Assembly (NCBI GenBank): GCA_963170055.1
Contig: CAUJGJ010000397.1
Span: 9,591,801 to 9,655,800, forward strand
Source: Halisarca cf. caerulea
Lineage: Eukaryota; Porifera; Demospongiae; Chondrillida; Halisarcidae
Length of the DNA: 64,000 nt
Reading direction: 5' to 3'
A model generated the notes under the pieces. It was not told the origin of the DNA and did no database searches. It saw only the letters and a program-made list of their open reading frames with translations. Of the stretch, positions 1 to 64,000 are shown in pieces; the first letter of the stretch is position 1, and the number at the start of each line of letters is the position of its first letter. The position numbers and the translations under genes are program-made.

Positions 1-1062
1 ATAGCAATTCTGTACTTCTTAGTCTCAGGGTGTTGGTGGTACAGAGATTTTTCCTCCTTTTCCCGCATGTCTGCAGCCCAGATGTCATGCAAACCATCAA
101 CAATGGGAAGATGAAGGCTGCTAAAGATGTGGACGTAGGGGTTGAACTCTGCTCCGAACATCTTGATCAAGAAGGACATGTAGCTCATTACCAAACCCCA
201 GTTTGTTAGGGTCATGTACGAGAGGCGATGTAGTGCTAAACTCTTTGCTCGGTACTGTGGCAAAACACTGAAGGCCGCTTCACATAAATTTGAATGCCCA
301 CGCCCCAATTCTGGATGGATCAAGCTATTAGCCGCTGCTGCTCTAGTCTGACATTCAATTTCATATGCAAGTGCATGGAGTGGGCATGTCAAGGCAAACT
401 TTGACTTGTATGCAGTACCAGTGCATTACAGCGCTGCATCATCCTCGCAACTGCCACATGTACATGTGGCAGTTGCGAGCTACACAGCTTGGATGGAATG
501 AGCACTCTTGGTCGTTGCCCCACTGGTGAATGCCTCGGCCATGATACTTGCCAAGTTGCCGCATGCGCTCTTCGTATTGACTAGGATTGCAGTCTGCTTG
601 AACGCAGCAAAGAAAGTGGTTTATTCTTGCTGCACGAATAAACCCTTCAGTGATGCAGCCACATCCCTGGTGATGGTTCTTCCCTTGACATACACATTTG
701 ACTGTTGCAACATTTGGGTGCGTATGGCAATGCTTTTTGATGTATGCAGCTGAAAACGTCTTCAAACTTTTCAAATCCGTTAGACGGTTTCCATGTGCAC
801 GACCCACATGCCCAGCACAGTGCATGATTTTGGCATCATCAAATACATCCCTCACAGCCTTGGCAGACGATGAATCGTTGTCCTGCCAGTTGACTTCGAT
901 GGTGCAGCCTTCATCCTTGGCCCGCTGAAACAGTACACGAGCCATGTGTCCCTCTGCAGATTTTGATGTACCTGGATACAGTGGCTCGTCAATGATGTCA
1001 TCGTCTCCCCGCATACACAAGTGACCATAGTACAGCAGGCCATTGGCTTCAAACTGTATCAA
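1..1062 (-). pseudogene. DDE-like transposase fragment, possibly Mutator-like
   Basis: An open frame from 1062 down to 439 reads D-x-D-S-S-S-A-K near residue 63, then a CAGHVGRAHGN block and a Cys/His-rich stretch (CVCQGKNHHQGCGC). The minus strand of 1-440 continues the protein in another frame, with a GRGHSN-type block. I recall this arrangement from multicopy invertebrate proteins annotated as Mutator-like DDE transposases, but the assignment is from memory. The frame breaks exactly where a 36-bp perfect palindrome (444-479) sits, so this copy is broken. The 5' exons are missing or beyond 1062, and the 3' end runs off the window. No terminal repeats were found. Confidence 0.55.
444..479. 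repeat. 36-bp perfect palindrome inside transposase frame
   Basis: Eighteen bases starting CTCGCAACTGCC are followed at once by their exact reverse complement with no spacer. It lies at the point where the transposase frame on the minus strand ends, and its second half supplies the codons just before the stop. It looks like a local inverted duplication that destroyed the frame. Confidence 0.9.
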
Positions 1063-1929
1063 TCGATGGATCTAGTTGTGGTGAGTGGAAAAAGCGCGTA
1101 TTGGGGGACAAAGGCGACGCAATTTTAACCGTAACTAAATTCACGTATAAGCGCCTCACTTTGAGCAAGAATAACTGTGGGTGCGTATATGCAAATGCCT
1201 AACCACTGCATGGAGTCTTATTTCAGTACATTGCAAACGCCTGGACGGGCGTTTTTGCGCCGAAACACGGACAGGCAGAAATGACAGCTCTTTTACTGTA
1301 GCATATATATTTTAGATCGCTCAAAAGGCGCAAAACGAAAAACGCCCGTCCAGCTATAGCTTTGTTACTGTAGTCCACGTCCTGATAGTTTGAACTACGT
1401 ACAGATAAGCTGGAGTTAGTTATTCAAGTTTATATAGGTGCATATAAATTCATTCCTGAAATTTCTAGGTGTCATAACGTGATCAGATAGTGGTGTTATG
1501 TGTTAATTGATATCTCAGAAAATTGGTACACACCATACCTACCTGCAACCCCATTGGTATCTGCATTAGTCTTAAGGTTCTGGAAATATGTGTGATCAAT
1601 ATTTATTTTTTACCCCCCTTTAGCCAGGGGTCCTACCTTAAAACACTTTCACATGAGCGTTCAAGTACTCCATAATGGTTAACTAAAAGACAAAAGGCTT
1701 TCCACACTCATCTTACCTGTTTCCGAAGCTTTCTTTAGCCTTTTCTTCGTTTCCATGGACTTCCGCGGTAGCGTAAGGTACAATGTCTCAGTAAAACCAT
1801 CCATCCAAGAACGTTTCCGTCCTAAATGCTTCGTCAAAGTTCTCTTCCTTGTTAGATGAGTTGGCTTAACAGCTTTTGTCAGTTTTCGAGTCCTTTCACA
1901 ACTTCTAAAACGTAGACAACAACTTTAAA
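1063..1929. other. Non-coding stretch
   Basis: Apart from the inverted repeat at 1241-1353 I see no credible gene. Every frame is cut by stops. It may hold decayed upstream exons of the transposase fragment at 1-1062. Confidence 0.5.
1241..1353. repeat. Short inverted repeat (fold-back)
   Basis: The arm at 1241-1261 (CTGGACGGGCGTTTTTGCGCC) has its reverse complement at 1327-1353 with six extra bases in the second arm, enclosing about 65 bp. No coding frame overlaps it. The size and shape fit a small fold-back MITE, but I could not identify target duplications. Confidence 0.6.
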
Positions 1930-2120
1930 CCACTCGCTCTACCTCTAAAAATTGAAGGCCCACGGAAATTCTCAGAGCGAGTTGAATCTTCGTGGTTAAC
2001 TCTCAATCCAAATCTTTAGGTCACAAAGATTCTTCGTTGACAAAAACAGAAGCAAAGACACAAAATTCACTGAATAATACCAACGACTTCGACTACCGCC
2101 TAAAAGTCCGCCATGTTGTT

Positions 2121-2147
<27 letters not shown>
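1930..2147 (+). mobile_element. Left half of a hairpin-ended element, ending in (TA)n
   Basis: The end of this block (CCGCCATGTTGTTGACATAT then TA repeats) matches the centre of the two better-preserved hairpin elements at 41643 and 43343. Farther left the similarity is patchy, with a CTCGCTCT/AGAGCGAG inverted pair in place of their terminal stem, so this is a diverged subfamily. The right half is displaced to 11522-11620 by insertion of the 9.4-kb DUF7869 transposon into the TA core. Confidence 0.65.
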
Positions 2148-2154
<7 letters not shown>

Positions 2155-2429
2155 ACAGGCTCTGAGAAAAGGGCCCTTATGTGAGCAAAACTAGATTGCG
2201 ATTTTATTCGCTAAGATTAAAGGGCATGGACTAAGGATCAGAATGAAACTTGAACCGCAGCTATAGCTCTTTCCGTTCCTGTGATATTTAGTCTCGTTCC
2301 CAGACCCACACGTGCCGCGAAAGGTGGGTCTGGTGACAATAGGACGACTCGCTCGGCCCTATGACGTCATGAAGCTGATGATGTAGATTGCACTCTTTTG
2401 GCGGGAAAAGGCGTTGATTCGTGTTGTAA

Positions 2430-5400
2430 ATGGAAGGAGATAAAGTTGCTCCTCTTTGCTTTGTTTGCGGGAAGGATTTGCCACTGTCATCAGGACGAAG
2501 AACGTTGCATCCACCAATTTCACCAAACGAGGATGTTAGGACCTTCTTTTTGAATTTCATCATTGGTGCTAGCGGTCCGAACGTTTTTAGGATGAATGGT
2601 CCCGAATACGCGTGTAAACCGTGTTTCTCAAAGCTTGAGAGAGGAAGTAAGCAACATAAGGCAGCGCTTTCGCTGATAGGCGAACTTCGAAAAGTTGTAA
2701 GGATTGCTGGAAAGATTGCCATCGCTAACGATGATAACGCCAGTATTGTCTGTTTGTCGTGTTCTCCTTATGCTCTGGATAGCAATAACACTCGGAAAAG
2801 ATCTCAAGCTAATAAAGATGCTATAGTTTCCACTCCGAAGTGGCCCAATACCGTCCTTATACGTGAAGAACAGTATCAAGAGTCGAATGCAGATGGTTCT
2901 AGTGCATTGCCTATGACTGATCAAGAAAGCCAAACTGCTGCACTAATGGATGTCGGACTCTGTGAAACAACACCCACTGAAACATCAAGAAGCCGTGTGT
3001 TTTCAACACCAGGAAGTGAACTGAAGGTACACAGTGAACATCCTTGAAATTTGTATACGTAATATAATCTTGAAGATCTAATTCATAATATTGCATTTAT
3101 AGGTTGCCCATATTCGAAATGGCAAGACAGTGAAGACATACCATGTAAGGTTTTCGCCTTTCAAGAGAATTGGCAAGACACTTAGATACAAGAAAGCATC
3201 ATACACAGCACGTGCATGCCTATCAATACAAGCTGGCAAGTCGGAGGCATTGAGACAGATAGTTACAGCAGTGAAGATGGAGTGTAGATGTCTTTGTCAG
3301 TTGAAACCTAGGCCATCTGTTTTACGGGTGAAATCAGCAGATGAACTCAAATCTTTTAGCTGGAGACAATTAATGCTGGAATTGAGGCTGAAAGCCCCAA
3401 CATTTCTTACTATTTTACAAGCTGCAGGAGAGTGTCATCAACCAAGATTAAAGCGTCGCCAAAAGCCACGGAGTAGTGTTGTTGGTATGGCAGCTGCTAT
3501 CCTGCTGAAGTAAAGAAACCAGCACATGTGCAAGCCCCAAACAGTTCACAGTACTGTGCCGTACGCTGGGCGTGCTTCAAAAAAGGTACCACTGCATGTG
3601 CTATATGCATTAAGTAATTTAAATATGGCTATGCTTATTATATATATTACACAGGTATACACTCGTCTAAATAAGTGTGGAGTATCAATTACCCACAGGG
3701 CTGCAATACGAACCATACACAGCCTTGCAGATAACTATGATACTGATGTGCTGGCATGGAAGGATGCAGCTGAACCAGAACCCAACTACATACTTGTTGG
3801 TGACAATGTGGACAAAAATGTGTCACCACGTGATATGAGAATCAACAATCAGGTCAAGTCACTCCACTATTTTCACATGTATGCTGCACAGGATCGAATC
3901 ACTTTCACCCCTCAAAGTCATTCTCAAGCTGGCGATATTAGTTCTCTCCCAGCATCTGCAGTGCTATCAACTATTGGAGACTGTGTTGACATCCGGGAGA
4001 ATTACATTGTCTTGGCTGCAAGAACAATTGTTGATAGTCTTCCACACTTTGCTTTCCTGAAGAATTGCATTGCAGAGCACATCCCACATCAGTTCTCCAA
4101 AGAAACTGTCAAGAAGTCTGTGATCGTAAGTATTTCAGAATCTGCATAATATGTTTCATGCATGCAGATCTCTACAATGAATTAATCAAACTTGTATTAT
4201 TAATTTAATATGTGTACATAATCTAATGCAATAAATTGATAAATAAATTTATTTACATGCAGGTGCCGCTTGGAGTTATACCAAAAAATGAAAATGTTAA
4301 CGAGGAGATGTTGGAAATTTATGCAACAGTACATTCCGACAAATGAAGCAACACAGCAAGTACATACTGTTGCGTTTGGAGGTGACCAACTAACTGTTGA
4401 AAGATGCCGAGGTATTCAGAACACAAGGATTAATTCTGACGATGAGATCGATACCCTTCTTGGTCTTCATCCTTTTGCATCTGATTGGCACGCAGAAGTG
4501 ACGTTGCTTCGGGTATGTTAAAATTTTTATTGTACGAATAAAATAACACTACAATTTTAAATTCATTTTTTTCTCTATATCTATACATTGTCAAGGTCTT
4601 TTTCGAGCGGCTTTACCGTGGAGGCTCTAATTTGGATGGAGGAACCCTTTTACAGCTCCGTAATTTGTTAAATCGCCGAAATGTTTTGAAGGATGTCACT
4701 GGGCGCTTCAATGCAGCAATTGACTTTTTTGAACTTGTTGTCCACAGCCACATCATTGGTGCTGCACTTCATTTTTTTGGGATGTTGGGAAAGGAGGATT
4801 CTGCACATTTCAATGCACTACCTCCCAATTTGTCAACATGTCCAACAAGGGAGCAGTGGAAGGTATTCTCAGAGGCTGTAAGCTGTTTGATTGACCAATA
4901 TGTTATTGTGAAGAAGTTTGCAGACCTTCACCCAGAGGTTCAGATTCCTAGACCACTGATGTCTGTATTAGAGAAGACTTTGAGAAACAATTCACATGCC
5001 TTCCGCATTTCAATGGAGCATACATATGCACATGGATCATTTGAAAGGTGTGTTCCTCTTCCACGTAAACGTAGATTACCAACTTGGCTTCAGTCTTTGT
5101 CTGATCGGCCCCAGACTTCCCACGCAGTAATGCAGGTCACACCAGATGGTGTGTTCAATTACACGAGTGCTGTATTGAGTGACGGACTTCTGCTACTTGA
5201 ATTTCGTGATGCTATTCATGAGGGGGATGGCCAGAGGATATTACGCTGTTGGAAGTTCATGCTTTTATATTTCTTCTCTTCGGGCCACAAGAAATACGCT
5301 TTAGAGGCATTCAATTTACTGGCAGATGTGTATGCTGCTGAACCAAGGCTTGCTCACCAAATAATGTGGAGCCGAACTGTTAACACTCAAGGGCACCAAG

Positions 5401-5807
5401 GTCAAAATATACCTATTGATCTATATATGGAACATCTTAATCGCTGCCTGAAGGACAACATTATTGGCCTTGGAGCAAACGTGACTGAAGGTACTGTTGT
5501 GAATTGCTCAAAATCATTAAAGGGTATTCTTGATATATGTAACAATATAGATGCAGTTTGTGGAGTAATCCCCGAATCTATACATCACACTAGAAAGGGA
5601 TCCCAGATAGATCAGGACATGGTTTTGGCCGAGCTCACTACAAAATCACAGGTATTCGATTACATACCTGGCCGTCGTCAACACTCCACTCACACAACCT
5701 TGAATGTTGCGGACAGTATTGAAGCAAATAAGCTTTTTGAATGGGTTCACAAACACAAGATGAAGAGGATAAAGAAAGAACAATTACGTAACATTCTTCA
5801 AAAGTGA
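2430..5807 (+). pseudogene. DUF6589-family transposase, spliced, one nonsense codon
   Basis: The first exon starts at ATG 2430 and encodes paired cysteines (CFVC, CKPC, CLSC), a probable zinc-binding module. A GT-AG intron (about 3028-3101) leads to a basic exon. The DUF6589 signature follows at 3526-4149 (GDNVDKNVSPRDMR, SLHYFHMYAAQDR). Short introns interrupt it near 3585-3653, 4125-4262 and 4513-4596. The last exon (4597-5807) includes the C-terminal block WSRTVNTQGHQGQNIPIDLY and a basic tail. An in-frame TAA at 3511-3513, just before the RNQHMC segment, is the only clear break I see. DUF6589 is a domain name; its role as the Academ transposase is inferred from context. Confidence 0.75.
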
Positions 5808-5929
5808 ATCATGATTATGTTACTTCACACACAATAATTTTTACTGTTGGATCACAATACTTTATATAATTATTAATTGTTTTTAATACATACATGCAAC
5901 TATATCGATGTACTGTAAGTCTTGTTGTA

Positions 5930-7728
5930 TCAAAGAGAATGCTGTGATATTATGTCATAGAAAACATCTGCATGCTCGGCTGATGTAACACCAAATTTAA
6001 ACAAGTCGTCTTTACACGATACTGATTCACAGTTGTTGACAACTCTCTCAATGGTGTCATCTGCAATACCACTTGCTATTTTAATTCCTACAATAAGAGA
6101 TGCACTTGGCACTCTAGCTCTTTCACATAGTTGCCTTCTATATTCAAGTAATTGTGCTTTGACAGCAGACTGTTCTTTACTTTTCACACAACTCTCAAAT
6201 TCATCACATGCAGGTGCGTGGGTAAGTTCCTTAAAGTATACATATGAATTTGGAAGCTGGCAGGATTGACACAAGCAATTTAGTGCACATACATCACAGC
6301 ACATGCATTTTCTGCTGGGGTACTCGATACCACCTGCACTGTAAAAGTCTTCCATTAATAGACCTCGTCTACATGAAGATGTATTAATGCAGTAGGCTTT
6401 CATCAAGTCAGACACACCTGGTTTTCCTCGAAAATCAGTAGGTTGGTATAGGAGAATGGCTGTTGCAGGTCTGCCATTCCGACCACTACGACCAACTTCT
6501 TGGACATACGTTTCAAGATCAGCTGGAGGACCCCAATGTAAAACATGACGAATATCAGGAGAATCAAGTCCCATAGCAAAAGCAATTGTTACAAAAACTG
6601 ACCGGATTGTTCCCTCTACATCTGTGAAAGACCTAATGATATGATCTTTCATTTTCTCAGTAGTACAAGCATCATACTTCTCGCACGTTCTGCAATATGA
6701 TCGTGGGTGCACTTCTTCTGTTCCACATGGTGGAGAAATATACAGTGCTCTTCGACTATCTAACTGTAATACTGCTTCCTGGAAAAGTTCCATTGTCTCT
6801 TTGTATGTGCGACAAAAAAACAAGATGTTTCTCTGCGGAAATCCCATTCTTAGCAATTTCACTAACAATCGGTGTCACAACCTGTGAAATCTCACACTTG
6901 TGTTTTCTAACAACTGATAAAAATAGGTTGGGAACATTGGGCATTTTACAAATCCTTATAACCTCCTTCATTTCAAGACTTTTGATGATTTTTTGCTGGG
7001 TTGTCACATTTGCTGTAGCAGTCAAGGCCATGATATTTGTCCGACGAGGAAGAAGGGAACGAATTTCCCCTATATTAGAAAATTCTTGACGGAAGTTAAC
7101 ACCCCTATAGTTGTAGACAAAAGCACAGTAATACTCATTACAAGAAGAGATATGCACAAATGACTAAATATACGTACCACTTCTCAATACAGTGTGCTTC
7201 ATCCACAGCTAGACACACAAGGTTGCTTTGATAGATGTCACTTCGAAGCATCTCTCTCCATCTCAGATTCAGTAACATGGCTTCAGGGCTCAAGTAAACT
7301 AATTGATACCTACCATTCTGCACTTCTCACCACACAGATTCGTCTTTTTGTGCTTTTCCTATGAACGCTGGCAGGACTCCCTTTGCTGAATATTTCCTAA
7401 CTTGATCAACCATTATGGACTGAAGAGGAGAAACCACGATTACAATTGAGGAAAAATTTACCTCGCCCTTCAATGCGTCGAAAACGAAGGGTAATGCAGC
7501 ATAACAAAGCGATTTACCGCTTCCCGTAGGCAACATTACGAAAACATCTCTTCCAAGAACGAATTCCCAAATTGCAAGGGCTTGATTGTCAGTTGCTCTG
7601 CTGTATCCGAGCTTCTGTACTGTTTCCTCAATCGCTAAATCGATCTTTACCCCAGTAAAATAGGCATTTAACCTTGGTACGTAAAAATCCGACGCTTCTA
7701 CCTTGTTGGCGGCCATTTTCAACTCCAC
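5930..7728 (-). pseudogene. RecQ-like DNA helicase carried by the transposon
   Basis: Superfamily II helicase motifs appear in order on the minus strand: Walker A LPTGSGKSLCY, Ia VVSPLQSIMVDQV, DEAHCIEKW (Walker B/DEAH), MALTATAN (motif III), VFVTIAFAMGLDSPDIRHV (V) and QEVGRSGRNGRP (VI). A Cys-rich zinc module (CMCCDVC, CLCQSC) follows. A GT-AG intron lies after the DEAH exon (about 7110-7187). Breaks: an in-frame TGA at 7327-7329 between motifs Ia and II, and a frameshift near 6840-6868 before motif IV. In the intact element the helicase would presumably help replication or strand separation during transposition. It runs convergent to the transposase, so its promoter would lie at the right terminal repeat. 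Confidence 0.85.
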
Positions 7729-8330
7729 CTTAAGTACGTCACAGCTTTGCGGTTTCTTGCTGAATTATGATTGGCCATCCTAAATTCCAGATGGCAATGT
7801 CATAGGGCCGAGCGAGTCGTCCTATTGTCACCAGACCCACCTTTTGCGGCGTGTGTGGGTCTGGGAACGAGACTATGTGATATTATGACTTCAAAGTGCG
7901 CAATACTGTAAACGTTGATTTCGAGAAATCTGTGCCGAACATTTCACTTCCGGGTAAAACATGGAGTTCCGTACTCTGCCTCCGTATACTCGGCTGCGGG
8001 ACGGTAATCACATTGCTGCGCAAGCGTCGTAAAGAAAGAAAAGGCCACATATGAAGGACAAGAAGCTGTATTTACTGTGAAGGGCCACGCTAATACAAGA
8101 AACGGTACTTCCTGCTGAGGGCCGTGATCAATACAAGAAGAGGACGAGGTGAGTTATAGTTATCAAGTTAGCTTTACTAGCGCGTTTAGAACGCTGCTAC
8201 AAAACATTAGGTAGAACAAGGGTAAATACAACAACACCAAGCTGAAAAAGATGTGATTATAGTAATGTGAGCGTATGTAGACAGAGAGCAAAGTGTCTTG
8301 AAGAAATGGTTTGTACACAAAGTGAAGCAA

Positions 8331-11165
8331 CTACACTTTTTTCTTGCAGATTCGTCGTCGTTTAGGAGCAGCTACATCTTCAACGTAATTGTCCTCGAGA
8401 GCAGGAGTGCTTCGACCTGGCTTTGGAACAGATGGCAATGGACACGTTGTGTCTTTATCGTGATCAGGACAGAAAGGACGTATCTGTTCATACAAATACC
8501 ACTGACACTCTGCACTCAAGCCTCGTGGTGGTATTACGTCAGGCAAATTGTCCTTTTCAGGGGACCAGGGCTGTTTCAGCATGTTAACCTTCACCTCTGT
8601 GGTATTAGAGTGCTCTTTGATGAAAACAACCCCAGGTTGGGAAGAGGACATACGAAAATGATGAATCTTTTTGATTCCAGGGAGCTTTTTGAAGTGCGGT
8701 ACAAAGAAGGTCGTCCAGTCATACGTTGGAACTATTGTACTGCCATCTTCTCGAGAAACCAGCTGAGCAAAGTTGCACTCAGCTGATTTGTTAGCTACAT
8801 CTGCTATGGCTTTCAAGCTGCCAACTTTTGTTGTCTTGTAGAGTCGTTTTAAAAGCCCAAAACACCAATCGGGTGAAAATTTGGTATGGCCTACGACGAG
8901 AAAGGAAAGGGTGACATCAGTATGTCGTTCAGTGAGTGTACGCCACAAAAGATAGTGCAGCATAGCATTATTTTTGTTCTGGCCAGTACAGTTGTCAGCC
9001 GTCAGGTACACCTCTTTCTCACCCAAACTATGGTGGTCGAAAAAATAGTGCAGCGTACTGATCACAGCATTCGCCCCCTTTCCACAATCTCCGGCTTCAT
9101 CCGTGAGGAAGTTGATTTGACGAGGCATTGCCTCACAGTTTACTCCAAAGATGGTACATTTTCGAGGTGTGAGAAAATAAATAGGCCCAGGCTGAAGTGG
9201 ATCTGATGGGTAATGTACCTGCTGGGCGTAATCAAAGGAGTAGTGCACCTTGATCAAACTGACTGGTGCTACTGCTGACAATGGTGATGGTGGAGTGAAC
9301 TGACCATTGGTGGTGAAGTGCACTTTAACTGAAGCCTGACATTCATCACATGTCGTCTTATAGTGTGACCTTTCAAGGTGGACAACACGCAGATGTTCCT
9401 GTGCTTCCCTGATGACAAGTGTCTTCTCCTCCTCTGGACGATTTGCTGACCGAAGAATAGCTGCACTATTCTGATGACACTGCCAACAGAGATCTGACAT
9501 TGGCTTCATGATCACAACTGAAGGCAACCATGTCTTCCACAGCTTGCAAAAGGTGGAATAAGCAACCGTGTGGACAGTTTCATCCTCTTCAGCAGCTACA
9601 TGGTAGACTAGCCAGATGCCTCTCTTTGAAACACTTGATGGAAGAAGCTTTATGTCAGTACGACTATATCCTGGTACTCTTCCTGGCAAAAGCAAACCAT
9701 TCTGCTCTGTATAATTGAGGAGAAATCGTACAACATACTCGATGGACGAGAAAGAGAGGGCATGGTGAGGTTTCCTTTTGGTGTTGCCATGGATACGTGG
9801 TGTGAGGTCATGTGCTTTCAAGCTTTTCATCAAATTTTTGAGTCTTTTCTCACCTATAGTGTGCAGGATCCAGAACATCTTCACACATACCTGCTTGTCT
9901 TGGTAGTAATAAGAAACTCTGGGCCTCTCACGTTCTTGTGCAACATGCCTGGATGCAGTCACTACACCTGTACTGCTGTTGGTATGGGCGCGCAGCTAAC
10001 CTAAAATCACCATATCCAGCTCACTTCTAGTAAGCTCTGCGCAAGACTGCCTAGCTGACAGGATGTCTTCACGTGATAACTGTGTACAGCACTGTTTCCC
10101 ATCACCACCCTTTTTGCATCCACATCCAGCCATCACGAAGTCTGATACAGTTTTTTCCTCCTGAATGTCACTGGGAAGAGTCTCAAGGGGGATATCAAAT
10201 TCAACTTGTGCTGTCTGCATTGCCTCACGAACTCATTCTTCTGTGTCAACCAGCCCATCAAGATCATCCTCTTCATCCTCCTGCTCAGTATCACCACCCA
10301 CTTCAATATCACCAACACCACCGGACTCAAGCCCACCAATACCACTGGTCTCAAGACCATCCCTACCACCACTGACACCACTGAATTCAAGATCACCCCT
10401 ACCACCATCAACACCAGCGGACAGAAGACCACCACTATCACCACCAGACTCAAAACCATCCCTACCACCACCAACACTACCGGACTCAAGACCATCCCTA
10501 CCACCACTGGATTCAAGATCATCCCTACCACCAACAACACCACTGGACAGAAGACCACCACTATCACCACCAGACTCAAGACTATCCCTACCATCACCAA
10601 CACTACCGGACTCAAGACCATCCCTACCACCACCAACACCATTGGGTTCAAGATCATGCCTACCACCACCAACGGACTCGAGATCACCCCTACCACCACC
10701 AACACCACTGGACTCAAGATCACCACTACCACAACCGGACTCAAGACCACCACTGACACCACTGGATTCAAGACTACCACCAACACCAACACGTAACTCA
10801 AGACTACCTGGATTGCTGGGGACATCTGTAACATAGTTAGAAAATAACATTCAGTAATTGTATTTATTTAATATTATTTATTAATATTAATACATGTATT
10901 ATGAAATACTTAATTTTGCACAATACCAGCAGTGTACATTGGCTTAGAAATACGTATGTTTGAAAAAACCAAACACCATTGCATCACATGTACCTAAGTC
11001 AATTTCCATCTCTTCATCATCAGTGTTGTCTTCAGAATCATGTGCAGAAGAGCTAGGATAGCTAAAAAAATCCCCTATCACCTCCAGCATCCTTTCCTGG
11101 TCCTCAGAAGACAAGTGCATGATGGAGTTTATTGTTTTAGCAATTCCTCTGTTAGTGGCTGCCAT
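8331..11165 (-). pseudogene. DUF7869 transposase, copy 1 (two nonsense codons)
   Basis: Exon 1 (11165 to about 10985) is an acidic leader. Exon 2 (about 10830 down) begins with Gly/Leu/Glu/Ser repeats encoded by a minisatellite, then a GCGCKKG zinc-like segment and ELDMVILG. The main frame (9962-8331) has LLPGRVPGYSR, a Cys pair (CWQC, CDEC), HYSFDYAQQVHYP, LTADNCTGQNKNN and FLVVGHTKFSPDWCFG. These conserved Asp-bearing blocks look like an RNase H-fold DDE nuclease, which is inference. It ends in a basic nuclear-signal-like tail (KRRRICKKK). In-frame stops: TGA at about 10233-10235 and TAG at 9996-9998. Otherwise it is open. Confidence 0.8.
10240..10800. repeat. Coding minisatellite in transposase exon 2
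   Basis: Degenerate tandem units of roughly 21-45 bp built from ACCACCxxxACCACTGGACTCAAGA fill this stretch. On the minus strand in the transposase frame they encode Gly/Leu/Glu/Ser/Arg-Asp repeats (GGRDGLESG, GGLESSGV). All six frames stay open because the unit is poor in T, so the long Pro/Thr/Ser and Val-rich frames here are artefacts. Copies 2 and 3 of the transposase lack the expansion. Confidence 0.85.
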
Positions 11166-11521
11166 CCTGATCGTGTTATTCAGCTGTCAAGTGTGAAATT
11201 GTAAACTTGTAATGGTTGCTAGGTAACACAAACAATTGGAATGTTGTGGTTTCCGTTTACTATTCGTAAATTTTCGGCGTTACGGTAATCCGCTATACGG
11301 CGAAGAAGCGCGTGGACTGTAACGTTTCTAGGAGGCTGTTCGATGGAAAGGAAACTATGTAAGCGCACCAAATTTGGCATACAGGTAGGGGAAAGACCCT
11401 AGTTCACTATGATGTCATAAACTAAATTTGGTCTAAGTATGACGTGTTTGCGAATTTGTGGGTGTACTGAACAATACGCGTTTGCGCGATAAGGGCCCTT
11501 TTCTCAGAGCCTGTCACATAT

Positions 11522-11620
11522 ATTGACATCGTTATGGACGTTCCGGACACTTCCGGTGAAAGTAAAGGCCGCACAAAAGTATGATGAAGAGCACAAACAC
11601 CAAGCACTGTGCGTCCTTCT
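11522..11620 (+). mobile_element. Right half of the split hairpin-ended element
   Basis: It starts with TATTGACATCGTT and continues GGACGTTCCGGACACTTCCG then GTGAAAGTAAAGGCCGC, matching the right side of the hairpin elements at 41643-41948 and 43343-43640. It is the continuation of the block at 1930-2147. The GC-rich terminal stem is decayed. Confidence 0.7.
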
Positions 11621-12113
11621 ACGAATATAAACATGGTGAATAAGTCTGTCACGGAAAACCGAATTTCTAAGCTTAAACACCATGTATGAATAAAATCATG
11701 CTTGAAAATCTAGAGAAGGCTTTTATCTACATGTTGGCGCTATCAGTAAGCCTGTGCTCCAAACCGAAAGTCTGGAATTTCTCCGCGAATAAAGTGGGGC
11801 GTTTTGCAATGTAGACACCGTAAAACAATAACTAAGGTACTTAACGACAAAATCATGCTTGAAAATCAAGATAGTCCCGTGATGAAGCCTTTCTGTTGCT
11901 TGCATAAAATTTGTCCAGTCGTTCTGCTGGAATTTCTAGAGAAGTGGTTTTCATCCCTTCTTTCTCCTTTCTTGCCGTAAAGGGGACGGAGTCGAGCACG
12001 CGAGGGGTTGATGACGTCATAATTTGTGGGCAGGGTTATTTAGATCCTCCCACACGTTGTCGCTAAAAATTGTGGCACTAAATTTCAAAATTACCGTTTT
12101 TCATTGCTTGTCA
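11621..12113. other. Non-coding stretch
   Basis: No gene or clear repeat was recognised. A phrase (AAAATCATGCTTGAAAATC) occurs twice (about 11692 and 11850), suggesting a degraded duplication of about 160 bp. Confidence 0.4.
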
Positions 12114-12205
12114 TCACACACACACATACTTGGCCTCATTGGCCTCTTATGGTGTCTTGCACTATACACACTTACACACCACACACACACACACACACGA
12201 ATACG

Positions 12206-12246
<41 letters not shown>

Positions 12247-12500
12247 ACACACACACACATACACGTACACGTACACACGCACGTATACACACCTCTCAGA
12301 CATCTCTCTCCCTCCCTCCTTCACTCCCTCCCCCCACATGCATACACATATACACACACCTCTCTCCCTCCCTCCTTTCCCCTTTCTTTTCTCCCTCCCT
12401 CCCTCCCTCCCTTCCCCCACACACGTACACACACATGCATACACACACACCATATACACACGCATGCCGTGCATACACACACACACACACACCACATCCC
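12114..12500. repeat. CA/CT-rich simple repeat tract
   Basis: Long runs of (CA)n mixed with (TACACA)n, and (CCCT)n/(CTCC)n blocks near 12300-12420, fill nearly 400 bp. Open frames here (His/Thr-rich or Cys/Val-rich) are compositional artefacts. Confidence 0.95.
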
Positions 12501-12952
12501 ACTGCGATTTGCTATATGGATAGAATTAGAGTCTTGTGCCACAAATACTTGTTGCATTGGTGTTATAGACTAAATTTTATTGACTGTGTGTATTTTCTGT
12601 CGTGTTTATGAATCAATTATTTTGTATAATGTTCAAGTTTTGCCACCCATGCATGTCAGTGCAGCGTATTGTGTATTTCCCCGAAAAATTCCGTATACCA
12701 CATACATTGTTGAAAATGGCCGATTTCCCCGAGGCAGGTTATAGCCGCTCACGTTTTGCAAAGAGACCGCTTTTCGCTATATAGTTAATATCACTCTCAG
12801 ACTGTCGTATCGATAATCTAAGGTGGCCATAAGGTGATCACTTTCTTTTCCTAGGAGGAGTTAACGGACAAAGGATTGTAAAGGAAAAGCCGTATATTTG
12901 TCCGCTTTCGATTGTAAACTAAATATGGCGTCTTGTAGCCAAGTACGGGTTA
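12501..12952. other. Non-coding stretch before gypsy pol
   Basis: I see no gene. It may contain a decayed 5' part of the gypsy element that starts being readable at about 12953, but no LTR or primer-binding site was recognised. Confidence 0.4.
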
Positions 12953-14640
12953 ATGTCCTTTGATACCCTTTCTAACGGGGGAGACTCCGTTTTGGTTCCC
13001 CTAGAAAATCATCAGTCTGTTGCGGTCTACTTGGACAGTGGCTGCTGTTTGGGGACTGTCACCTTTGTCTCGGAGGAGTTGGGAGATGCCGCCATTTCAC
13101 TAGAGGAGACCACAGAGCCACCAGTAGAAGTCAATCAACTCATGCAATTGAACATGGAGACCTGGTTGTAGAGGCTTTGGATTTGTAGCAAGGGAGTCTC
13201 ACCAAAGATCAGTTCCACCAGCTAGAGCACTTCATCAGGAACAACGCGGACGTGTTCACTTTGGATGCAAGTGAGTTAGGCCACACTACCATTGTGGAGC
13301 ACCACGTTGATACAGGAGACCACTCTCCTGTTAAGCAACAATTTTGGCAAATTCCCTTTGTGCATCGGCAAGCCATCGAGAAGATAGTACAAGAGATGAG
13401 AGAACAAGGAGTGATACAACCCTCTACCAGCCCCCGGGCCAGCCCCATTGTTTTGGTACCAAAGAAAGATGGGACAAAACATTTCTGTGTGGACTATCGC
13501 CGACTCAACAGTATCATGAACCCCCCCCCCCCACCTCGTATAGATGACATCTTGGACACCCTGGGAGCCTGTCAGTACTTTTTATCACTCGATCTAGCTG
13601 CAGGTTATTGGCAGGTGGGAATGGATGATGAGTCCGTGCCTAAGTCAGCATTTGTCACCCATTTCGGGTTATATGAGTTTGTGTGCGTACCGTTTGGTAT
13701 GTGCAATGCTCCAGCTACCTTCCAACAACACATGGAGACCGTTTTGACCGATCTATTGTGGAAGGAGTGCTTTGCATATCTTGTTGATGTTCTAGTGAGC
13801 TCACCCGACTCTGATGGTTATCTCAAGTCCTTGAAGGTGTTTGATCGTATCCAGGAGGCTGGTTTGCATCTGAAAGCTCAGAAATCAGGGTTTTACTAAA
13901 GCATGGTAGCAGAGCAGGGTGGTACCACCCTGCTTTCATTTTCCCCACCCTGCTTCTATTCTCTCCACCCTGCTTTAATTCTCCCCACCCTGCTTTTATT
14001 CTCTCCACCCTGCTTTCATTTTTGTGTGAGATCATGGGGATTATGAGTATAGGGGCAGAAATGCATCACGTTTGTGCATGGATTAGTTAATTTTGCTTTA
14101 CATTGACTTAGATGAAAAAAATTTTGACAAGAATTCACTTTACTGCAATTACTGACTTATGCTATACCCCTCACCCCCTGCTATAGAAAATTCTGGCTAG
14201 AACACTGGAAATGCCATTCCCTGAGGACATCTGTGAAATACCTTGGCTATGTCATTACTCGTGAAGGAATCCACCCAGATCCAGTGAAGACAGAGAAGGT
14301 TACCAACTTTCCTCAGCCAACACATGTCCATGAAGTCAAGAGTTTCTTAGGGTTAGCAAGTTACTATCGCAGATTTATTCCAGGGTTCTCTAAGATAGCA
14401 GCCCCCTGCATTGCTTGTTGAAGAAGGATTCTGTGTTCTTCCGTTCCACTGATTGTCGGGAGGCATTTGACCTATTGAAGAAGGAGCTCACTACTGCATC
14501 AGTATTGTCATATTCCCAATTCAACACTGTCCATCCTTTTATTTTGGAAACAGATGCCAGTGGTAAAGGCCTGGGTGCCATTCTGGCCCAGCAACAAGAG
14601 GATGGCAAGGTACTATGGGGCACCATTTGGGTAAAAATCA
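12953..14640 (+). pseudogene. Ty3/gypsy pol fragment (RT and RNase H)
   Basis: A pre-RT segment (12953-13168) ends at an in-frame stop, and translation resumes at about 13200. The reverse transcriptase domain (13252-13899) has SPIVLVPKKDG, the VDYRRLN block, LDLAAGYWQV and VPFGMCNAPATFQ. The catalytic YxDD box reads YLVDV, so the second metal-binding Asp is altered. After a small insertion (about 13893-14215) it resumes at SVKYLGYVITREGIHPDPVKT, and RNase H begins at 14415 (ILETDASGKGLGAILAQQQ). It stops making sense after about 14604, so the rest of RNase H and the integrase are absent. A dead fragment of an LTR retrotransposon. Confidence 0.9.
13893..14215. mobile_element. Small MITE-like insertion with a 20-bp minisatellite
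   Basis: This block interrupts the gypsy RT frame between the codons for KAQKS and KCHF. Its ends are imperfect inverted repeats (TTTTACTAAAGCA versus TTTTCTATAGCA on the opposite strand). Inside, 13920-14020 holds about five tandem units of CCACCCTGCTTTNATTCTC. It has no coding capacity. The duplication is uncertain (GAAAT occurs at both sides). Confidence 0.6.
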
Positions 14641-14659
14641 ATGCAAAATGTGATATTTG

Positions 14660-14730
14660 AAATTGCTGAATATTTAGCATATATCCAGATATATATGCCA
14701 TATATATATATATCCAGATATTTAACATAT
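14660..14730. repeat. Tandem TATATCCAGATATTT repeat, left flank
   Basis: Units like ATATCCAGATATTTAGCAT repeat here and continue on the far side of the DUF7869 copy 2 insertion (18115-18200). The transposon therefore landed inside a short AT-rich tandem array. Confidence 0.8.
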
Positions 14731-15051
14731 GTGACCGTACTTGGGAAAAGGGGTACTTTGGTGGGTAGGCATATTTTGAGGTAAGCGCTAAAATAACAAA
14801 CTAGGTGTCAACTTTTCGAAAACTGTTTTTTCGTTTCATACATCTTAAAATAGTATTTTCTATCATTTTTGAAAGTTTCAGTGCGATTCGTTCCTTTTGC
14901 GCTAAGTTATGGCAATAATTATTCATGCTGCCATACTTTTGCTACGCCATTTTATCCGTATACGATCCTTTTGTGGTTGACACGTCATCATACGTTTAAC
15001 GCGCCAAAATTGTAACCACTCGCATGCACATTTATTGTAATTCGAGATTGC

Positions 15052-17044
15052 TTGAACATGGAAAAGGAAGCAGCCATCACGAGCCTTCTCAGAGGCTTCC
15101 AGCTGCAAGATCTTCATTCTGATGATAGAATTGGCATGCTAGATGTGTTTGATGACTACTTCACATCCAACAGCACAGGAGACAGTGAGGATTCTGATGA
15201 AGAGGAACCACACATAAGCACAGGTTGGTTTGACAACAAATCCTCAAATGTTCAACATCTGCCAAAGGTACAAGCATACAAAATAGCATTCATAGAGGTA
15301 CATACACTAAGATAGAATCAAAAACACTTACAATAAGGAATATAACATACAAAAGATAATACGTACAAAACAAGTGTTCTCAAAATTTAATGTTCAATGT
15401 GTTCCACCATAGACTTCACATCACACTCCACTGAATTGGAACCTGTGGAAGATATCATCCAAAAGCCAGTCATAGCCGAAGACAGTGACGATGATAATGG
15501 TGATACACAAGTGTTGCTTGCAAATTCAGATGAGGAAGTGCAGGAGGCTCTTGAACAATACAAAGAGAATTATAACATAGTGCCCGATAGAGTGGATGTT
15601 TCTGAGAATGCTGATGAAGACGATTCACAACAATTTCATACACAAGGGTGCACATGCTCTATAGCCGAAGGTAAACCCTGCTCTTCCCTATTTTCTGTGG
15701 AGTATTTAACATCCAGCTGACTGTGTAGCATGGATCTAACAAGAAAAGAGCTTGATTTGGTAATATTAGGAAGTTTGAGCGCTTGCAGTGATACCACCAA
15801 ATACACAGCATCATCAAAAGGACACCATAAAGTAAAAGAACGCAAGAGAGGATACACACAATTCATGCACTCGGGCAAACGTGTGTGTAAAACCACTTTT
15901 TGCTACTTACATGGGATAGGGAAGAAGAGGCTAGCACATCTTGTAAAACACTACATACAAAATGGCATAACTCCCAGGGAGCAAGGAAATTCCCGCAAAA
16001 CACCATCCAATACGCTCTCATTCAAATCAGTGGAGTACATCCTGTGCTTCCTGCACTCTCTGGTTGACCAACAAGGCATCCTGCTACCAGGACGAGTCCC
16101 GGGGTACAAAAGAGATGACTTAAAGTTGTTGCCATCCTCTCTCTCTAAGAAAGAGATATGGAGAAAATACTGTGAGTCAATGGCTACCATGCAAGGAGAG
16201 GTAAAACAGGTGTACTACATTACATTCTGTCACCTGTGGAAAGAATTGACTCCACAGATTGTAGTTATGAAACCTATGACTGACCTGTGCTGGACTTGTC
16301 AAAAAAACAATGCTGCAGTAATTAAAGCTAGCAATAGATGCGAAGACCAGAAGTCCTCAGCACTACAAGTAGCAACTAGGCACATAGAATTGGCAGAGCA
16401 AGAGCGAACCAGGTACAACATTATCTGTAAGCTATGCAAAGAATCAGTTCTCTCTGCTTTTCTCATGGCCCACCCCCACCTTTCTGTAACAACCAGCCTT
16501 GTTCTGTGGATGCAGCAGTCCACTACTCTTTTGACATGGCCCAGCAAGTACATTACCCTTCTGATCCACTACAACCTGGCCCTATATACTTCCTCACCCC
16601 CAGGAAGTGCAATGTGTTTGGTGTATGCTGTGAGGGAATCCCCCGACAGGTGTTCTATTTAACTGATGAGGCAGCTGATTGTGGTAAAGAGGCAAACAGT
16701 ATTATCAGCCGAATACATCATTTCTTCTCCCACCATGGTCTTGGTGAGAAGAATGTATACCTTAATGCTGACAATTGTCGCAGTCAAAACAAGTAATTCG
16801 AGTTAAAAACTCGTGGGGGCTGCCGCCCCACGCACTCGAATCACTTGCAAAGCATTGGAGTGTAAGTGCACAGCTGAACATTCATTGAACATACTGTTTA
16901 TTGTAACTGGACGATTGTTTTGAAAACAATTGCCATATTTGGCAATTGTTTTCAAAACAATTCCTGTAACTCATTCCTGTATAAATTCATACTTCTCTAT
17001 TACTATTATATAAATTCTCTATTATAAGACTTTTCTTCAAATCC

Positions 17045-17083
<39 letters not shown>

Positions 17084-17689
17084 GACGAGCGTTACACACC
17101 GGAAGTCCAAATAAAAACAATATAGGGGCTGCCTGCGGCAGCCCCTAACAAGAACAACATAATGCTCCAATACTTGATGTGGCGGATAATGACAGGACTA
17201 CATTCAACCATCACACTACACTTTCTTGTTGCTGGTCACACAAAATTCTCACCTGATTGGTGCTTTGGGCTTTTTAAGCATCTTTACAGGAAAACCCTGG
17301 TGGGCTCACTAAAGGACATTTGCGATGTTGTCAACAATTCTGCTGTTTGCAATGTAGCCCAGCCGGTTTCAGAACAAGATGGAACCATCATTGTACCAAC
17401 GCACGACTGGCAGCAGTTCTTGAACCATCACTTTCGCAAGTTGAAGAATGTCAGCACATATCACCACTTCAGATTTTCTTCCAGCGACCCAGGAGTTGTT
17501 TTCTTGAAGCAATACGATGACTCAGCGGAAGAACGCGTTCCTTTGCTCAAAGGCAACTGGCAGCCCGACAACGATTTTCCCGAAGTAATTCAGCCGGCAG
17601 GACTCCGTCTAGAGCGCCAAAGCTATCTCTACGAGCGGATTAGAGAATTTTGCCCAGAGGAGAGAAGAGACAACAGCACTCCGAAATAA
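15052..17689 (+). pseudogene. DUF7869 transposase, copy 2
   Basis: Exon 1 (15052 to about 15222) encodes an acidic leader (EDSDEEE) like that of copy 1. Exon 2 has an acidic region and GCTCSIAEGKPC, then an in-frame TGA (15718-15720). The main frame carries ELDLVILG, CYLHGIGKKRLAHL, LLPGRVPGYKRDD, the Cys pairs CWTC and CKLC, HYSFDMAQQVHYP, LNADNCRSQNKNN and FLVAGHTKFSPDWCFG. A frameshift lies at about 16450-16500. A hairpin element (16790-17148) cuts the frame exactly inside QNK-NN; removing it restores the frame, so that insertion came late. The stop is at 17687-17689. Confidence 0.85.
16790..17148 (-). mobile_element. Hairpin-ended non-autonomous element, family 2
   Basis: The ends are CAAGTAATTCGAG and a GC-rich stem (GGGGCTGCC...GGCAGCCCC) followed by TAA. 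Each end forms its own hairpin, and the middle holds an inverted repeat (GTTTTGAAAACAATTGCC) and a (TA)n tract. The empty site can be read from the interrupted transposase ORF. All added bases belong to the element, so there is no target duplication, or at most 2 bp. A microsatellite core, terminal hairpins and no duplication resemble Helentron-derived elements (HINE/DINE-1 type). Other copies: 44744-45415 and 54040-54384. Confidence 0.75.
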
Positions 17690-18114
17690 CAGTGAACATA
17701 TTTTCCATAGCTAGCTTTAAAGACTCAATTAGAAGTTTAAATTCTAACTTTTTCCGTTTGTATCCTCTGTCAAGCTCAAAAGTCATTGCAGAATGAACGT
17801 TTCTCCTACCCGCACACTGTCTCGGTTCTGATGGAAGGACATTGCACAACTTTGTTACATCACTATTATGATGTAATCACTTTACCGTATACGATTGTTA
17901 TACTATTTAGCGGAAGTAAAGCTAAAACGTACCGCCATGCATAACTACAAGTTTACGTGAAATCGGTATTTTTTGCATATAACTTCCGACAGGAAACTCG
18001 TATGAAGCCGCCGTTATCACCTCGTTATAGAGCGTTGAGAGTGCGTTCGAATGATACCAAAAGCGCATTTTCGATGAAACCCACCAAAGTACCCCTTTTC
18101 CCAAGTACGGTCAC

Positions 18115-18200
18115 ATATATCTGGATATTTGGCATATATCCAGATATTTGGCATATATATACAGATATTTGGCATATATCCGGATATTTAGCCCATATTT
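18115..18200. repeat. Tandem TATATCCAGATATTT repeat, right flank
   Basis: About four units of ATATCCAGATATTTGGCAT continue the array seen at 14660-14730. Confidence 0.8.
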
Positions 18201-18232
18201 ATATTTGGCATTATGCGGGGATTACGCATATT

Positions 18233-19079
18233 CAGGGTTTTATCTGGGGGAGGGGAACCTTGGGTATGGTTCCCCCCCTAAGCAGAAAGGTTCCCCCCCA
18301 AAATAAAAATATGCACGCTTAATTTTTGTGAAGGAACACTGTCATGAATTGATTATAAATCCATTTATAAAGGGTAGAATTTGCCAAAAATGCTTATATT
18401 ATTAATAGCTTGTATTAATTAATCTTGAATCAATTGGTATGTATGTTTATTTAGCAGTTACATAGTCAATGAATACATGTGTCAAAATTTAGGAGTTCTA
18501 ATGTAAATTGCACGTGGTTTAGCTTTGTTCTAAACAGCATGGCATAAGCATTCGTGCAAGGATTTATTCATGTATAGGTACTTACGCATGCTTGCACATG
18601 TTCAGGGTTTCGTTTAGAGGAAGGGGGCACAGGGGGTATCTTTCCCTTGAAAGTTTATCCTAGCTATAACACACATGCACAGTTGCAACAGACCAATCTG
18701 TGGATTGTATTCAGAAACAGCTTGAGTGGCGTAAAACAGCCTCATTTATCACCTTATGAGGCATGAAAACTAAAAATTTTCCTGGGGGAGCATACCCCAG
18801 ACCCCCCCCCCTAATTTAGACCACTATCATTCCACATGCATATCTGCCCGCCGTTACGTACATCACTATACTTTGCCATTGCCTCATCTTCACTATTCTG
18901 AAAGAAAACCTGATATGCATGCTGCATGCATGAGTGTGGTTTTAATATCATTGATACACAACATCATGCTTGCGCCACGCCACCCTGCGACGCGCCAGGC
19001 ATGTGTATATATACATACGTACATATAAATAGATGTGTAGGTTCCCCCAAAAAAAAATTTGACCCCAGATAAAACCCTG
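18233..19079. mobile_element. hAT-like MITE, 847 bp
   Basis: It begins CAGGGTTTTATCTGGGG and ends with the exact reverse complement (19063-19079). There is no coding capacity. CAGGG ends are typical of hAT elements, but I could not match an 8-bp duplication, so the flanks may be altered. Inside, another CAGGGTTT-type end at 18602 and a C-rich block near 18780-18812 resembling the hAT subterminal block at 32690-32730 suggest nesting. Confidence 0.6.
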
Positions 19080-19699
19080 ATAATAAGGGTGTATAAAAAA
19101 CATTTAAAAATGGTAAAAGGATGTAGGACTGACACAGGATCGTGCAAAAAGCCATTATCAAAAAAGGATTCTCCAAAAACACTTGGAACAAGGGTAAGTT
19201 GCATAACCAGTAGAGGGCTAGTTGGGCAAAGGGCAAGACAGGCGTTAGGCAGCACATATGTACTGTATAATGTGCTGCACATGCGGGATGTAGGAATTTG
19301 CACAGTGTGCACTCAGTCCAACTAAACTCTGTCTAGCCCTATACCCGTCTAGTCTCATGTATGTGTAGCCCTATGCTCATCTAGCCCTTGCTTTGCATGT
19401 TCTTGATCCGCTCTTAAAAAATAACAGATACTATAATATTATTTGTAATACCAATTGAATGCTTGGGATCGAGCTCTGTCTGCATAGAGCAGAACCATAG
19501 ATTATCTATACTACGTAACCGAACCAAACGCATGTCCATGGTGAATTGCGTGAGGGGTATAGAAAAGGAACGGTACCGGTGGTTGAGATCAAACTTTCCT
19601 CTGATGCAAGTACTATAAAATTTGCTTCTCGACAACTTTCTCGTGTTCTTTGTGCACTTTTACTGAGCTTTCAAGTCGACAGCCACTTTAGCGAAAAAA
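19080..19699. other. Non-coding stretch
   Basis: No gene recognised. Repeated TCTAGCCCTAT-type phrases at about 19330-19390 form a short imperfect tandem repeat. Confidence 0.4.
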
Positions 19700-19969
19700 A
19701 TGGTGGCAGCCATGTTTCACCCGTCACAGGCATGTGAGGGTCCGATTGCAGCTGTACGTATACGCAAAATTATGGACTACTCGGAGCAGGAGAACAGCCT
19801 CAACATATCTACAGAAGAGCTGAGGGAGTTGGTCCAGGAGGAAGTGGGGGAGCAAATTGAAGTACAGGGGAGGACAAATGATGGCAGTGACAGTGTTAGC
19901 TATAATGAAGAGAGCAAAAGAGAAGATTTAGATGTGAGAGGCAGTTGCAATGAGGATGGAAGTGAGGTG

Positions 19970-20143
19970 TGTAGCGTTAACCTAGATTCGCAATATTCTC
20001 AATCAGAACAATCTCAATAATCAAAGCTCCAACTCGATCACATGTTCAACTACAACACGTCATCAAAACTAATAATAGAAACATGCACATGCTACATATA
20101 GTAACAATCACAATACAACACAATAAGCACAGGTTACACTACA
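19970..20143 (-). repeat. LTR (3' LTR in element orientation)
   Basis: 174 bp, starts TG and ends CA, and is preceded on the minus strand by a polypurine tract. It differs from its partner at three bases. Confidence 0.95.
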
Positions 20144-20165
20144 TCTCCCTTTTTAGAAGTGTTTG

Positions 20166-20455
20166 TTACTTGTTATAAGGTTTGTACCTGTTTGGAGGCA
20201 CCGAAACTCTACCACTTCTGGTAACATAATGATCAGCCACTGTTGTCTGCGAACAGCTTGAGGAATCACTTTCGATATTTGCTTCATCACGTTCTTCTGT
20301 AGCCGAGGACGGTATTACACCCAACTGATGTCGGTTTCTTCTCACTATTCCATTGGAGGCTGACACCTGATATGACCTTGGAGCCACCTCTGTGAGTACT
20401 ATGCCTTCCGACCGACTTTCTGGAATCCATACCCTATCTCCTGTCTCTAGAGGAT
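20166..20455 (-). pseudogene. Integrase C-terminal tail left after deletion
   Basis: The minus strand reads GDRVWIPESRSEGIVLTEVAPRSYQV and then RRNRHQLG, the usual C-terminal end of a gypsy integrase, followed by a Ser/Arg-rich tail. It joins directly to the end of the protease region, which marks the internal deletion. Confidence 0.8.
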
Positions 20456-21594
20456 CTAGAGATTAAGACCTTCGATGGCTGGGCGGCCCATTAGTGCCGT
20501 CTGTAGGTCACGGACAACAAATATTTCCTCCTCCATTTCATTAGCCCCATATGTCAGAAGGCCTTTGAACTGCCCGCATACTTTGAGTGGTTGTTGACTT
20601 GGTCCAGTCAGGGTTTTAGTTGTAGTTTCCAAAGTAACACCCTCTATGTCGCAGAAAGCTGACTCTGGCACAACACTTACATCAGCACCTGTGTCAATCT
20701 TAAAATCCATCGGTAAACCGTTGACTGCGACTGTGGCCACCCATGGGTTATCCTTCGTTTGGCCTTTTTGGCGTACTGTGGCTATAAAGAAGTCATCATC
20801 CTGATCGACTTGGATAGTGCTGATCCTCTTGGTATGGCATAGGGCTTGGAAATGCCCCTTCTTTCCACACTTGTGGCATTTGGCATCACGTGCGGGGCAG
20901 TGGTCTCGTCTATGGGAAGGTGCTTTGCCGCAACGGGTACAAGGCGATGATGGCTGGCTGGTCTTCTTGGGCTGTGCCAGATACCCTCCCTTCCTCTCTG
21001 GTTTTCCTTTCCGATATGGTTTGTTTGAGGAAATTGAATCTACATTCGATTGTACCTCACCTCTCACAATGGATTGCTGCTTTCGGACAGCTTCTCTCTG
21101 ACGGGCTGAAGCCATTGCCTTTTCTAGTGAGAGGGTTTCATCCATCTGTATTTTTCTGACAATGCTGCGTCTCGCAGGCCTACCACTAGCCTGTCTCTTA
21201 TCATCTGGTCGTGTAGGGCTCCATAATCGCAATGCTTTGCGAGTCCGTAGAGTGCTGTCACGAAGCTATCGACCGACTCTCCTTCTTCTTGTTTCCGTTG
21301 ATTAAACTTCGCTCGTTCGAAGATGGGATTCCGTCTTTTAATGAAATGATTTTGGTACTTTTCCACTACGGTGTCGTACTTCTTCTTTTCTTCTGTCGTT
21401 AATCCGAGTGTGCTAAGGATGTCGTCCGCCTTGTCGCCCATGGCATAGATCAATGTGTTGATCTGGCTTTCCTCGCTTTTCTCGGCAAGTCCCGACGCTT
21501 GTCTGAATCTCTCAAATCTTCGAATCCACTTCGGCCACTCTTCCGGGTGGCCGAAATCGAATCTTTCTGGCGGGGGAATCTGGTACGAGGCCAT
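20456..21594 (-). pseudogene. Gag-protease of the LTR element, one frameshift
   Basis: The frame starts at ATG 21594 just inside the 5' LTR. It has a gypsy Gag capsid region (WPKWIRRFERFRQASGL), two zinc knuckles (CTRCGKAPSHRRDHC and CHKCGKKGHFQALC) and a retropepsin active site (DTGADVSVVP). A one-base loss near 21165 shifts the frame before the knuckles. I see no canonical slippery heptamer, and the site is too early for a gag-pol shift, so it is more likely a mutation. Gag would package RNA and the protease would process the polyprotein. Confidence 0.88.
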
Positions 21595-21618
21595 TTCGGC
21601 TCTCCACTTCTGACACCA

Positions 21619-21792
21619 TGTAGCGTTAACCTAGATTCGCAATATTCTCAATCAGAACAATCTCAATAATCAAAGCTCCAACTCGAGCACATGTTTAACT
21701 ACAACACGTCATCAAAACTAATAATAGAAACATGCACATGCTACATATAGTAACAATTACAATACAACACAATAAGCACAGGTTACACTACA
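21619..21792 (-). repeat. LTR (5' LTR in element orientation)
   Basis: 174 bp, the partner of 19970-20143. The primer-binding-like site abuts its inner end. Confidence 0.95.
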
Positions 21793-22483
21793 AGGTGGGA
21801 ATTGCAAAGAGAAGGAAGGTAGATAATGAAGAAGAGGAAGATGTAGAGAAGAGGGCCAGAGGAAAAAGAGGAGGGAAGGGGAAAAAGAAGAAAGAAAGTC
21901 AGGGGCAAGGCGAAGATCAAAGAGATGGAAGTCAGAGTGGTGGTCAAGGAGGAGGAGGTTGGAGCAATGGTAGTGGTGGTGGAGGAGGTGGTGGTGGTGG
22001 AGGTTGGGATCATAGAGGTGGTGGTGGTTATCGGGGTCGTGGATGTGGTGGTGGAGGTCAGGGTCGTGGAGATGGTGGTGGAGGTCGTAGAGGTGGTGGT
22101 GGAGGTCGTGGAGGTCATGGAGGTGGATATCGAGGTCGTGGAGGTAGGAGGGGAGCAAAAATATATAACATTAACTTTTATTAAGACATATTATTGTATG
22201 ACTGTCATTTATGCCACTGATTTATATGTGTGATGCACTTGACAATGTGATTTACCTATCGCATGTGGAACATGTCCACGGACACTTGTATGGCTTCAGT
22301 GATCAGAAAATTTATCTTCACTTTTTAGTCTTATTTCTTACTACAAATATGTGCTATCTTCTAACAACTAGTACCATTGTGTAGATGGCTGCATTACCTT
22401 TCGTTCGATGTCAAACTTGAAAGAATTTTATATGTTCCTTGAAATGTATGCGCATTCTCCTTAAACATATAAAAACACGAAAA

Positions 22484-22780
22484 ACGGCTGTGCGGCAGTG
22501 CAGCTTCAAAGCTAAGGGCACAAATGTTGGTATACACGTTCCTTACCTAAGTATCTAAAACTTCCATGTTGGGGATTTAAATATCTCTAAGAGTTTTAGA
22601 GAAAAATGGTAAAAACCACAAATTTAAACCATGGTAGCTCACCCTTTCGCCTGTAACGTCTGAATCAGGCAATGAATCAAAATCCCCAACATGGAAGATA
22701 TTTATTATCCTATAATACAGCCAATAAATGTAAAAAAGTATGCCAAAAGCCTTTTTCCCACTGCCGCCCAGCCATTAAAG
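22484..22780. repeat. Nested inverted repeats inside R-A
   Basis: An outer pair (CGGCTGTGCGGCAGTG ... CACTGCCGCCCAGCC) encloses an inner pair (CTTCCATGTTGGGGATTT ... AAATCCCCAACATGGAAG) about 150 bp across. The same arrangement is at 46589-46885 in copy 2. It is probably a MITE with a further fold-back inside, or a large cruciform-forming core. Confidence 0.75.
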
Positions 22781-23415
22781 TTTTGACTAGCCTAGAACTA
22801 GCTGGTAGCCATTTTGTCACATGACCGTCGCATGATATTTAAAGTGACATCACCTAAAAGTCGAGTCAAGTAGCAAGTGAAGTGGAATACAGACGAAGTC
22901 TCTTTTATTTTTGTACCTTTGATCTTTGATACATAACCTTTCGCCGTCGGATAGCTCTTTAAATTCTGCTTTGGTCGCACTTGTATACGAACTGAATCGC
23001 TTTCGAAGATGTTTTTCGGTTGGAGAAAAGATCGAAGAAACTCAAGCTAGGTAAGCCAGACCAGTAAGTTACTGACATGTTCAAATTTGATCAAAGGCTT
23101 AAGATTCACTTATACCCCATTTACACTGGAGCGTTAAACCGGTTTAGAAAGCACTTTAAAGTTAAATCGGTTTAAACCGCTTGCGTGTAAACACGTTAAA
23201 GCGATTACGAAACCGGTTTAGCTAAACCACCTTTCAAGGTGGTTTGAAGTCGGTTCGAAACCGATTTAAACTTAAAGCGCTTCAGTGTAAACGACTTCTA
23301 TAGGTTAAAGCGCTTCAAAAATGGCCGGTATAACTACACCGTTAAACATTTCGCCGAAAAATAATTGGTAGAGTTGCTTCAAGGTCGTCGGCGTGATATC
23401 TCGCTAAAAGTAGAC

Positions 23416-24255
23416 ATGGCTGAGGGAAGAAGCGCTTCATGGAGCGACTCAGAAGTGATTGCAATTTGGGCTGAAGACACTATTCAGCAGGAACTTGAGA
23501 TTGCAAAGCGAAACAAAGCTATTTTCGATGAAATTTCACGTAAATTACTGGAATCTGATATTAGAAGGGACTGGAAGCAGTGCAGGGCCAAAATAAAGAA
23601 CTTGAAGACTCTGTACAAAAAAACTGTGGATGGAAATAAAATTAGTGGTGGTTCAAGGGTTACATGCAAGTTTTTTGACTATCTGGATAGAATACTTGGA
23701 AATAGACCTGCGACTCATCCACCTAATGTATTGGAGTCTTCAGGCAGTGACCACCACTCACAAGAGGATATCAATACAGAAGCTGAAGTTGGGTGCAGTG
23801 AAAAATCCGCAGAGGACTTATCCATTCCAGACTGCAGTGATGACACTACAGATGATGGACATGAACTTGATGAGAGCGAAGATGCGACATGTCCCAATAC
23901 TCTGGCATCGTCTGATCCAGAGAAAGGCGAAAGTAAGCTTACAAAAATACCAAGGAAAACTAAGAAGAGAGAAAAAGTTGAACTAACAGAGAAATTGATG
24001 GAGTCCACAATGAAAAAAATTTGTGAATATCAAAAAGAATCAGAGGAAAGATTTATGAAATGGGAGGAAGAAAGGATGAGAATGATGCTCGAAGAAGAAA
24101 AAAAGCAAAGAGAGGAGGATAGGAGACATGAAGTGCATCTTTTTTCACTGATAGGGAACCTATTTAGTCAGCATAAAAATGTATCCAACGCCTCATCACC
24201 AGCTCAATCCAATTCTTCTGCATCAACCCATAATCTGGATTATTATCACTTTTAG
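23416..24255 (+). CDS. Harbinger Myb/trihelix DNA-binding protein
   Basis: The 279-residue frame from ATG 23416 is uninterrupted. The N-terminal trihelix (Myb/SANT-like) domain shows the spaced tryptophans and the family pattern (ASWSDSEVIAIWAED, WKQCRAKIKNLKTLYKK). An acidic middle with Asp/Glu/Ser runs is followed by a basic segment (KIPRKTKKREKVE) and a charged C-terminal coiled coil (EERFMKWEEERMRMMLEEEKK). In this superfamily the Myb-like protein recruits the transposase to the subterminal motifs and helps nuclear entry. A frame opens 17 codons earlier but without an ATG. Confidence 0.9.
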   Translation: MAEGRSASWSDSEVIAIWAEDTIQQELEIAKRNKAIFDEISRKLLESDIRRDWKQCRAKIKNLKTLYKKTVDGNKISGGSRVTCKFFDYLDRILGNRPATHPPNVLESSGSDHHSQEDINTEAEVGCSEKSAEDLSIPDCSDDTTDDGHELDESEDATCPNTLASSDPEKGESKLTKIPRKTKKREKVELTEKLMESTMKKICEYQKESEERFMKWEEERMRMMLEEEKKQREEDRRHEVHLFSLIGNLFSQHKNVSNASSPAQSNSSASTHNLDYYHF

Positions 24256-24489
24256 TATTTAATAGTAAAATGAAATACATATATACATTTAACCGTTACA
24301 TTTAGTACAAACTTAAGATAACATGTTATGGAATTAGAGTCACTGCAGCAAGTTATTGTATAAGTCATGGATATGATTATACATAGTTACTGTATTACAT
24401 GCGTTGCAATGGTGATGTACTTGATTTACAGTCCAGTTCTATACATGTAATCATAATATTATAGAACACAATGCATACAGTCTTTCTTG

Positions 24490-25763
24490 TTACTGTTCAT
24501 TCTGGCTGAAGTACGATACTAGTGCATTCCTAATTGCAGAGGCTTGGTGCCTCATAGCCGCAACACTCTGTGAGGATCCCTGAGATATTGCAGGTTGTTC
24601 ACTGTCAGAGCAAAACCAGTCATTGTCGAAGGCATCACTTTGTAGCTCACAAAGGTTGTTAAGCGTCACACATGCACCTACTATGGTGGGAACATTTACA
24701 ATGGAAGCATCATTGCGTTTCAGTAAGCAGCGCCATCATCCTTTTAATCGACCAAAGGCATTCTCCATGACCATTCTGGCTCTACTCAATCTATAGTTAA
24801 AATGCCCTTTGTTCCCTCGACAAATGACCATTCTCCTGAAACGGCTTCATAAGCCACTCTAACAGTGGATAGGCTGGATCACCTAGCAACAAGAGTGGTA
24901 CTTGGACACCATTTATATCTCTGGCAAACTCATTGACAGGAAATATGGATCCGCTGTTGCCAGATCTGTAGATAGAAGAATTTGCAAATATCCTGGCATC
25001 ATGCACTCTTCCTGGCCATCCAATCAGTACATCTGTAAATTGATATGAGTGATCAACAATTCCTTGCATGACTACAGAATGCCATCCTTTTCGATTAAAG
25101 TAGTCACTGTGATATTGCTGTGGTGCAATATTGGGTATGTGAGTTCCATCTATGCACCAAAACACTGGGGAAACCCCCATCTGTCTTCAAATCCATTCAC
25201 TGTCTGCATGACCCTATCCCCTTGTGGCAATCTCACATACCTTGGCATGATATACTTTACAAGAGTTGAGCATATGCTGTTAGTAATAATGCATGCTGAA
25301 GCTGTAGATACTCCAAACAGATGTCCAATCTCCCGGTATGAACTGTTGGTAGCTAATCTCCAAATGCACAGTGCTATTCTTCTTTCCATTGCAATGCATT
25401 TTCCAGTCGAGTGTCTTTCTTGGAAGAATATGGTCTTAATTCGTCACATAGCATTGTAAAGGTGGCCCTAGACATTCTAAAATTTTGCATCCATTCTTCC
25501 TCATCAAACTCCTCATTCACCACATGTTCCCACCAGTGGTTTGACCTGTATCTCGTCCAAAACCTTCTCTCTGTTGTATCAAGCTCACCAATAGCTGTAT
25601 TAGCTAATATTAGAGCAAAAATAATCCTTTCCAAGACTTGTAGCTGATGAAAACGCTGTCTTCTGATGCGCCGAAGTTCGCACACGACATTCAGTCGTCT
25701 GTCAGCTCTTCGTCTACGCATAAAAATTAGCGCAAAAATTACTAGAACATAAAGTGATGGCAT
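24490..25763 (-). pseudogene. Harbinger DDE transposase (HARBI1-like), broken
   Basis: The order matches DDE_Tnp_4 transposases: an N-terminal helical region (WWEHVVNEEFDEEEWMQNF), a helix-turn-helix-like LATNSSYREIGHLFGVSTAS, first Asp in CIDGTHIP, second Asp in LLLGDPAYPLLEWLMKPF, and Glu in RMVMENAFGRLKG. I count three single-base frameshifts (near 25385, 25172 and 24800) and one nonsense codon after FGRLKG (TGG to TGA). This copy therefore cannot make active enzyme, while its partner ORF stays open. Confidence 0.92.
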
Positions 25764-26285
25764 TTTCTTCTTTCTACTGAAGTATAACGGCGAAATGCTT
25801 AGAAACCGATTTGAAGCGCTCGAGCGTTCACACTATTGGAGCTTTAAGTCACTTTCGAAACCGATTCACGAGGTGCGTGTAAACGCGATAAAGCGATTTA
25901 GTTAAACCGCTTTCGAAAGCAGTTTAACTAAATCGCTTTAAATTTCCCCAGTGTAAATGGGGTATTAGTTTCACATAGCCAGCCTCTTTCTCCTTGATGT
26001 TGCTAGAAATTTTGTAGAATGTTTATAATGTCGTCAACGGAAAGGGGCTGGAGACGTGAGACTAGGATTCACTGTAGTCGAAGGCCGCTTGACTGGAATA
26101 ATTGTCGATCTTGCAGTTTTAACATCATGTAAGGCTGTTTTGGAATCTTTACGTGCACAGCAACATTTTCCTAAGTCACGGGCTGGTCACATGACATTTT
26201 GTTGCGAAGCCATCTAAAGTCGCGAAATTCTTCCTAATTAGCGCTTACACTGAGATTTCAAGTTTATGGACATGTTCCACATGCG

Positions 26286-26800
26286 ATTAATGTGATCATC
26301 TAAATGTAAACTCAAATCTTTTATTATAATTTTAAATTCAAATATTGTATTATAAGAATCAGGGTACATATTATAGCCATAAACAGGCAATCTTGACATG
26401 GAAGCATAGAGGACCTCACGGCTATAAACTGATAGTGGTTCTATTAATTTTATACTTCTGTATACGTATCAGAAAAAATATTCTACAGTACAATAAATAT
26501 TATATGCATGGAAATAAATTATATCCAATTTACATTGTTTAGCAAAAATTGTATGACTACTATAAACTAACACGCAATTATAATTATTAATTATAAAATT
26601 AAGGGGTTAAAAGTAAGCATCCCTCTCAGTACCAGAAAGTCTGGTTCCAGGGCACAGGACGAGGACCTGGGGATGCAATCGTGCCCCAAACGTTTTGCAC
26701 CTAACATTAGCTTTGATGGGTGCTAATTAGGATAAGATAAAACTACATGCAGCATATTACATTATACTACATTATATATGAACAATGTGTAGGATTTGGA
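26286..26800. other. AT-rich non-coding stretch
   Basis: AT-rich with no credible frame. It contains short phrases (CAGGGCACAGGACGAGGACC near 26648) but no recognised repeat. Confidence 0.4.
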
Positions 26801-27515
26801 GTGCTGATGTGCGCCTATGGCAGCTACCCATGGCCACATTCAGTATAGGGTGCACCTATGGCAGCTACCCATGGCCAGATTCAGTATAGGGTGCGCCTAT
26901 GACAGCTACCTGTGGCGAAATTCAGTATATGGGGTGCGCCTATGGCAGCTACCCATGGCCAAATTTATGCATAGGGTGCACCTATGGCAGCTACCCATTG
27001 CCAGATTTAATAGGGTGCGCCTATGGCAGCTACCCATGGCCAGATTCAGTATATGGGGTGCGCCTATGGCAGCTACCTGTGGCCAAATTCATGTATAGGG
27101 TGCACCTATGGCAGCTACCCATTGCCAGATTCAGTATATGGGGTGCACCTATGGCAGCTACCCATGGCCAAATTCAGTATAGGGTGCGCCTATGGCAGCT
27201 ACCCGTGGCCAGATTTAATAGGGTGTGCCTATGGCAGCTACCCATGGCCAGATTCAGTATATGGGGTGCGCCTATGGCAGCTATACCCTTGTCCTGCTTC
27301 GGTAGGGTGCACCTATGGCAGCTACCCATGGCCAGATTCAGTACAGGGTGCGCCAACAGCAGCTACCCATGGCCAGATTCAGTTTAAGGTGAGCCTATGG
27401 CAACTACCCTTAGCCTGATAGGGTATACGGTGCACCTATGGCAGCTATCCATGGCCAGATTTAGTAGGGTGCGCCTATATGGCAGCTACCTTTGGCCAGA
27501 TTCGGTGGGAAGTGC
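26801..27515. repeat. Minisatellite, ~42-bp unit, about 16 copies
   Basis: The core GCCTATGGCAGCTACCCATG recurs at intervals of about 37-46 bp, followed by GCCAGATTCAGTATA and GGGTGCG or GGGTGCA. Units differ by small substitutions and by presence or absence of a TATGG insertion. The unit carries few stops, so frames of 60-160 codons (GSYPWPDSVYGV repeats) appear in several phases. I regard these as artefacts. Confidence 0.95.
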
Positions 27516-27622
27516 ATGAGGAAGATACCCATGCATCACCAAATAGAGTAGGGAACATTTACTGTAACAACAGCCATCCCAAGAATTTATCTATTCACTT
27601 GCTGTATTTTGAAGTGATGTAA

Positions 27623-28249
27623 CTACTTCGAAGTGACCAGAGAGTGATTAAGATACATGCCCTTTTGAAGGTCACCTTGAAAAGATGTAGTAAGGTCAGG
27701 AGTGTACCTGTTCCAAACACCACCCTGCAAAGGACAATACAAAAAGACACAGGTTTGAAGCATATGTGCAAGGGCATAAATCTCAACATCTGTACCCCAT
27801 GTACCATTGTCATTCATCTTGGTGGCAGTGATGTAGTCCATAGCACTCTGGTACTGGGGGCATGCAATAAGCCGCCTCAATATTAAGTGCTCTATCTTCT
27901 TTAGGTGATCTAGAATGGCCAGCCTCACTGCCATGTGTTGATCCTCGGTACCAGTGATGAGGTAAGAAAAAGAGTGGAAAAGGCAATTTCCATCTCCCAA
28001 TATCTTTCTAATAGTAGTCCTATTGGGAGCAGTAAGAGGAGTGGTAGGACTGCCAGGACTCAGTTTATTTCCATGAATGAACTGCAAGTCCAAGGTAGTG
28101 CATCCTTCACGCTGCCAGGCTTCATCCACTGTGTAAAAGTAGAATGGAGTGGCTTCACCATCTGAGACTGTAAAGACAGTGTCACTTCCTTCAGGGGGAT
28201 CTGCGGACTTGGAAACAGATGCTATTGAGGCAGCGATATGCTTAGACAC
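27623..28249 (-). pseudogene. Helitron C-terminal OTU-like protease domain
   Basis: The catalytic Cys box GDGNCLFHSFSYLITG is present, with conserved downstream helices and a WGTDVEIYALAHML block containing the family's Trp/Glu pattern. It lies after the helicase in the same direction, as in several animal Helitrons. OTU domains cleave ubiquitin-like linkages; the role in Helitrons is unknown. Confidence 0.85.
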
Positions 28250-29878
28250 TCAGTTTTGCCTGTGGTAGGGAGTATTTGATTTGTGTTGAATGGCTGATGG
28301 AATACTTACACGTCTGTTTCTGGTCTGCCGTTTAGCAGAAGCCCTGTGAATAGTGGGTTTCTTTGTAGGAGGGAAGTCCCCAGTGCATCCTTCAAATTTG
28401 TGCTTTCGTGACATCCTTGCATCAGGTACATCATACATAGGCAAATCAGGTCGATAAGTGGATCGCAGTCGATTCACCTCTTCGAGGCATTTGGAGCTTA
28501 CAATGATGGATTTCAAATTAAATCTGAGAAGGTACAATCCCTCCAGTGTGCGGACTCTAGACAATGCAACATAGGACATCCCAGCACAAAAGACTTCTTC
28601 AGAGAGGTCCAAAAGTGCTGCATCTAAGGACAGACCTTAACATTTGTGGATTGTGACTACATAGGCCAGAATGAGTGGAAATTGGCGTCTGTAGATGCAG
28701 AAGTTTTTCATGAGAATGAATCTGCTCTTCGCAGTTTGTACGTCATAAGGCTCACTGATATGGTCAAACTGAACACGGATGGCACTGGGCTGGATGGAAA
28801 GAACAGTGCCAATGGCTCCATTTACAAGTCCAGCCTTGGTGTTGATATTTCTTCTCAGCATCACACACGCACCAACTGCAATATGGAGACATGCCTGGAG
28901 ACCTGCTGTTTGGTTGCAATCTGAGTTGACTTTCTTCCGCTGTTTGTTGGCTCTTTTTGTCCACTTCAGTGTGCTTGATGTTTCATCAATGTCATCAACA
29001 CACATCAGCTTATGGACTTTGTCCGGTAAACTATTGAGCATCTTCTCATTGAATTCATCACATGCTCTCCTGGTAGGAAAGAGACAGACTGGTGTCTTAC
29101 CAGACTGGGAAAGCTCTGAAAATTTCTCAGCTGCTGGCACATCAACTGTGCGTATTTTCAACATAGCAACATCTTCCTCTGTAACAGTACCCTATTGAAC
29201 GTGGTCGAGCAGAGTTACAAAACGAGTGTCTTTTTTCTGTCGTTCATTGATAGTAAGCTCCTCATAAACAATTGCCTCCTTCCAGATGTTGATGGCAGTT
29301 GTACAGCCTAATCTATGGAGAAGGGCCTTCTGCGATACCTTCTCAAAGATGGAGTTTCCATTAACAGGTGGAAGTTAAAGGAGGTCACCAACAAACAAAA
29401 CATTCTTGGAACCAAACCAGTCCACACTGCCAAAGAGCTCTTCCATTCTTAGATGTATGTAGACCAAGTTGAGACTAGAGATCATTGAAACTTCATCAAT
29501 AATGATCAGTTTGAGGCTGCGAAGAGTGGTCTTCAAAACCTTTTGGGCACTCTTAGGGAGAGCCCAATAACCTGCTGTCTTCCCCTCATGCTCAATGGGC
29601 AGTTGAAACAGCCGATGTAGGGTAATTCCTCCCACATTGAATGCTGCGAGTCCAGTGGGAGCAGCAACAGCACAAGGGGTGTCTTCAGAGTTCCATGTGC
29701 TGTTGACGAAGGCCTTAATGGTCCCAATAAGGAAAGACTTGCCAGTACCACCAGCACCACTTACAAACATGCGCAGAGGTTTGATGTTGCACTGGCATTT
29801 GCCCAACTCATGCTGTTGCAGGTGCAAGAGATGGTCTTGAACCTGATGGAAAATACGGCTCTGGTCTGAGTTGAGCAT
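28250..29878 (-). pseudogene. Helitron Pif1-type helicase domain
   Basis: Walker A (SGAGGTGKSFLI) and Walker B (LIIIDEVSM) are in the first exon-like frame (29878-29375). LVNGAIGTV and the FDHISEPYDV region are in 29164-28637, and the C-terminal FCAGMSYVALSRVRTLEGL is in 28612-28250. At least one nonsense codon (TAA replacing the residue after VTIHKC) and a gap around 29165-29375 break it. In rolling-circle transposition this domain unwinds donor DNA 5' to 3'. Confidence 0.88.
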
Positions 29879-29914
29879 CGCAATCCTGTCTTCCAGACTA
29901 AGAGTGTCAATAGG

Positions 29915-32635
29915 CTATGCATTGACTGTGTGCAAATCACCCATGGCTGTAGATGCCTCACCAAGAAGCTGCAGTTCATCAACTTCAGGGCATTTCACTT
30001 CCTGATCAGCAAGCCGTACTTCATTGATCCGACGAACAGTGCTTTGGGCCAGCATAGCAACTTCCAACTTCTCATGATGATGCAAGCACTCTTCATTGGA
30101 AGCTGCAAGCCATTTGAATGTCTCCTCGGGAGTTTCATCATTACACAACAGAGTGGTCTTATCTCTAAAGGGTACAAATAAGAGAAGGAGTGAGTAGAAG
30201 TAATCCTGCCTCTGGTCAGGATTCTCAGGATCAAACAACTTGTGGTTCACAATCCTGGTCTTCCCCACCCTCCTGTAGTGCCTGTGGCCTTCTTTGTCTT
30301 TTTCAGACCAATTGAACTTAGCCACAAAGTCATACAGGCAGACATCCTCAAGCTCTTTAGGCCGCTCTGGGTAGAAAGTATCCAGAAGACCAGGCTCGTA
30401 GATGTCTTTGGTACATGGATCATTCTCAGCCATGTCTTTGATGACTTTGTAGTCACGCAGCCTTCGTCTTCTCTTGTGAGGCTGGGAGGTGTCCACCCAA
30501 TAAACAGCAGTCGATTTCTCCGTAAGGTGGTCTCCAATGAGGAGATCAGTAGCTTCATACAGCCCACACTCTCTTAATCTAAGACTGCGGATGCCAAAGC
30601 TCCACAGGCGGCTGTAGACACTCTTTGTCTCACTCACTTCCTGCCAAATGTCCTGCATCTGGCTCTTCTCAGCCTTGGTCACGTAGGTACTTATGTAATG
30701 AGCAAGAGCATGGGATTTCTCAGCCACATACTGAATGTCAATGTTAGCCTTCCACAAGAGAAGCATCAAGGGATTGTAATCATTCACCCTTATTTCAGAC
30801 TCCTTCCTCTCAGTTGGTAGATACGCTGGCGAGACTTGAGGCTTTCTTGAACATTGTTTAGGCCTGAGGCTTCACATGCTGGTCGAGGGAAACCAAACTT
30901 GCAGCATGTGATAAAGTTTTTACCACATCTTCGTCGCCTCTTGCTATAGTTGCAGCATTTGTGCAGCTGAAACCTTGTTACCAGCTGGTGCAGCTCCGGA
31001 TTGAGGCTTTCCTCTGGGATCTGGCAGGAGATTCTCTCTTCAATCCATGAGAGGACCCTCTCAGGTGGGTCGTGGTCAATGACAGGGACGTCCTCTATCC
31101 ACACTAGTGCATGGTAGTGAAGGGCTCCATGTGACTGGTACTCCTTCTTCCAGTAGAAGTGACACACTTTCCCTAGAATTTGCCCTTTCACAATCACTTT
31201 CTGGAAGAAGGCATGGAATTGAGGGAGAACTTTCTTGACACTGATACAGGGTCCTCCGTACAGAGCTTCCCAATGTTATAGGAAGATGGTAGGTTGTTCA
31301 CCTGCAATAGGAACTGTGTGATGTCTGGAGACTCGTACTCTGCACAGCTAAAGGTGAGGAAAAAGGTGGGTGATCCATACTCCCTGATCATGCACTGCAG
31401 CTCACTCTTCCTCAAGTACCAATATTGCTTGGTACCACGGACGGACTGCAGCATTGTGGTGAGGTGAGCTTCAATGAGTGGGTCAGCACACTCAATCTGC
31501 TTCAAGAGATTACCTGCAGAAAGGGACAAGTTCCTGCTTGACTTGAGCATGTTGAACACACCTGATGATAGCTCACGTAGCTCCTTCTGCCAGAGTAGGT
31601 AGAAGATATACTGAGGATCCTTCCGGAAACGAGAATCCTTGTTCAGTAAGCGGGACTTAACAAACTCAGCTGGAGAAAGCTTCACCTGCCGGTCATGGTG
31701 CTCTTCAAACTCTCCAGTGGGATATAGCACTGGGAAGCACATGACATCCAAGTACTTCATCCGGTTAGACAGAGGAGCATCTGTGATGTTGAGCATTTTG
31801 TACTGCTCAATATCACTCTCCACAAACAGAGAGTTGTCCATGTTACGAATGGTGAAGCATTGGAATTCTCGGATGTCTTCAATAGTGGCCTTTATGATCA
31901 TGATACTTGTAGCTGATGCGGACGCCTCCACCACCTTTTTGGCCGCTTCATCAACAGAGTTGCTGTCAATGCTCTGGTATAAAAAGTTGACCTCCTTCAG
32001 CTTCTTAATAGCAGCCTTGACATTGGGAATGTTGACAAGACTGCGCCAAATGGTCTTGGACTTTGTGGGTTGCCCATTTAAAATGATGTACAGCTCAGGA
32101 GTGGGTAGCACCATGGTCTCATCGGCAGTGAGATTGTTGATTGTGCCAGAGTCTTGGTGATTGGCAGGGGCAGGAAGAACATTGTGCCTTTGCATGCCTT
32201 GAGGGAGTTGTACAAAGGGACTTGGTGTAGGCACCCAGTCTGACCACGGTTTGGAAACACTTGGTCAGCTGAATGATCTGGATACTGAGAGGATCGAGTT
32301 TCCTCAGTTCGTCTGGTATTGGAATGACTTCAAGGCCACTGAGGACACATCGTGCAGGCATGATGTCTTTTCGGACAAGCGGTTTGCAGTAGCTACACAT
32401 GTATAGATTTTCATCCTCAGTAGAAGGATTGGTGCACAATATGTAGGTAACTAAAGCTCGCCAAACAGTACCACCTAGATTGCTGTCAAGTGAGACAACT
32501 GTGATCGATTTCCGTTGATGCAATTGCTCACAACAACAGCAAACATGACTGGGGAAATCATGGATTTCTTTATCGTATTCTGCAATGATTTCAGCATGTC
32601 TGATGCAAAAATCTGCCTCATTGATTATGTCAGAC
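29915..32635 (-). pseudogene. Helitron Rep region (Helitron-like N, HUH and Tyr motifs)
   Basis: The frames 32234-31194, 31197-30790 and 30787-29915 form one protein after at least two frameshifts. Visible features are YPTGEFEEHHDRQVKLSP, the HUH motif in SHGALHYHALVW, and the YISTYVTKAEKS segment with two tyrosines spaced as in Y2 nucleases. The upstream part (32635-32119) has Cys-rich DUF6570-like sequence (MCSYCKPLVRK). The HUH/Tyr nuclease nicks and joins single strands in rolling-circle transposition. Confidence 0.88.
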
Positions 32636-32643
32636 TCGTCGGG

Positions 32644-35600
32644 CAGGGCTGTAGCCACCAGTTTGAAAGTGGTCAGGTTGACAGGTTGAATATAACACAG
32701 ACATCTAGGGGGGTCTGGGGGCATGCCCCCCCAGGAAATTTTTACATTATGGGCCTACAAAGGTACCATTTTAAGTGCATTTTGGTATATATTTCAGCAA
32801 CAATATTTCGATCAGCCTGGTGAAGTTCTGTACTGATTAGCCATTGAAATATTATAATACTATGTTAATAATAAAATTATACTATGAACATGCATGCATA
32901 TGCTGTTGTCCTCTCTATAACTATTAATAATGCAAGTGAAAGTTAAAAGGTTGCAAATGTGCTTCTTCGAGCTTCATTCTTCATGATATACTCATTGGCT
33001 ATGGCATTCAGATCAAGGCTATCTGTGATGTCTTGGTGATAGTGCAGAATCATCAGGTGATTTAACCTTGCCTGGGTCATTGGGGTCCTCAAATATGACT
33101 TGATTCGGCGGAGGGCACTGAAAGATCGCTCAGAAGTGGCGTTTGTTGCGGGCAGGATCAAAAGCAGTTGAAACAACTTACATACAGACCTTAGGAGTGA
33201 TCGCTGGGCAGTAGATAAGGTCAATAAAACAGCCTTGATGGTTTCAACTGATGGAGATTCAGTTTGCTTGGTGGAACGATACAACTGATACAAGGTGGCA
33301 AGTTCTGCTTTTAGGTCTTCTGTGTCGAAATCGCCTTGGAAGAAATCACACACTACTCCAAGTTCCTCACCTATGGTAGATCCCTTGGAGGCCTTGATCA
33401 ATAGCTGTTCCACATTTGAAAAAACCTTGAAACCATCCTGGTCAAATCTGGTTTGGATGCTTGCCATTGCAAGATCAAGAGCCTCAAAATACATGCAGCG
33501 AAATTCATCCCTTGGAGTTGCTGCAAACTCTGCTGGAGCTTTGCCTTGCTCATGTTCTTTGGGTACCTTTCGTCTTCTTGCCAACCGTGGTTCATCCACA
33601 TCCATACTGTCCCTGGTCTTCTTCACCTTCTCCCAGAATAAGTCGAAATTTTCATCATTGCGCAAAACTTCTAGAGTCTTCACTGTGAGCATTGCTATTT
33701 CATGGCCTTCAACACTGGAAAGCTTGGGCTGTTGTAGGGCTTGACTGAGTTTGTCAGTGTGACGCAGGATCATTTCAGACAAGATAAGACAGAATAGGAA
33801 GTTAAAGGACTGCATCTGACTCCGTACCCCATGGATTCTAGCCTTTGTCCCGGTATCACAGGCTGCCCGCAAAGCTGCCTCCCAGAGCTGCTTGATATTG
33901 TTGTAGTTTGCAATTATGCTGGCAAGAGATTCAGCTCGGACAGTCCACCTTGTTGGACACAAGGTTCTCACACTGGGTGCATCACTGCCTATCTCTTCCT
34001 TCAGTTCACATAGCATGGCTTCTCGTTTTGGAGAGAACTTGATGAGTTACACTACCTCGAAACATATCTCTAAGCACTCCCTCATAGCCGATGACTACTT
34101 GATGGTGTCACCAACACTGAGATTAAGTGCATGGCCATAACAATGAGTAAACACTGCCCGGGGCTCCAGGGCAGTGATCCTAGCTGCAACACCACCTTTT
34201 GAACCCGCCATTGTGTTACACCCATCATAGCATTGACCACGGAGCTTTGTCAAAGGAATTTCAAAACGCAAGAAGGCATCTTTTATAGCCTCCACAATGC
34301 TCTGTGCATCAATTGCAACCATTGCATACAAACCAAGGAATTCCTCTGACATAGTGAAATCATCACTAATCCATCTGATGACAAGGGTCAGCTGCTCCTG
34401 ATTGGATCTATCAGTGGTTTCATCAACCATCACAGTCAGGAATGGCGAGTGCTTGACGACTTGTAAGATCTTTCTTAGCACGTGAAGAGCCATGATCTCA
34501 AGCATTTCGTTTTGGTTTTCTGGAGCTGTATGTTTGCGGGCACTTCTTTGTAGCCATTGAAGGACTTCTGGCTTATCTTCAGCTCTCAATTGAAGTAGCT
34601 GGATGAGATTTGCAGATGTGTCACTGCCATCTCCTCGCAATGCTAGCCCCTGTCTAGCAAGGAAGCGAACACTGGACAAGATAAGCCGCAGGATACCCCT
34701 TGCCTGCATCTTGTTGGCTCGATGTGCTTGACTTAGCAGTTCACCTACGTCTTTCGTTGTGGCTGGCAAGGTCACAACAACTTCAACTGCTTCAGCATGG
34801 CATTTCGATTGCAGGTGCTTCTTGAAAGACCCGGTGGCATCTTTTCAGTTTGAATACCCCCTTATAACCTATACATTGTCAAGCAAATTAACCTTCCTTG
34901 GTGCATGTGCAATATTCTGCTATTTCACTGACATCCTAAGCCTCATGAGTGTGTTTGAGATTGTTTACTTGTGTGCGTGCTTGTGTTCTGCATTTTAATG
35001 GTGGTGCAGCATGCTTGGGACATGATAATATACATTTAGAAAGTAGTAAATGTACGAACATATTATTCGTTACGGACGTATACCATAAATCATGAAAAGA
35101 TTGCGTGTAAAAAAAGATTGCTGTTGCAGGTGAAAATTCCTTTGCACAATGTTTTCATGACACAGTTGGATAAGCTCTAGTATATTCTTGCTATGGAATC
35201 TATAAATTCGCAATGTTTTAAGTGCAATATGTTGTGAATAGCACCAAACCGCAATCTATTACACATGCAATCTTTTCATGACTTACGGTATCCGTAGATT
35301 CTATAAACGTCGCAAAACACTTACAAATGCATCAGCAGCATTATTGCTGGTCTTCATTCGCCCCAGCTCGAAAGCCTTGACACAAGTGTGACAAAACACA
35401 ACGTCCTGACTTTCGTCGTAGTGAAGAAAAGGCCAGGTATCAAACCACTGGCTCTGCGCGGAACACAAAACCGGTTTCGCTTTACCGAAGCTTCTCTTAG
35501 GAAATGAAAAGCTTCTCCCAGGATGATGAGGCTTGTCAGGGAGACTAGGAAACGATGACCTAACGCTACTTGTGGCCATTACACACACACAGGCCAGGAT

Positions 35601-35952
35601 GAAGCTTCCAACGTGTTCTACGTGAACGAAGAAATATTTATACGCCTTTATATTGCTATATATTACGTATTAATTCCTACCCGTTCGGATCACTGAAAAA
35701 AATGTCTACCGCGATGTACGCCGAAGGAAATAGGTTTCTTGGATCACAGAATTGTTTGGTTATCAGTAATGCTTGAGTATCTTACTAGGGTCAGCATTTG
35801 ATACGATGGGTGTTCAACCATATTAAGGTATTTTAATATCATCTCTTTACCAAAGGACCCAACTGTTGACTTGTACTTATAAAATATTTTCCCTCTTGTC
35901 CTGAAAAGTGGTCCGGTTAAAACTGGACCAACCGGACCGGTGGCTACGGCCC
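32644..35952 (-). mobile_element. hAT transposon inserted in the Helitron coding region
   Basis: The low end begins CAGGGCTGTAGCCACC. The high end is its near complement, lacking the last two bases. A perfect 8-bp duplication (TCGTCGGG on plus) lies at 32636-32643 and 35953-35960. Reading the Helitron frame across the duplication gives a continuous protein (SPDE followed by SDIINEAD), which confirms the site. Eight-base duplications and CAGGG ends define hAT elements. Confidence 0.95.
32943..35588 (-). pseudogene. hAT transposase (DUF4371, hAT C-terminal), broken
   Basis: The first exon (35588-35301) encodes a TTF-type zinc finger region (WFDTWPFLHYDESQDVVFCHTC). After a large intron, the frame from about 34830 has FKKHLQSKCHAEA and DUF4371 (VMVDETTDRSNQEQLTL, GQCYDGCNTMAGSKGG, CYGHALNLSVGD). 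The C-terminal part (34016-32943) has LCPTRWTVRAESL and the hAT dimerisation block TSERSFSALRRIKSYLRTPM. Two in-frame stops between 34097 and 34040 separate the halves. It resembles the ZMYM1-like hAT group. Confidence 0.92.
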
Positions 35953-35960
35953 TCGTCGGG

Positions 35961-37370
35961 TGAAGTGAGATTGCTAAACGTAAGGTCAATTTCATTGCTC
36001 AGTAAATCGTCAAAATAACTGATACACAGTAGGCTCATGATGGCGACACAGTCATCTTGATTCAAAGCCCTATCAATTTGCATCAATTTTGTTGTGGGCA
36101 CTGACAGCAGCATAGACACAAATGACTACTCTACGTAGCAATGGGAAGTGGACAGATGCTGCTCTAAGGATTCTCAGTTTACTAGTACATTCACTATTGT
36201 TGTAGCAAAGTAAAGGGTTTCCTCTAGCAGGATATGATAGCCCATCATCTGTAATTGTACCCTCATAAGTACTAATATAGTGAGAATTGGGACACCCATC
36301 ATCACAAGTATCTAATATTTGCCTTAACTCTTTCATTGGCAACTCAAAAGACTTGATGAGTTCTAAAATAACATCCACTTCCCACTGCTCAATGGCCTTG
36401 CACTCAGGAGTGCAACCCCACTGCATAGGTACACAGTGCTGTACCCCCTCAACATTTTTGCGATTACGAGAAACAATGGGGGTAAAGACTGTTGTGTAAC
36501 ACTTTCCAGTACTATCCACAGGGACCGCTGCTGGGAGATGCTTACATTGCAACACACAAGTCTGAGTACTTGGATCCATGCTTGATGGATCCATGCACTA
36601 CAGTGTACACATTCACAATGGTATGCCACATCATAAAAGTATGGCTCTGAATGAGTACTGTGCATACGTTTACCAAAGCCTTCCCTACTATCAATTTTGA
36701 AATTGACAACTGTTTGTGTGAATTTCAACTAATCTCCTACAACACTGCTACGCAAGTGCAGGATCCTATTCATAAACCTCTTCACTGCAACTGTAACAGC
36801 TGTGCTCATCATAAGCCTAAAATTGCCCACACAATTACGACCCTTTTTGAATGATTTCAAAAGTTGCACCTTGACGGATCTGTCATTGAAAATTGAGGCA
36901 TATAGCCGTTCAGAGTAGAGCTGTCTCTGAGCAAAATCTGGCTTTTTCAAAGTAAACTCCCTTGATCTAAGGTAATATTGCCTATTTTGTAGCCTTCTCT
37001 TGTGAGGTTGGTACTTGCACCTATCCCTAGTGTACTGCTTAGCTTTCTCAGGATTGCATTTGTAAACATAAACACTACGCATTTTGGCAGGCTCAGGATT
37101 ATTTTGGTATACAAGAGAACTTCGCATTTTGGCCGGATCAGGATTGTTTTGATATGCAAGTCTACTTCGCATTTTGACTGGCTCAGGATTGTTCTGATAT
37201 GCAAGGGAACTTCGCATTTTGGCCGGCTCAGGATTGTTCTGATATGCAAGTCTACTTAGCATTTTGACCGGCTCAGGATTGTTCTGATATGCAAGTCTAC
37301 TTCGCATTTTGACCAGTTTGGGATTTTGTTTGTATGCTCTATGCGATGTTAAGAACATCATAACCAACAC
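35961..37370 (-). pseudogene. Helitron N-terminal part with 14-residue repeats
   Basis: The frame 37370-36729 starts with about six tandem repeats of AYQNNPEPVKMRSRL type, then a Tyr/Arg-rich linker. 36594-36073 and the stretch down to 35961 lead into the DUF6570-like part beyond the hAT insertion. Repeats of this kind precede the Rep region in invertebrate Helitron polyproteins I remember. The DNA repeat unit is 42 bp, which may be the source of copy-number variation. Confidence 0.7.
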
Positions 37371-37635
37371 AGTTCAATCTCTCATATCTGCTGTGAGTGA
37401 AGCAGTAAGTAATAATCAGAGTAAGCCTTTTAGTAAGTTCTTCAAGAGAAACTCATTTTGATGATGAACCCAATAAGAAGAAGTTCAAGTCCAGTTGTCC
37501 TCTGCCATCACAATTTCTCAGGACGACTCACAAAAAAACAAAAAGTGGTGAAGAATTGGACAAAGGATATGTGGTCATTGATGCAGTAAACTGACCAAAG
37601 ATGGACTAATTGGCAAGATTACTTCAACATCCACA
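37371..37635. other. Gap between Helitron and HECT pseudogene
   Basis: No clear gene. It may hold a decayed first exon of the HECT gene or the Helitron 5' end. Confidence 0.35.
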
Positions 37636-39510
37636 ATGAGTGAAGAGGAGATCAGGGAAGAGATATGTACAGTCTTTGATACTGCCTTTGATGGAGATAG
37701 ACATTTTCCCTTCAAGTTTTTACAATCCGTAGGAAGTGGCTCCAATTGCCTCACAATACCTTGTACATCCAGCTCCTTTGAATGGACAGCTAAAGAAATA
37801 ATATCATCAGTTGGGAAAGGTGCTTTGTACATTTTAGCACAAAAGGAGATTATGAAAAGTCATTCAGAAGATAAACTCACCATTGAAGGAGGCTCTTGGA
37901 GGTATGATATATTCTGAATAAAACTGATTTATTTTACGTCATTGCTATGCAGGTTATGACATAATTGACATGCATATTGGTCTAATTAGGGATGAATTTG
38001 AAGATGTAAGCAATGTTGATGCTGTGTATACAATTGTACTTGATGATGATACTGTAATATTGGATAAGGACTGGAAAGGGAAGCATCCCAAAACCACAAA
38101 AGCTGAATACGAAGCATTTGTAGACTTAATTGACAATCCATCTCCCCAACCATCCGATACAGGCAGTGATGTAGAGGATATATCCAATCAAAATGCAACT
38201 GAAAAGCTTGAAATTGATAGCAATGAAAGGTAAATGCATTCCAACGTGCCCACTTTTCTGTAGATCACAGAGGCTCATGATTACCCTGCTATTCCACTTA
38301 CATTGTATACTACAATGCATCTCTAGGTGAGATTCTACGATGTCATAAGGAAACAATTCTCAGCCCTGATGAGGATTTTACTCGTAGGATCACAGTGCGC
38401 CTTAGCCACTTGTTTGATGATACCATAAAAAGTTTAAAAGTTCGCCAGTGGAACCCTGCACCTTAAAATTACATTTCTAGGTGAACCGGCAATAGATGAT
38501 GGAGGTCCAAGACGTGAATTTTTCAGACTGATCATTGCTGAAATCAGAGAGAGGAATTCGCTACGACGTGTACCTGTTCATAATGTCCTAGCTTTACAAA
38601 ATGACATGTTCTTCCATGTGGGTCAGATTCTTAGCTTATCTCTCATCAATGATGGCCCTGGGCTTCATTATTTAGCCTCAACTGTGGCACACTACTTACT
38701 AGGAGATACTAAACATTTAAATGATTTCCATGATATTCCAGATCAACTACTACAAGCAAAGATTCAGAAGATATGTAGATAGTTTTATATTTGAGTATAC
38801 ATGAAATTATTTAATTTATCTGCTTCTTTCACTGAATTTAAAGATTGAGAATACTATAACCACAAATGAACTCACGGATCTAGTGGTGTCTGACGAGTTT
38901 GACTTCCTTGCTGACTGTGGTATTCAAGTGAATTCATCAAAAGTTACACTTGAAGACAAAGAAGCCATTATTCAGGCCGTCACCAGTCACTACTGTACTG
39001 TAACTTGACCAAATGATTGAGAGAATGCAAACTTTCAAGTTGCCGCAGCTCTTTAGAGCCCATCCCAAAGTTTTTCTTCCCATGCTACTTTTCAACGATT
39101 TACCTAAGAAATCAGCTAGGGAAATGGAGGATTTGTTTAAACCCCAATTTTCCTTGCCACAATCAAGCAGATGGGTTATGGAGGAAGAGGTAGCATTCTT
39201 CTGGATCACAATTTTGGGTGAGATTGAGGAAGTAGGGGGTGTTTTGGTTGTGCCACCAGACAATGCAACAGATGATAAGGCAATGTGTATTTCATTTGAA
39301 GACATCTTGATATTTTCACTGGTTCTTCAGATATTCCTCCAATGGGATTCTCACCTTTGCCAACTCTCGAATTTAGCAGCCACATTCGCTTTCCAATTGC
39401 ATCCACATGTGGGAACATACTAACGTTACCTTTGGGCTTGAATTTTGAGGAGTTTAAGCACAACTTTGTCTTTGGTATTCTTATTAGCCCTGGATTCACA
39501 AGACTCTAGA
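37636..39510 (+). pseudogene. HECT-type ubiquitin ligase (G2E3-like), decayed
   Basis: Exons at 37636-37900 and 37953-38232 encode an acidic N-terminal region. The HECT domain starts near 38326. Key blocks are GEPAIDDGGPRREFFRL (38482), LPQLFRAHPKVFLPMLL (39040) and FTGSSDIPPMGF to FPIASTCGNILTLP (39314-39430), which contains the catalytic Cys. It ends at about 39510. Frameshifts near 38460, 39003 and 39310 break it. G2E3-like HECT genes are multicopy in sponges, cnidarians and fish, possibly spread by mobile elements. No terminal repeats were seen. Confidence 0.8.
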
Positions 39511-39740
39511 GCAAAAAGCATCATGAACAGTATAGCTATCTTATACATACAAATGTGTATTTCCACACTCATTTGATTATAACTATACATTCACCCTTAT
39601 TCATTCATAGCTTGCACATGTTTTGGACCGAATTATGTACTGTATGTGTATTACCATATATGCATTGCCAAATGAAGTTACTATTAATAATACAAATCAA
39701 TTTCTGTCAATAGATTGTATACATGTTGTATGGATACTTT

Positions 39741-40661
39741 TCACAGTTCATTACTACAAGACTGGCAGGCTGCAAGTAGATGCTGCCCAACTGTATTGGT
39801 GGCCTGCAAATACAAACCGCTTCCATGGTCTCTACACTGCATTAAAGGATTGATACTGCTTACCATCTGCTGCAGCCGCTGGCATGGCTTGATTGAGCAG
39901 TGTTGAACTGGGACAGGGTCATGTGATGGTATGATCGAATCAGTATCTGAATCAGAGTCACTGCAGCTTGTTTCTTGAGCTGCTAATTGACCAGTATAGA
40001 ACAGTTGCAGAGGTGTTTGCATGTGTTCTGTCGATAAAGCATGCTTGTTCCAGCTTGTAGTAAACTTAGAAAGTGTATCATTTATTCTCGGAAGAAAAAT
40101 TTCATGTAAGAAATATAGATCCACCTCATTCAATGCATCTAGGTGCCCTTCAGCTTCTAGTTCTCAGAATATATCTCCAAACGTTTGTAACACAGAGTGA
40201 TGTACATCTCTCCACAGCCTTTTTATTCCTTCGTTATGGGTAGAACTACCGACAATGACACACTGTTGGTTACCATGAGATGTTATAATATACCGCCACA
40301 CATCTGCATTTTCTCCACTGTAATCAGTGTGTATCTTCTTGGGTCCCCTTTGAAATGATGTTACAACAATCTCCGCTCGGTTGTTGCAGTGGCATTCCAA
40401 AAACATTATCAGACATGAGAATCCATCAATCCCACCATGTACCACAAAACGCCATTTTATCAACTTATGATTGCCATCTATATGCCATACATCATTTGGG
40501 TAAGACACATGATATACCCGTCTCTTTACAGCCTTACTCTTCTTTTCGGCAACTCCAGCTGGATCAACCCTATGGATGCTTGCACGGATATGAGAATGTG
40601 GTACGCGAACACCTTCATGTAACAAATGACCTGTCATCATAACTTCTCCATCATTTGGCAC
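39741..40661 (-). pseudogene. DDE integrase-like transposase, one nonsense codon
   Basis: The frame 40661-40164 has VWHIDGNHKLIKWRFVVHG (first Asp), IHTDYSGENADVW (second Asp) and STHNEGIKRLWRDVH (Glu), a retroviral-integrase-like DDE triad. The next frame continues after an in-frame TGA (about 40161-40163) with LNEVDLYFLHEIFLPRIN and WNKHALSTEHMQTPLQLF. About ten residues before the second Asp seem deleted. This family is multicopy in fish and marine invertebrates under the name integrase core domain-containing protein. I cannot name the transposon superfamily with confidence. Confidence 0.8.
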
Positions 40662-40679
40662 GGCTGTTTCACAACATGT

Positions 40680-41179
40680 AAACTAGGGAAAGTTTGCTTT
40701 GCGCCCGTGCAGTACCTCGCTAGTTAGGGTACCACGTGTCACAGACGCAAGTATATTTAGGCTTTTAAGCCTTTTGGATCTTTTTGGTGCACCATTACTT
40801 GCCTTATTCGCCTAATAAGAAGGTATAATATCATTTCGTACTAATTAAAAGTTGATTGAAAGTCTCTGGAACAAGACCGCAGACTTTTTTAACCTTTTTT
40901 ATCATTCTGTTTTAGATTCTCACCACTTTTCGCAATGGTGGACGATGTATGGAAGGTGAGCAAAATGTTTATCCTACGGGTTGACATGCGTTTTTGTAAG
41001 TGTACCATTTATTGTAAGGCGATCTTATGATATTTAATACGATCAAACGTTTGGCCCTGCAAGACAGAGTCCAACAATGAGACTTGACCACGAATTATAC
41101 TAGCAATTAATATATGACACCACCACAGTTAGGTGTTACTTTGTATGTTGTGCTACATCCCCAAAACGCTTAATGTGAT
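40680..41179. other. Non-coding stretch
   Basis: No gene recognised. The 5' exons of the integrase-like gene would be expected here on the minus strand, but I cannot identify them. Confidence 0.4.
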
Positions 41180-41642
41180 CTACTTTCTAGTGTTCTTAAT
41201 GGGCCTGTGCTCTTGTGTAAAGGGTGAAACTTGTAAATGATGCTCTTTCAACATATGTTTCAGCCTCTCAGTGTTGCTTTTGATATTGTTGTACGTTCTC
41301 CGCAAGACATTGAATTGGGCATGAATTGACTCAGCTCCTTGTTCACCCATTACCCCAAGCCCCTGCTGCCACTCCCTCATCCATGGTACTACGTGATCCT
41401 CCAAGATGTGCAGCTTTGGTGTTATGCTGATGTTGCTGCTTATTACAGATGGTTGTCTGAGGTAGGCCAGAAAGATTTGTACCCTCCTGTCTGCAAAATA
41501 ATTACTTATGTATAAGACATTACTGCATACAGCTACATATATAATCATTATGAGGTAACCTGCTCACCTAGATCATCAACTTCGCTCTTTGTGACACTCC
41601 GACCCAAGCTGTACAAATTATAGCATGCAGAGTACAGCTCAA

Positions 41643-41831
41643 CAAGCGATTCGAGTTTAAAAAACTCGTGGGCCGCCCACGGCCCTGGAAACTCGAATCG
41701 CTTGGAAATCGTCTTCGAAGAACTCTTCTGGTCAAAAAGACTCTTCGCTGATAAAATCAGAAGCGAACGAACGAATTTTACCGAAATATAGCCGAAAGAT
41801 TACGTACCGACTTTGCATCCGCCATGTTGTT

Positions 41832-41879
<48 letters not shown>

Positions 41880-41948
41880 TCGTTCCGGACGTTCCGGACA
41901 CTTCCGGTGAAAGTAAAAACAATATAGGGCCGCCTTCCGGCGGCCCAA
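41643..41948 (+). mobile_element. Hairpin-ended element, family 1, copy A
   Basis: The left end CAAGCGATTCGAG pairs with CTCGAATCGCTTG to form a stem around a GC-rich core. The middle is a (TA)n tract after GCCATGTTGTTGACATA. The right end is a GC-rich stem (GGGCCGCC...GGCGGCCC). It lies in an exon of the minus-strand gene; the exon text resumes on both sides (AHFQRLF, then ELYSACYNLYS) without an obvious duplication. Confidence 0.75.
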
Positions 41949-43342
41949 AAAGTCTCTGAAAATGTGCTCCAATAGCAGTAGCCTCAACCTGTAGGTTCTG
42001 TGGCAGTACATTTATGAACTTGGTACTTGGTACATTTATGAACTTGGAAGCTTGATATTGCTCTCCTAATAATGCAATGTAAGATAAAAGTACCAGTTAT
42101 ATATATATAGCAGTGCATGCAAACTGATTGATTTGGGAGACCGTATCAATTTTACCATGATTAACTGTTAATCCCATCATGTTGCTTTATATACGTATAT
42201 ATAGAATAAGTTTCATTCATATATACAGAGTGTGGCTATAGCCATGCAATATAAGCGTGAGCTAGCTCCTTGCAATGTATACGTATGTCATTGTACAGAA
42301 AAATTCAATGAAAGCATAAACCCACCTTCAGACATTTGTTGACATGGTTCCCAACAAATGTACCCCCGAAGTATGCTTGGCACTCAATGCCAATTTCCTT
42401 CAATGTTGCGTCCAGTTCTTGAACGTAAGGGCCATCTTTGAGATTAAGTGTTGACTTTGTATTTGCTATGTCTTGTCTCTGTCATGCAGACAGTCATGTA
42501 AACTACATATACCATGCATGTAGCATATTCTCATGCCGACTACAGTGGAACCCGGACACCTTGGAACCTGAAAGCACTGTCCTGACTATGGAGGTTTCCT
42601 CATTTGAGGGGTTGGAGATGTACTGTGCATGGCTTATTATAGTGGAAGATTTGGTTCTAGTGGTATGTGTCCACATTAGAGGAGTGTTTGCAATTCAGGG
42701 GGCTGGATTAGAGGAGTTCCGCTGTAATAATAGCAAAATTTTATCCAAAGTAGCAACCACTATAGTGGCTTGTGCACGATATATTATCAAGCCCTATCAA
42801 AATCTAGTACAGTTGTGCAGCTGCTTTGACTTAATTGGACATGCATGAAATTGCTTATATACTATGACCATATTTCTATATATATATTTATTGTGCAACT
42901 AACCAACTTTGCTACTCTGGTTGTAGACTCTACTATTTGCTTTTTCATTTGTTCTAACATTGTTTGGGCATTTTCACTACTTGTCAAGCACTTCCAGGTC
43001 AATAGCTGTTGTAGTGATGCTGATGTCTTCTCATGCTGAATGGCTTCTTGTTCCTTGCAGAAGATTTTTTGCTGGGCTTCCACATAGCACTTGAATTTGT
43101 CTGTGGTGTTTTTTGACAGTTGCGGTATTTCTGCAAGAGGTGCCATTTTGAGGTCAAGGCCATGGCATGCTTTTTCCAAGCTTTCAAAGATCTTCTGAAA
43201 AATTCCCGGTGTGATGTGTAATCCAGGTGGACAAACCTACAAATAACGGAAGTATATATCACAGTTGTTTGATGCTGAAATTAATTTATCCTTACTTGTA
43301 CTAGGGGTATGCTGAAGAATGGTACCCCGATGACATTGTTAA

Positions 43343-43640
43343 CAAGCGATTTGAGTTTAAAAAACTCGTGGGCCACCTACGGCCCTGGAAACTCGAATCG
43401 CTTGGAAATCGGCGTTATTGACTAAAATAATATTTCGAAGAACTCTTCTGGTCTAAAAGACCCTTTGCTGGTAAAATCAGGAGCAAATGAATGAATTTCA
43501 CCGAAATATAGCCGAAAGATTTTGTACCGACTTCGCGTCCGCCATGTTGTTGACATATATATATATATATATATATATTGACATCGTTCCGGACGTTCCG
43601 GACACTTCCGGTGAAAGTAAAAACAATATAGGGCCGCCAA
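43343..43640 (+). mobile_element. Hairpin-ended element, family 1, copy B
   Basis: Closely similar to copy A and in the same orientation, but the right stem has lost its second arm. It interrupts another exon of the same gene (NLKDAHF, then NNVIGVPFF). The flanking bases are A-rich on both sides. Confidence 0.75.
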
Positions 43641-44743
43641 AAAAGTGAGCATCTTTTAAGTTGCCACATTGAACGAACTTTTGATAATCTGAGACTATGC
43701 TGGTGATGGTACGTAATTCACATGGCTGTCTGCTACCAGGGCCATGCTGCATGGAATTCCGATCAATTGTGCACCACAGGCAACAGTGCCGACCTATATA
43801 AAAAAGGATGTACCAACTTTCCACTGACCACGTGTGTGTATATTAGTGGAATTTTAATTGCATAAATGATTCAAACAGATCACATGCACCTGTCTAACCT
43901 GAAGCTCCTGAAAGTCCATGTATACATGTCAGAAGTTGATAATCTCCATACATGAACAGTCGTATTGTCTTTCCCCTGTGGGTGCATGGGTGCATGCATA
44001 GTATATATGCATGCATGCATACATAATACATCAGAGTATATATTATAGGAATCATTATAATATATTGGAAACACTTTTTAAAACTTATTCTGCATGCAAT
44101 CAATATATAGGTTTTTCAATAAATTGCATGTATTGATAGTTTCTGTTGTTGTATTACTACACCCATGCATGCAGGTTATAACTGAGCTTAGTCATGTCAC
44201 TGCATGCAGGTATTCTCACTTCCAGGTCTTGCCCTGTATCTCATTAATCTCAGCTTTATATCTCTCCAAGGTCACACATAAATTTGTCAAGCTGTCAGGT
44301 GCTTCAAAGAGACAAAACACCCATGTATTTTCGGGAGAATTTGGAGATTCTACATTCACTATCTGAAAAGACATTTTGAAGCTTGAACCTCCTTTATCAC
44401 CTCCGATTTTGATCCAGATTTCGTTTTCAGGTATGTTATTTGACACCTTACCAAGCTGAATTTGAGGATTATGCTGCAGAGCTTGTTGCTAAGCTGTCTG
44501 AAGCTTGGTCACTAGCACATGAGAGCATCAAACAGGCTCAACACCTACAGAAGTTACAATATGACAAGAAGATCAAAGAGCCCAATTATACCGTTGGACG
44601 TGTTATGGTGCACCATCCTGGGAATGTTTGTGGAGAAGCATGGAAATTGGCTCCGCCTTATTTTGGGCCATATGAGATTCTTGCATTAACGCCAACCAAT
44701 GCAGAGGTTAAGCCACTGCAACCCCTTGGTGCCAAGTCTATTT

Positions 44744-44808
44744 TTAGGGGCTGCCTGTGGCAGCCCCTATATTGTTTTCATTTGGACTTCCGGTGTGTAA
44801 CGCTCGTC

Positions 44809-44845
<37 letters not shown>

Positions 44846-45415
44846 GGATTTGAAGAAAAGTCTTATAATAGAGAATTTATATAATAGTAATAGAGAAGTA
44901 TGAATTTATACAGGAAGGAGTTAGAGGAATTGTTTTGAAAACAATTGTCAAATATGGCAATTGTTTTCTATTATGTTCACTGATATAGCTTCAGAAATGA
45001 TTTCAGAATGGCAATGCAAAGTACACACAGCTTAAATACTCACAGGTGTGGATAAAATACGTAAGGCCTAATAAGGAAAGGTTACAAAGAAATCAACACC
45101 AAAATAGCTACTACGCAAGATAACACAAAACTTATAATTAGAACAACGCTACATCAACAAAAGGTGAATTAAAGAAACATCTCATAACATGGATAACAAT
45201 ACACGATTACCAGAGGTGAATTGCAACAACACAACATCCTGCATTTCCATACACATCAACAGTCACCACATACACCACATTTTCAAAACAATCGTTCAGT
45301 TACAATAAACAGTATGTTCTATGAATGTTCAGCTGTGCACTTACACTCCAATGCTTTACAAGTGATTCGAGTGCGTGGGGCGGCAGCCCCCACGAGTTTT
45401 TAACTCGAATTACTT
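44744..45415 (+). mobile_element. Hairpin-ended element, family 2, with inner insertion
   Basis: It has the same ends as 16790-17148 in the opposite orientation (TTAGGGGCTGCC ... CGAATTACTTG). It is longer than the other copies because about 305 bp (44970-45278) was added inside the central inverted repeat, bordered by TTTTC on both sides. The integrase frame continues across the element (AKSIF then VALDRL), giving an empty-site reading that again shows no duplication beyond at most TT. Confidence 0.78.
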
Positions 45416-45761
45416 GTTGTTGCATTGGATCGCCTTCGACATTGCTATCCTGAGATGACCACTAAGGTATGGTTAGGTCACGGGACTTGAGTTCAGAAGA
45501 AGCAGCAAAGGAAACTTGCACCTGAGAAGACACCTTCAGTCAACATCAAGACATCCACGAAGGCCCTGTCACTAGGTCAAGAGCTCGAGCCATGGAGAGC
45601 ACCAATGCTTAAACATTAGGATGTGTTAATTGATGCTGAGTACATGTTTAGATTAGTATGTAGTGTGTGTGAACTAGATTTGTCTAAGTACTTCCTACAT
45701 GTCTCAGTATGTCTAGTGTACTAGTTGTTTTGAGAACGAACCAACCTTAAGAGGGGGGATG

Positions 45762-45956
45762 TGTAGTGTCTCTTGTTGATATACTGACTGAAGTGACATG
45801 TTGTAAGTGTTAAATTATAAATAGTCCTTTTTGCCTCGTGTGTTCAATGAGAAATGTGCTACTAAGAGCTAACTTGAGCCTACTTTAGAAGTCGTAGAGA
45901 GAGGACGCACACCCGCTTTATGGCGATAACCCTATATAACTACATTGGTAGTTACA
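45762..45956 (+). repeat. Gypsy LTR
   Basis: A 195-bp TG...CA terminus downstream of a polypurine tract. The only copy in the window. Confidence 0.8.
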
Positions 45957-46375
45957 CTCAGTAAAGATGTTTAAGTTCTTTCAAATCAGCTTACACAGAA
46001 GCCAGGGCGTGCTGTCAACCATCTAGCTTGGAAATGCTTATTGAGCTGATTAGGAGTGGATCAACAAACTGATGGACTTGATTCAAGCCTAGAAACTTAA
46101 GAATCAGCCTTTGAAATAGCACCAAGCTTCGTTGAATATGGTATGCTGCCCGCGTTATTCTAGATCTTCACCTATATGAGCCGTGAACAGGACACCACCA
46201 TATTTGTAGCTTAGCTTCCTAGACTAATAGCCTCCATGCATTCGCGAAAATAAAAACGCAAACAGTCGACTTTGAAGCGATTCGCGAAATTTACATCCCG
46301 CAAAAATTTCAGACAGTAGGGTAAGCCCTTTTTGTGCCAAGAAACTGAGACAGAGTATAGAGTTATGTATGTGGA
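45957..46375. other. Non-coding stretch
   Basis: No gene recognised. Around 46240-46310 a TTCGCGAAAAT / AAATTT-rich phrase resembles a DNA transposon end, but no partner was found. Confidence 0.35.
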
Positions 46376-46962
46376 ACATGTCCACGGACACTTGTATGGC
46401 TTCAGTGATCAGAAAATTTATCTTCACTTTTTAGTTTTATTTCTTACTACATATACGCACTATCTTCTAACAACTAGTACCATTGTGTAGATGGCTGCAT
46501 TACCTTTCGTTCGATGTCAAACTTGAAAGAATTTTATATGTTCCTTGAAATGTATGCGCATTCTCCTTAAACATATAAAAACACGAAAAACGGCTGGGCG
46601 GCAGTGCAGCTTCAAAGCTAAGGGCACAAATGTTGGTATACACGTTCCTTACCTAAGTATCTAAAACTTCCATGTTGGGGATTTAATAATCTCTAAGAGT
46701 TTTAGAGAAAAATGGTAAAACCCACAAATTCAAACCATGGTAGCTCACCTTTTCGCCTGTAACGTCTGAATCGGGCAATGAATCAAAATCCCCAACGTGG
46801 AAGATATTTATTATCCTATAATACAGCCAATAAATGTAAAAAAGTATGCCAATAGGCTTTTTCCCACTGCCGCCCAGCCATTAAAGTTTTGACTAGCCTA
46901 GAACTAGCTGGTAGCCATTTTGTCACATGACCGTCGCATGATATTTAAACGTAGAGGGCGCG

Positions 46963-46969
46963 TATAAAA
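46963..46969 (+). promoter_or_regulatory. TATA box near the Kolobok left end
   Basis: TATAAAAAGGGG lies about 14 bp inside the terminal repeat and about 350 bp before the transposase ATG. A mirror-image TATAAAAGGGG lies near the right end on the minus strand (62919-62925), so both genes seem to be driven from the element ends. Confidence 0.55.
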
Positions 46970-48867
46970 AGGGGCGCGGTGACACGTTTACGGAGATTAC
47001 GGAACAAAATGGCTGCCTAACTGGTGCCTAACTCGCTGGATAAAATGCAATTCACTAGAATGGTTTCGCGTTCTATCCAGTATTAGACACAGCGTACACT
47101 ACAGAATACATACTAGTATAAACTAATACAAATGAATAAGAATGCACACTGTTGCTATCTTGTACGTGATTTACACATTGCGCGCGAATTTTTTCTGTCC
47201 ATTGCCACTTCATTCGCTAATTCTGAGTCTCCTAGCGATAGCGACAGCGATGGCCTACAACTACCACTGTATGGCTTTGGTGTCATTTTTGTGCCGAGAA
47301 GCGAAAGATTTGTTTAGCGATGGAACCCTTGCCGCCGAAGAAAGCTTGCTTGACCATAAGACTCGATAGCCAGGATGAACATGCGAAGATAGTCGCTTTA
47401 TTGGACAAGATAGCAACGAGGATGGGCCAGAATGCTTCGCGAAGAGATGCTCTGTGGAGTCTTCTCGAACAAACAGAGACTGGTTGTGACCCGTTTGCTA
47501 GAAACGAAGGTTTGTATGTATGTACTCATTGCACTTCCATAATATTATATGTAGCCATACACCATGCACTTTGAATTTTCCCCTACTCTACATGTAGGTC
47601 TGAGCAAACAGATATGTCCTCCGAATGCAAATTCCTTCCAACAAATGTTTGTCGGAGAAGTGCAGCAGGTGACATCTTTGGTGACTGAATGCCAACGTCG
47701 TTGCACATGTGGGTCCCTTCACTGGACAGTCTCCAACGAGAGTATTCAAGGACATGTGCTGTGTTTTACACTGACTTGCTCTGGATGCAAATTTTCTCGG
47801 AGGTGGTTGAGCTCCAGCATCATGGGGACCAAGTACACCGTGAATGCACGGTACAGTATGCATGTCCAGTACATAAGAGCTTGGTGTTACGCCTGATTTT
47901 TTTGCAGGATGGTTCATGGTTTCACATCGTCGGGTTTGCTTGCACAACAGTACCGTTACTTTTGTGATGCTGCAGGGATTGGGAGACTCAGCCCTTTTTA
48001 TATCAGAGAGAGTCGGTATTCATATCACTGCATTTGGCTGTTGTCCTACCTTGGTATCATGCTTCTATTTTGTAAACGCAGTGTACAACAAGCACAACTA
48101 CCTCAACACCATACGACAGGTAGCAAAGGACAGCATGCAACAGAGCATATTCAAAGCTCTGGATGCTCAGCCTGAAGATGATAACAGAGTAAGCATGTTT
48201 GTCCACTAGCCTCAGGGTTAGTACGTATAACATGTATTTGTCAAGTCTCTTTCACTTCTCAGTGGGTAATGACTGATGCACGCCATGACTCGTGTGTGAA
48301 TGCTTTCCACACAACAGTTCCATGCATATCTGGGATCACCCACAAAGTGTTGGGGGTCAAGACGTTATCTAGGTTTGAACACAGCACTGCTCAAACCAGG
48401 GAAGTAGTAGCTACAATGGAAGTAATTGAGGATGTCATAAGTAGAGGTGAGTGTACTACCTGTGTATATTCCATACTTGTACATGCAACACCCCACTATA
48501 CACTGCATGTGTACTTTATCACTGAAGGGTTTCCTATCCAAGAGGTTGCCCATGACAGCAATGTTGCCTTGACAAAGAAGATCACAGAGAGAGGGTTAAT
48601 CAACAGCTATGACACTTGGCATGGTACGTGCTTTGGCTTTGTATTTGAATGTACGTACTACTATCTTGACCCTCTTTGCTTCAGGGACTAAGGGCGTAGC
48701 AAAGGCTATGAAGCCCATAGCTTGTGGAAGGGTTAGGGACAAGGGCAAAGTGTGGTTTCCAGAGCTGTCAGATAAACGTAAGTCTACATATTACATCTGG
48801 TTATTGTATATATATAGAGATCACCTTTGCTGAATTTGTGTGTAGGAGCAAGTACAAAAAGGCATGT

Positions 48868-51722
48868 GTGAGCGCATCAAGTAAAAATGGAAGCTTAGGC
48901 ACGTTGCGTTATTTTTCAAAATTCGCGCTTGAAAATGGCCAATTTTGACCCTGGATTGTAGTGTCATACACGGCGAGTCCATGAAGGGGTAAACCCTGAA
49001 ATTTGGAGGTAGGTTGGACCCAGTGTTAACTTGCCGTAGCGAAGTTTTGGCGGCTTTTTAGTATACCGATGAGGTACAGTGGTCTCTGGACTTTTGCCGT
49101 GTTTTCAGCGATTTTTTTTCTTATTATGGCATTGATGCAGACAGAAAGTGGATCAATAGTAGATACATGTGATCCGAATTGGCTCGGAGTTGGTAGAGAA
49201 CGCGATGAAGATGTTAGTGCGGGCTTGTACACTTTGAACGAGCAAGAGTCGTCCTTGGGAGAGATGTCTTCAAGCGATTATAATACTTCTAGTTCTGCGG
49301 AAGAATCCAGTATAGAATCTACCCGTACTCCTTTGCGAAAGAAGAAAAAGCTTGAATGTTCAAAGCGTTATTTGGAAGGAAATGCACGCAAGCCGTATCA
49401 TCAGTCTTACACAACAACGTCTGATTCAACATCTCTGGAAGGATCCTTCTTACAGTCGTCTGCAGATGAGTTCCCACAGTCTACTTCTGCTACTTCAGTT
49501 ACCAACAGGCCAGATGTGTGTAACAGCTGTGCTCCTGTATTAGAAAAGTACACTAGCACATTCAAGAATATACTAAGGCAGGGAAGTGAGCTCAAAAGTA
49601 GAAAGAAGGTAAACCCCAATCCCCGTAAACCAAACTTCCAACACTATAGAGACCTAGTAAAGCAGAATGAGTGGTTACGTAATAATATTTTTGACCCCAT
49701 GGGAAACTATCTGTTTTGCAGTCGCTGTGTGCATGGAGCACTTGGAGTAGCCTACCAACGTCTTTCTCGACTTAGAAACATCAAGAAAGCGCAATTCAGC
49801 AACCCAGTTCAATTGATGACCAAATGTGCTGTAGAGGAAGCAAAGTTGGGTGATTCAGTCATTATGCCTAATGACTGCAACCAGTCCTTTGTACAGTGGT
49901 GGAAATCTCTTGATCCAGACTCACAAGTATCAGTACGTTATCCCTATCAGAAACATGGGCTCTCAGGGAAATCTTCTAATCGTGCAAAACACTCAGTAAA
50001 GGAGGCCTTCCTTCGTTTTGTTGACATGAACAGTCAACCAAATGGAAGACAAGAAGACAGTTCGAGTGCTACCCACTTTTTCCTACCTAAATTCAAAACC
50101 ATTCAAACTCCTAAGGCAGGCGTTCATCATTTTCAGGAACGGTTAGAGGAATCAGTCGTAGGAATATTCAATCAATTACAGGTAGAAGCTGGAGAAGCAA
50201 CTTGCTCGAACGGGAGTGCTTCTACATGGCTGCGGGCGGAAAGACCTAAGCTCAAAATCTATCCTCATCAAGCTGATTTTTGTGACACTTGTGCTCGGCT
50301 AAAACAGGAACTTAATGGAGTACAAACATCACTAAAAAGGAAAAGACAAAGTGGATCAGCTACTGAGAGTGAGCAAAAGCAACTTGAACAAAGTATTAGT
50401 AAATTAGAGGAAACGCTGACTGTTCACAAGGCACATGCTAATAACGCTCGTGAGTACTACAACAAAATGGTTACCAGATGCCAAGAACAGTGGAAAGAAG
50501 TCCATTTGTCAGCAGATTCTTTAACATCATCTACTGGAATGAATATAAGTGAGTTGCAGCACACCTTCACGTTAACACTCAGTGCTGATTACCAAATGTC
50601 TAAATTAGTACCTTATTGGGGGCATTCTCCACAGCCCGGTAGTACCTACTACCTGCAGAAGTTGTCCAATGATTTATTTGGAATTGTTGACCACAAGGAC
50701 AACACATCACAAGTCTATGTTTTTGATGAAACCATTGGCCCTAAAAATGCTGACCACACATTCTCGTATCTTATTCATTACATCAAGGAATCAGGAAATG
50801 TTCCACCATGGGTACGTCGTGTGCACATATTTCTTGACAATGCTGGGAGTACAAACAAGAATTGTTATTTTATGTCAGCTGCTATGGAGCTTGTTCAGCA
50901 AAAAGTCCTTGACTATATCCGAGTGTCCTTCATGGTAGCTGGGCATACAAAGTTTGCCCCAGATAGATTGTTTGCCAAGGTAGCCAAGACATACTTACGC
51001 AGTGATGTTTTCACAACCCAAGAACTTGCTGCTGTAGTTTCTGAGTATGCAACTGTGATTGTGGATGATGGTAGCCTTGTTCGAACATGGAGGGACATAG
51101 TTGGGGAGAAATATACAAAGCTCCCTGGAATACGCTCACTTCATGATTTTTTGATAGTCAGACATCCTGTATCTGCTGATGCAATCATGAAAGTCAGAGA
51201 ACACTGCTTTAAGGATTCCTTTCAGGAAACAACAATGAAACTTGTTAAAGGTCGTACAGCTGCTGAGAGAGCCATGCCATCAATTGATGATACATACAAG
51301 AAAAGAGGAAAAGTTGGACAAATATCTAGCGTGAAAACTCATCATCTGCAACAAATGTACTCAAGTTATGTACCTGTTGAACGTCACCCTAATCAATAAC
51401 GTATACAATGTCATGTATTTAATTTGCTGTATTTGTAGCATTCTTAGTGTTTTCTTTGTTGTTTTAGTTTTTGTTGGATTGCAACTAGACCAGTTTACAC
51501 CATACCTATAGTTTGAGTACTATTAAGGTGCATCACCTCCTCTTCCATTTGTATTTGATGCTAAAGAGGGGTGATTTGATTGTGGAATAATTATTGTTAT
51601 TAATGTGATTGGAATATGAAATTTGACCACAAGATAGCTGGATGGTAGATGCATCCAATAGCACTAAAAAGGGATTTTGTCCTAAGTGTTCCTAAGCTTC
51701 CATTTTTACTTGATGCACTCAC
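48868..51722 (+). mobile_element. DUF7869 DNA transposon, copy 3 (intact ORF)
   Basis: The element is 2855 bp. The ends are GTGAGCGCATCAAGTAAAAA and its counterpart with one mismatch over about 32 bp (48868-48899; 51691-51722). It is flanked by ATGT (48864-48867, 51723-51726). Removing the element and one ATGT restores a readable exon (STKRHVYWAMKN), so the 4-bp duplication is well supported here, unlike at the two AT-rich sites. It carries one intronless ORF, has no internal insertion, and its repeats are nearly identical, which suggests recent movement. Confidence 0.93.
49069..51399 (+). CDS. DUF7869 transposase, copy 3, uninterrupted 776 codons
   Basis: The frame has no stop over 2.3 kb. 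N-terminal: Ser/Glu-rich region, basic patch (RKKKKLEC), then a Cys pair (CNSC) and a second zinc-like region (FCSRCVHG). Middle: YPHQADFCDTCARLKQEL followed by a charged coiled coil (about residues 410-470). The putative catalytic core has LSADYQMSKLVPYWG, RVHIFLDNAGSTNKNCYF and FMVAGHTKFAPDRLF, the positions of HYSFDYAQQ, TADNCTGQNKNN and GHTKFSPDWCFG in copies 1 and 2. Met at 49129 may be the true start, since the first 20 residues are hydrophobic and atypical. RNase H-fold DDE chemistry is inferred. Confidence 0.85.
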   Translation: MRYSGLWTFAVFSAIFFLIMALMQTESGSIVDTCDPNWLGVGRERDEDVSAGLYTLNEQESSLGEMSSSDYNTSSSAEESSIESTRTPLRKKKKLECSKRYLEGNARKPYHQSYTTTSDSTSLEGSFLQSSADEFPQSTSATSVTNRPDVCNSCAPVLEKYTSTFKNILRQGSELKSRKKVNPNPRKPNFQHYRDLVKQNEWLRNNIFDPMGNYLFCSRCVHGALGVAYQRLSRLRNIKKAQFSNPVQLMTKCAVEEAKLGDSVIMPNDCNQSFVQWWKSLDPDSQVSVRYPYQKHGLSGKSSNRAKHSVKEAFLRFVDMNSQPNGRQEDSSSATHFFLPKFKTIQTPKAGVHHFQERLEESVVGIFNQLQVEAGEATCSNGSASTWLRAERPKLKIYPHQADFCDTCARLKQELNGVQTSLKRKRQSGSATESEQKQLEQSISKLEETLTVHKAHANNAREYYNKMVTRCQEQWKEVHLSADSLTSSTGMNISELQHTFTLTLSADYQMSKLVPYWGHSPQPGSTYYLQKLSNDLFGIVDHKDNTSQVYVFDETIGPKNADHTFSYLIHYIKESGNVPPWVRRVHIFLDNAGSTNKNCYFMSAAMELVQQKVLDYIRVSFMVAGHTKFAPDRLFAKVAKTYLRSDVFTTQELAAVVSEYATVIVDDGSLVRTWRDIVGEKYTKLPGIRSLHDFLIVRHPVSADAIMKVREHCFKDSFQETTMKLVKGRTAAERAMPSIDDTYKKRGKVGQISSVKTHHLQQMYSSYVPVERHPNQ

Positions 51723-52349
51723 ATGTATATTGGGCCATGAAGAATTGCGATGGGGACCCAGAAGTACTGAGGCGACTTATCACTAATATTGTTGCTCATT
51801 ACAAGGTTTGTACAAAATTTTTATTCTACAGAAAGAACACACTGTAAAAACGGATGGATTGTTTCAACCATCAGTGGTTAAATCAACCACTATAAGAGCA
51901 GGTTGTTATAACATTACTGAAGTTAAAACACCCAGGCATAGTAGTTGGTTGGAATAACCCATAAAATGTCAAATCAACCAGCAAATGTAGTAGTGAATTT
52001 AGCCAGCCTGTGGTTACATTGACAACCATGTAGTGGTATTAACAATCTGCAGGTTATTATAACCATTAAATAGATTGAAAATATAAGTTGATAGGTTGAT
52101 TTGACACAAGCAATGCACATGCATGGTGTGCATAGAGTTTGGTTCCTTCTAAACAATGCACATTGCACACACATTGTGGGTCATGTATACATTACATGAG
52201 ATTCATTCTGGTGCCTGGATAATACTGCACAACATGTCTAATCTGACAGCTCTCAAATCCAACAAACGCTAAACCCATGGGGCAATATTGAATGTTACGC
52301 GTGCTGTCACACATGCATGCACCATTTCAATACAAGATCACCTGCATAA

Positions 52350-55300
52350 TTATTTATAAATATACATGCAATAATTCAGTAGAACTGAATTGTAATATAG
52401 ATAAATAATGCATTCCTGCCACAGATTGCTAAAGAAACTTCTAATGCACATTAATTCAATAATTGCAAAATGCATACTTGGGTACAATACACAAAGTATT
52501 GTTTTTTTAATACGATGACAATGATAAACTGAATGATCTACAATGCGACTATATGGCATAATAATCTGATTAGGAAAGAGTTCAATGAAATACGCCTGAT
52601 AATGTGAATCAAAAATGGCTGAACATGGAGACAAAATCAATACAATAGTTGAAGCTCCTAATAAGTAAATTTCATCAACTCTCCCAAAAGTAGGGTCATT
52701 GTCACTAAATTCTGACACTACAAAACAGTCTTTTCACTTTTAGTGTGGTTCCATTAGTTTTCATCCACTTCAGTTTAAATACCGTGGTCTCCACACTGAT
52801 GTTTGGCAATAGTGAAATAATTGCGGTCTTTCGGGACTCTGATTCTGACATGAGTACATTTGGATTTGGACCAGGACCAAATTCGGATTCAGAAACTACA
52901 ATACCAGAGGAGGCATTTTCATAACAGGCCCAGCGCTGCTGGCGGTGTGCCAACGTGAGGGCAATATTCTTGAAGTTCCCTATATGAGCAGCCTGTTTGA
53001 AAAAATGTTATTTTGCTTCGTAAAGCATTGTCCAAGAACAAACTAATGGTGACAAACTTAACATCAAATCAGGGTAGTGACACATGTAATGCATTTTGGG
53101 TATAATTGTTTCGTTGGGATATACATCCTGGAACAGTGTATGGTGTTCTTCGACAAGAACTTGCAAAACTGCACACAAATCTGTACTGACGATAGGACTC
53201 AAGCATATCTGAACAATTTTTAAAAGGAGCAAGTAACATTGCCAATGCGAGTTATCCTCTTCAACAAATTCACCGACAAGCAATGGTAAAATTCGACATA
53301 GGAGAGCACACTGAGATGCATTCTGTCTCAAATGTTTGTCATTTGCCTGGAGATTTCTATGGGTTATTGATGTTGGTTTGTTGGAAGCTTCTGAATACCC
53401 ATAGTCAAAATTTATTAGCAACTGATTCGAATGCTCCAAATTCACTGTCTGATTATTGATTATATGCTGGAGTAGCAGTTTTAATTCATACTGCACTACG
53501 CCTTTGAACAAATCGTGCAAATATCATGTGGTAGGCCACCATTGAACATGTTGTAAGCAGTAACATCAAGCAGTACAGATGGGTGTGTGACTCCATATGC
53601 AGTAGAATAATGCTCCCGCAAAGGACCACATAATTGTGAACACTGTTGCCTATGATTGGCATTTGTTCGCATCTCAAAATGTCGTGAATTGAAACAAGTT
53701 GACGCCTTTTCGGAAGTTGCCATACAAGTGCGGCAAATTCGGAGGGCACGAGATACAGACATTTTAAACCCTCCCACCTCATGCAGGGCGAGTGTGTCCC
53801 CTAAAAAGGCTAAAAGAGCACCCTTGAAATTGTGATTAACACCATTTACCAATACATCAATTCCAGAAGACGACAGAGCATTCAATTCATCAACAAAAGG
53901 TCACAAGATTTCATCAATGCCATGCTTTTGAATAACTGGGGCAGTGGCAATTGAAACTAAGTTGATTGCTTGCAAACGAGATCGGTGCTTTGGATGTATG
54001 TTTCCCAGTACGAAAAACACCACACCAACTTTGTGCTTTTTAGGGGCTGCCGCAGGCAGCCCCTATATTGTTTTCATTTGGACTTCTGGTGTGTAACGCT
54101 CGTCCGATATATATATATATATATAATATGGATTTGAAGAAAAGTCTTATAATAGAGAATTTATATAATAGTAATAGAGAAGTATGAATTTATACAGGAA
54201 TGAGTTATAGGAATTGTTTTGAAAACAATTGCCAAATATGGCAATTGTTTTCAAAACAATCGTCCAGTTACAATAAACAGTATGTTCAATGACTGTTCAG
54301 CTGTGCACTTACACTCCAATGCTTTGCAAGTGATTCGAGTGCGTGGGGCGGCAGCCCCCACGAGTTTTTAACTCGAATTACTTGTTTACATAATACACAA
54401 CTCCAACTCATCGTAATAAGCTAAAATTTGAAGTGCACATGGATGATTCTGAAATATCTCGTGGTTATGAAATAAAAGCCCATCGCAATAATCCTCCAAG
54501 TGACCATCTGACCTAATTCTTTCTTATGTACCCAATACCATTACCATTATATTTCTGTCAGCCAGCATCAGCTTCAAAGATGAAAAGAGGGAAACATACT
54601 GGAAACTATCCTGGACTTGTACTGCTTGCCTTTTGTGCCCTGTAAACCTCAGCGAGTAGTATGGACTCAGTTGGCTCCTACAATAGATTAATACATAAAG
54701 GTGAGCCATGCATACAGTAACTATAATGAGCATGCAGCTGAAAACTCACAATCAAGCCTAATTTTTTAACAAAGTATTGTTCTTGTTGATAGCGGGTGAT
54801 CAATCCATCAAAAGGGTCAATCATGCTCTTAAACACTGTTTCCAAGCCATGTACTTGTACACCTTCCTCAGCCAGCTTATCTTCTACACCTGCCTGAATA
54901 TGCTCAATGCTCTGAGCAAAAAGTAACTGAGAGCTTTCTACAATGTCATCAATGGTAGTTTGAATTAAGCATCTTTTCTCCTTAAGCTTTAAAAGAAATA
55001 GAGCACTTGATCTCTGTTGAGTTTCAGCATCTACCGCAATGAGCTGCTGGAAAGCTGGACGGCCTTGAAAATCACAAAAATTGAATGTCATTGAAGGATT
55101 ATGTTCAGAACGGAATAATATTAGAGATTCTTACTGAAAGTGTATAGTCCTACAATTAGACACAGCCACATGTTTGTTCATATCTGTCTATTTTCATTAC
55201 ACAAAGAGCCATTCACTGGGGTCTACGAGTGCAACTATCACTGAAACACAACTTATTGACGTTAATACTTACTTGCTATTTCTGGAATATCCGATAGCCC

Positions 55301-55584
55301 ATTGTCTACTTCATCCCTTTCTATGCTGTCTGAAGTTTCTTCCACAAGCGATGACTGACCTCTTTTCCTGACAAGCTCGGGATGCTTGCGATAAACATGC
55401 GAATAAAGAGCACTGTAGGACCTTTTTGTTTCACTACATCCGTTATAACCACACATAATGACAAAAGATGGATCGCTTCACGTAATGACAAAAGATGGCT
55501 CAACCACTGACGATAATCTGCCGAACAAAAGGTTTGGCAAAGAGAACAAGAGTATTTCGTCGCCATTTTAAAATACGGCGTCAT
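52350..55584 (-). pseudogene. EnSpm-like transposase (animal type), broken
   Basis: The first exon (55570-55262) has C2H2-like fingers (CSLCQTFCS, CGYNGCSETKRSYSALYSHVYRKH). Then 55091-54730 (LLKLKEKRCLIQTTIDDIV), 53885-53496 (FKGALLAFLGDTLALHEVGGFKMS, CRTCMAT), 53520-53008 (HDLFKGVVQYELKLLL, IIPKMHYMCHYPDLM) and 52953-52350 (KWMKTNGTTL, FGRVDEIYLLG). This is the order I remember from fish and invertebrate EnSpm transposases. Breaks include a frameshift near 53512, a TAA at 53005-53007 and a frameshift near 52735. The exon between 54040 and 53900 is disturbed by the hairpin element. Confidence 0.82.
54040..54384 (+). mobile_element. Hairpin-ended element, family 2
   Basis: Same ends and internal inverted repeat as 16790-17148, with a shorter TA tract. 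It is bordered by T runs, consistent with insertion between two T bases. It lies in the EnSpm transposase gene. Confidence 0.78.
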
Positions 55585-55693
55585 CTACCACGTGGTTACT
55601 ACTGCGCATGCGCAAAATTTGGGCGGTTTAGATTTGTGCGAGAAGCAAGTTGTTTGTATTTCTTTCAGAAGGAGGTCGGCGGATATCAAAGAT

Positions 55694-55766
55694 ATGGATG
55701 TGGAAGGTTTAGCAAAGTGGTTGAAGGATAGTGGAATACCTGAAGACTATTGTAAGAGATTTGAAG
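55694..55766 (+). pseudogene. SAM-domain-like first exon of EnSpm ORF2
   Basis: From ATG 55694 the frame reads DVEGLAKWLKDSGIPEDYCKRFEG and ends at a GT donor. This resembles the first helices of a SAM domain (WL, GI, YxxxF). It is on the plus strand just after the divergent transposase start, where ORF2 should begin. The rest of the domain is not evident after the non-LTR insertion. Confidence 0.5.
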
Positions 55767-55997
55767 GTAAGAATTGTATTGTATTATTAAGGGTAACAGT
55801 TGCTGTACCAACTTGTTTGCCTGTGCGTAATTGTATCATTTAATATCTCTGTGTGTCTTCTCTTCATCTTTAAAACAATTCCTTTCAGAATTTTCCATAA
55901 AGTGCCTTTTCTGTTGCAGCCTGTTTGCCTGTATTTGTTAAATTTGAGTCTCCCTGGCGACTCTGTGCCCCAGGCCACAAACTCTCTCTCTCTCTCT

Positions 55998-58434
55998 TAT
56001 TTTTTTTTTCAACATGTCATCATTATTAAATTCAAACAAGAGCAAATGTCACATGCACATGCGCGTACAAAAATCAAGTTTAAAAGTAATAATGATAACA
56101 TGGGGTCTGAACATCACCCACTGTCAAAGTATTAGAATGAATACTGCACAGCTAACAGGTGATGAACAGCTACTTAAAACTAGAAATAAGGAAATACATT
56201 CTAAACTACCACATGCAAACTGATAATGATTGTTACGATGAAAAGGACATGCAACACACAGTATAAACAACACATAAGATAGAGAAAGAAAAACATGCAG
56301 ACTGAAACTAACAAGACATGGGACAGACAACAACAGCACAGTCAAATTGACAGTTATGTGGTGGCAGGCTCCCTCCAGTTGCGCTTGCACCAGACCCGGT
56401 ATGACTGAAGCAGGCACCTGCGCACCACCTCCCTTTCCAGGACCTCACACTTGGTTCGTGTGGCAGGGAAGGACTGGTACAGAGCATCAAAGTTGGCCAT
56501 GTGCAAGAAGCCTCTTGATCCAACTTCAAGTGTAAGCAAGTTGGCCCTGTAGCCAGCATCCCTGCAGGCGCCAAGGAGCTCTGAATAGCGCTCAGTTTTC
56601 CTAGCCACAGCAGAGTCCACACAGAGTTCGAATGGGACCGTCAACTCCATGATGGTGATTGTGGACTGGTCCCATACAACAATGTCTGGTCGAGTGTCTG
56701 TGCAGACGATCTGCTGTGGGAAGGAGTACGAGTGACTGGGCAAGTCCACCGTGATGCTCTTTGTGGCAGGCAGGAGGTCTACCAAAAAGGAGTGGATGGC
56801 TTCCAGGATGGAGTCATGCCAGTCGTTGTACCTTCTCTTCTCCAGTGCATAGGGACAGCTGTTTAGAACATGCAGGAGGGTCTGGGGGTTGCCACACAGG
56901 TCACATGCTGCTGAGGAGACCTTCTTCCACAGGTGGAGGTTGCGTTGTGTGGCAATGTGTCAGTGAGCGAGTTCAAAGCAAAGCTGAGAACCCGCTCTGG
57001 GAGGCTAGTGATGGTGGTTGACCAGACATGGGGTGCCCTGCTGTCGTCATTGAGTGGCTTGTTCTGCCTAACCAAACTTCTGCTATACCTAAGGCGGGCT
57101 GTGGCATCCTCCTCTTCCACCATGGACTTAACCTTCCTGCTCAGCTGGTATGAGGACATCCCAGAGTCCTCCTGCATGGCTGACACAACCACCTGGTAGG
57201 GCCTGAATGATGGCCTCGTCTGAGTAGCTTCCTTCCTGGTCTTCTGGCTGGCGATAGCTCTTACAACAGGGTCACGGGAGCAGGTGTACGCAGCTGCCTT
57301 GCTAACATGGAGCTTCTTGTACAGTGTCAGTAAGGATGGCAGCTCCAGGCCACCTTTCTCCTTAGAAAGGTAGATGCAACCAGTGTTAGCAGATCTGGCA
57401 AGGCCACACCATCTCTTCCTGCGAGCGAACTTGTGGATGTCCTTACGACAGTCTTTCCTCTGATGCTTCTGGTTCTGAGCTTGCTCCAGTCGCTTAACGG
57501 TTCTGCTTAATTGGCTGTGCGCTTGAACAAGACTGTGGAATTCACAAGCTAGTTGCCGGACTGTCTCAGGGTCAGACCCTGTTCTCCTCAATTGTCTCAG
57601 TCGCTTCTTAGTTGCATTCTTCTCCACTAGCGCCTTCTTCAGTTCATGCCTCTGTGTCAACACCTTGCTCTGGTGTTGATGGTGTTGATTGGTCTTCTGC
57701 ACACCATACCTGCTTGTGAAGTATGAGTAGATGCCAAGACAGAGCACATGGTTCATGACATTGACATCCAACTCATTCAGCACATAGGGCACTACAACTT
57801 GTCTCAGGTAGTCGTCGGCCTCCCTCCAGCCCTCAGACGTCTGAGGCAACTTCATCCTCGGTACTGTGGTCACCGGTGGTGGTGGTGGTGGTGCTGGTGC
57901 TGGTGGAACAGGGTGTGCTGTCTGGGGGGGCATGTTGGTGGTGAGGGAGGGGTAGCAGGCACAGGGTCTGTGACTGGAGCAAGGTTGTTGGTAACTGTCT
58001 CCTTACATGTGGCACTGTTCCTCAGATGTGTGTATAACCGCTGAAATTTCTTTCCACACTTGAGGCAAATCTCCTTTGGTTTCTTGCCAGACCTCTTTGC
58101 CAATGTTGTCTGAGACAGCAGATGGTCATAGTCTCTTCCTTGTCTTTCTGGACAGTGTACCAGATGGTTCCCAAGCTTCTTGAATTCTTTGTTGCAGAAG
58201 GGACAAGACTTTGGTTGAGTTGACAGGTCCATCTTGTGGTGTGAAAATTGTCAAATCCACAGAACTTGAAAAGTAGCAGAGATATCTCCACCAAAAAAGA
58301 CCAAACTAGTTACTAGACTAAAAACTACTACTGGATCTAGTAAACTGGCCAAAAACTTGACCTAGACAGGTGCTTTCTGGGAGAGATTTCCTCCTCTACT
58401 TCCTAACCTAGTTACTCCTAATCAACACTTGAAC
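55998..58434 (-). mobile_element. Non-LTR retroelement fragment in a (CT)n site, no RT
   Basis: Both borders are (CT)n tracts (55982-55996, 58435-58460). On the minus strand the 3' end is an A-rich tail (GAAAAAAAAAATAA) joining the GA repeat, as expected from target-primed insertion. The coding part has zinc fingers and a restriction-like endonuclease domain but no reverse transcriptase. It may be a deleted copy or a genuine RT-less derivative. The TC-repeat location may reflect site preference, which some non-LTR families show. Confidence 0.65.
56354..58232 (-). pseudogene. Zinc-finger plus restriction-like endonuclease protein
   Basis: From ATG 58232 the N-terminal has CPFCNKEFKKLGNHLVHC and CLKCGKKFQRLYTHL, like R2-group DNA-binding fingers. 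A proline-rich linker follows, then a basic coiled coil. The C-terminal has a CCHC-like knuckle (CDLCGNPQTLLHVLNSC) and the endonuclease signature RPDIVVWD...ITIMELTVPFE, the PD-(D/E)xK pattern seen in R2/NeSL-type elements. Frameshifts lie near 57930 and 56943. The reverse transcriptase block expected between fingers and knuckle is absent. Confidence 0.75.
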
Positions 58435-58574
58435 CTCTCTCTCTCTCTCTCTCTCTCTCTGCTGTATAAACATCCTTCTGTTAGTTTCTTCTAAAATATC
58501 GGCCCATATGCCAATTAGTTTCCTTTCAACTACGGGATCCCATTTAACTTTGACTTTCTTCACAGATGTGACCA

Positions 58575-60300
58575 TTTGAAAGCATTTCGTTCACAAACTC
58601 CTTCAAAATAGAGCTACAGTGTGATCTGGGCCTTATTCATGTGAATTTTTTTCAGACATTCATGGATGTTTCTGACTCTGGACCAAGTCAAGACACCATC
58701 CGTCACCTCTGTTCCTGAGTCTCCAGTGTCTGTTTTGAGTTCTGCTGACAAAGGGGAACTTTCTTCACCACCATCATCAGACATTGAAAGTGTCGAAATT
58801 CCCTCCAAATGGCGTGATGATACATTGGCAAGCATTACAGAGAAAAAACTTACTCCAGCTGCAAGAAAAGAGATAGTCCAAACTCTTGTCACACTAGTGA
58901 TGTCCAGGTTTGGATCTAATCCATCAACTTCGTAGTTTGAAACTGTTGCAAGACGCCTAATTCTGAAGTACCCATTTATGAGGGATGACATTGGGACAGG
59001 ATATGTAAGTTACATACAATTACACCATTCTGGTTTGTCATATAGTATATATGCATTGCTGTTATTGCAGGCATCATGGGTACACAAAATGGTTGAGAGA
59101 AAACGCAATTTGGTAAAGAATACCAAGAAACGTTCTTCTTTGGGAGACACCTCTCAATCTGCTTCAAAGAAGAGTAAGACGACGGTTTTGCAGCAAAGAT
59201 ATCCAGTTGCCCGTTTACCACTAAAAGATGATGATGATGAAAGTGTTAGATGACACAAGAAGACCCTTGATGAGGAAATGGCGAGAGACAAACCAAGGGA
59301 CCATTTATTGCTGCCGTTAATGAAATCCACCTTCTATGCACGCAGAATGAGCATTCAGAATGATGAGCAACCCCTGGCTGAGTTTCTGAGGACATTTAAG
59401 GCCTTAAAGTGTATTTCTGTGGTGAGTACGTACATTACTTATATTTTGTTTGTACCTCAATATGCTTTTTATTATTACTATGGCGTAGGGCGTCAACTTT
59501 TTCAATTCTTGTACCGTATCATGCAATCTGACTCATTTTATTTAAATTAGTCATTCTGTTATATATATGTATATAATGTGTCTGTAGGTTGAACAAGAGA
59601 TGGCTCTTATTCTTGACACAAAAGATGTCAAAGCTACATTTTTGAAAAGGTGGAATTTGTCGTTTGTACCTGCCGTAATAGAATACATGAGGAATTCAAG
59701 AAAATTTTTATCCCTTTTGTCAAACATGGAAGAGGCAGGTCAAAAGTGATGGAACATGTACATGTATTCCAGTACTTACACTTTTATGTGTACTTTATGC
59801 CATTTTACCCATCCATACTTTTTATCATTATAAAGATGAGACATCCCGTCAAATGACAGCTTTCAAAGGACTGGTGGAAGCTATGAATACTGCCAAACAG
59901 TGTAATCTTCACTACATTTATCAAGAGTACAAGGTAGATTTCATTTCATTAATGTCATGCATGATTGTTGTTTAATTTTTTATTGCACCATCTTCTTTGT
60001 TGTCGATTGTAGGTTGCTACACCACTGGCTGAGTGGGGGAAAGTCCGACAAGAAATTCTCCCCGTATTGTCGCTCTGATTGGTGATGGGGCTATACAGTA
60101 TTTTATTGTAATTGAGCAGGACATCTACATTCAGGTGCCCACGTTCCAGCTTGCTCTTTTTGTTGTTTTTAGTTCATACTACATATTCAATCTGGCATAC
60201 CCCAAACAAATGTAGAAAGTTCTATACTTTCTGCAGGACTATGTTTTGGGTATGCCAGACTCCTCTAAAAGACCTGGGGCATACTTGGCCACTGCCTCAG
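58575..60300 (+). pseudogene. EnSpm-like ORF2 protein, broken
   Basis: Frames 58666-58935, 58936-59006, 59071-59253, 59278-59420, 59589-59740, 59835-59932, and 60013 onward form one spliced protein. Blocks include LTPAARKEIVQTLVTLVMSRFG, RRLILKYPFMRDDIGTGY, SWVHKMVERKRNL, FLKRWNLSFVPAVIEY and PRIVALIGDGAIQYFIVIE. I recall this as the second ORF that accompanies animal EnSpm transposases. In-frame stops at 58933-58935 and 59251-59253 and a frameshift near 60050 break it. Function unknown; it is transcribed away from the transposase. Confidence 0.7.
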
Positions 60301-61231
60301 ACATAAATAAGTTTATGTCTGAGAGCAGCCAGTCCAACAATGTTACTATTATGTTTTTGTGCAATCTTAACTCTTTAACTTTGAGTTTTTTGGACTTTCT
60401 TATATTGTAACATTTTTATTTCCATGTACTACCTGAAATTATGATACATATTGACAAAAATGTACGAAACAACCTAATTTGATGGTTAAATCAACTAATT
60501 CCATGTGACTACCTAATTCACTTTGGCTGGGGTTGACACAACCCAATATGAAGGTTAAATCAACTACTTCCATGTGTTGTATTGACTCATCTTCAGAGGT
60601 ATTGCTATCTCAGTATTACTCTTAGCAAGGGTTATGACTACCACATTCAGAGGTTGTAACAACCAGTTTCTCTTTGTTGTATTGACTCTTGTGCAAGTCA
60701 TTGGAACCATCCATACTACTTTTCCCTATGGTTGAAACAACCCCATTGGAAGATTAAATCAACTATAATTAATGTGTTGTATTAACTCATATTTGTGGTA
60801 TTGCAATCTTTGTATGACTCTCATGGATTGTTAAAACAACCAACTTGCATATGTTATAACAACCTTGAATATTGTTTAAAATAACTATTAATGTCATTTG
60901 TCATTTTAACTAGTCCTTATGGTAGTTATTTTAACCCTTTAGTGTGGTTGTGGGAATTGCAGAATTTTCAACCCATTTTTTGGGGTTGAAATAACCATTC
61001 TGTTTTTACAGTGCACTGTAAGCCGCCAATTATAATGTCCTGTATGCACACTGCAGAATGAACACTCGGAGTGCCACAGAGCTTCGCGTTGCCAACGTCC
61101 ACGATTTGAAGCAAACAAGGATATCATTACAGATCACACTACAGCAGCAGTGTATCTGAACAAGCTGCAGTCGTTGGCAGTGTACAGGAATGCTGCATCA
61201 TATGCCAGGGTATGCGAAGGCGTGTGCATAC

Positions 61232-61269
<38 letters not shown>

Positions 61270-61300
61270 ATGTGTGTGTGTGTGTGTGTGTGTGTGACAT
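61232..61300. repeat. (TG)n microsatellite in a Kolobok intron
   Basis: A TG run with two interruptions directly after a splice donor of the transposase gene. Confidence 0.9.
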
Positions 61301-61845
61301 TGATATACATTCTGCTGTAGTGTCGGGATACATACTGGATAGAATCATTCAACCATGCCCTCCTCATATACCTTCCCAAGCGCATTCATTTTGGGAAGGC
61401 TACATTTGAGGCAAGAATGGACCTTGCTGTTTTGGACTGGGTGAGTAATACATATAGAATTTGTTGCCTTTCATGTCCCATAGTCACATGTATGATTTTT
61501 CTTTATTCTCGCAGAATGAAAATGTGGAACGGGTGGCAACCAGTGAGGCTGTTGTGAGTGACATGCGCCGGCCTGATAGAAGAACCCCGATGAAAGTCAG
61601 GAAGGCCAAAACAGACCAGTTCAGGACAGTAATCTGGAAGGCATACTGTGAGCAGCAGGGGCTCCTGACAGTGACTCCTGAACTTGTTGAAGAAGATCAG
61701 AATGAGTGAGTTGTAATCAGAGAACTTAGACATATGTATAGTTCACTCTACTATATATGCTGCTACTATTAGAGATGGAGATATTGCAGAGGACGACAGC
61801 ATGGTGGATATCCATCACCCATCGCCAATTGTTTTTGGTGAATGA

Positions 61846-62146
61846 AGATGATGGATAGCTATTCTATAGCATGTATGGGCACTTGAGGTGAGTATATATA
61901 GTAGTGATCCATGTCCATCCGTCTGTCCGCCTCCCCCCCCCCATCCCCCTATCAATTATTCTTATATTCACGACATAATACGTTCATGCAATTCTTACAT
62001 TCCAATTATTTCCTTTTCATCCATGCAGGAATTAAAGCATCCATTTATCAAACTGATTATGTAACATTGCATTTATTCTTATAATGGATTAGTAAACCAG
62101 TTCACTACTGCAATTGCAAGTTCAGACTTCTAAAGATATACGTCAG
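61846..62146. other. Intergenic spacer between the two Kolobok genes
   Basis: About 300 bp between the transposase stop and the stop of the convergent gene. It includes a (C)9 run and probable polyadenylation regions for both. No other feature seen. Confidence 0.5.
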
Positions 62147-62563
62147 TTAGACATCAGCTGACCATTGATGATCCTTGTAAGGGATTCCATCGGGATTGGG
62201 AAATCTTTCACGGACCATCACCTTCACACACCATGGGAGTGTGTCTCGGGCAGAATGCCTTTGACCTAGACGTGCTTTTCTAGCCTTGTACCCCGCAAAG
62301 TCCCAGACACCAAGCTTTCTTAGGTGTGACCAGAACTTCCGATACAGCTTGTATCGCTTGACTACATTTGAGCGGTCTGGAGATGCAGATCCTCTCACAA
62401 AAGATGGCATAACTGAAGGATCCACAACACAAGGTTCACACATGCAGTGAATGCATACTAGATATCCTTCCTGAAGACCACCTACAACAGGAAAGGAGTG
62501 TTCAGCACCTAGTCTGACAACTCTTCTAGAAGGAGCAGGAACGTCTTCGTGTTGCTCAGCCAT
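62147..62563 (-). CDS. P2X7-C-terminal-like zinc domain protein in Kolobok
   Basis: The frame from ATG 62563 gives 138 residues; it stays open 26 codons further upstream without an ATG. It has a Cys cluster (CIHCMCEPC), then RYKLYRKFWSHLRKLG, a basic stretch, LPWCVKVMVRERFPNPDGIPYKDHQWS. The YRxFxxWxxxxLG ... lPxCvxxxIRxxFPxpxGxYxGF pattern is that of the P2X7 receptor intracellular (P2RX7_C) domain, found in many invertebrate proteins without any channel. No membrane segment is present, so this is not a receptor. It is convergent with the transposase and inside the TTAA-flanked element, so it is probably an accessory protein. No breaks seen. Confidence 0.75.
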   Translation of the reverse strand: MAEQHEDVPAPSRRVVRLGAEHSFPVVGGLQEGYLVCIHCMCEPCVVDPSVMPSFVRGSASPDRSNVVKRYKLYRKFWSHLRKLGVWDFAGYKARKARLGQRHSARDTLPWCVKVMVRERFPNPDGIPYKDHQWSADV

Positions 62564-62918
62564 TCTCGAATCGTCGTCAAACTCGAATGCTAGCGTGTTA
62601 TTCGAATAATCTTCTTTGTTCTTTTGTTTAAAACTATACAAAACATTATAGAGCGCTAGACTATTAGTGTTGCAGCTAGACTCTGAGAAGCCATCGAGTG
62701 GAACTCGATCGCGAGTTTTCGGCGAAGACCGAATTCGAAGCTGCTATTGTTGTTGTTGGTGTTCGTGGACCTTCCACTTAGCTTTCGTACCATAATCGAC
62801 AGATTTGTGCCTGTGTTTGTGCAAATATCGTGTGAAAGAAGCACTTTTCAAAAGGCTCCTTGTGCAGAGTTTGAAACTCGCGCTCAATTAACTTTTCGAA
62901 TATGGTGTCCACCCCCCC

Positions 62919-62925
62919 TTTTATA
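62919..62925 (-). promoter_or_regulatory. TATA box for the convergent Kolobok gene
   Basis: On the minus strand GAGTATAAAAGGGGGG lies about 80 bp inside the right terminus and about 355 bp upstream of the ATG at 62563. It mirrors the TATA box at the left end. Confidence 0.5.
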
Positions 62926-63594
62926 CTCGCCGCCAGCTCGGTGATTCGCACGCGTGCAAACAGCTCCGTGCACGTTCGGTATGCGTTTATGAAAACGACC
63001 TCTACGTTTAAAGTGACGCACCTAAAAGTTGAGTCAAGTAGCAAGTGAAGTGGAATACAGACAAAGTCTCTTATTTTTGTACCTTTGATCTTTAATACAT
63101 AACCTTTCGCCGTCGGATATCTCTTTAAATTCTGCTTTGGTCGCACTTGTATACGAACCGAATCGCTTTCGAAGATGTTTTTCGGAAGGAGAAAAGATCG
63201 AAGAAACTCAAGCTAGGTAAGCCAGACCAGTAAGTTACTGACATGTTCAAATTTGATCGAAGGCTTAAGATTCGCTTAGTTTCGCATAGCCAGCCTCTTT
63301 CTCCTTGATGTTGTTAGAAATTTTGTAGAATGTTTATGATGTCGTCAACGAAAAGGGGCTGGAGACGCGAGACTAGGATTCACTGTAGCCGAAGGTCGTT
63401 TGACTGGAATATTTGTCGATCTTGCAGTTTTAACATCATGTAAGGCTGTTTTGGAATCTTGCACAGCAACATTTTTCCAAGTCACGGGCGGGTCACATGA
63501 CATTTCGTCGCGAAGCCATCTAAAGTCGCAAAATTCTTTTGTAATTGGTGCCTCCACTGAGATTTTAAGTTTATGGACATGTCCCACATGCGTA

Positions 63595-64000
63595 CAGAGC
63601 ATCCCCACTTATCCGGACCTCGATTATCTGGATCCTCAGGCTGGGCTATGTGTGTGGTTCATCATAGGTGTAAACTGTGGGTGAGCTTTACTAATTGTTA
63701 TTATAACTGATTAGTCTTTGTCAAATCTAACAGTTACCTCATACCTACCATGCAATGATAAATGGTGACTGGAACAGCTGGGACAACACACACCTCCAAA
63801 AAAAGCTAAGCAAAATAGGAAAGTGTTGACTATAGAAGAGAAGCTGTCGATTATTGAAGAACTGAAATCATATACAAGGAAGGTTATTGCTGAGTGAGAT
63901 ATGGTGTTGGGGATAGCACAATCTCAGATATCAAGAAGAACAAGGAAAAGACTCATCATTTTAAGCGTAGAATGTCTGATATGGGTATGACAAAGAAGGC
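63595..64000 (+). mobile_element. pogo/Tigger-like element, 5' part, cut by window end
   Basis: It starts CAGAGCATCCCCACTTATCC after a TA dinucleotide (63593-63594), the usual pogo target. An A/C-rich leader is followed by a CENP-B-type helix-turn-helix coding start: KQNRKVLTIEEKLSIIEEL, then, after a frameshift near 63893, YGVGDSTISDIKKNKEK. The rest lies beyond the window, so the DDE domain cannot be judged. Confidence 0.8.

Follow-up and report, generated by a model that had tools for sequence, protein, structure and literature searches.

A DUF7869 element of Halisarca cf. caerulea, a recently mobile cut-and-paste transposon with a predicted DDD transposase, most likely of the Sola lineage

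Three loci in the window (the whole stretch of 64,000 nucleotides of Halisarca cf. caerulea DNA that was analysed) carry an open reading frame with a DUF7869 domain. The locus at 48868-51722, hereafter called e3, raises the question of whether this domain, annotated as being of unknown function, is that of the transposase of a cut-and-paste element and, if so, to which superfamily such elements belong. As described in the initial annotation, the DUF7869 ORF of each locus lies between inverted repeats that start with GTGAC or GTGAG (Table 1). The Pfam cut-off for DUF7869, 26 bits, was exceeded in all three elements, with 68.2 bits in e3 and 61.8 and 37.1 bits in the other two (e1 and e2).

Table 1 Features of the DUF7869 elements of the window (window positions)
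Feature	Position	Strand	Remark
e3, left target duplication, ATGT	48864..48867	.	
e3, left terminal inverted repeat	48868..48899	+	starts GTGAG; AAAA at end positions 16-19
e3, transposase ORF, single exon, 776 aa	49069..51399	+	
e3, codon of D507, first predicted catalytic Asp	50587..50589	+	strand 1; role predicted from model
e3, codon of D590, second predicted catalytic Asp	50836..50838	+	end of strand 4, motif LDN; role predicted from model
e3, codon of D632, third predicted catalytic Asp	50962..50964	+	start of last helix of the core, GHTKFxPD; role predicted from model
e3, right terminal inverted repeat	51691..51722	-	matches left repeat in 31/32 bases
e3, right target duplication, ATGT	51723..51726	.	
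e1, second DUF7869 element, GTGAC ends	2152..11517	- (gene)	nested transposon inside
e1, DUF7869 ORF, 543 aa	8331..9962	-	open part of gene
e2, third DUF7869 element, GTGAC ends, ATAT flanks	14731..18114	+	gene broken
Repeat copy inside e2	16868..17157	.	empty-site reference for L042 and L058

The borders proposed for e3 proved exact. Its ends (GTGAGCGCATCAAGTAAAAATGGAAGCTTAGG and GTGAGTGCATCAAGTAAAAATGGAAGCTTAGG) both begin with GTGAG and form a terminal inverted repeat (TIR) matching in 35 of 43 positions, and ATGT is found on either side in direct orientation. Since ATGT is not self-complementary, these flanks form a direct duplication and do not prolong the inverted repeat. With the element and one ATGT taken out, the joined flanks gave the open frame ASTKRHVYWAMKNCDGDPEVLRRLITNIVAHYK of a host exon, which bears out the earlier proposal that the exon becomes readable on removal of the element, and uninterrupted paralogues are present in the genome: 21 of the 23 same-genome matches to the host-exon peptide contain all 33 residues, across the junction and without a stop. 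The 4-bp duplication at e3 is confirmed by the direct ATGT and this empty site. A second copy of e3, the left part of which is hidden by an adjoining run of N, is 99.9 % identical over 1460 bp and stops at the same base as e3, followed by ATGT and then by unrelated DNA. The element is real, well delimited and recently mobile. The host gene that was hit by e3 (window positions 48560-48780 and 51727-51806) belongs to a multicopy family.

In e1, with a TIR of 32/40, the length of the duplication is ambiguous because the left flank is an AT run. In e2 (TIR 36/45), the gene is split by a repeat of which further window copies lie at 44741-44968 and 54031-54306; besides an AT run, it contains the palindrome GGGGCTGCC...GGCAGCCCC. 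Elsewhere in the genome, DUF7869 elements have landed in this repeat at two loci, L042 and L058, and it adjoins one end of a third, L037. The transposon nested in e1 (2289-7875) has inverted repeats matching in 75 of 80 positions, an exact 9-bp duplication (TGTGATATT) and a DUF6589 protein, together with a helicase C-terminal domain and, weakly matched, a RecQ zinc domain. In the available passages of PMC10045372, AcademH elements have a helicase domain and duplications of 9 or 10 bp; the nested element is AcademH-like in its helicase domain and 9-bp duplication, and is a passenger that inserted into e1 and does not belong to the DUF7869 element. The three loci had been regarded as unrelated by descent, which the proteins contradict: those of e1 and e2 are 44 % identical over 213 residues, both are distantly related to that of e3, and profiles of the e1 and e3 types align over 467 columns with an E value of 1e-76, at a distant 19 % identity. 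Among the named proteins closest to that of e1 are those of two sponges, Halichondria panicea and Dysidea avara, and of the snail Gigantopelta aegis.

At least 169 matches to DUF7869 were found in the same genome (194 Mb, 454 contigs), in a count made stretch by stretch with 150 of 222 candidates scored. Ends and target duplications were studied in 30 loci in which the domain match lay mainly in one frame (single-exon loci); as these were chosen largely by a long open frame, the sample is biased towards intact copies. Both ends were found in 19 loci and one end in L048, where the other is cut off; none was recorded in the other 10 (L043, L059, L061, L062, L064, L067, L068, L069, L070 and L074). 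In a blind search for inverted repeats, controlled by five shuffles of one flank per locus, 19 of the 30 loci scored 19-22 of 22, against best scores of 16-19 for shuffled sequence; in two of them the repeats found were not a pair of element ends, namely in L048, with its right end cut, and in L066, with another repeat at the locus edge. Blind search, an earlier seed search and reading of the ends together gave both ends in 18 loci, among which L045 did not beat its shuffles in the blind search and owes its ends to the seed search only; the ends of L066 were found with the end motif learned from the other 18 loci. Four loci (L059, L062, L067 and L070) have 1.8-2.7 kb in common with elements of known ends, at 95.7-98.3 % identity, and are therefore apparently partial copies; L059 keeps one end. 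Loci L009-L038, with stretches of about 3.3 kb that cannot accommodate both ends, showed nothing convincing.

The ends begin with GTGR in 17 of the 19 two-ended loci, the exceptions being L049, with GGGT at both ends, and L057, with GTAR. Aligned by hand at the base adjoining the 4-bp flank, the 46 ends of 23 elements (21 from this genome, without L066, and two bacterial ones that are described below) had G at position 1 in every case, T at position 2, G at position 3 and A or G at position 4 in 44 each, and further inside A at position 16 in 41, at 17 in 38, at 18 in 46 and at 19 in 45. This GTGR/AAAA pattern spans lineages with about 19 % protein identity, the elements being related and not independent events. 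Among the elements examined, the stretch of the TIR with 80 % identity measured 18-48 columns. The 4-bp flanks were identical in 21 of 22 elements (the 19 loci and the three of the window), with ATAT in 17 and AATT, ATGT, CTAT and AGTT in one each; the exception was L065 (AAAT/ATAT). Of the features proposed as a test for each hit, GTGA termini and 4-bp ATRT duplications, paired ends were seen in 19 of 30 loci and identical 4-bp flanks in 21 of 22 elements. The test was not borne out in the 10 loci without ends, nor as to the target: ATAT prevails and ATGT does occur, and ATRT is too narrow a description for a set that also includes CTAT, AGTT and AATT.

ATAT is a palindrome, so that equal ATAT flanks are weak proof by themselves, and the length of the duplication is established by three cases, e3, L046 and L058, whose exact empty sites fix it at 4 bp. 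L046 is inserted in a satellite array whose units repeat every 104 bp; when its flanks are joined with a single ATAT, 237 of 239 bases agree with the neighbouring units, with no gap. At L058, with CTAT on both sides, uninterrupted repeat copies of the window run through the junction, gapless there, with alignment gaps elsewhere, mainly in the AT run. The empty site of L042 is clear, with an AT run that leaves the length of its duplication open. Mobility is also seen in L047 and L071: their identity of 98.0 % extends over 3108 bp and is lost 1 bp beyond the ends, and the flanks of their two sites differ; copy pairs in other families are 95.7-98.3 % identical. Fourteen insertions have identical flanks that lie clear of AT runs; a pyrimidine precedes the duplication in 13 of them and a purine follows it in all 14, compared with 51 % and 55 %, respectively, of the 388 ATAT words that the window has outside such runs. 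This excess gives the palindromic YATATR as target. A preference for AT microsatellites was also considered and was not convincing (AT runs contained or adjoined 6 of 21 insertions, compared with 90 of the 481 ATAT words in the window).

In the e3 protein DUF7869 occupies aa 529-712, and the N-terminal part contains conserved Cys and His residues and a long helix. Two AlphaFold models have the RNase H order of DDE enzymes, the fold that had been foreseen for this protein. The predicted catalytic triad is D507, D590 and D632 in e3 and D243, D322 and D364 in e1 (numbering of a 542-aa translation), and these acids are conserved in the alignment. The D..D..(H/D) core postulated earlier is predicted to be DDD, the third acid being the Asp of GHTKFxPD, with the His conserved beside it. 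A Foldseek search of the PDB with the e3 model returned nothing at E <= 0.001, and its first rows were unrelated proteins. Retroviral integrases and the mariner Mos1 are alike in fold only, at about 10 % identity, which does not amount to membership, and differ from the e3 type in ends, targets and accessory domains.

The ORFs could alternatively be passengers or domesticated genes in elements moved by another enzyme. A multi-exon, gene-like lineage of DUF7869 for which no ends were found (see below) would fit this, as would the further frames of at least 100 aa, mostly short, that lie outside the main one in 11 of 22 elements. Against it, overlapping frames apart, the DUF7869 frame is the only one of at least 100 aa in e3, where it has 776 aa, and in 10 other elements, and the predicted fold and acids are those of DDE enzymes, so that a passenger role appears very unlikely. 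That DUF7869 is a DDD transposase in the e1 and e3 types is, as a prediction, well supported, and a function for the domain of this kind is strongly supported by element anatomy together with the predicted fold. The transposase would have an RNase H-fold catalytic domain with the three Asp as its predicted active site, and would recognise the GTGR ends with their subterminal AAAA, the Cys/His and long-helix region probably binding the ends and dimerising. The protein, probably as a dimer, would act on the palindromic YATATR target; both ends would be cut, and the 3' ends would be joined with a 4-bp stagger, repair of which would give the 4-bp duplication.

A multi-exon DUF7869 lineage with many matches is present in the same genome (L009-L031 and others, L052-L055). 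The motif MDNCxRENKN occurs in three frames that were read, and the matches, to the first half of the Pfam model, reach 120.6 bits. No GTGR-type ends were found in the 10-kb stretches of four out of four such loci (L052-L055), and no ends in common emerged when duplicated multi-exon loci were compared. In L052 there is a single inverted repeat of a different kind, with 24 matches, which is partly a dispersed repeat. This lineage may represent longer elements, another kind of element, host genes or domesticated copies. The proposal that DUF7869 proteins are cut-and-paste transposases consequently holds for the e1 and e3 types, through their ends, 4-bp duplication and fold, and for their bacterial relatives, and does not extend to the domain as a whole, no such ends having been found at the four multi-exon loci examined.

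Three DUF7869 loci were found when bacterial and archaeal genomes were scanned, and two of them contain complete elements: L039 (2880 bp, frame of 725 aa) and L040 (2466 bp, frame of 714 aa). Both have GTGA ends with AAAA inside and unequal flanks (ATAT/AGAT and ATTT/ATAT, respectively). Two extra end bases, AG at the right of L039 and TT at the left of L040, would make both flanks ATAT in these two cases. The L039 element (430-3309) has a second small ORF on the minus strand (528-920) that matches DUF6788 with 60 bits; the L040 element has no such extra frame. The contigs are short (3.7 and 4.9 kb) and may contain assembly joins. Contamination with animal DNA was considered and dropped, as the neighbouring genes look bacterial: a PDDEXK_2 gene beside L040, and beside L039 a nucleotidyltransferase-like ORF (weak matches to DUF6036 and AbiEii, both below cut-off) and a DnaA_C-type ORF. 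The third locus, L041 (PEAL01000026.1, a 30-kb contig labelled Deltaproteobacteria), has a DUF7869 fragment of about 175 aa between genes for an MBOAT protein and a carbamoyltransferase; part of the MBOAT gene is repeated nearby.

The L040 type is resembled by 105 proteins, with names that include Desulfobacterales, the PVC group, Mycoplasma and Bacteroidetes MAGs. For 39 of the 53 first-listed entries the longest contig is 2.2-2.9 kb, about one element length, which weakly suggests repeated insertion sequences left as separate contigs, since a frame of 700 aa needs more than 2.1 kb anyway. In a tree of 68 proteins, made with a quick method and rooted at the midpoint for drawing, with a long branch for L049, the 20 rows with L039 and L040, 18 of which were labelled bacterial from similarity alone, formed one starred clade (100). 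Its neighbour is a group of 23 e3-type rows, P0252 standing unplaced between the two, and the other deep branch is formed by the e1 type. Only the source genome matched in each phylum, one of 395 genomes for L039 and one of 198 for L040, so that the bacterial elements are rare or patchy there. No relative was found in viral contigs with the DUF7869 profile A1, the e1 protein or the L040 protein as query, no match to the L040 protein was found in plasmids and phages, and NCBIfam gave no useful match.

Membership of a described superfamily was considered for Academ, piggyBac and Zator, and is highly improbable for all three. The target of piggyBac is TTAA, which was found at none of the 22 flanks. 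For Academ, duplications of 3-4 bp are given for AcademX in the available passages of PMC10045372, which would suit the 4 bp found here, and the domain scan of the e3 protein found neither the nuclease nor the helicase domain. Zator and ISAzo13, its bacterial kin, duplicate 3 bp according to the same passages, against the 4 bp of the DUF7869 elements, which exact empty sites establish. In favour of Zator is a weak similarity to ISAzo13 (PF07592) over the DDE region, with E values of 5e-6 for L040 and 6.8e-5 for P0026, and some relatives of the L040 type carry both Pfam labels; the match of L040 is below the cut-off (26.2 against 26.9 bits), and e3 has no match to PF07592 up to E 1. These similarities may connect some of the relatives with Zator's kin in bacteria.

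Sola was reportedly founded in a paper of Bao et al. from 2009, which reportedly includes Zator too. Published end motifs of Sola may differ from GTGR and were given no weight here. In the available passages of PMC10741241, Sola elements have a DDD transposase, 4-bp duplications and very variable ends, are mostly 2-9 kb long, and occur in bacteria and metazoa; in those of PMC3627910, the duplications of Sola2 are AT-rich, AWWT (ATAT, AAAT, ATTT). The TIRs of dictyostelid Sola2 elements are 12-21 bp long. By these descriptors, the DUF7869 elements are alike in the DDD core (here predicted), in the 4-bp duplications and in their occurrence in bacteria and metazoa, and 18 of their 21 identical flanks fit AWWT (17 ATAT and one AATT), whereas ATGT, CTAT and AGTT do not; they differ in their rather constant GTGR and AAAA and in TIRs of 18-48 columns. 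Matched on published descriptors, the e3 type is probably a lineage of Sola, and within Sola the DUF7869 elements would be closest to Sola2 in target.

The distinct superfamily that had been proposed is not supported, the existing one being likelier on the descriptors in those passages. A separate, undescribed DDD superfamily with AT-rich 4-bp targets in bacteria and animals appears rather unlikely: no mention of DUF7869 was found in the open literature searched, the Pfam version used still lists its function as unknown, and the ends are rather constant across lineages with about 19 % identity, in contrast to the variability reported for Sola, but the Sola descriptors fit in acids, duplication length, size range, hosts and most targets. 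More doubtful is the combined reading of a superfamily of its own (GTGR...AAAA ends and YATATR targets, in animals and bacteria), bacterial members that form an IS family not yet listed, and a multi-exon lineage freed from the element, whether by domestication or as a different type of element. The reading preferred here, and a very likely one, is of e3 as a complete DNA transposon that moves by cut-and-paste, has done so recently and encodes a DDD transposase; it is most likely of the Sola lineage.

The novelty is modest, as a described superfamily, Sola, probably covers the DUF7869 elements. In the open literature searched, DUF7869 nevertheless seems not to have been named as a transposase, whether or not its elements are already listed as Sola. 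That bacterial elements share these ends suggests that insertion sequences of bacteria and transposons of animals have been exchanged or have a common origin. A domain annotated as unknown is given a testable function, and multicopy proteins of this kind can be assigned to transposons when genomes are annotated. For tracing the elements and their possible non-coding derivatives, the 4-bp ATAT duplications and the rather constant ends are diagnostic.
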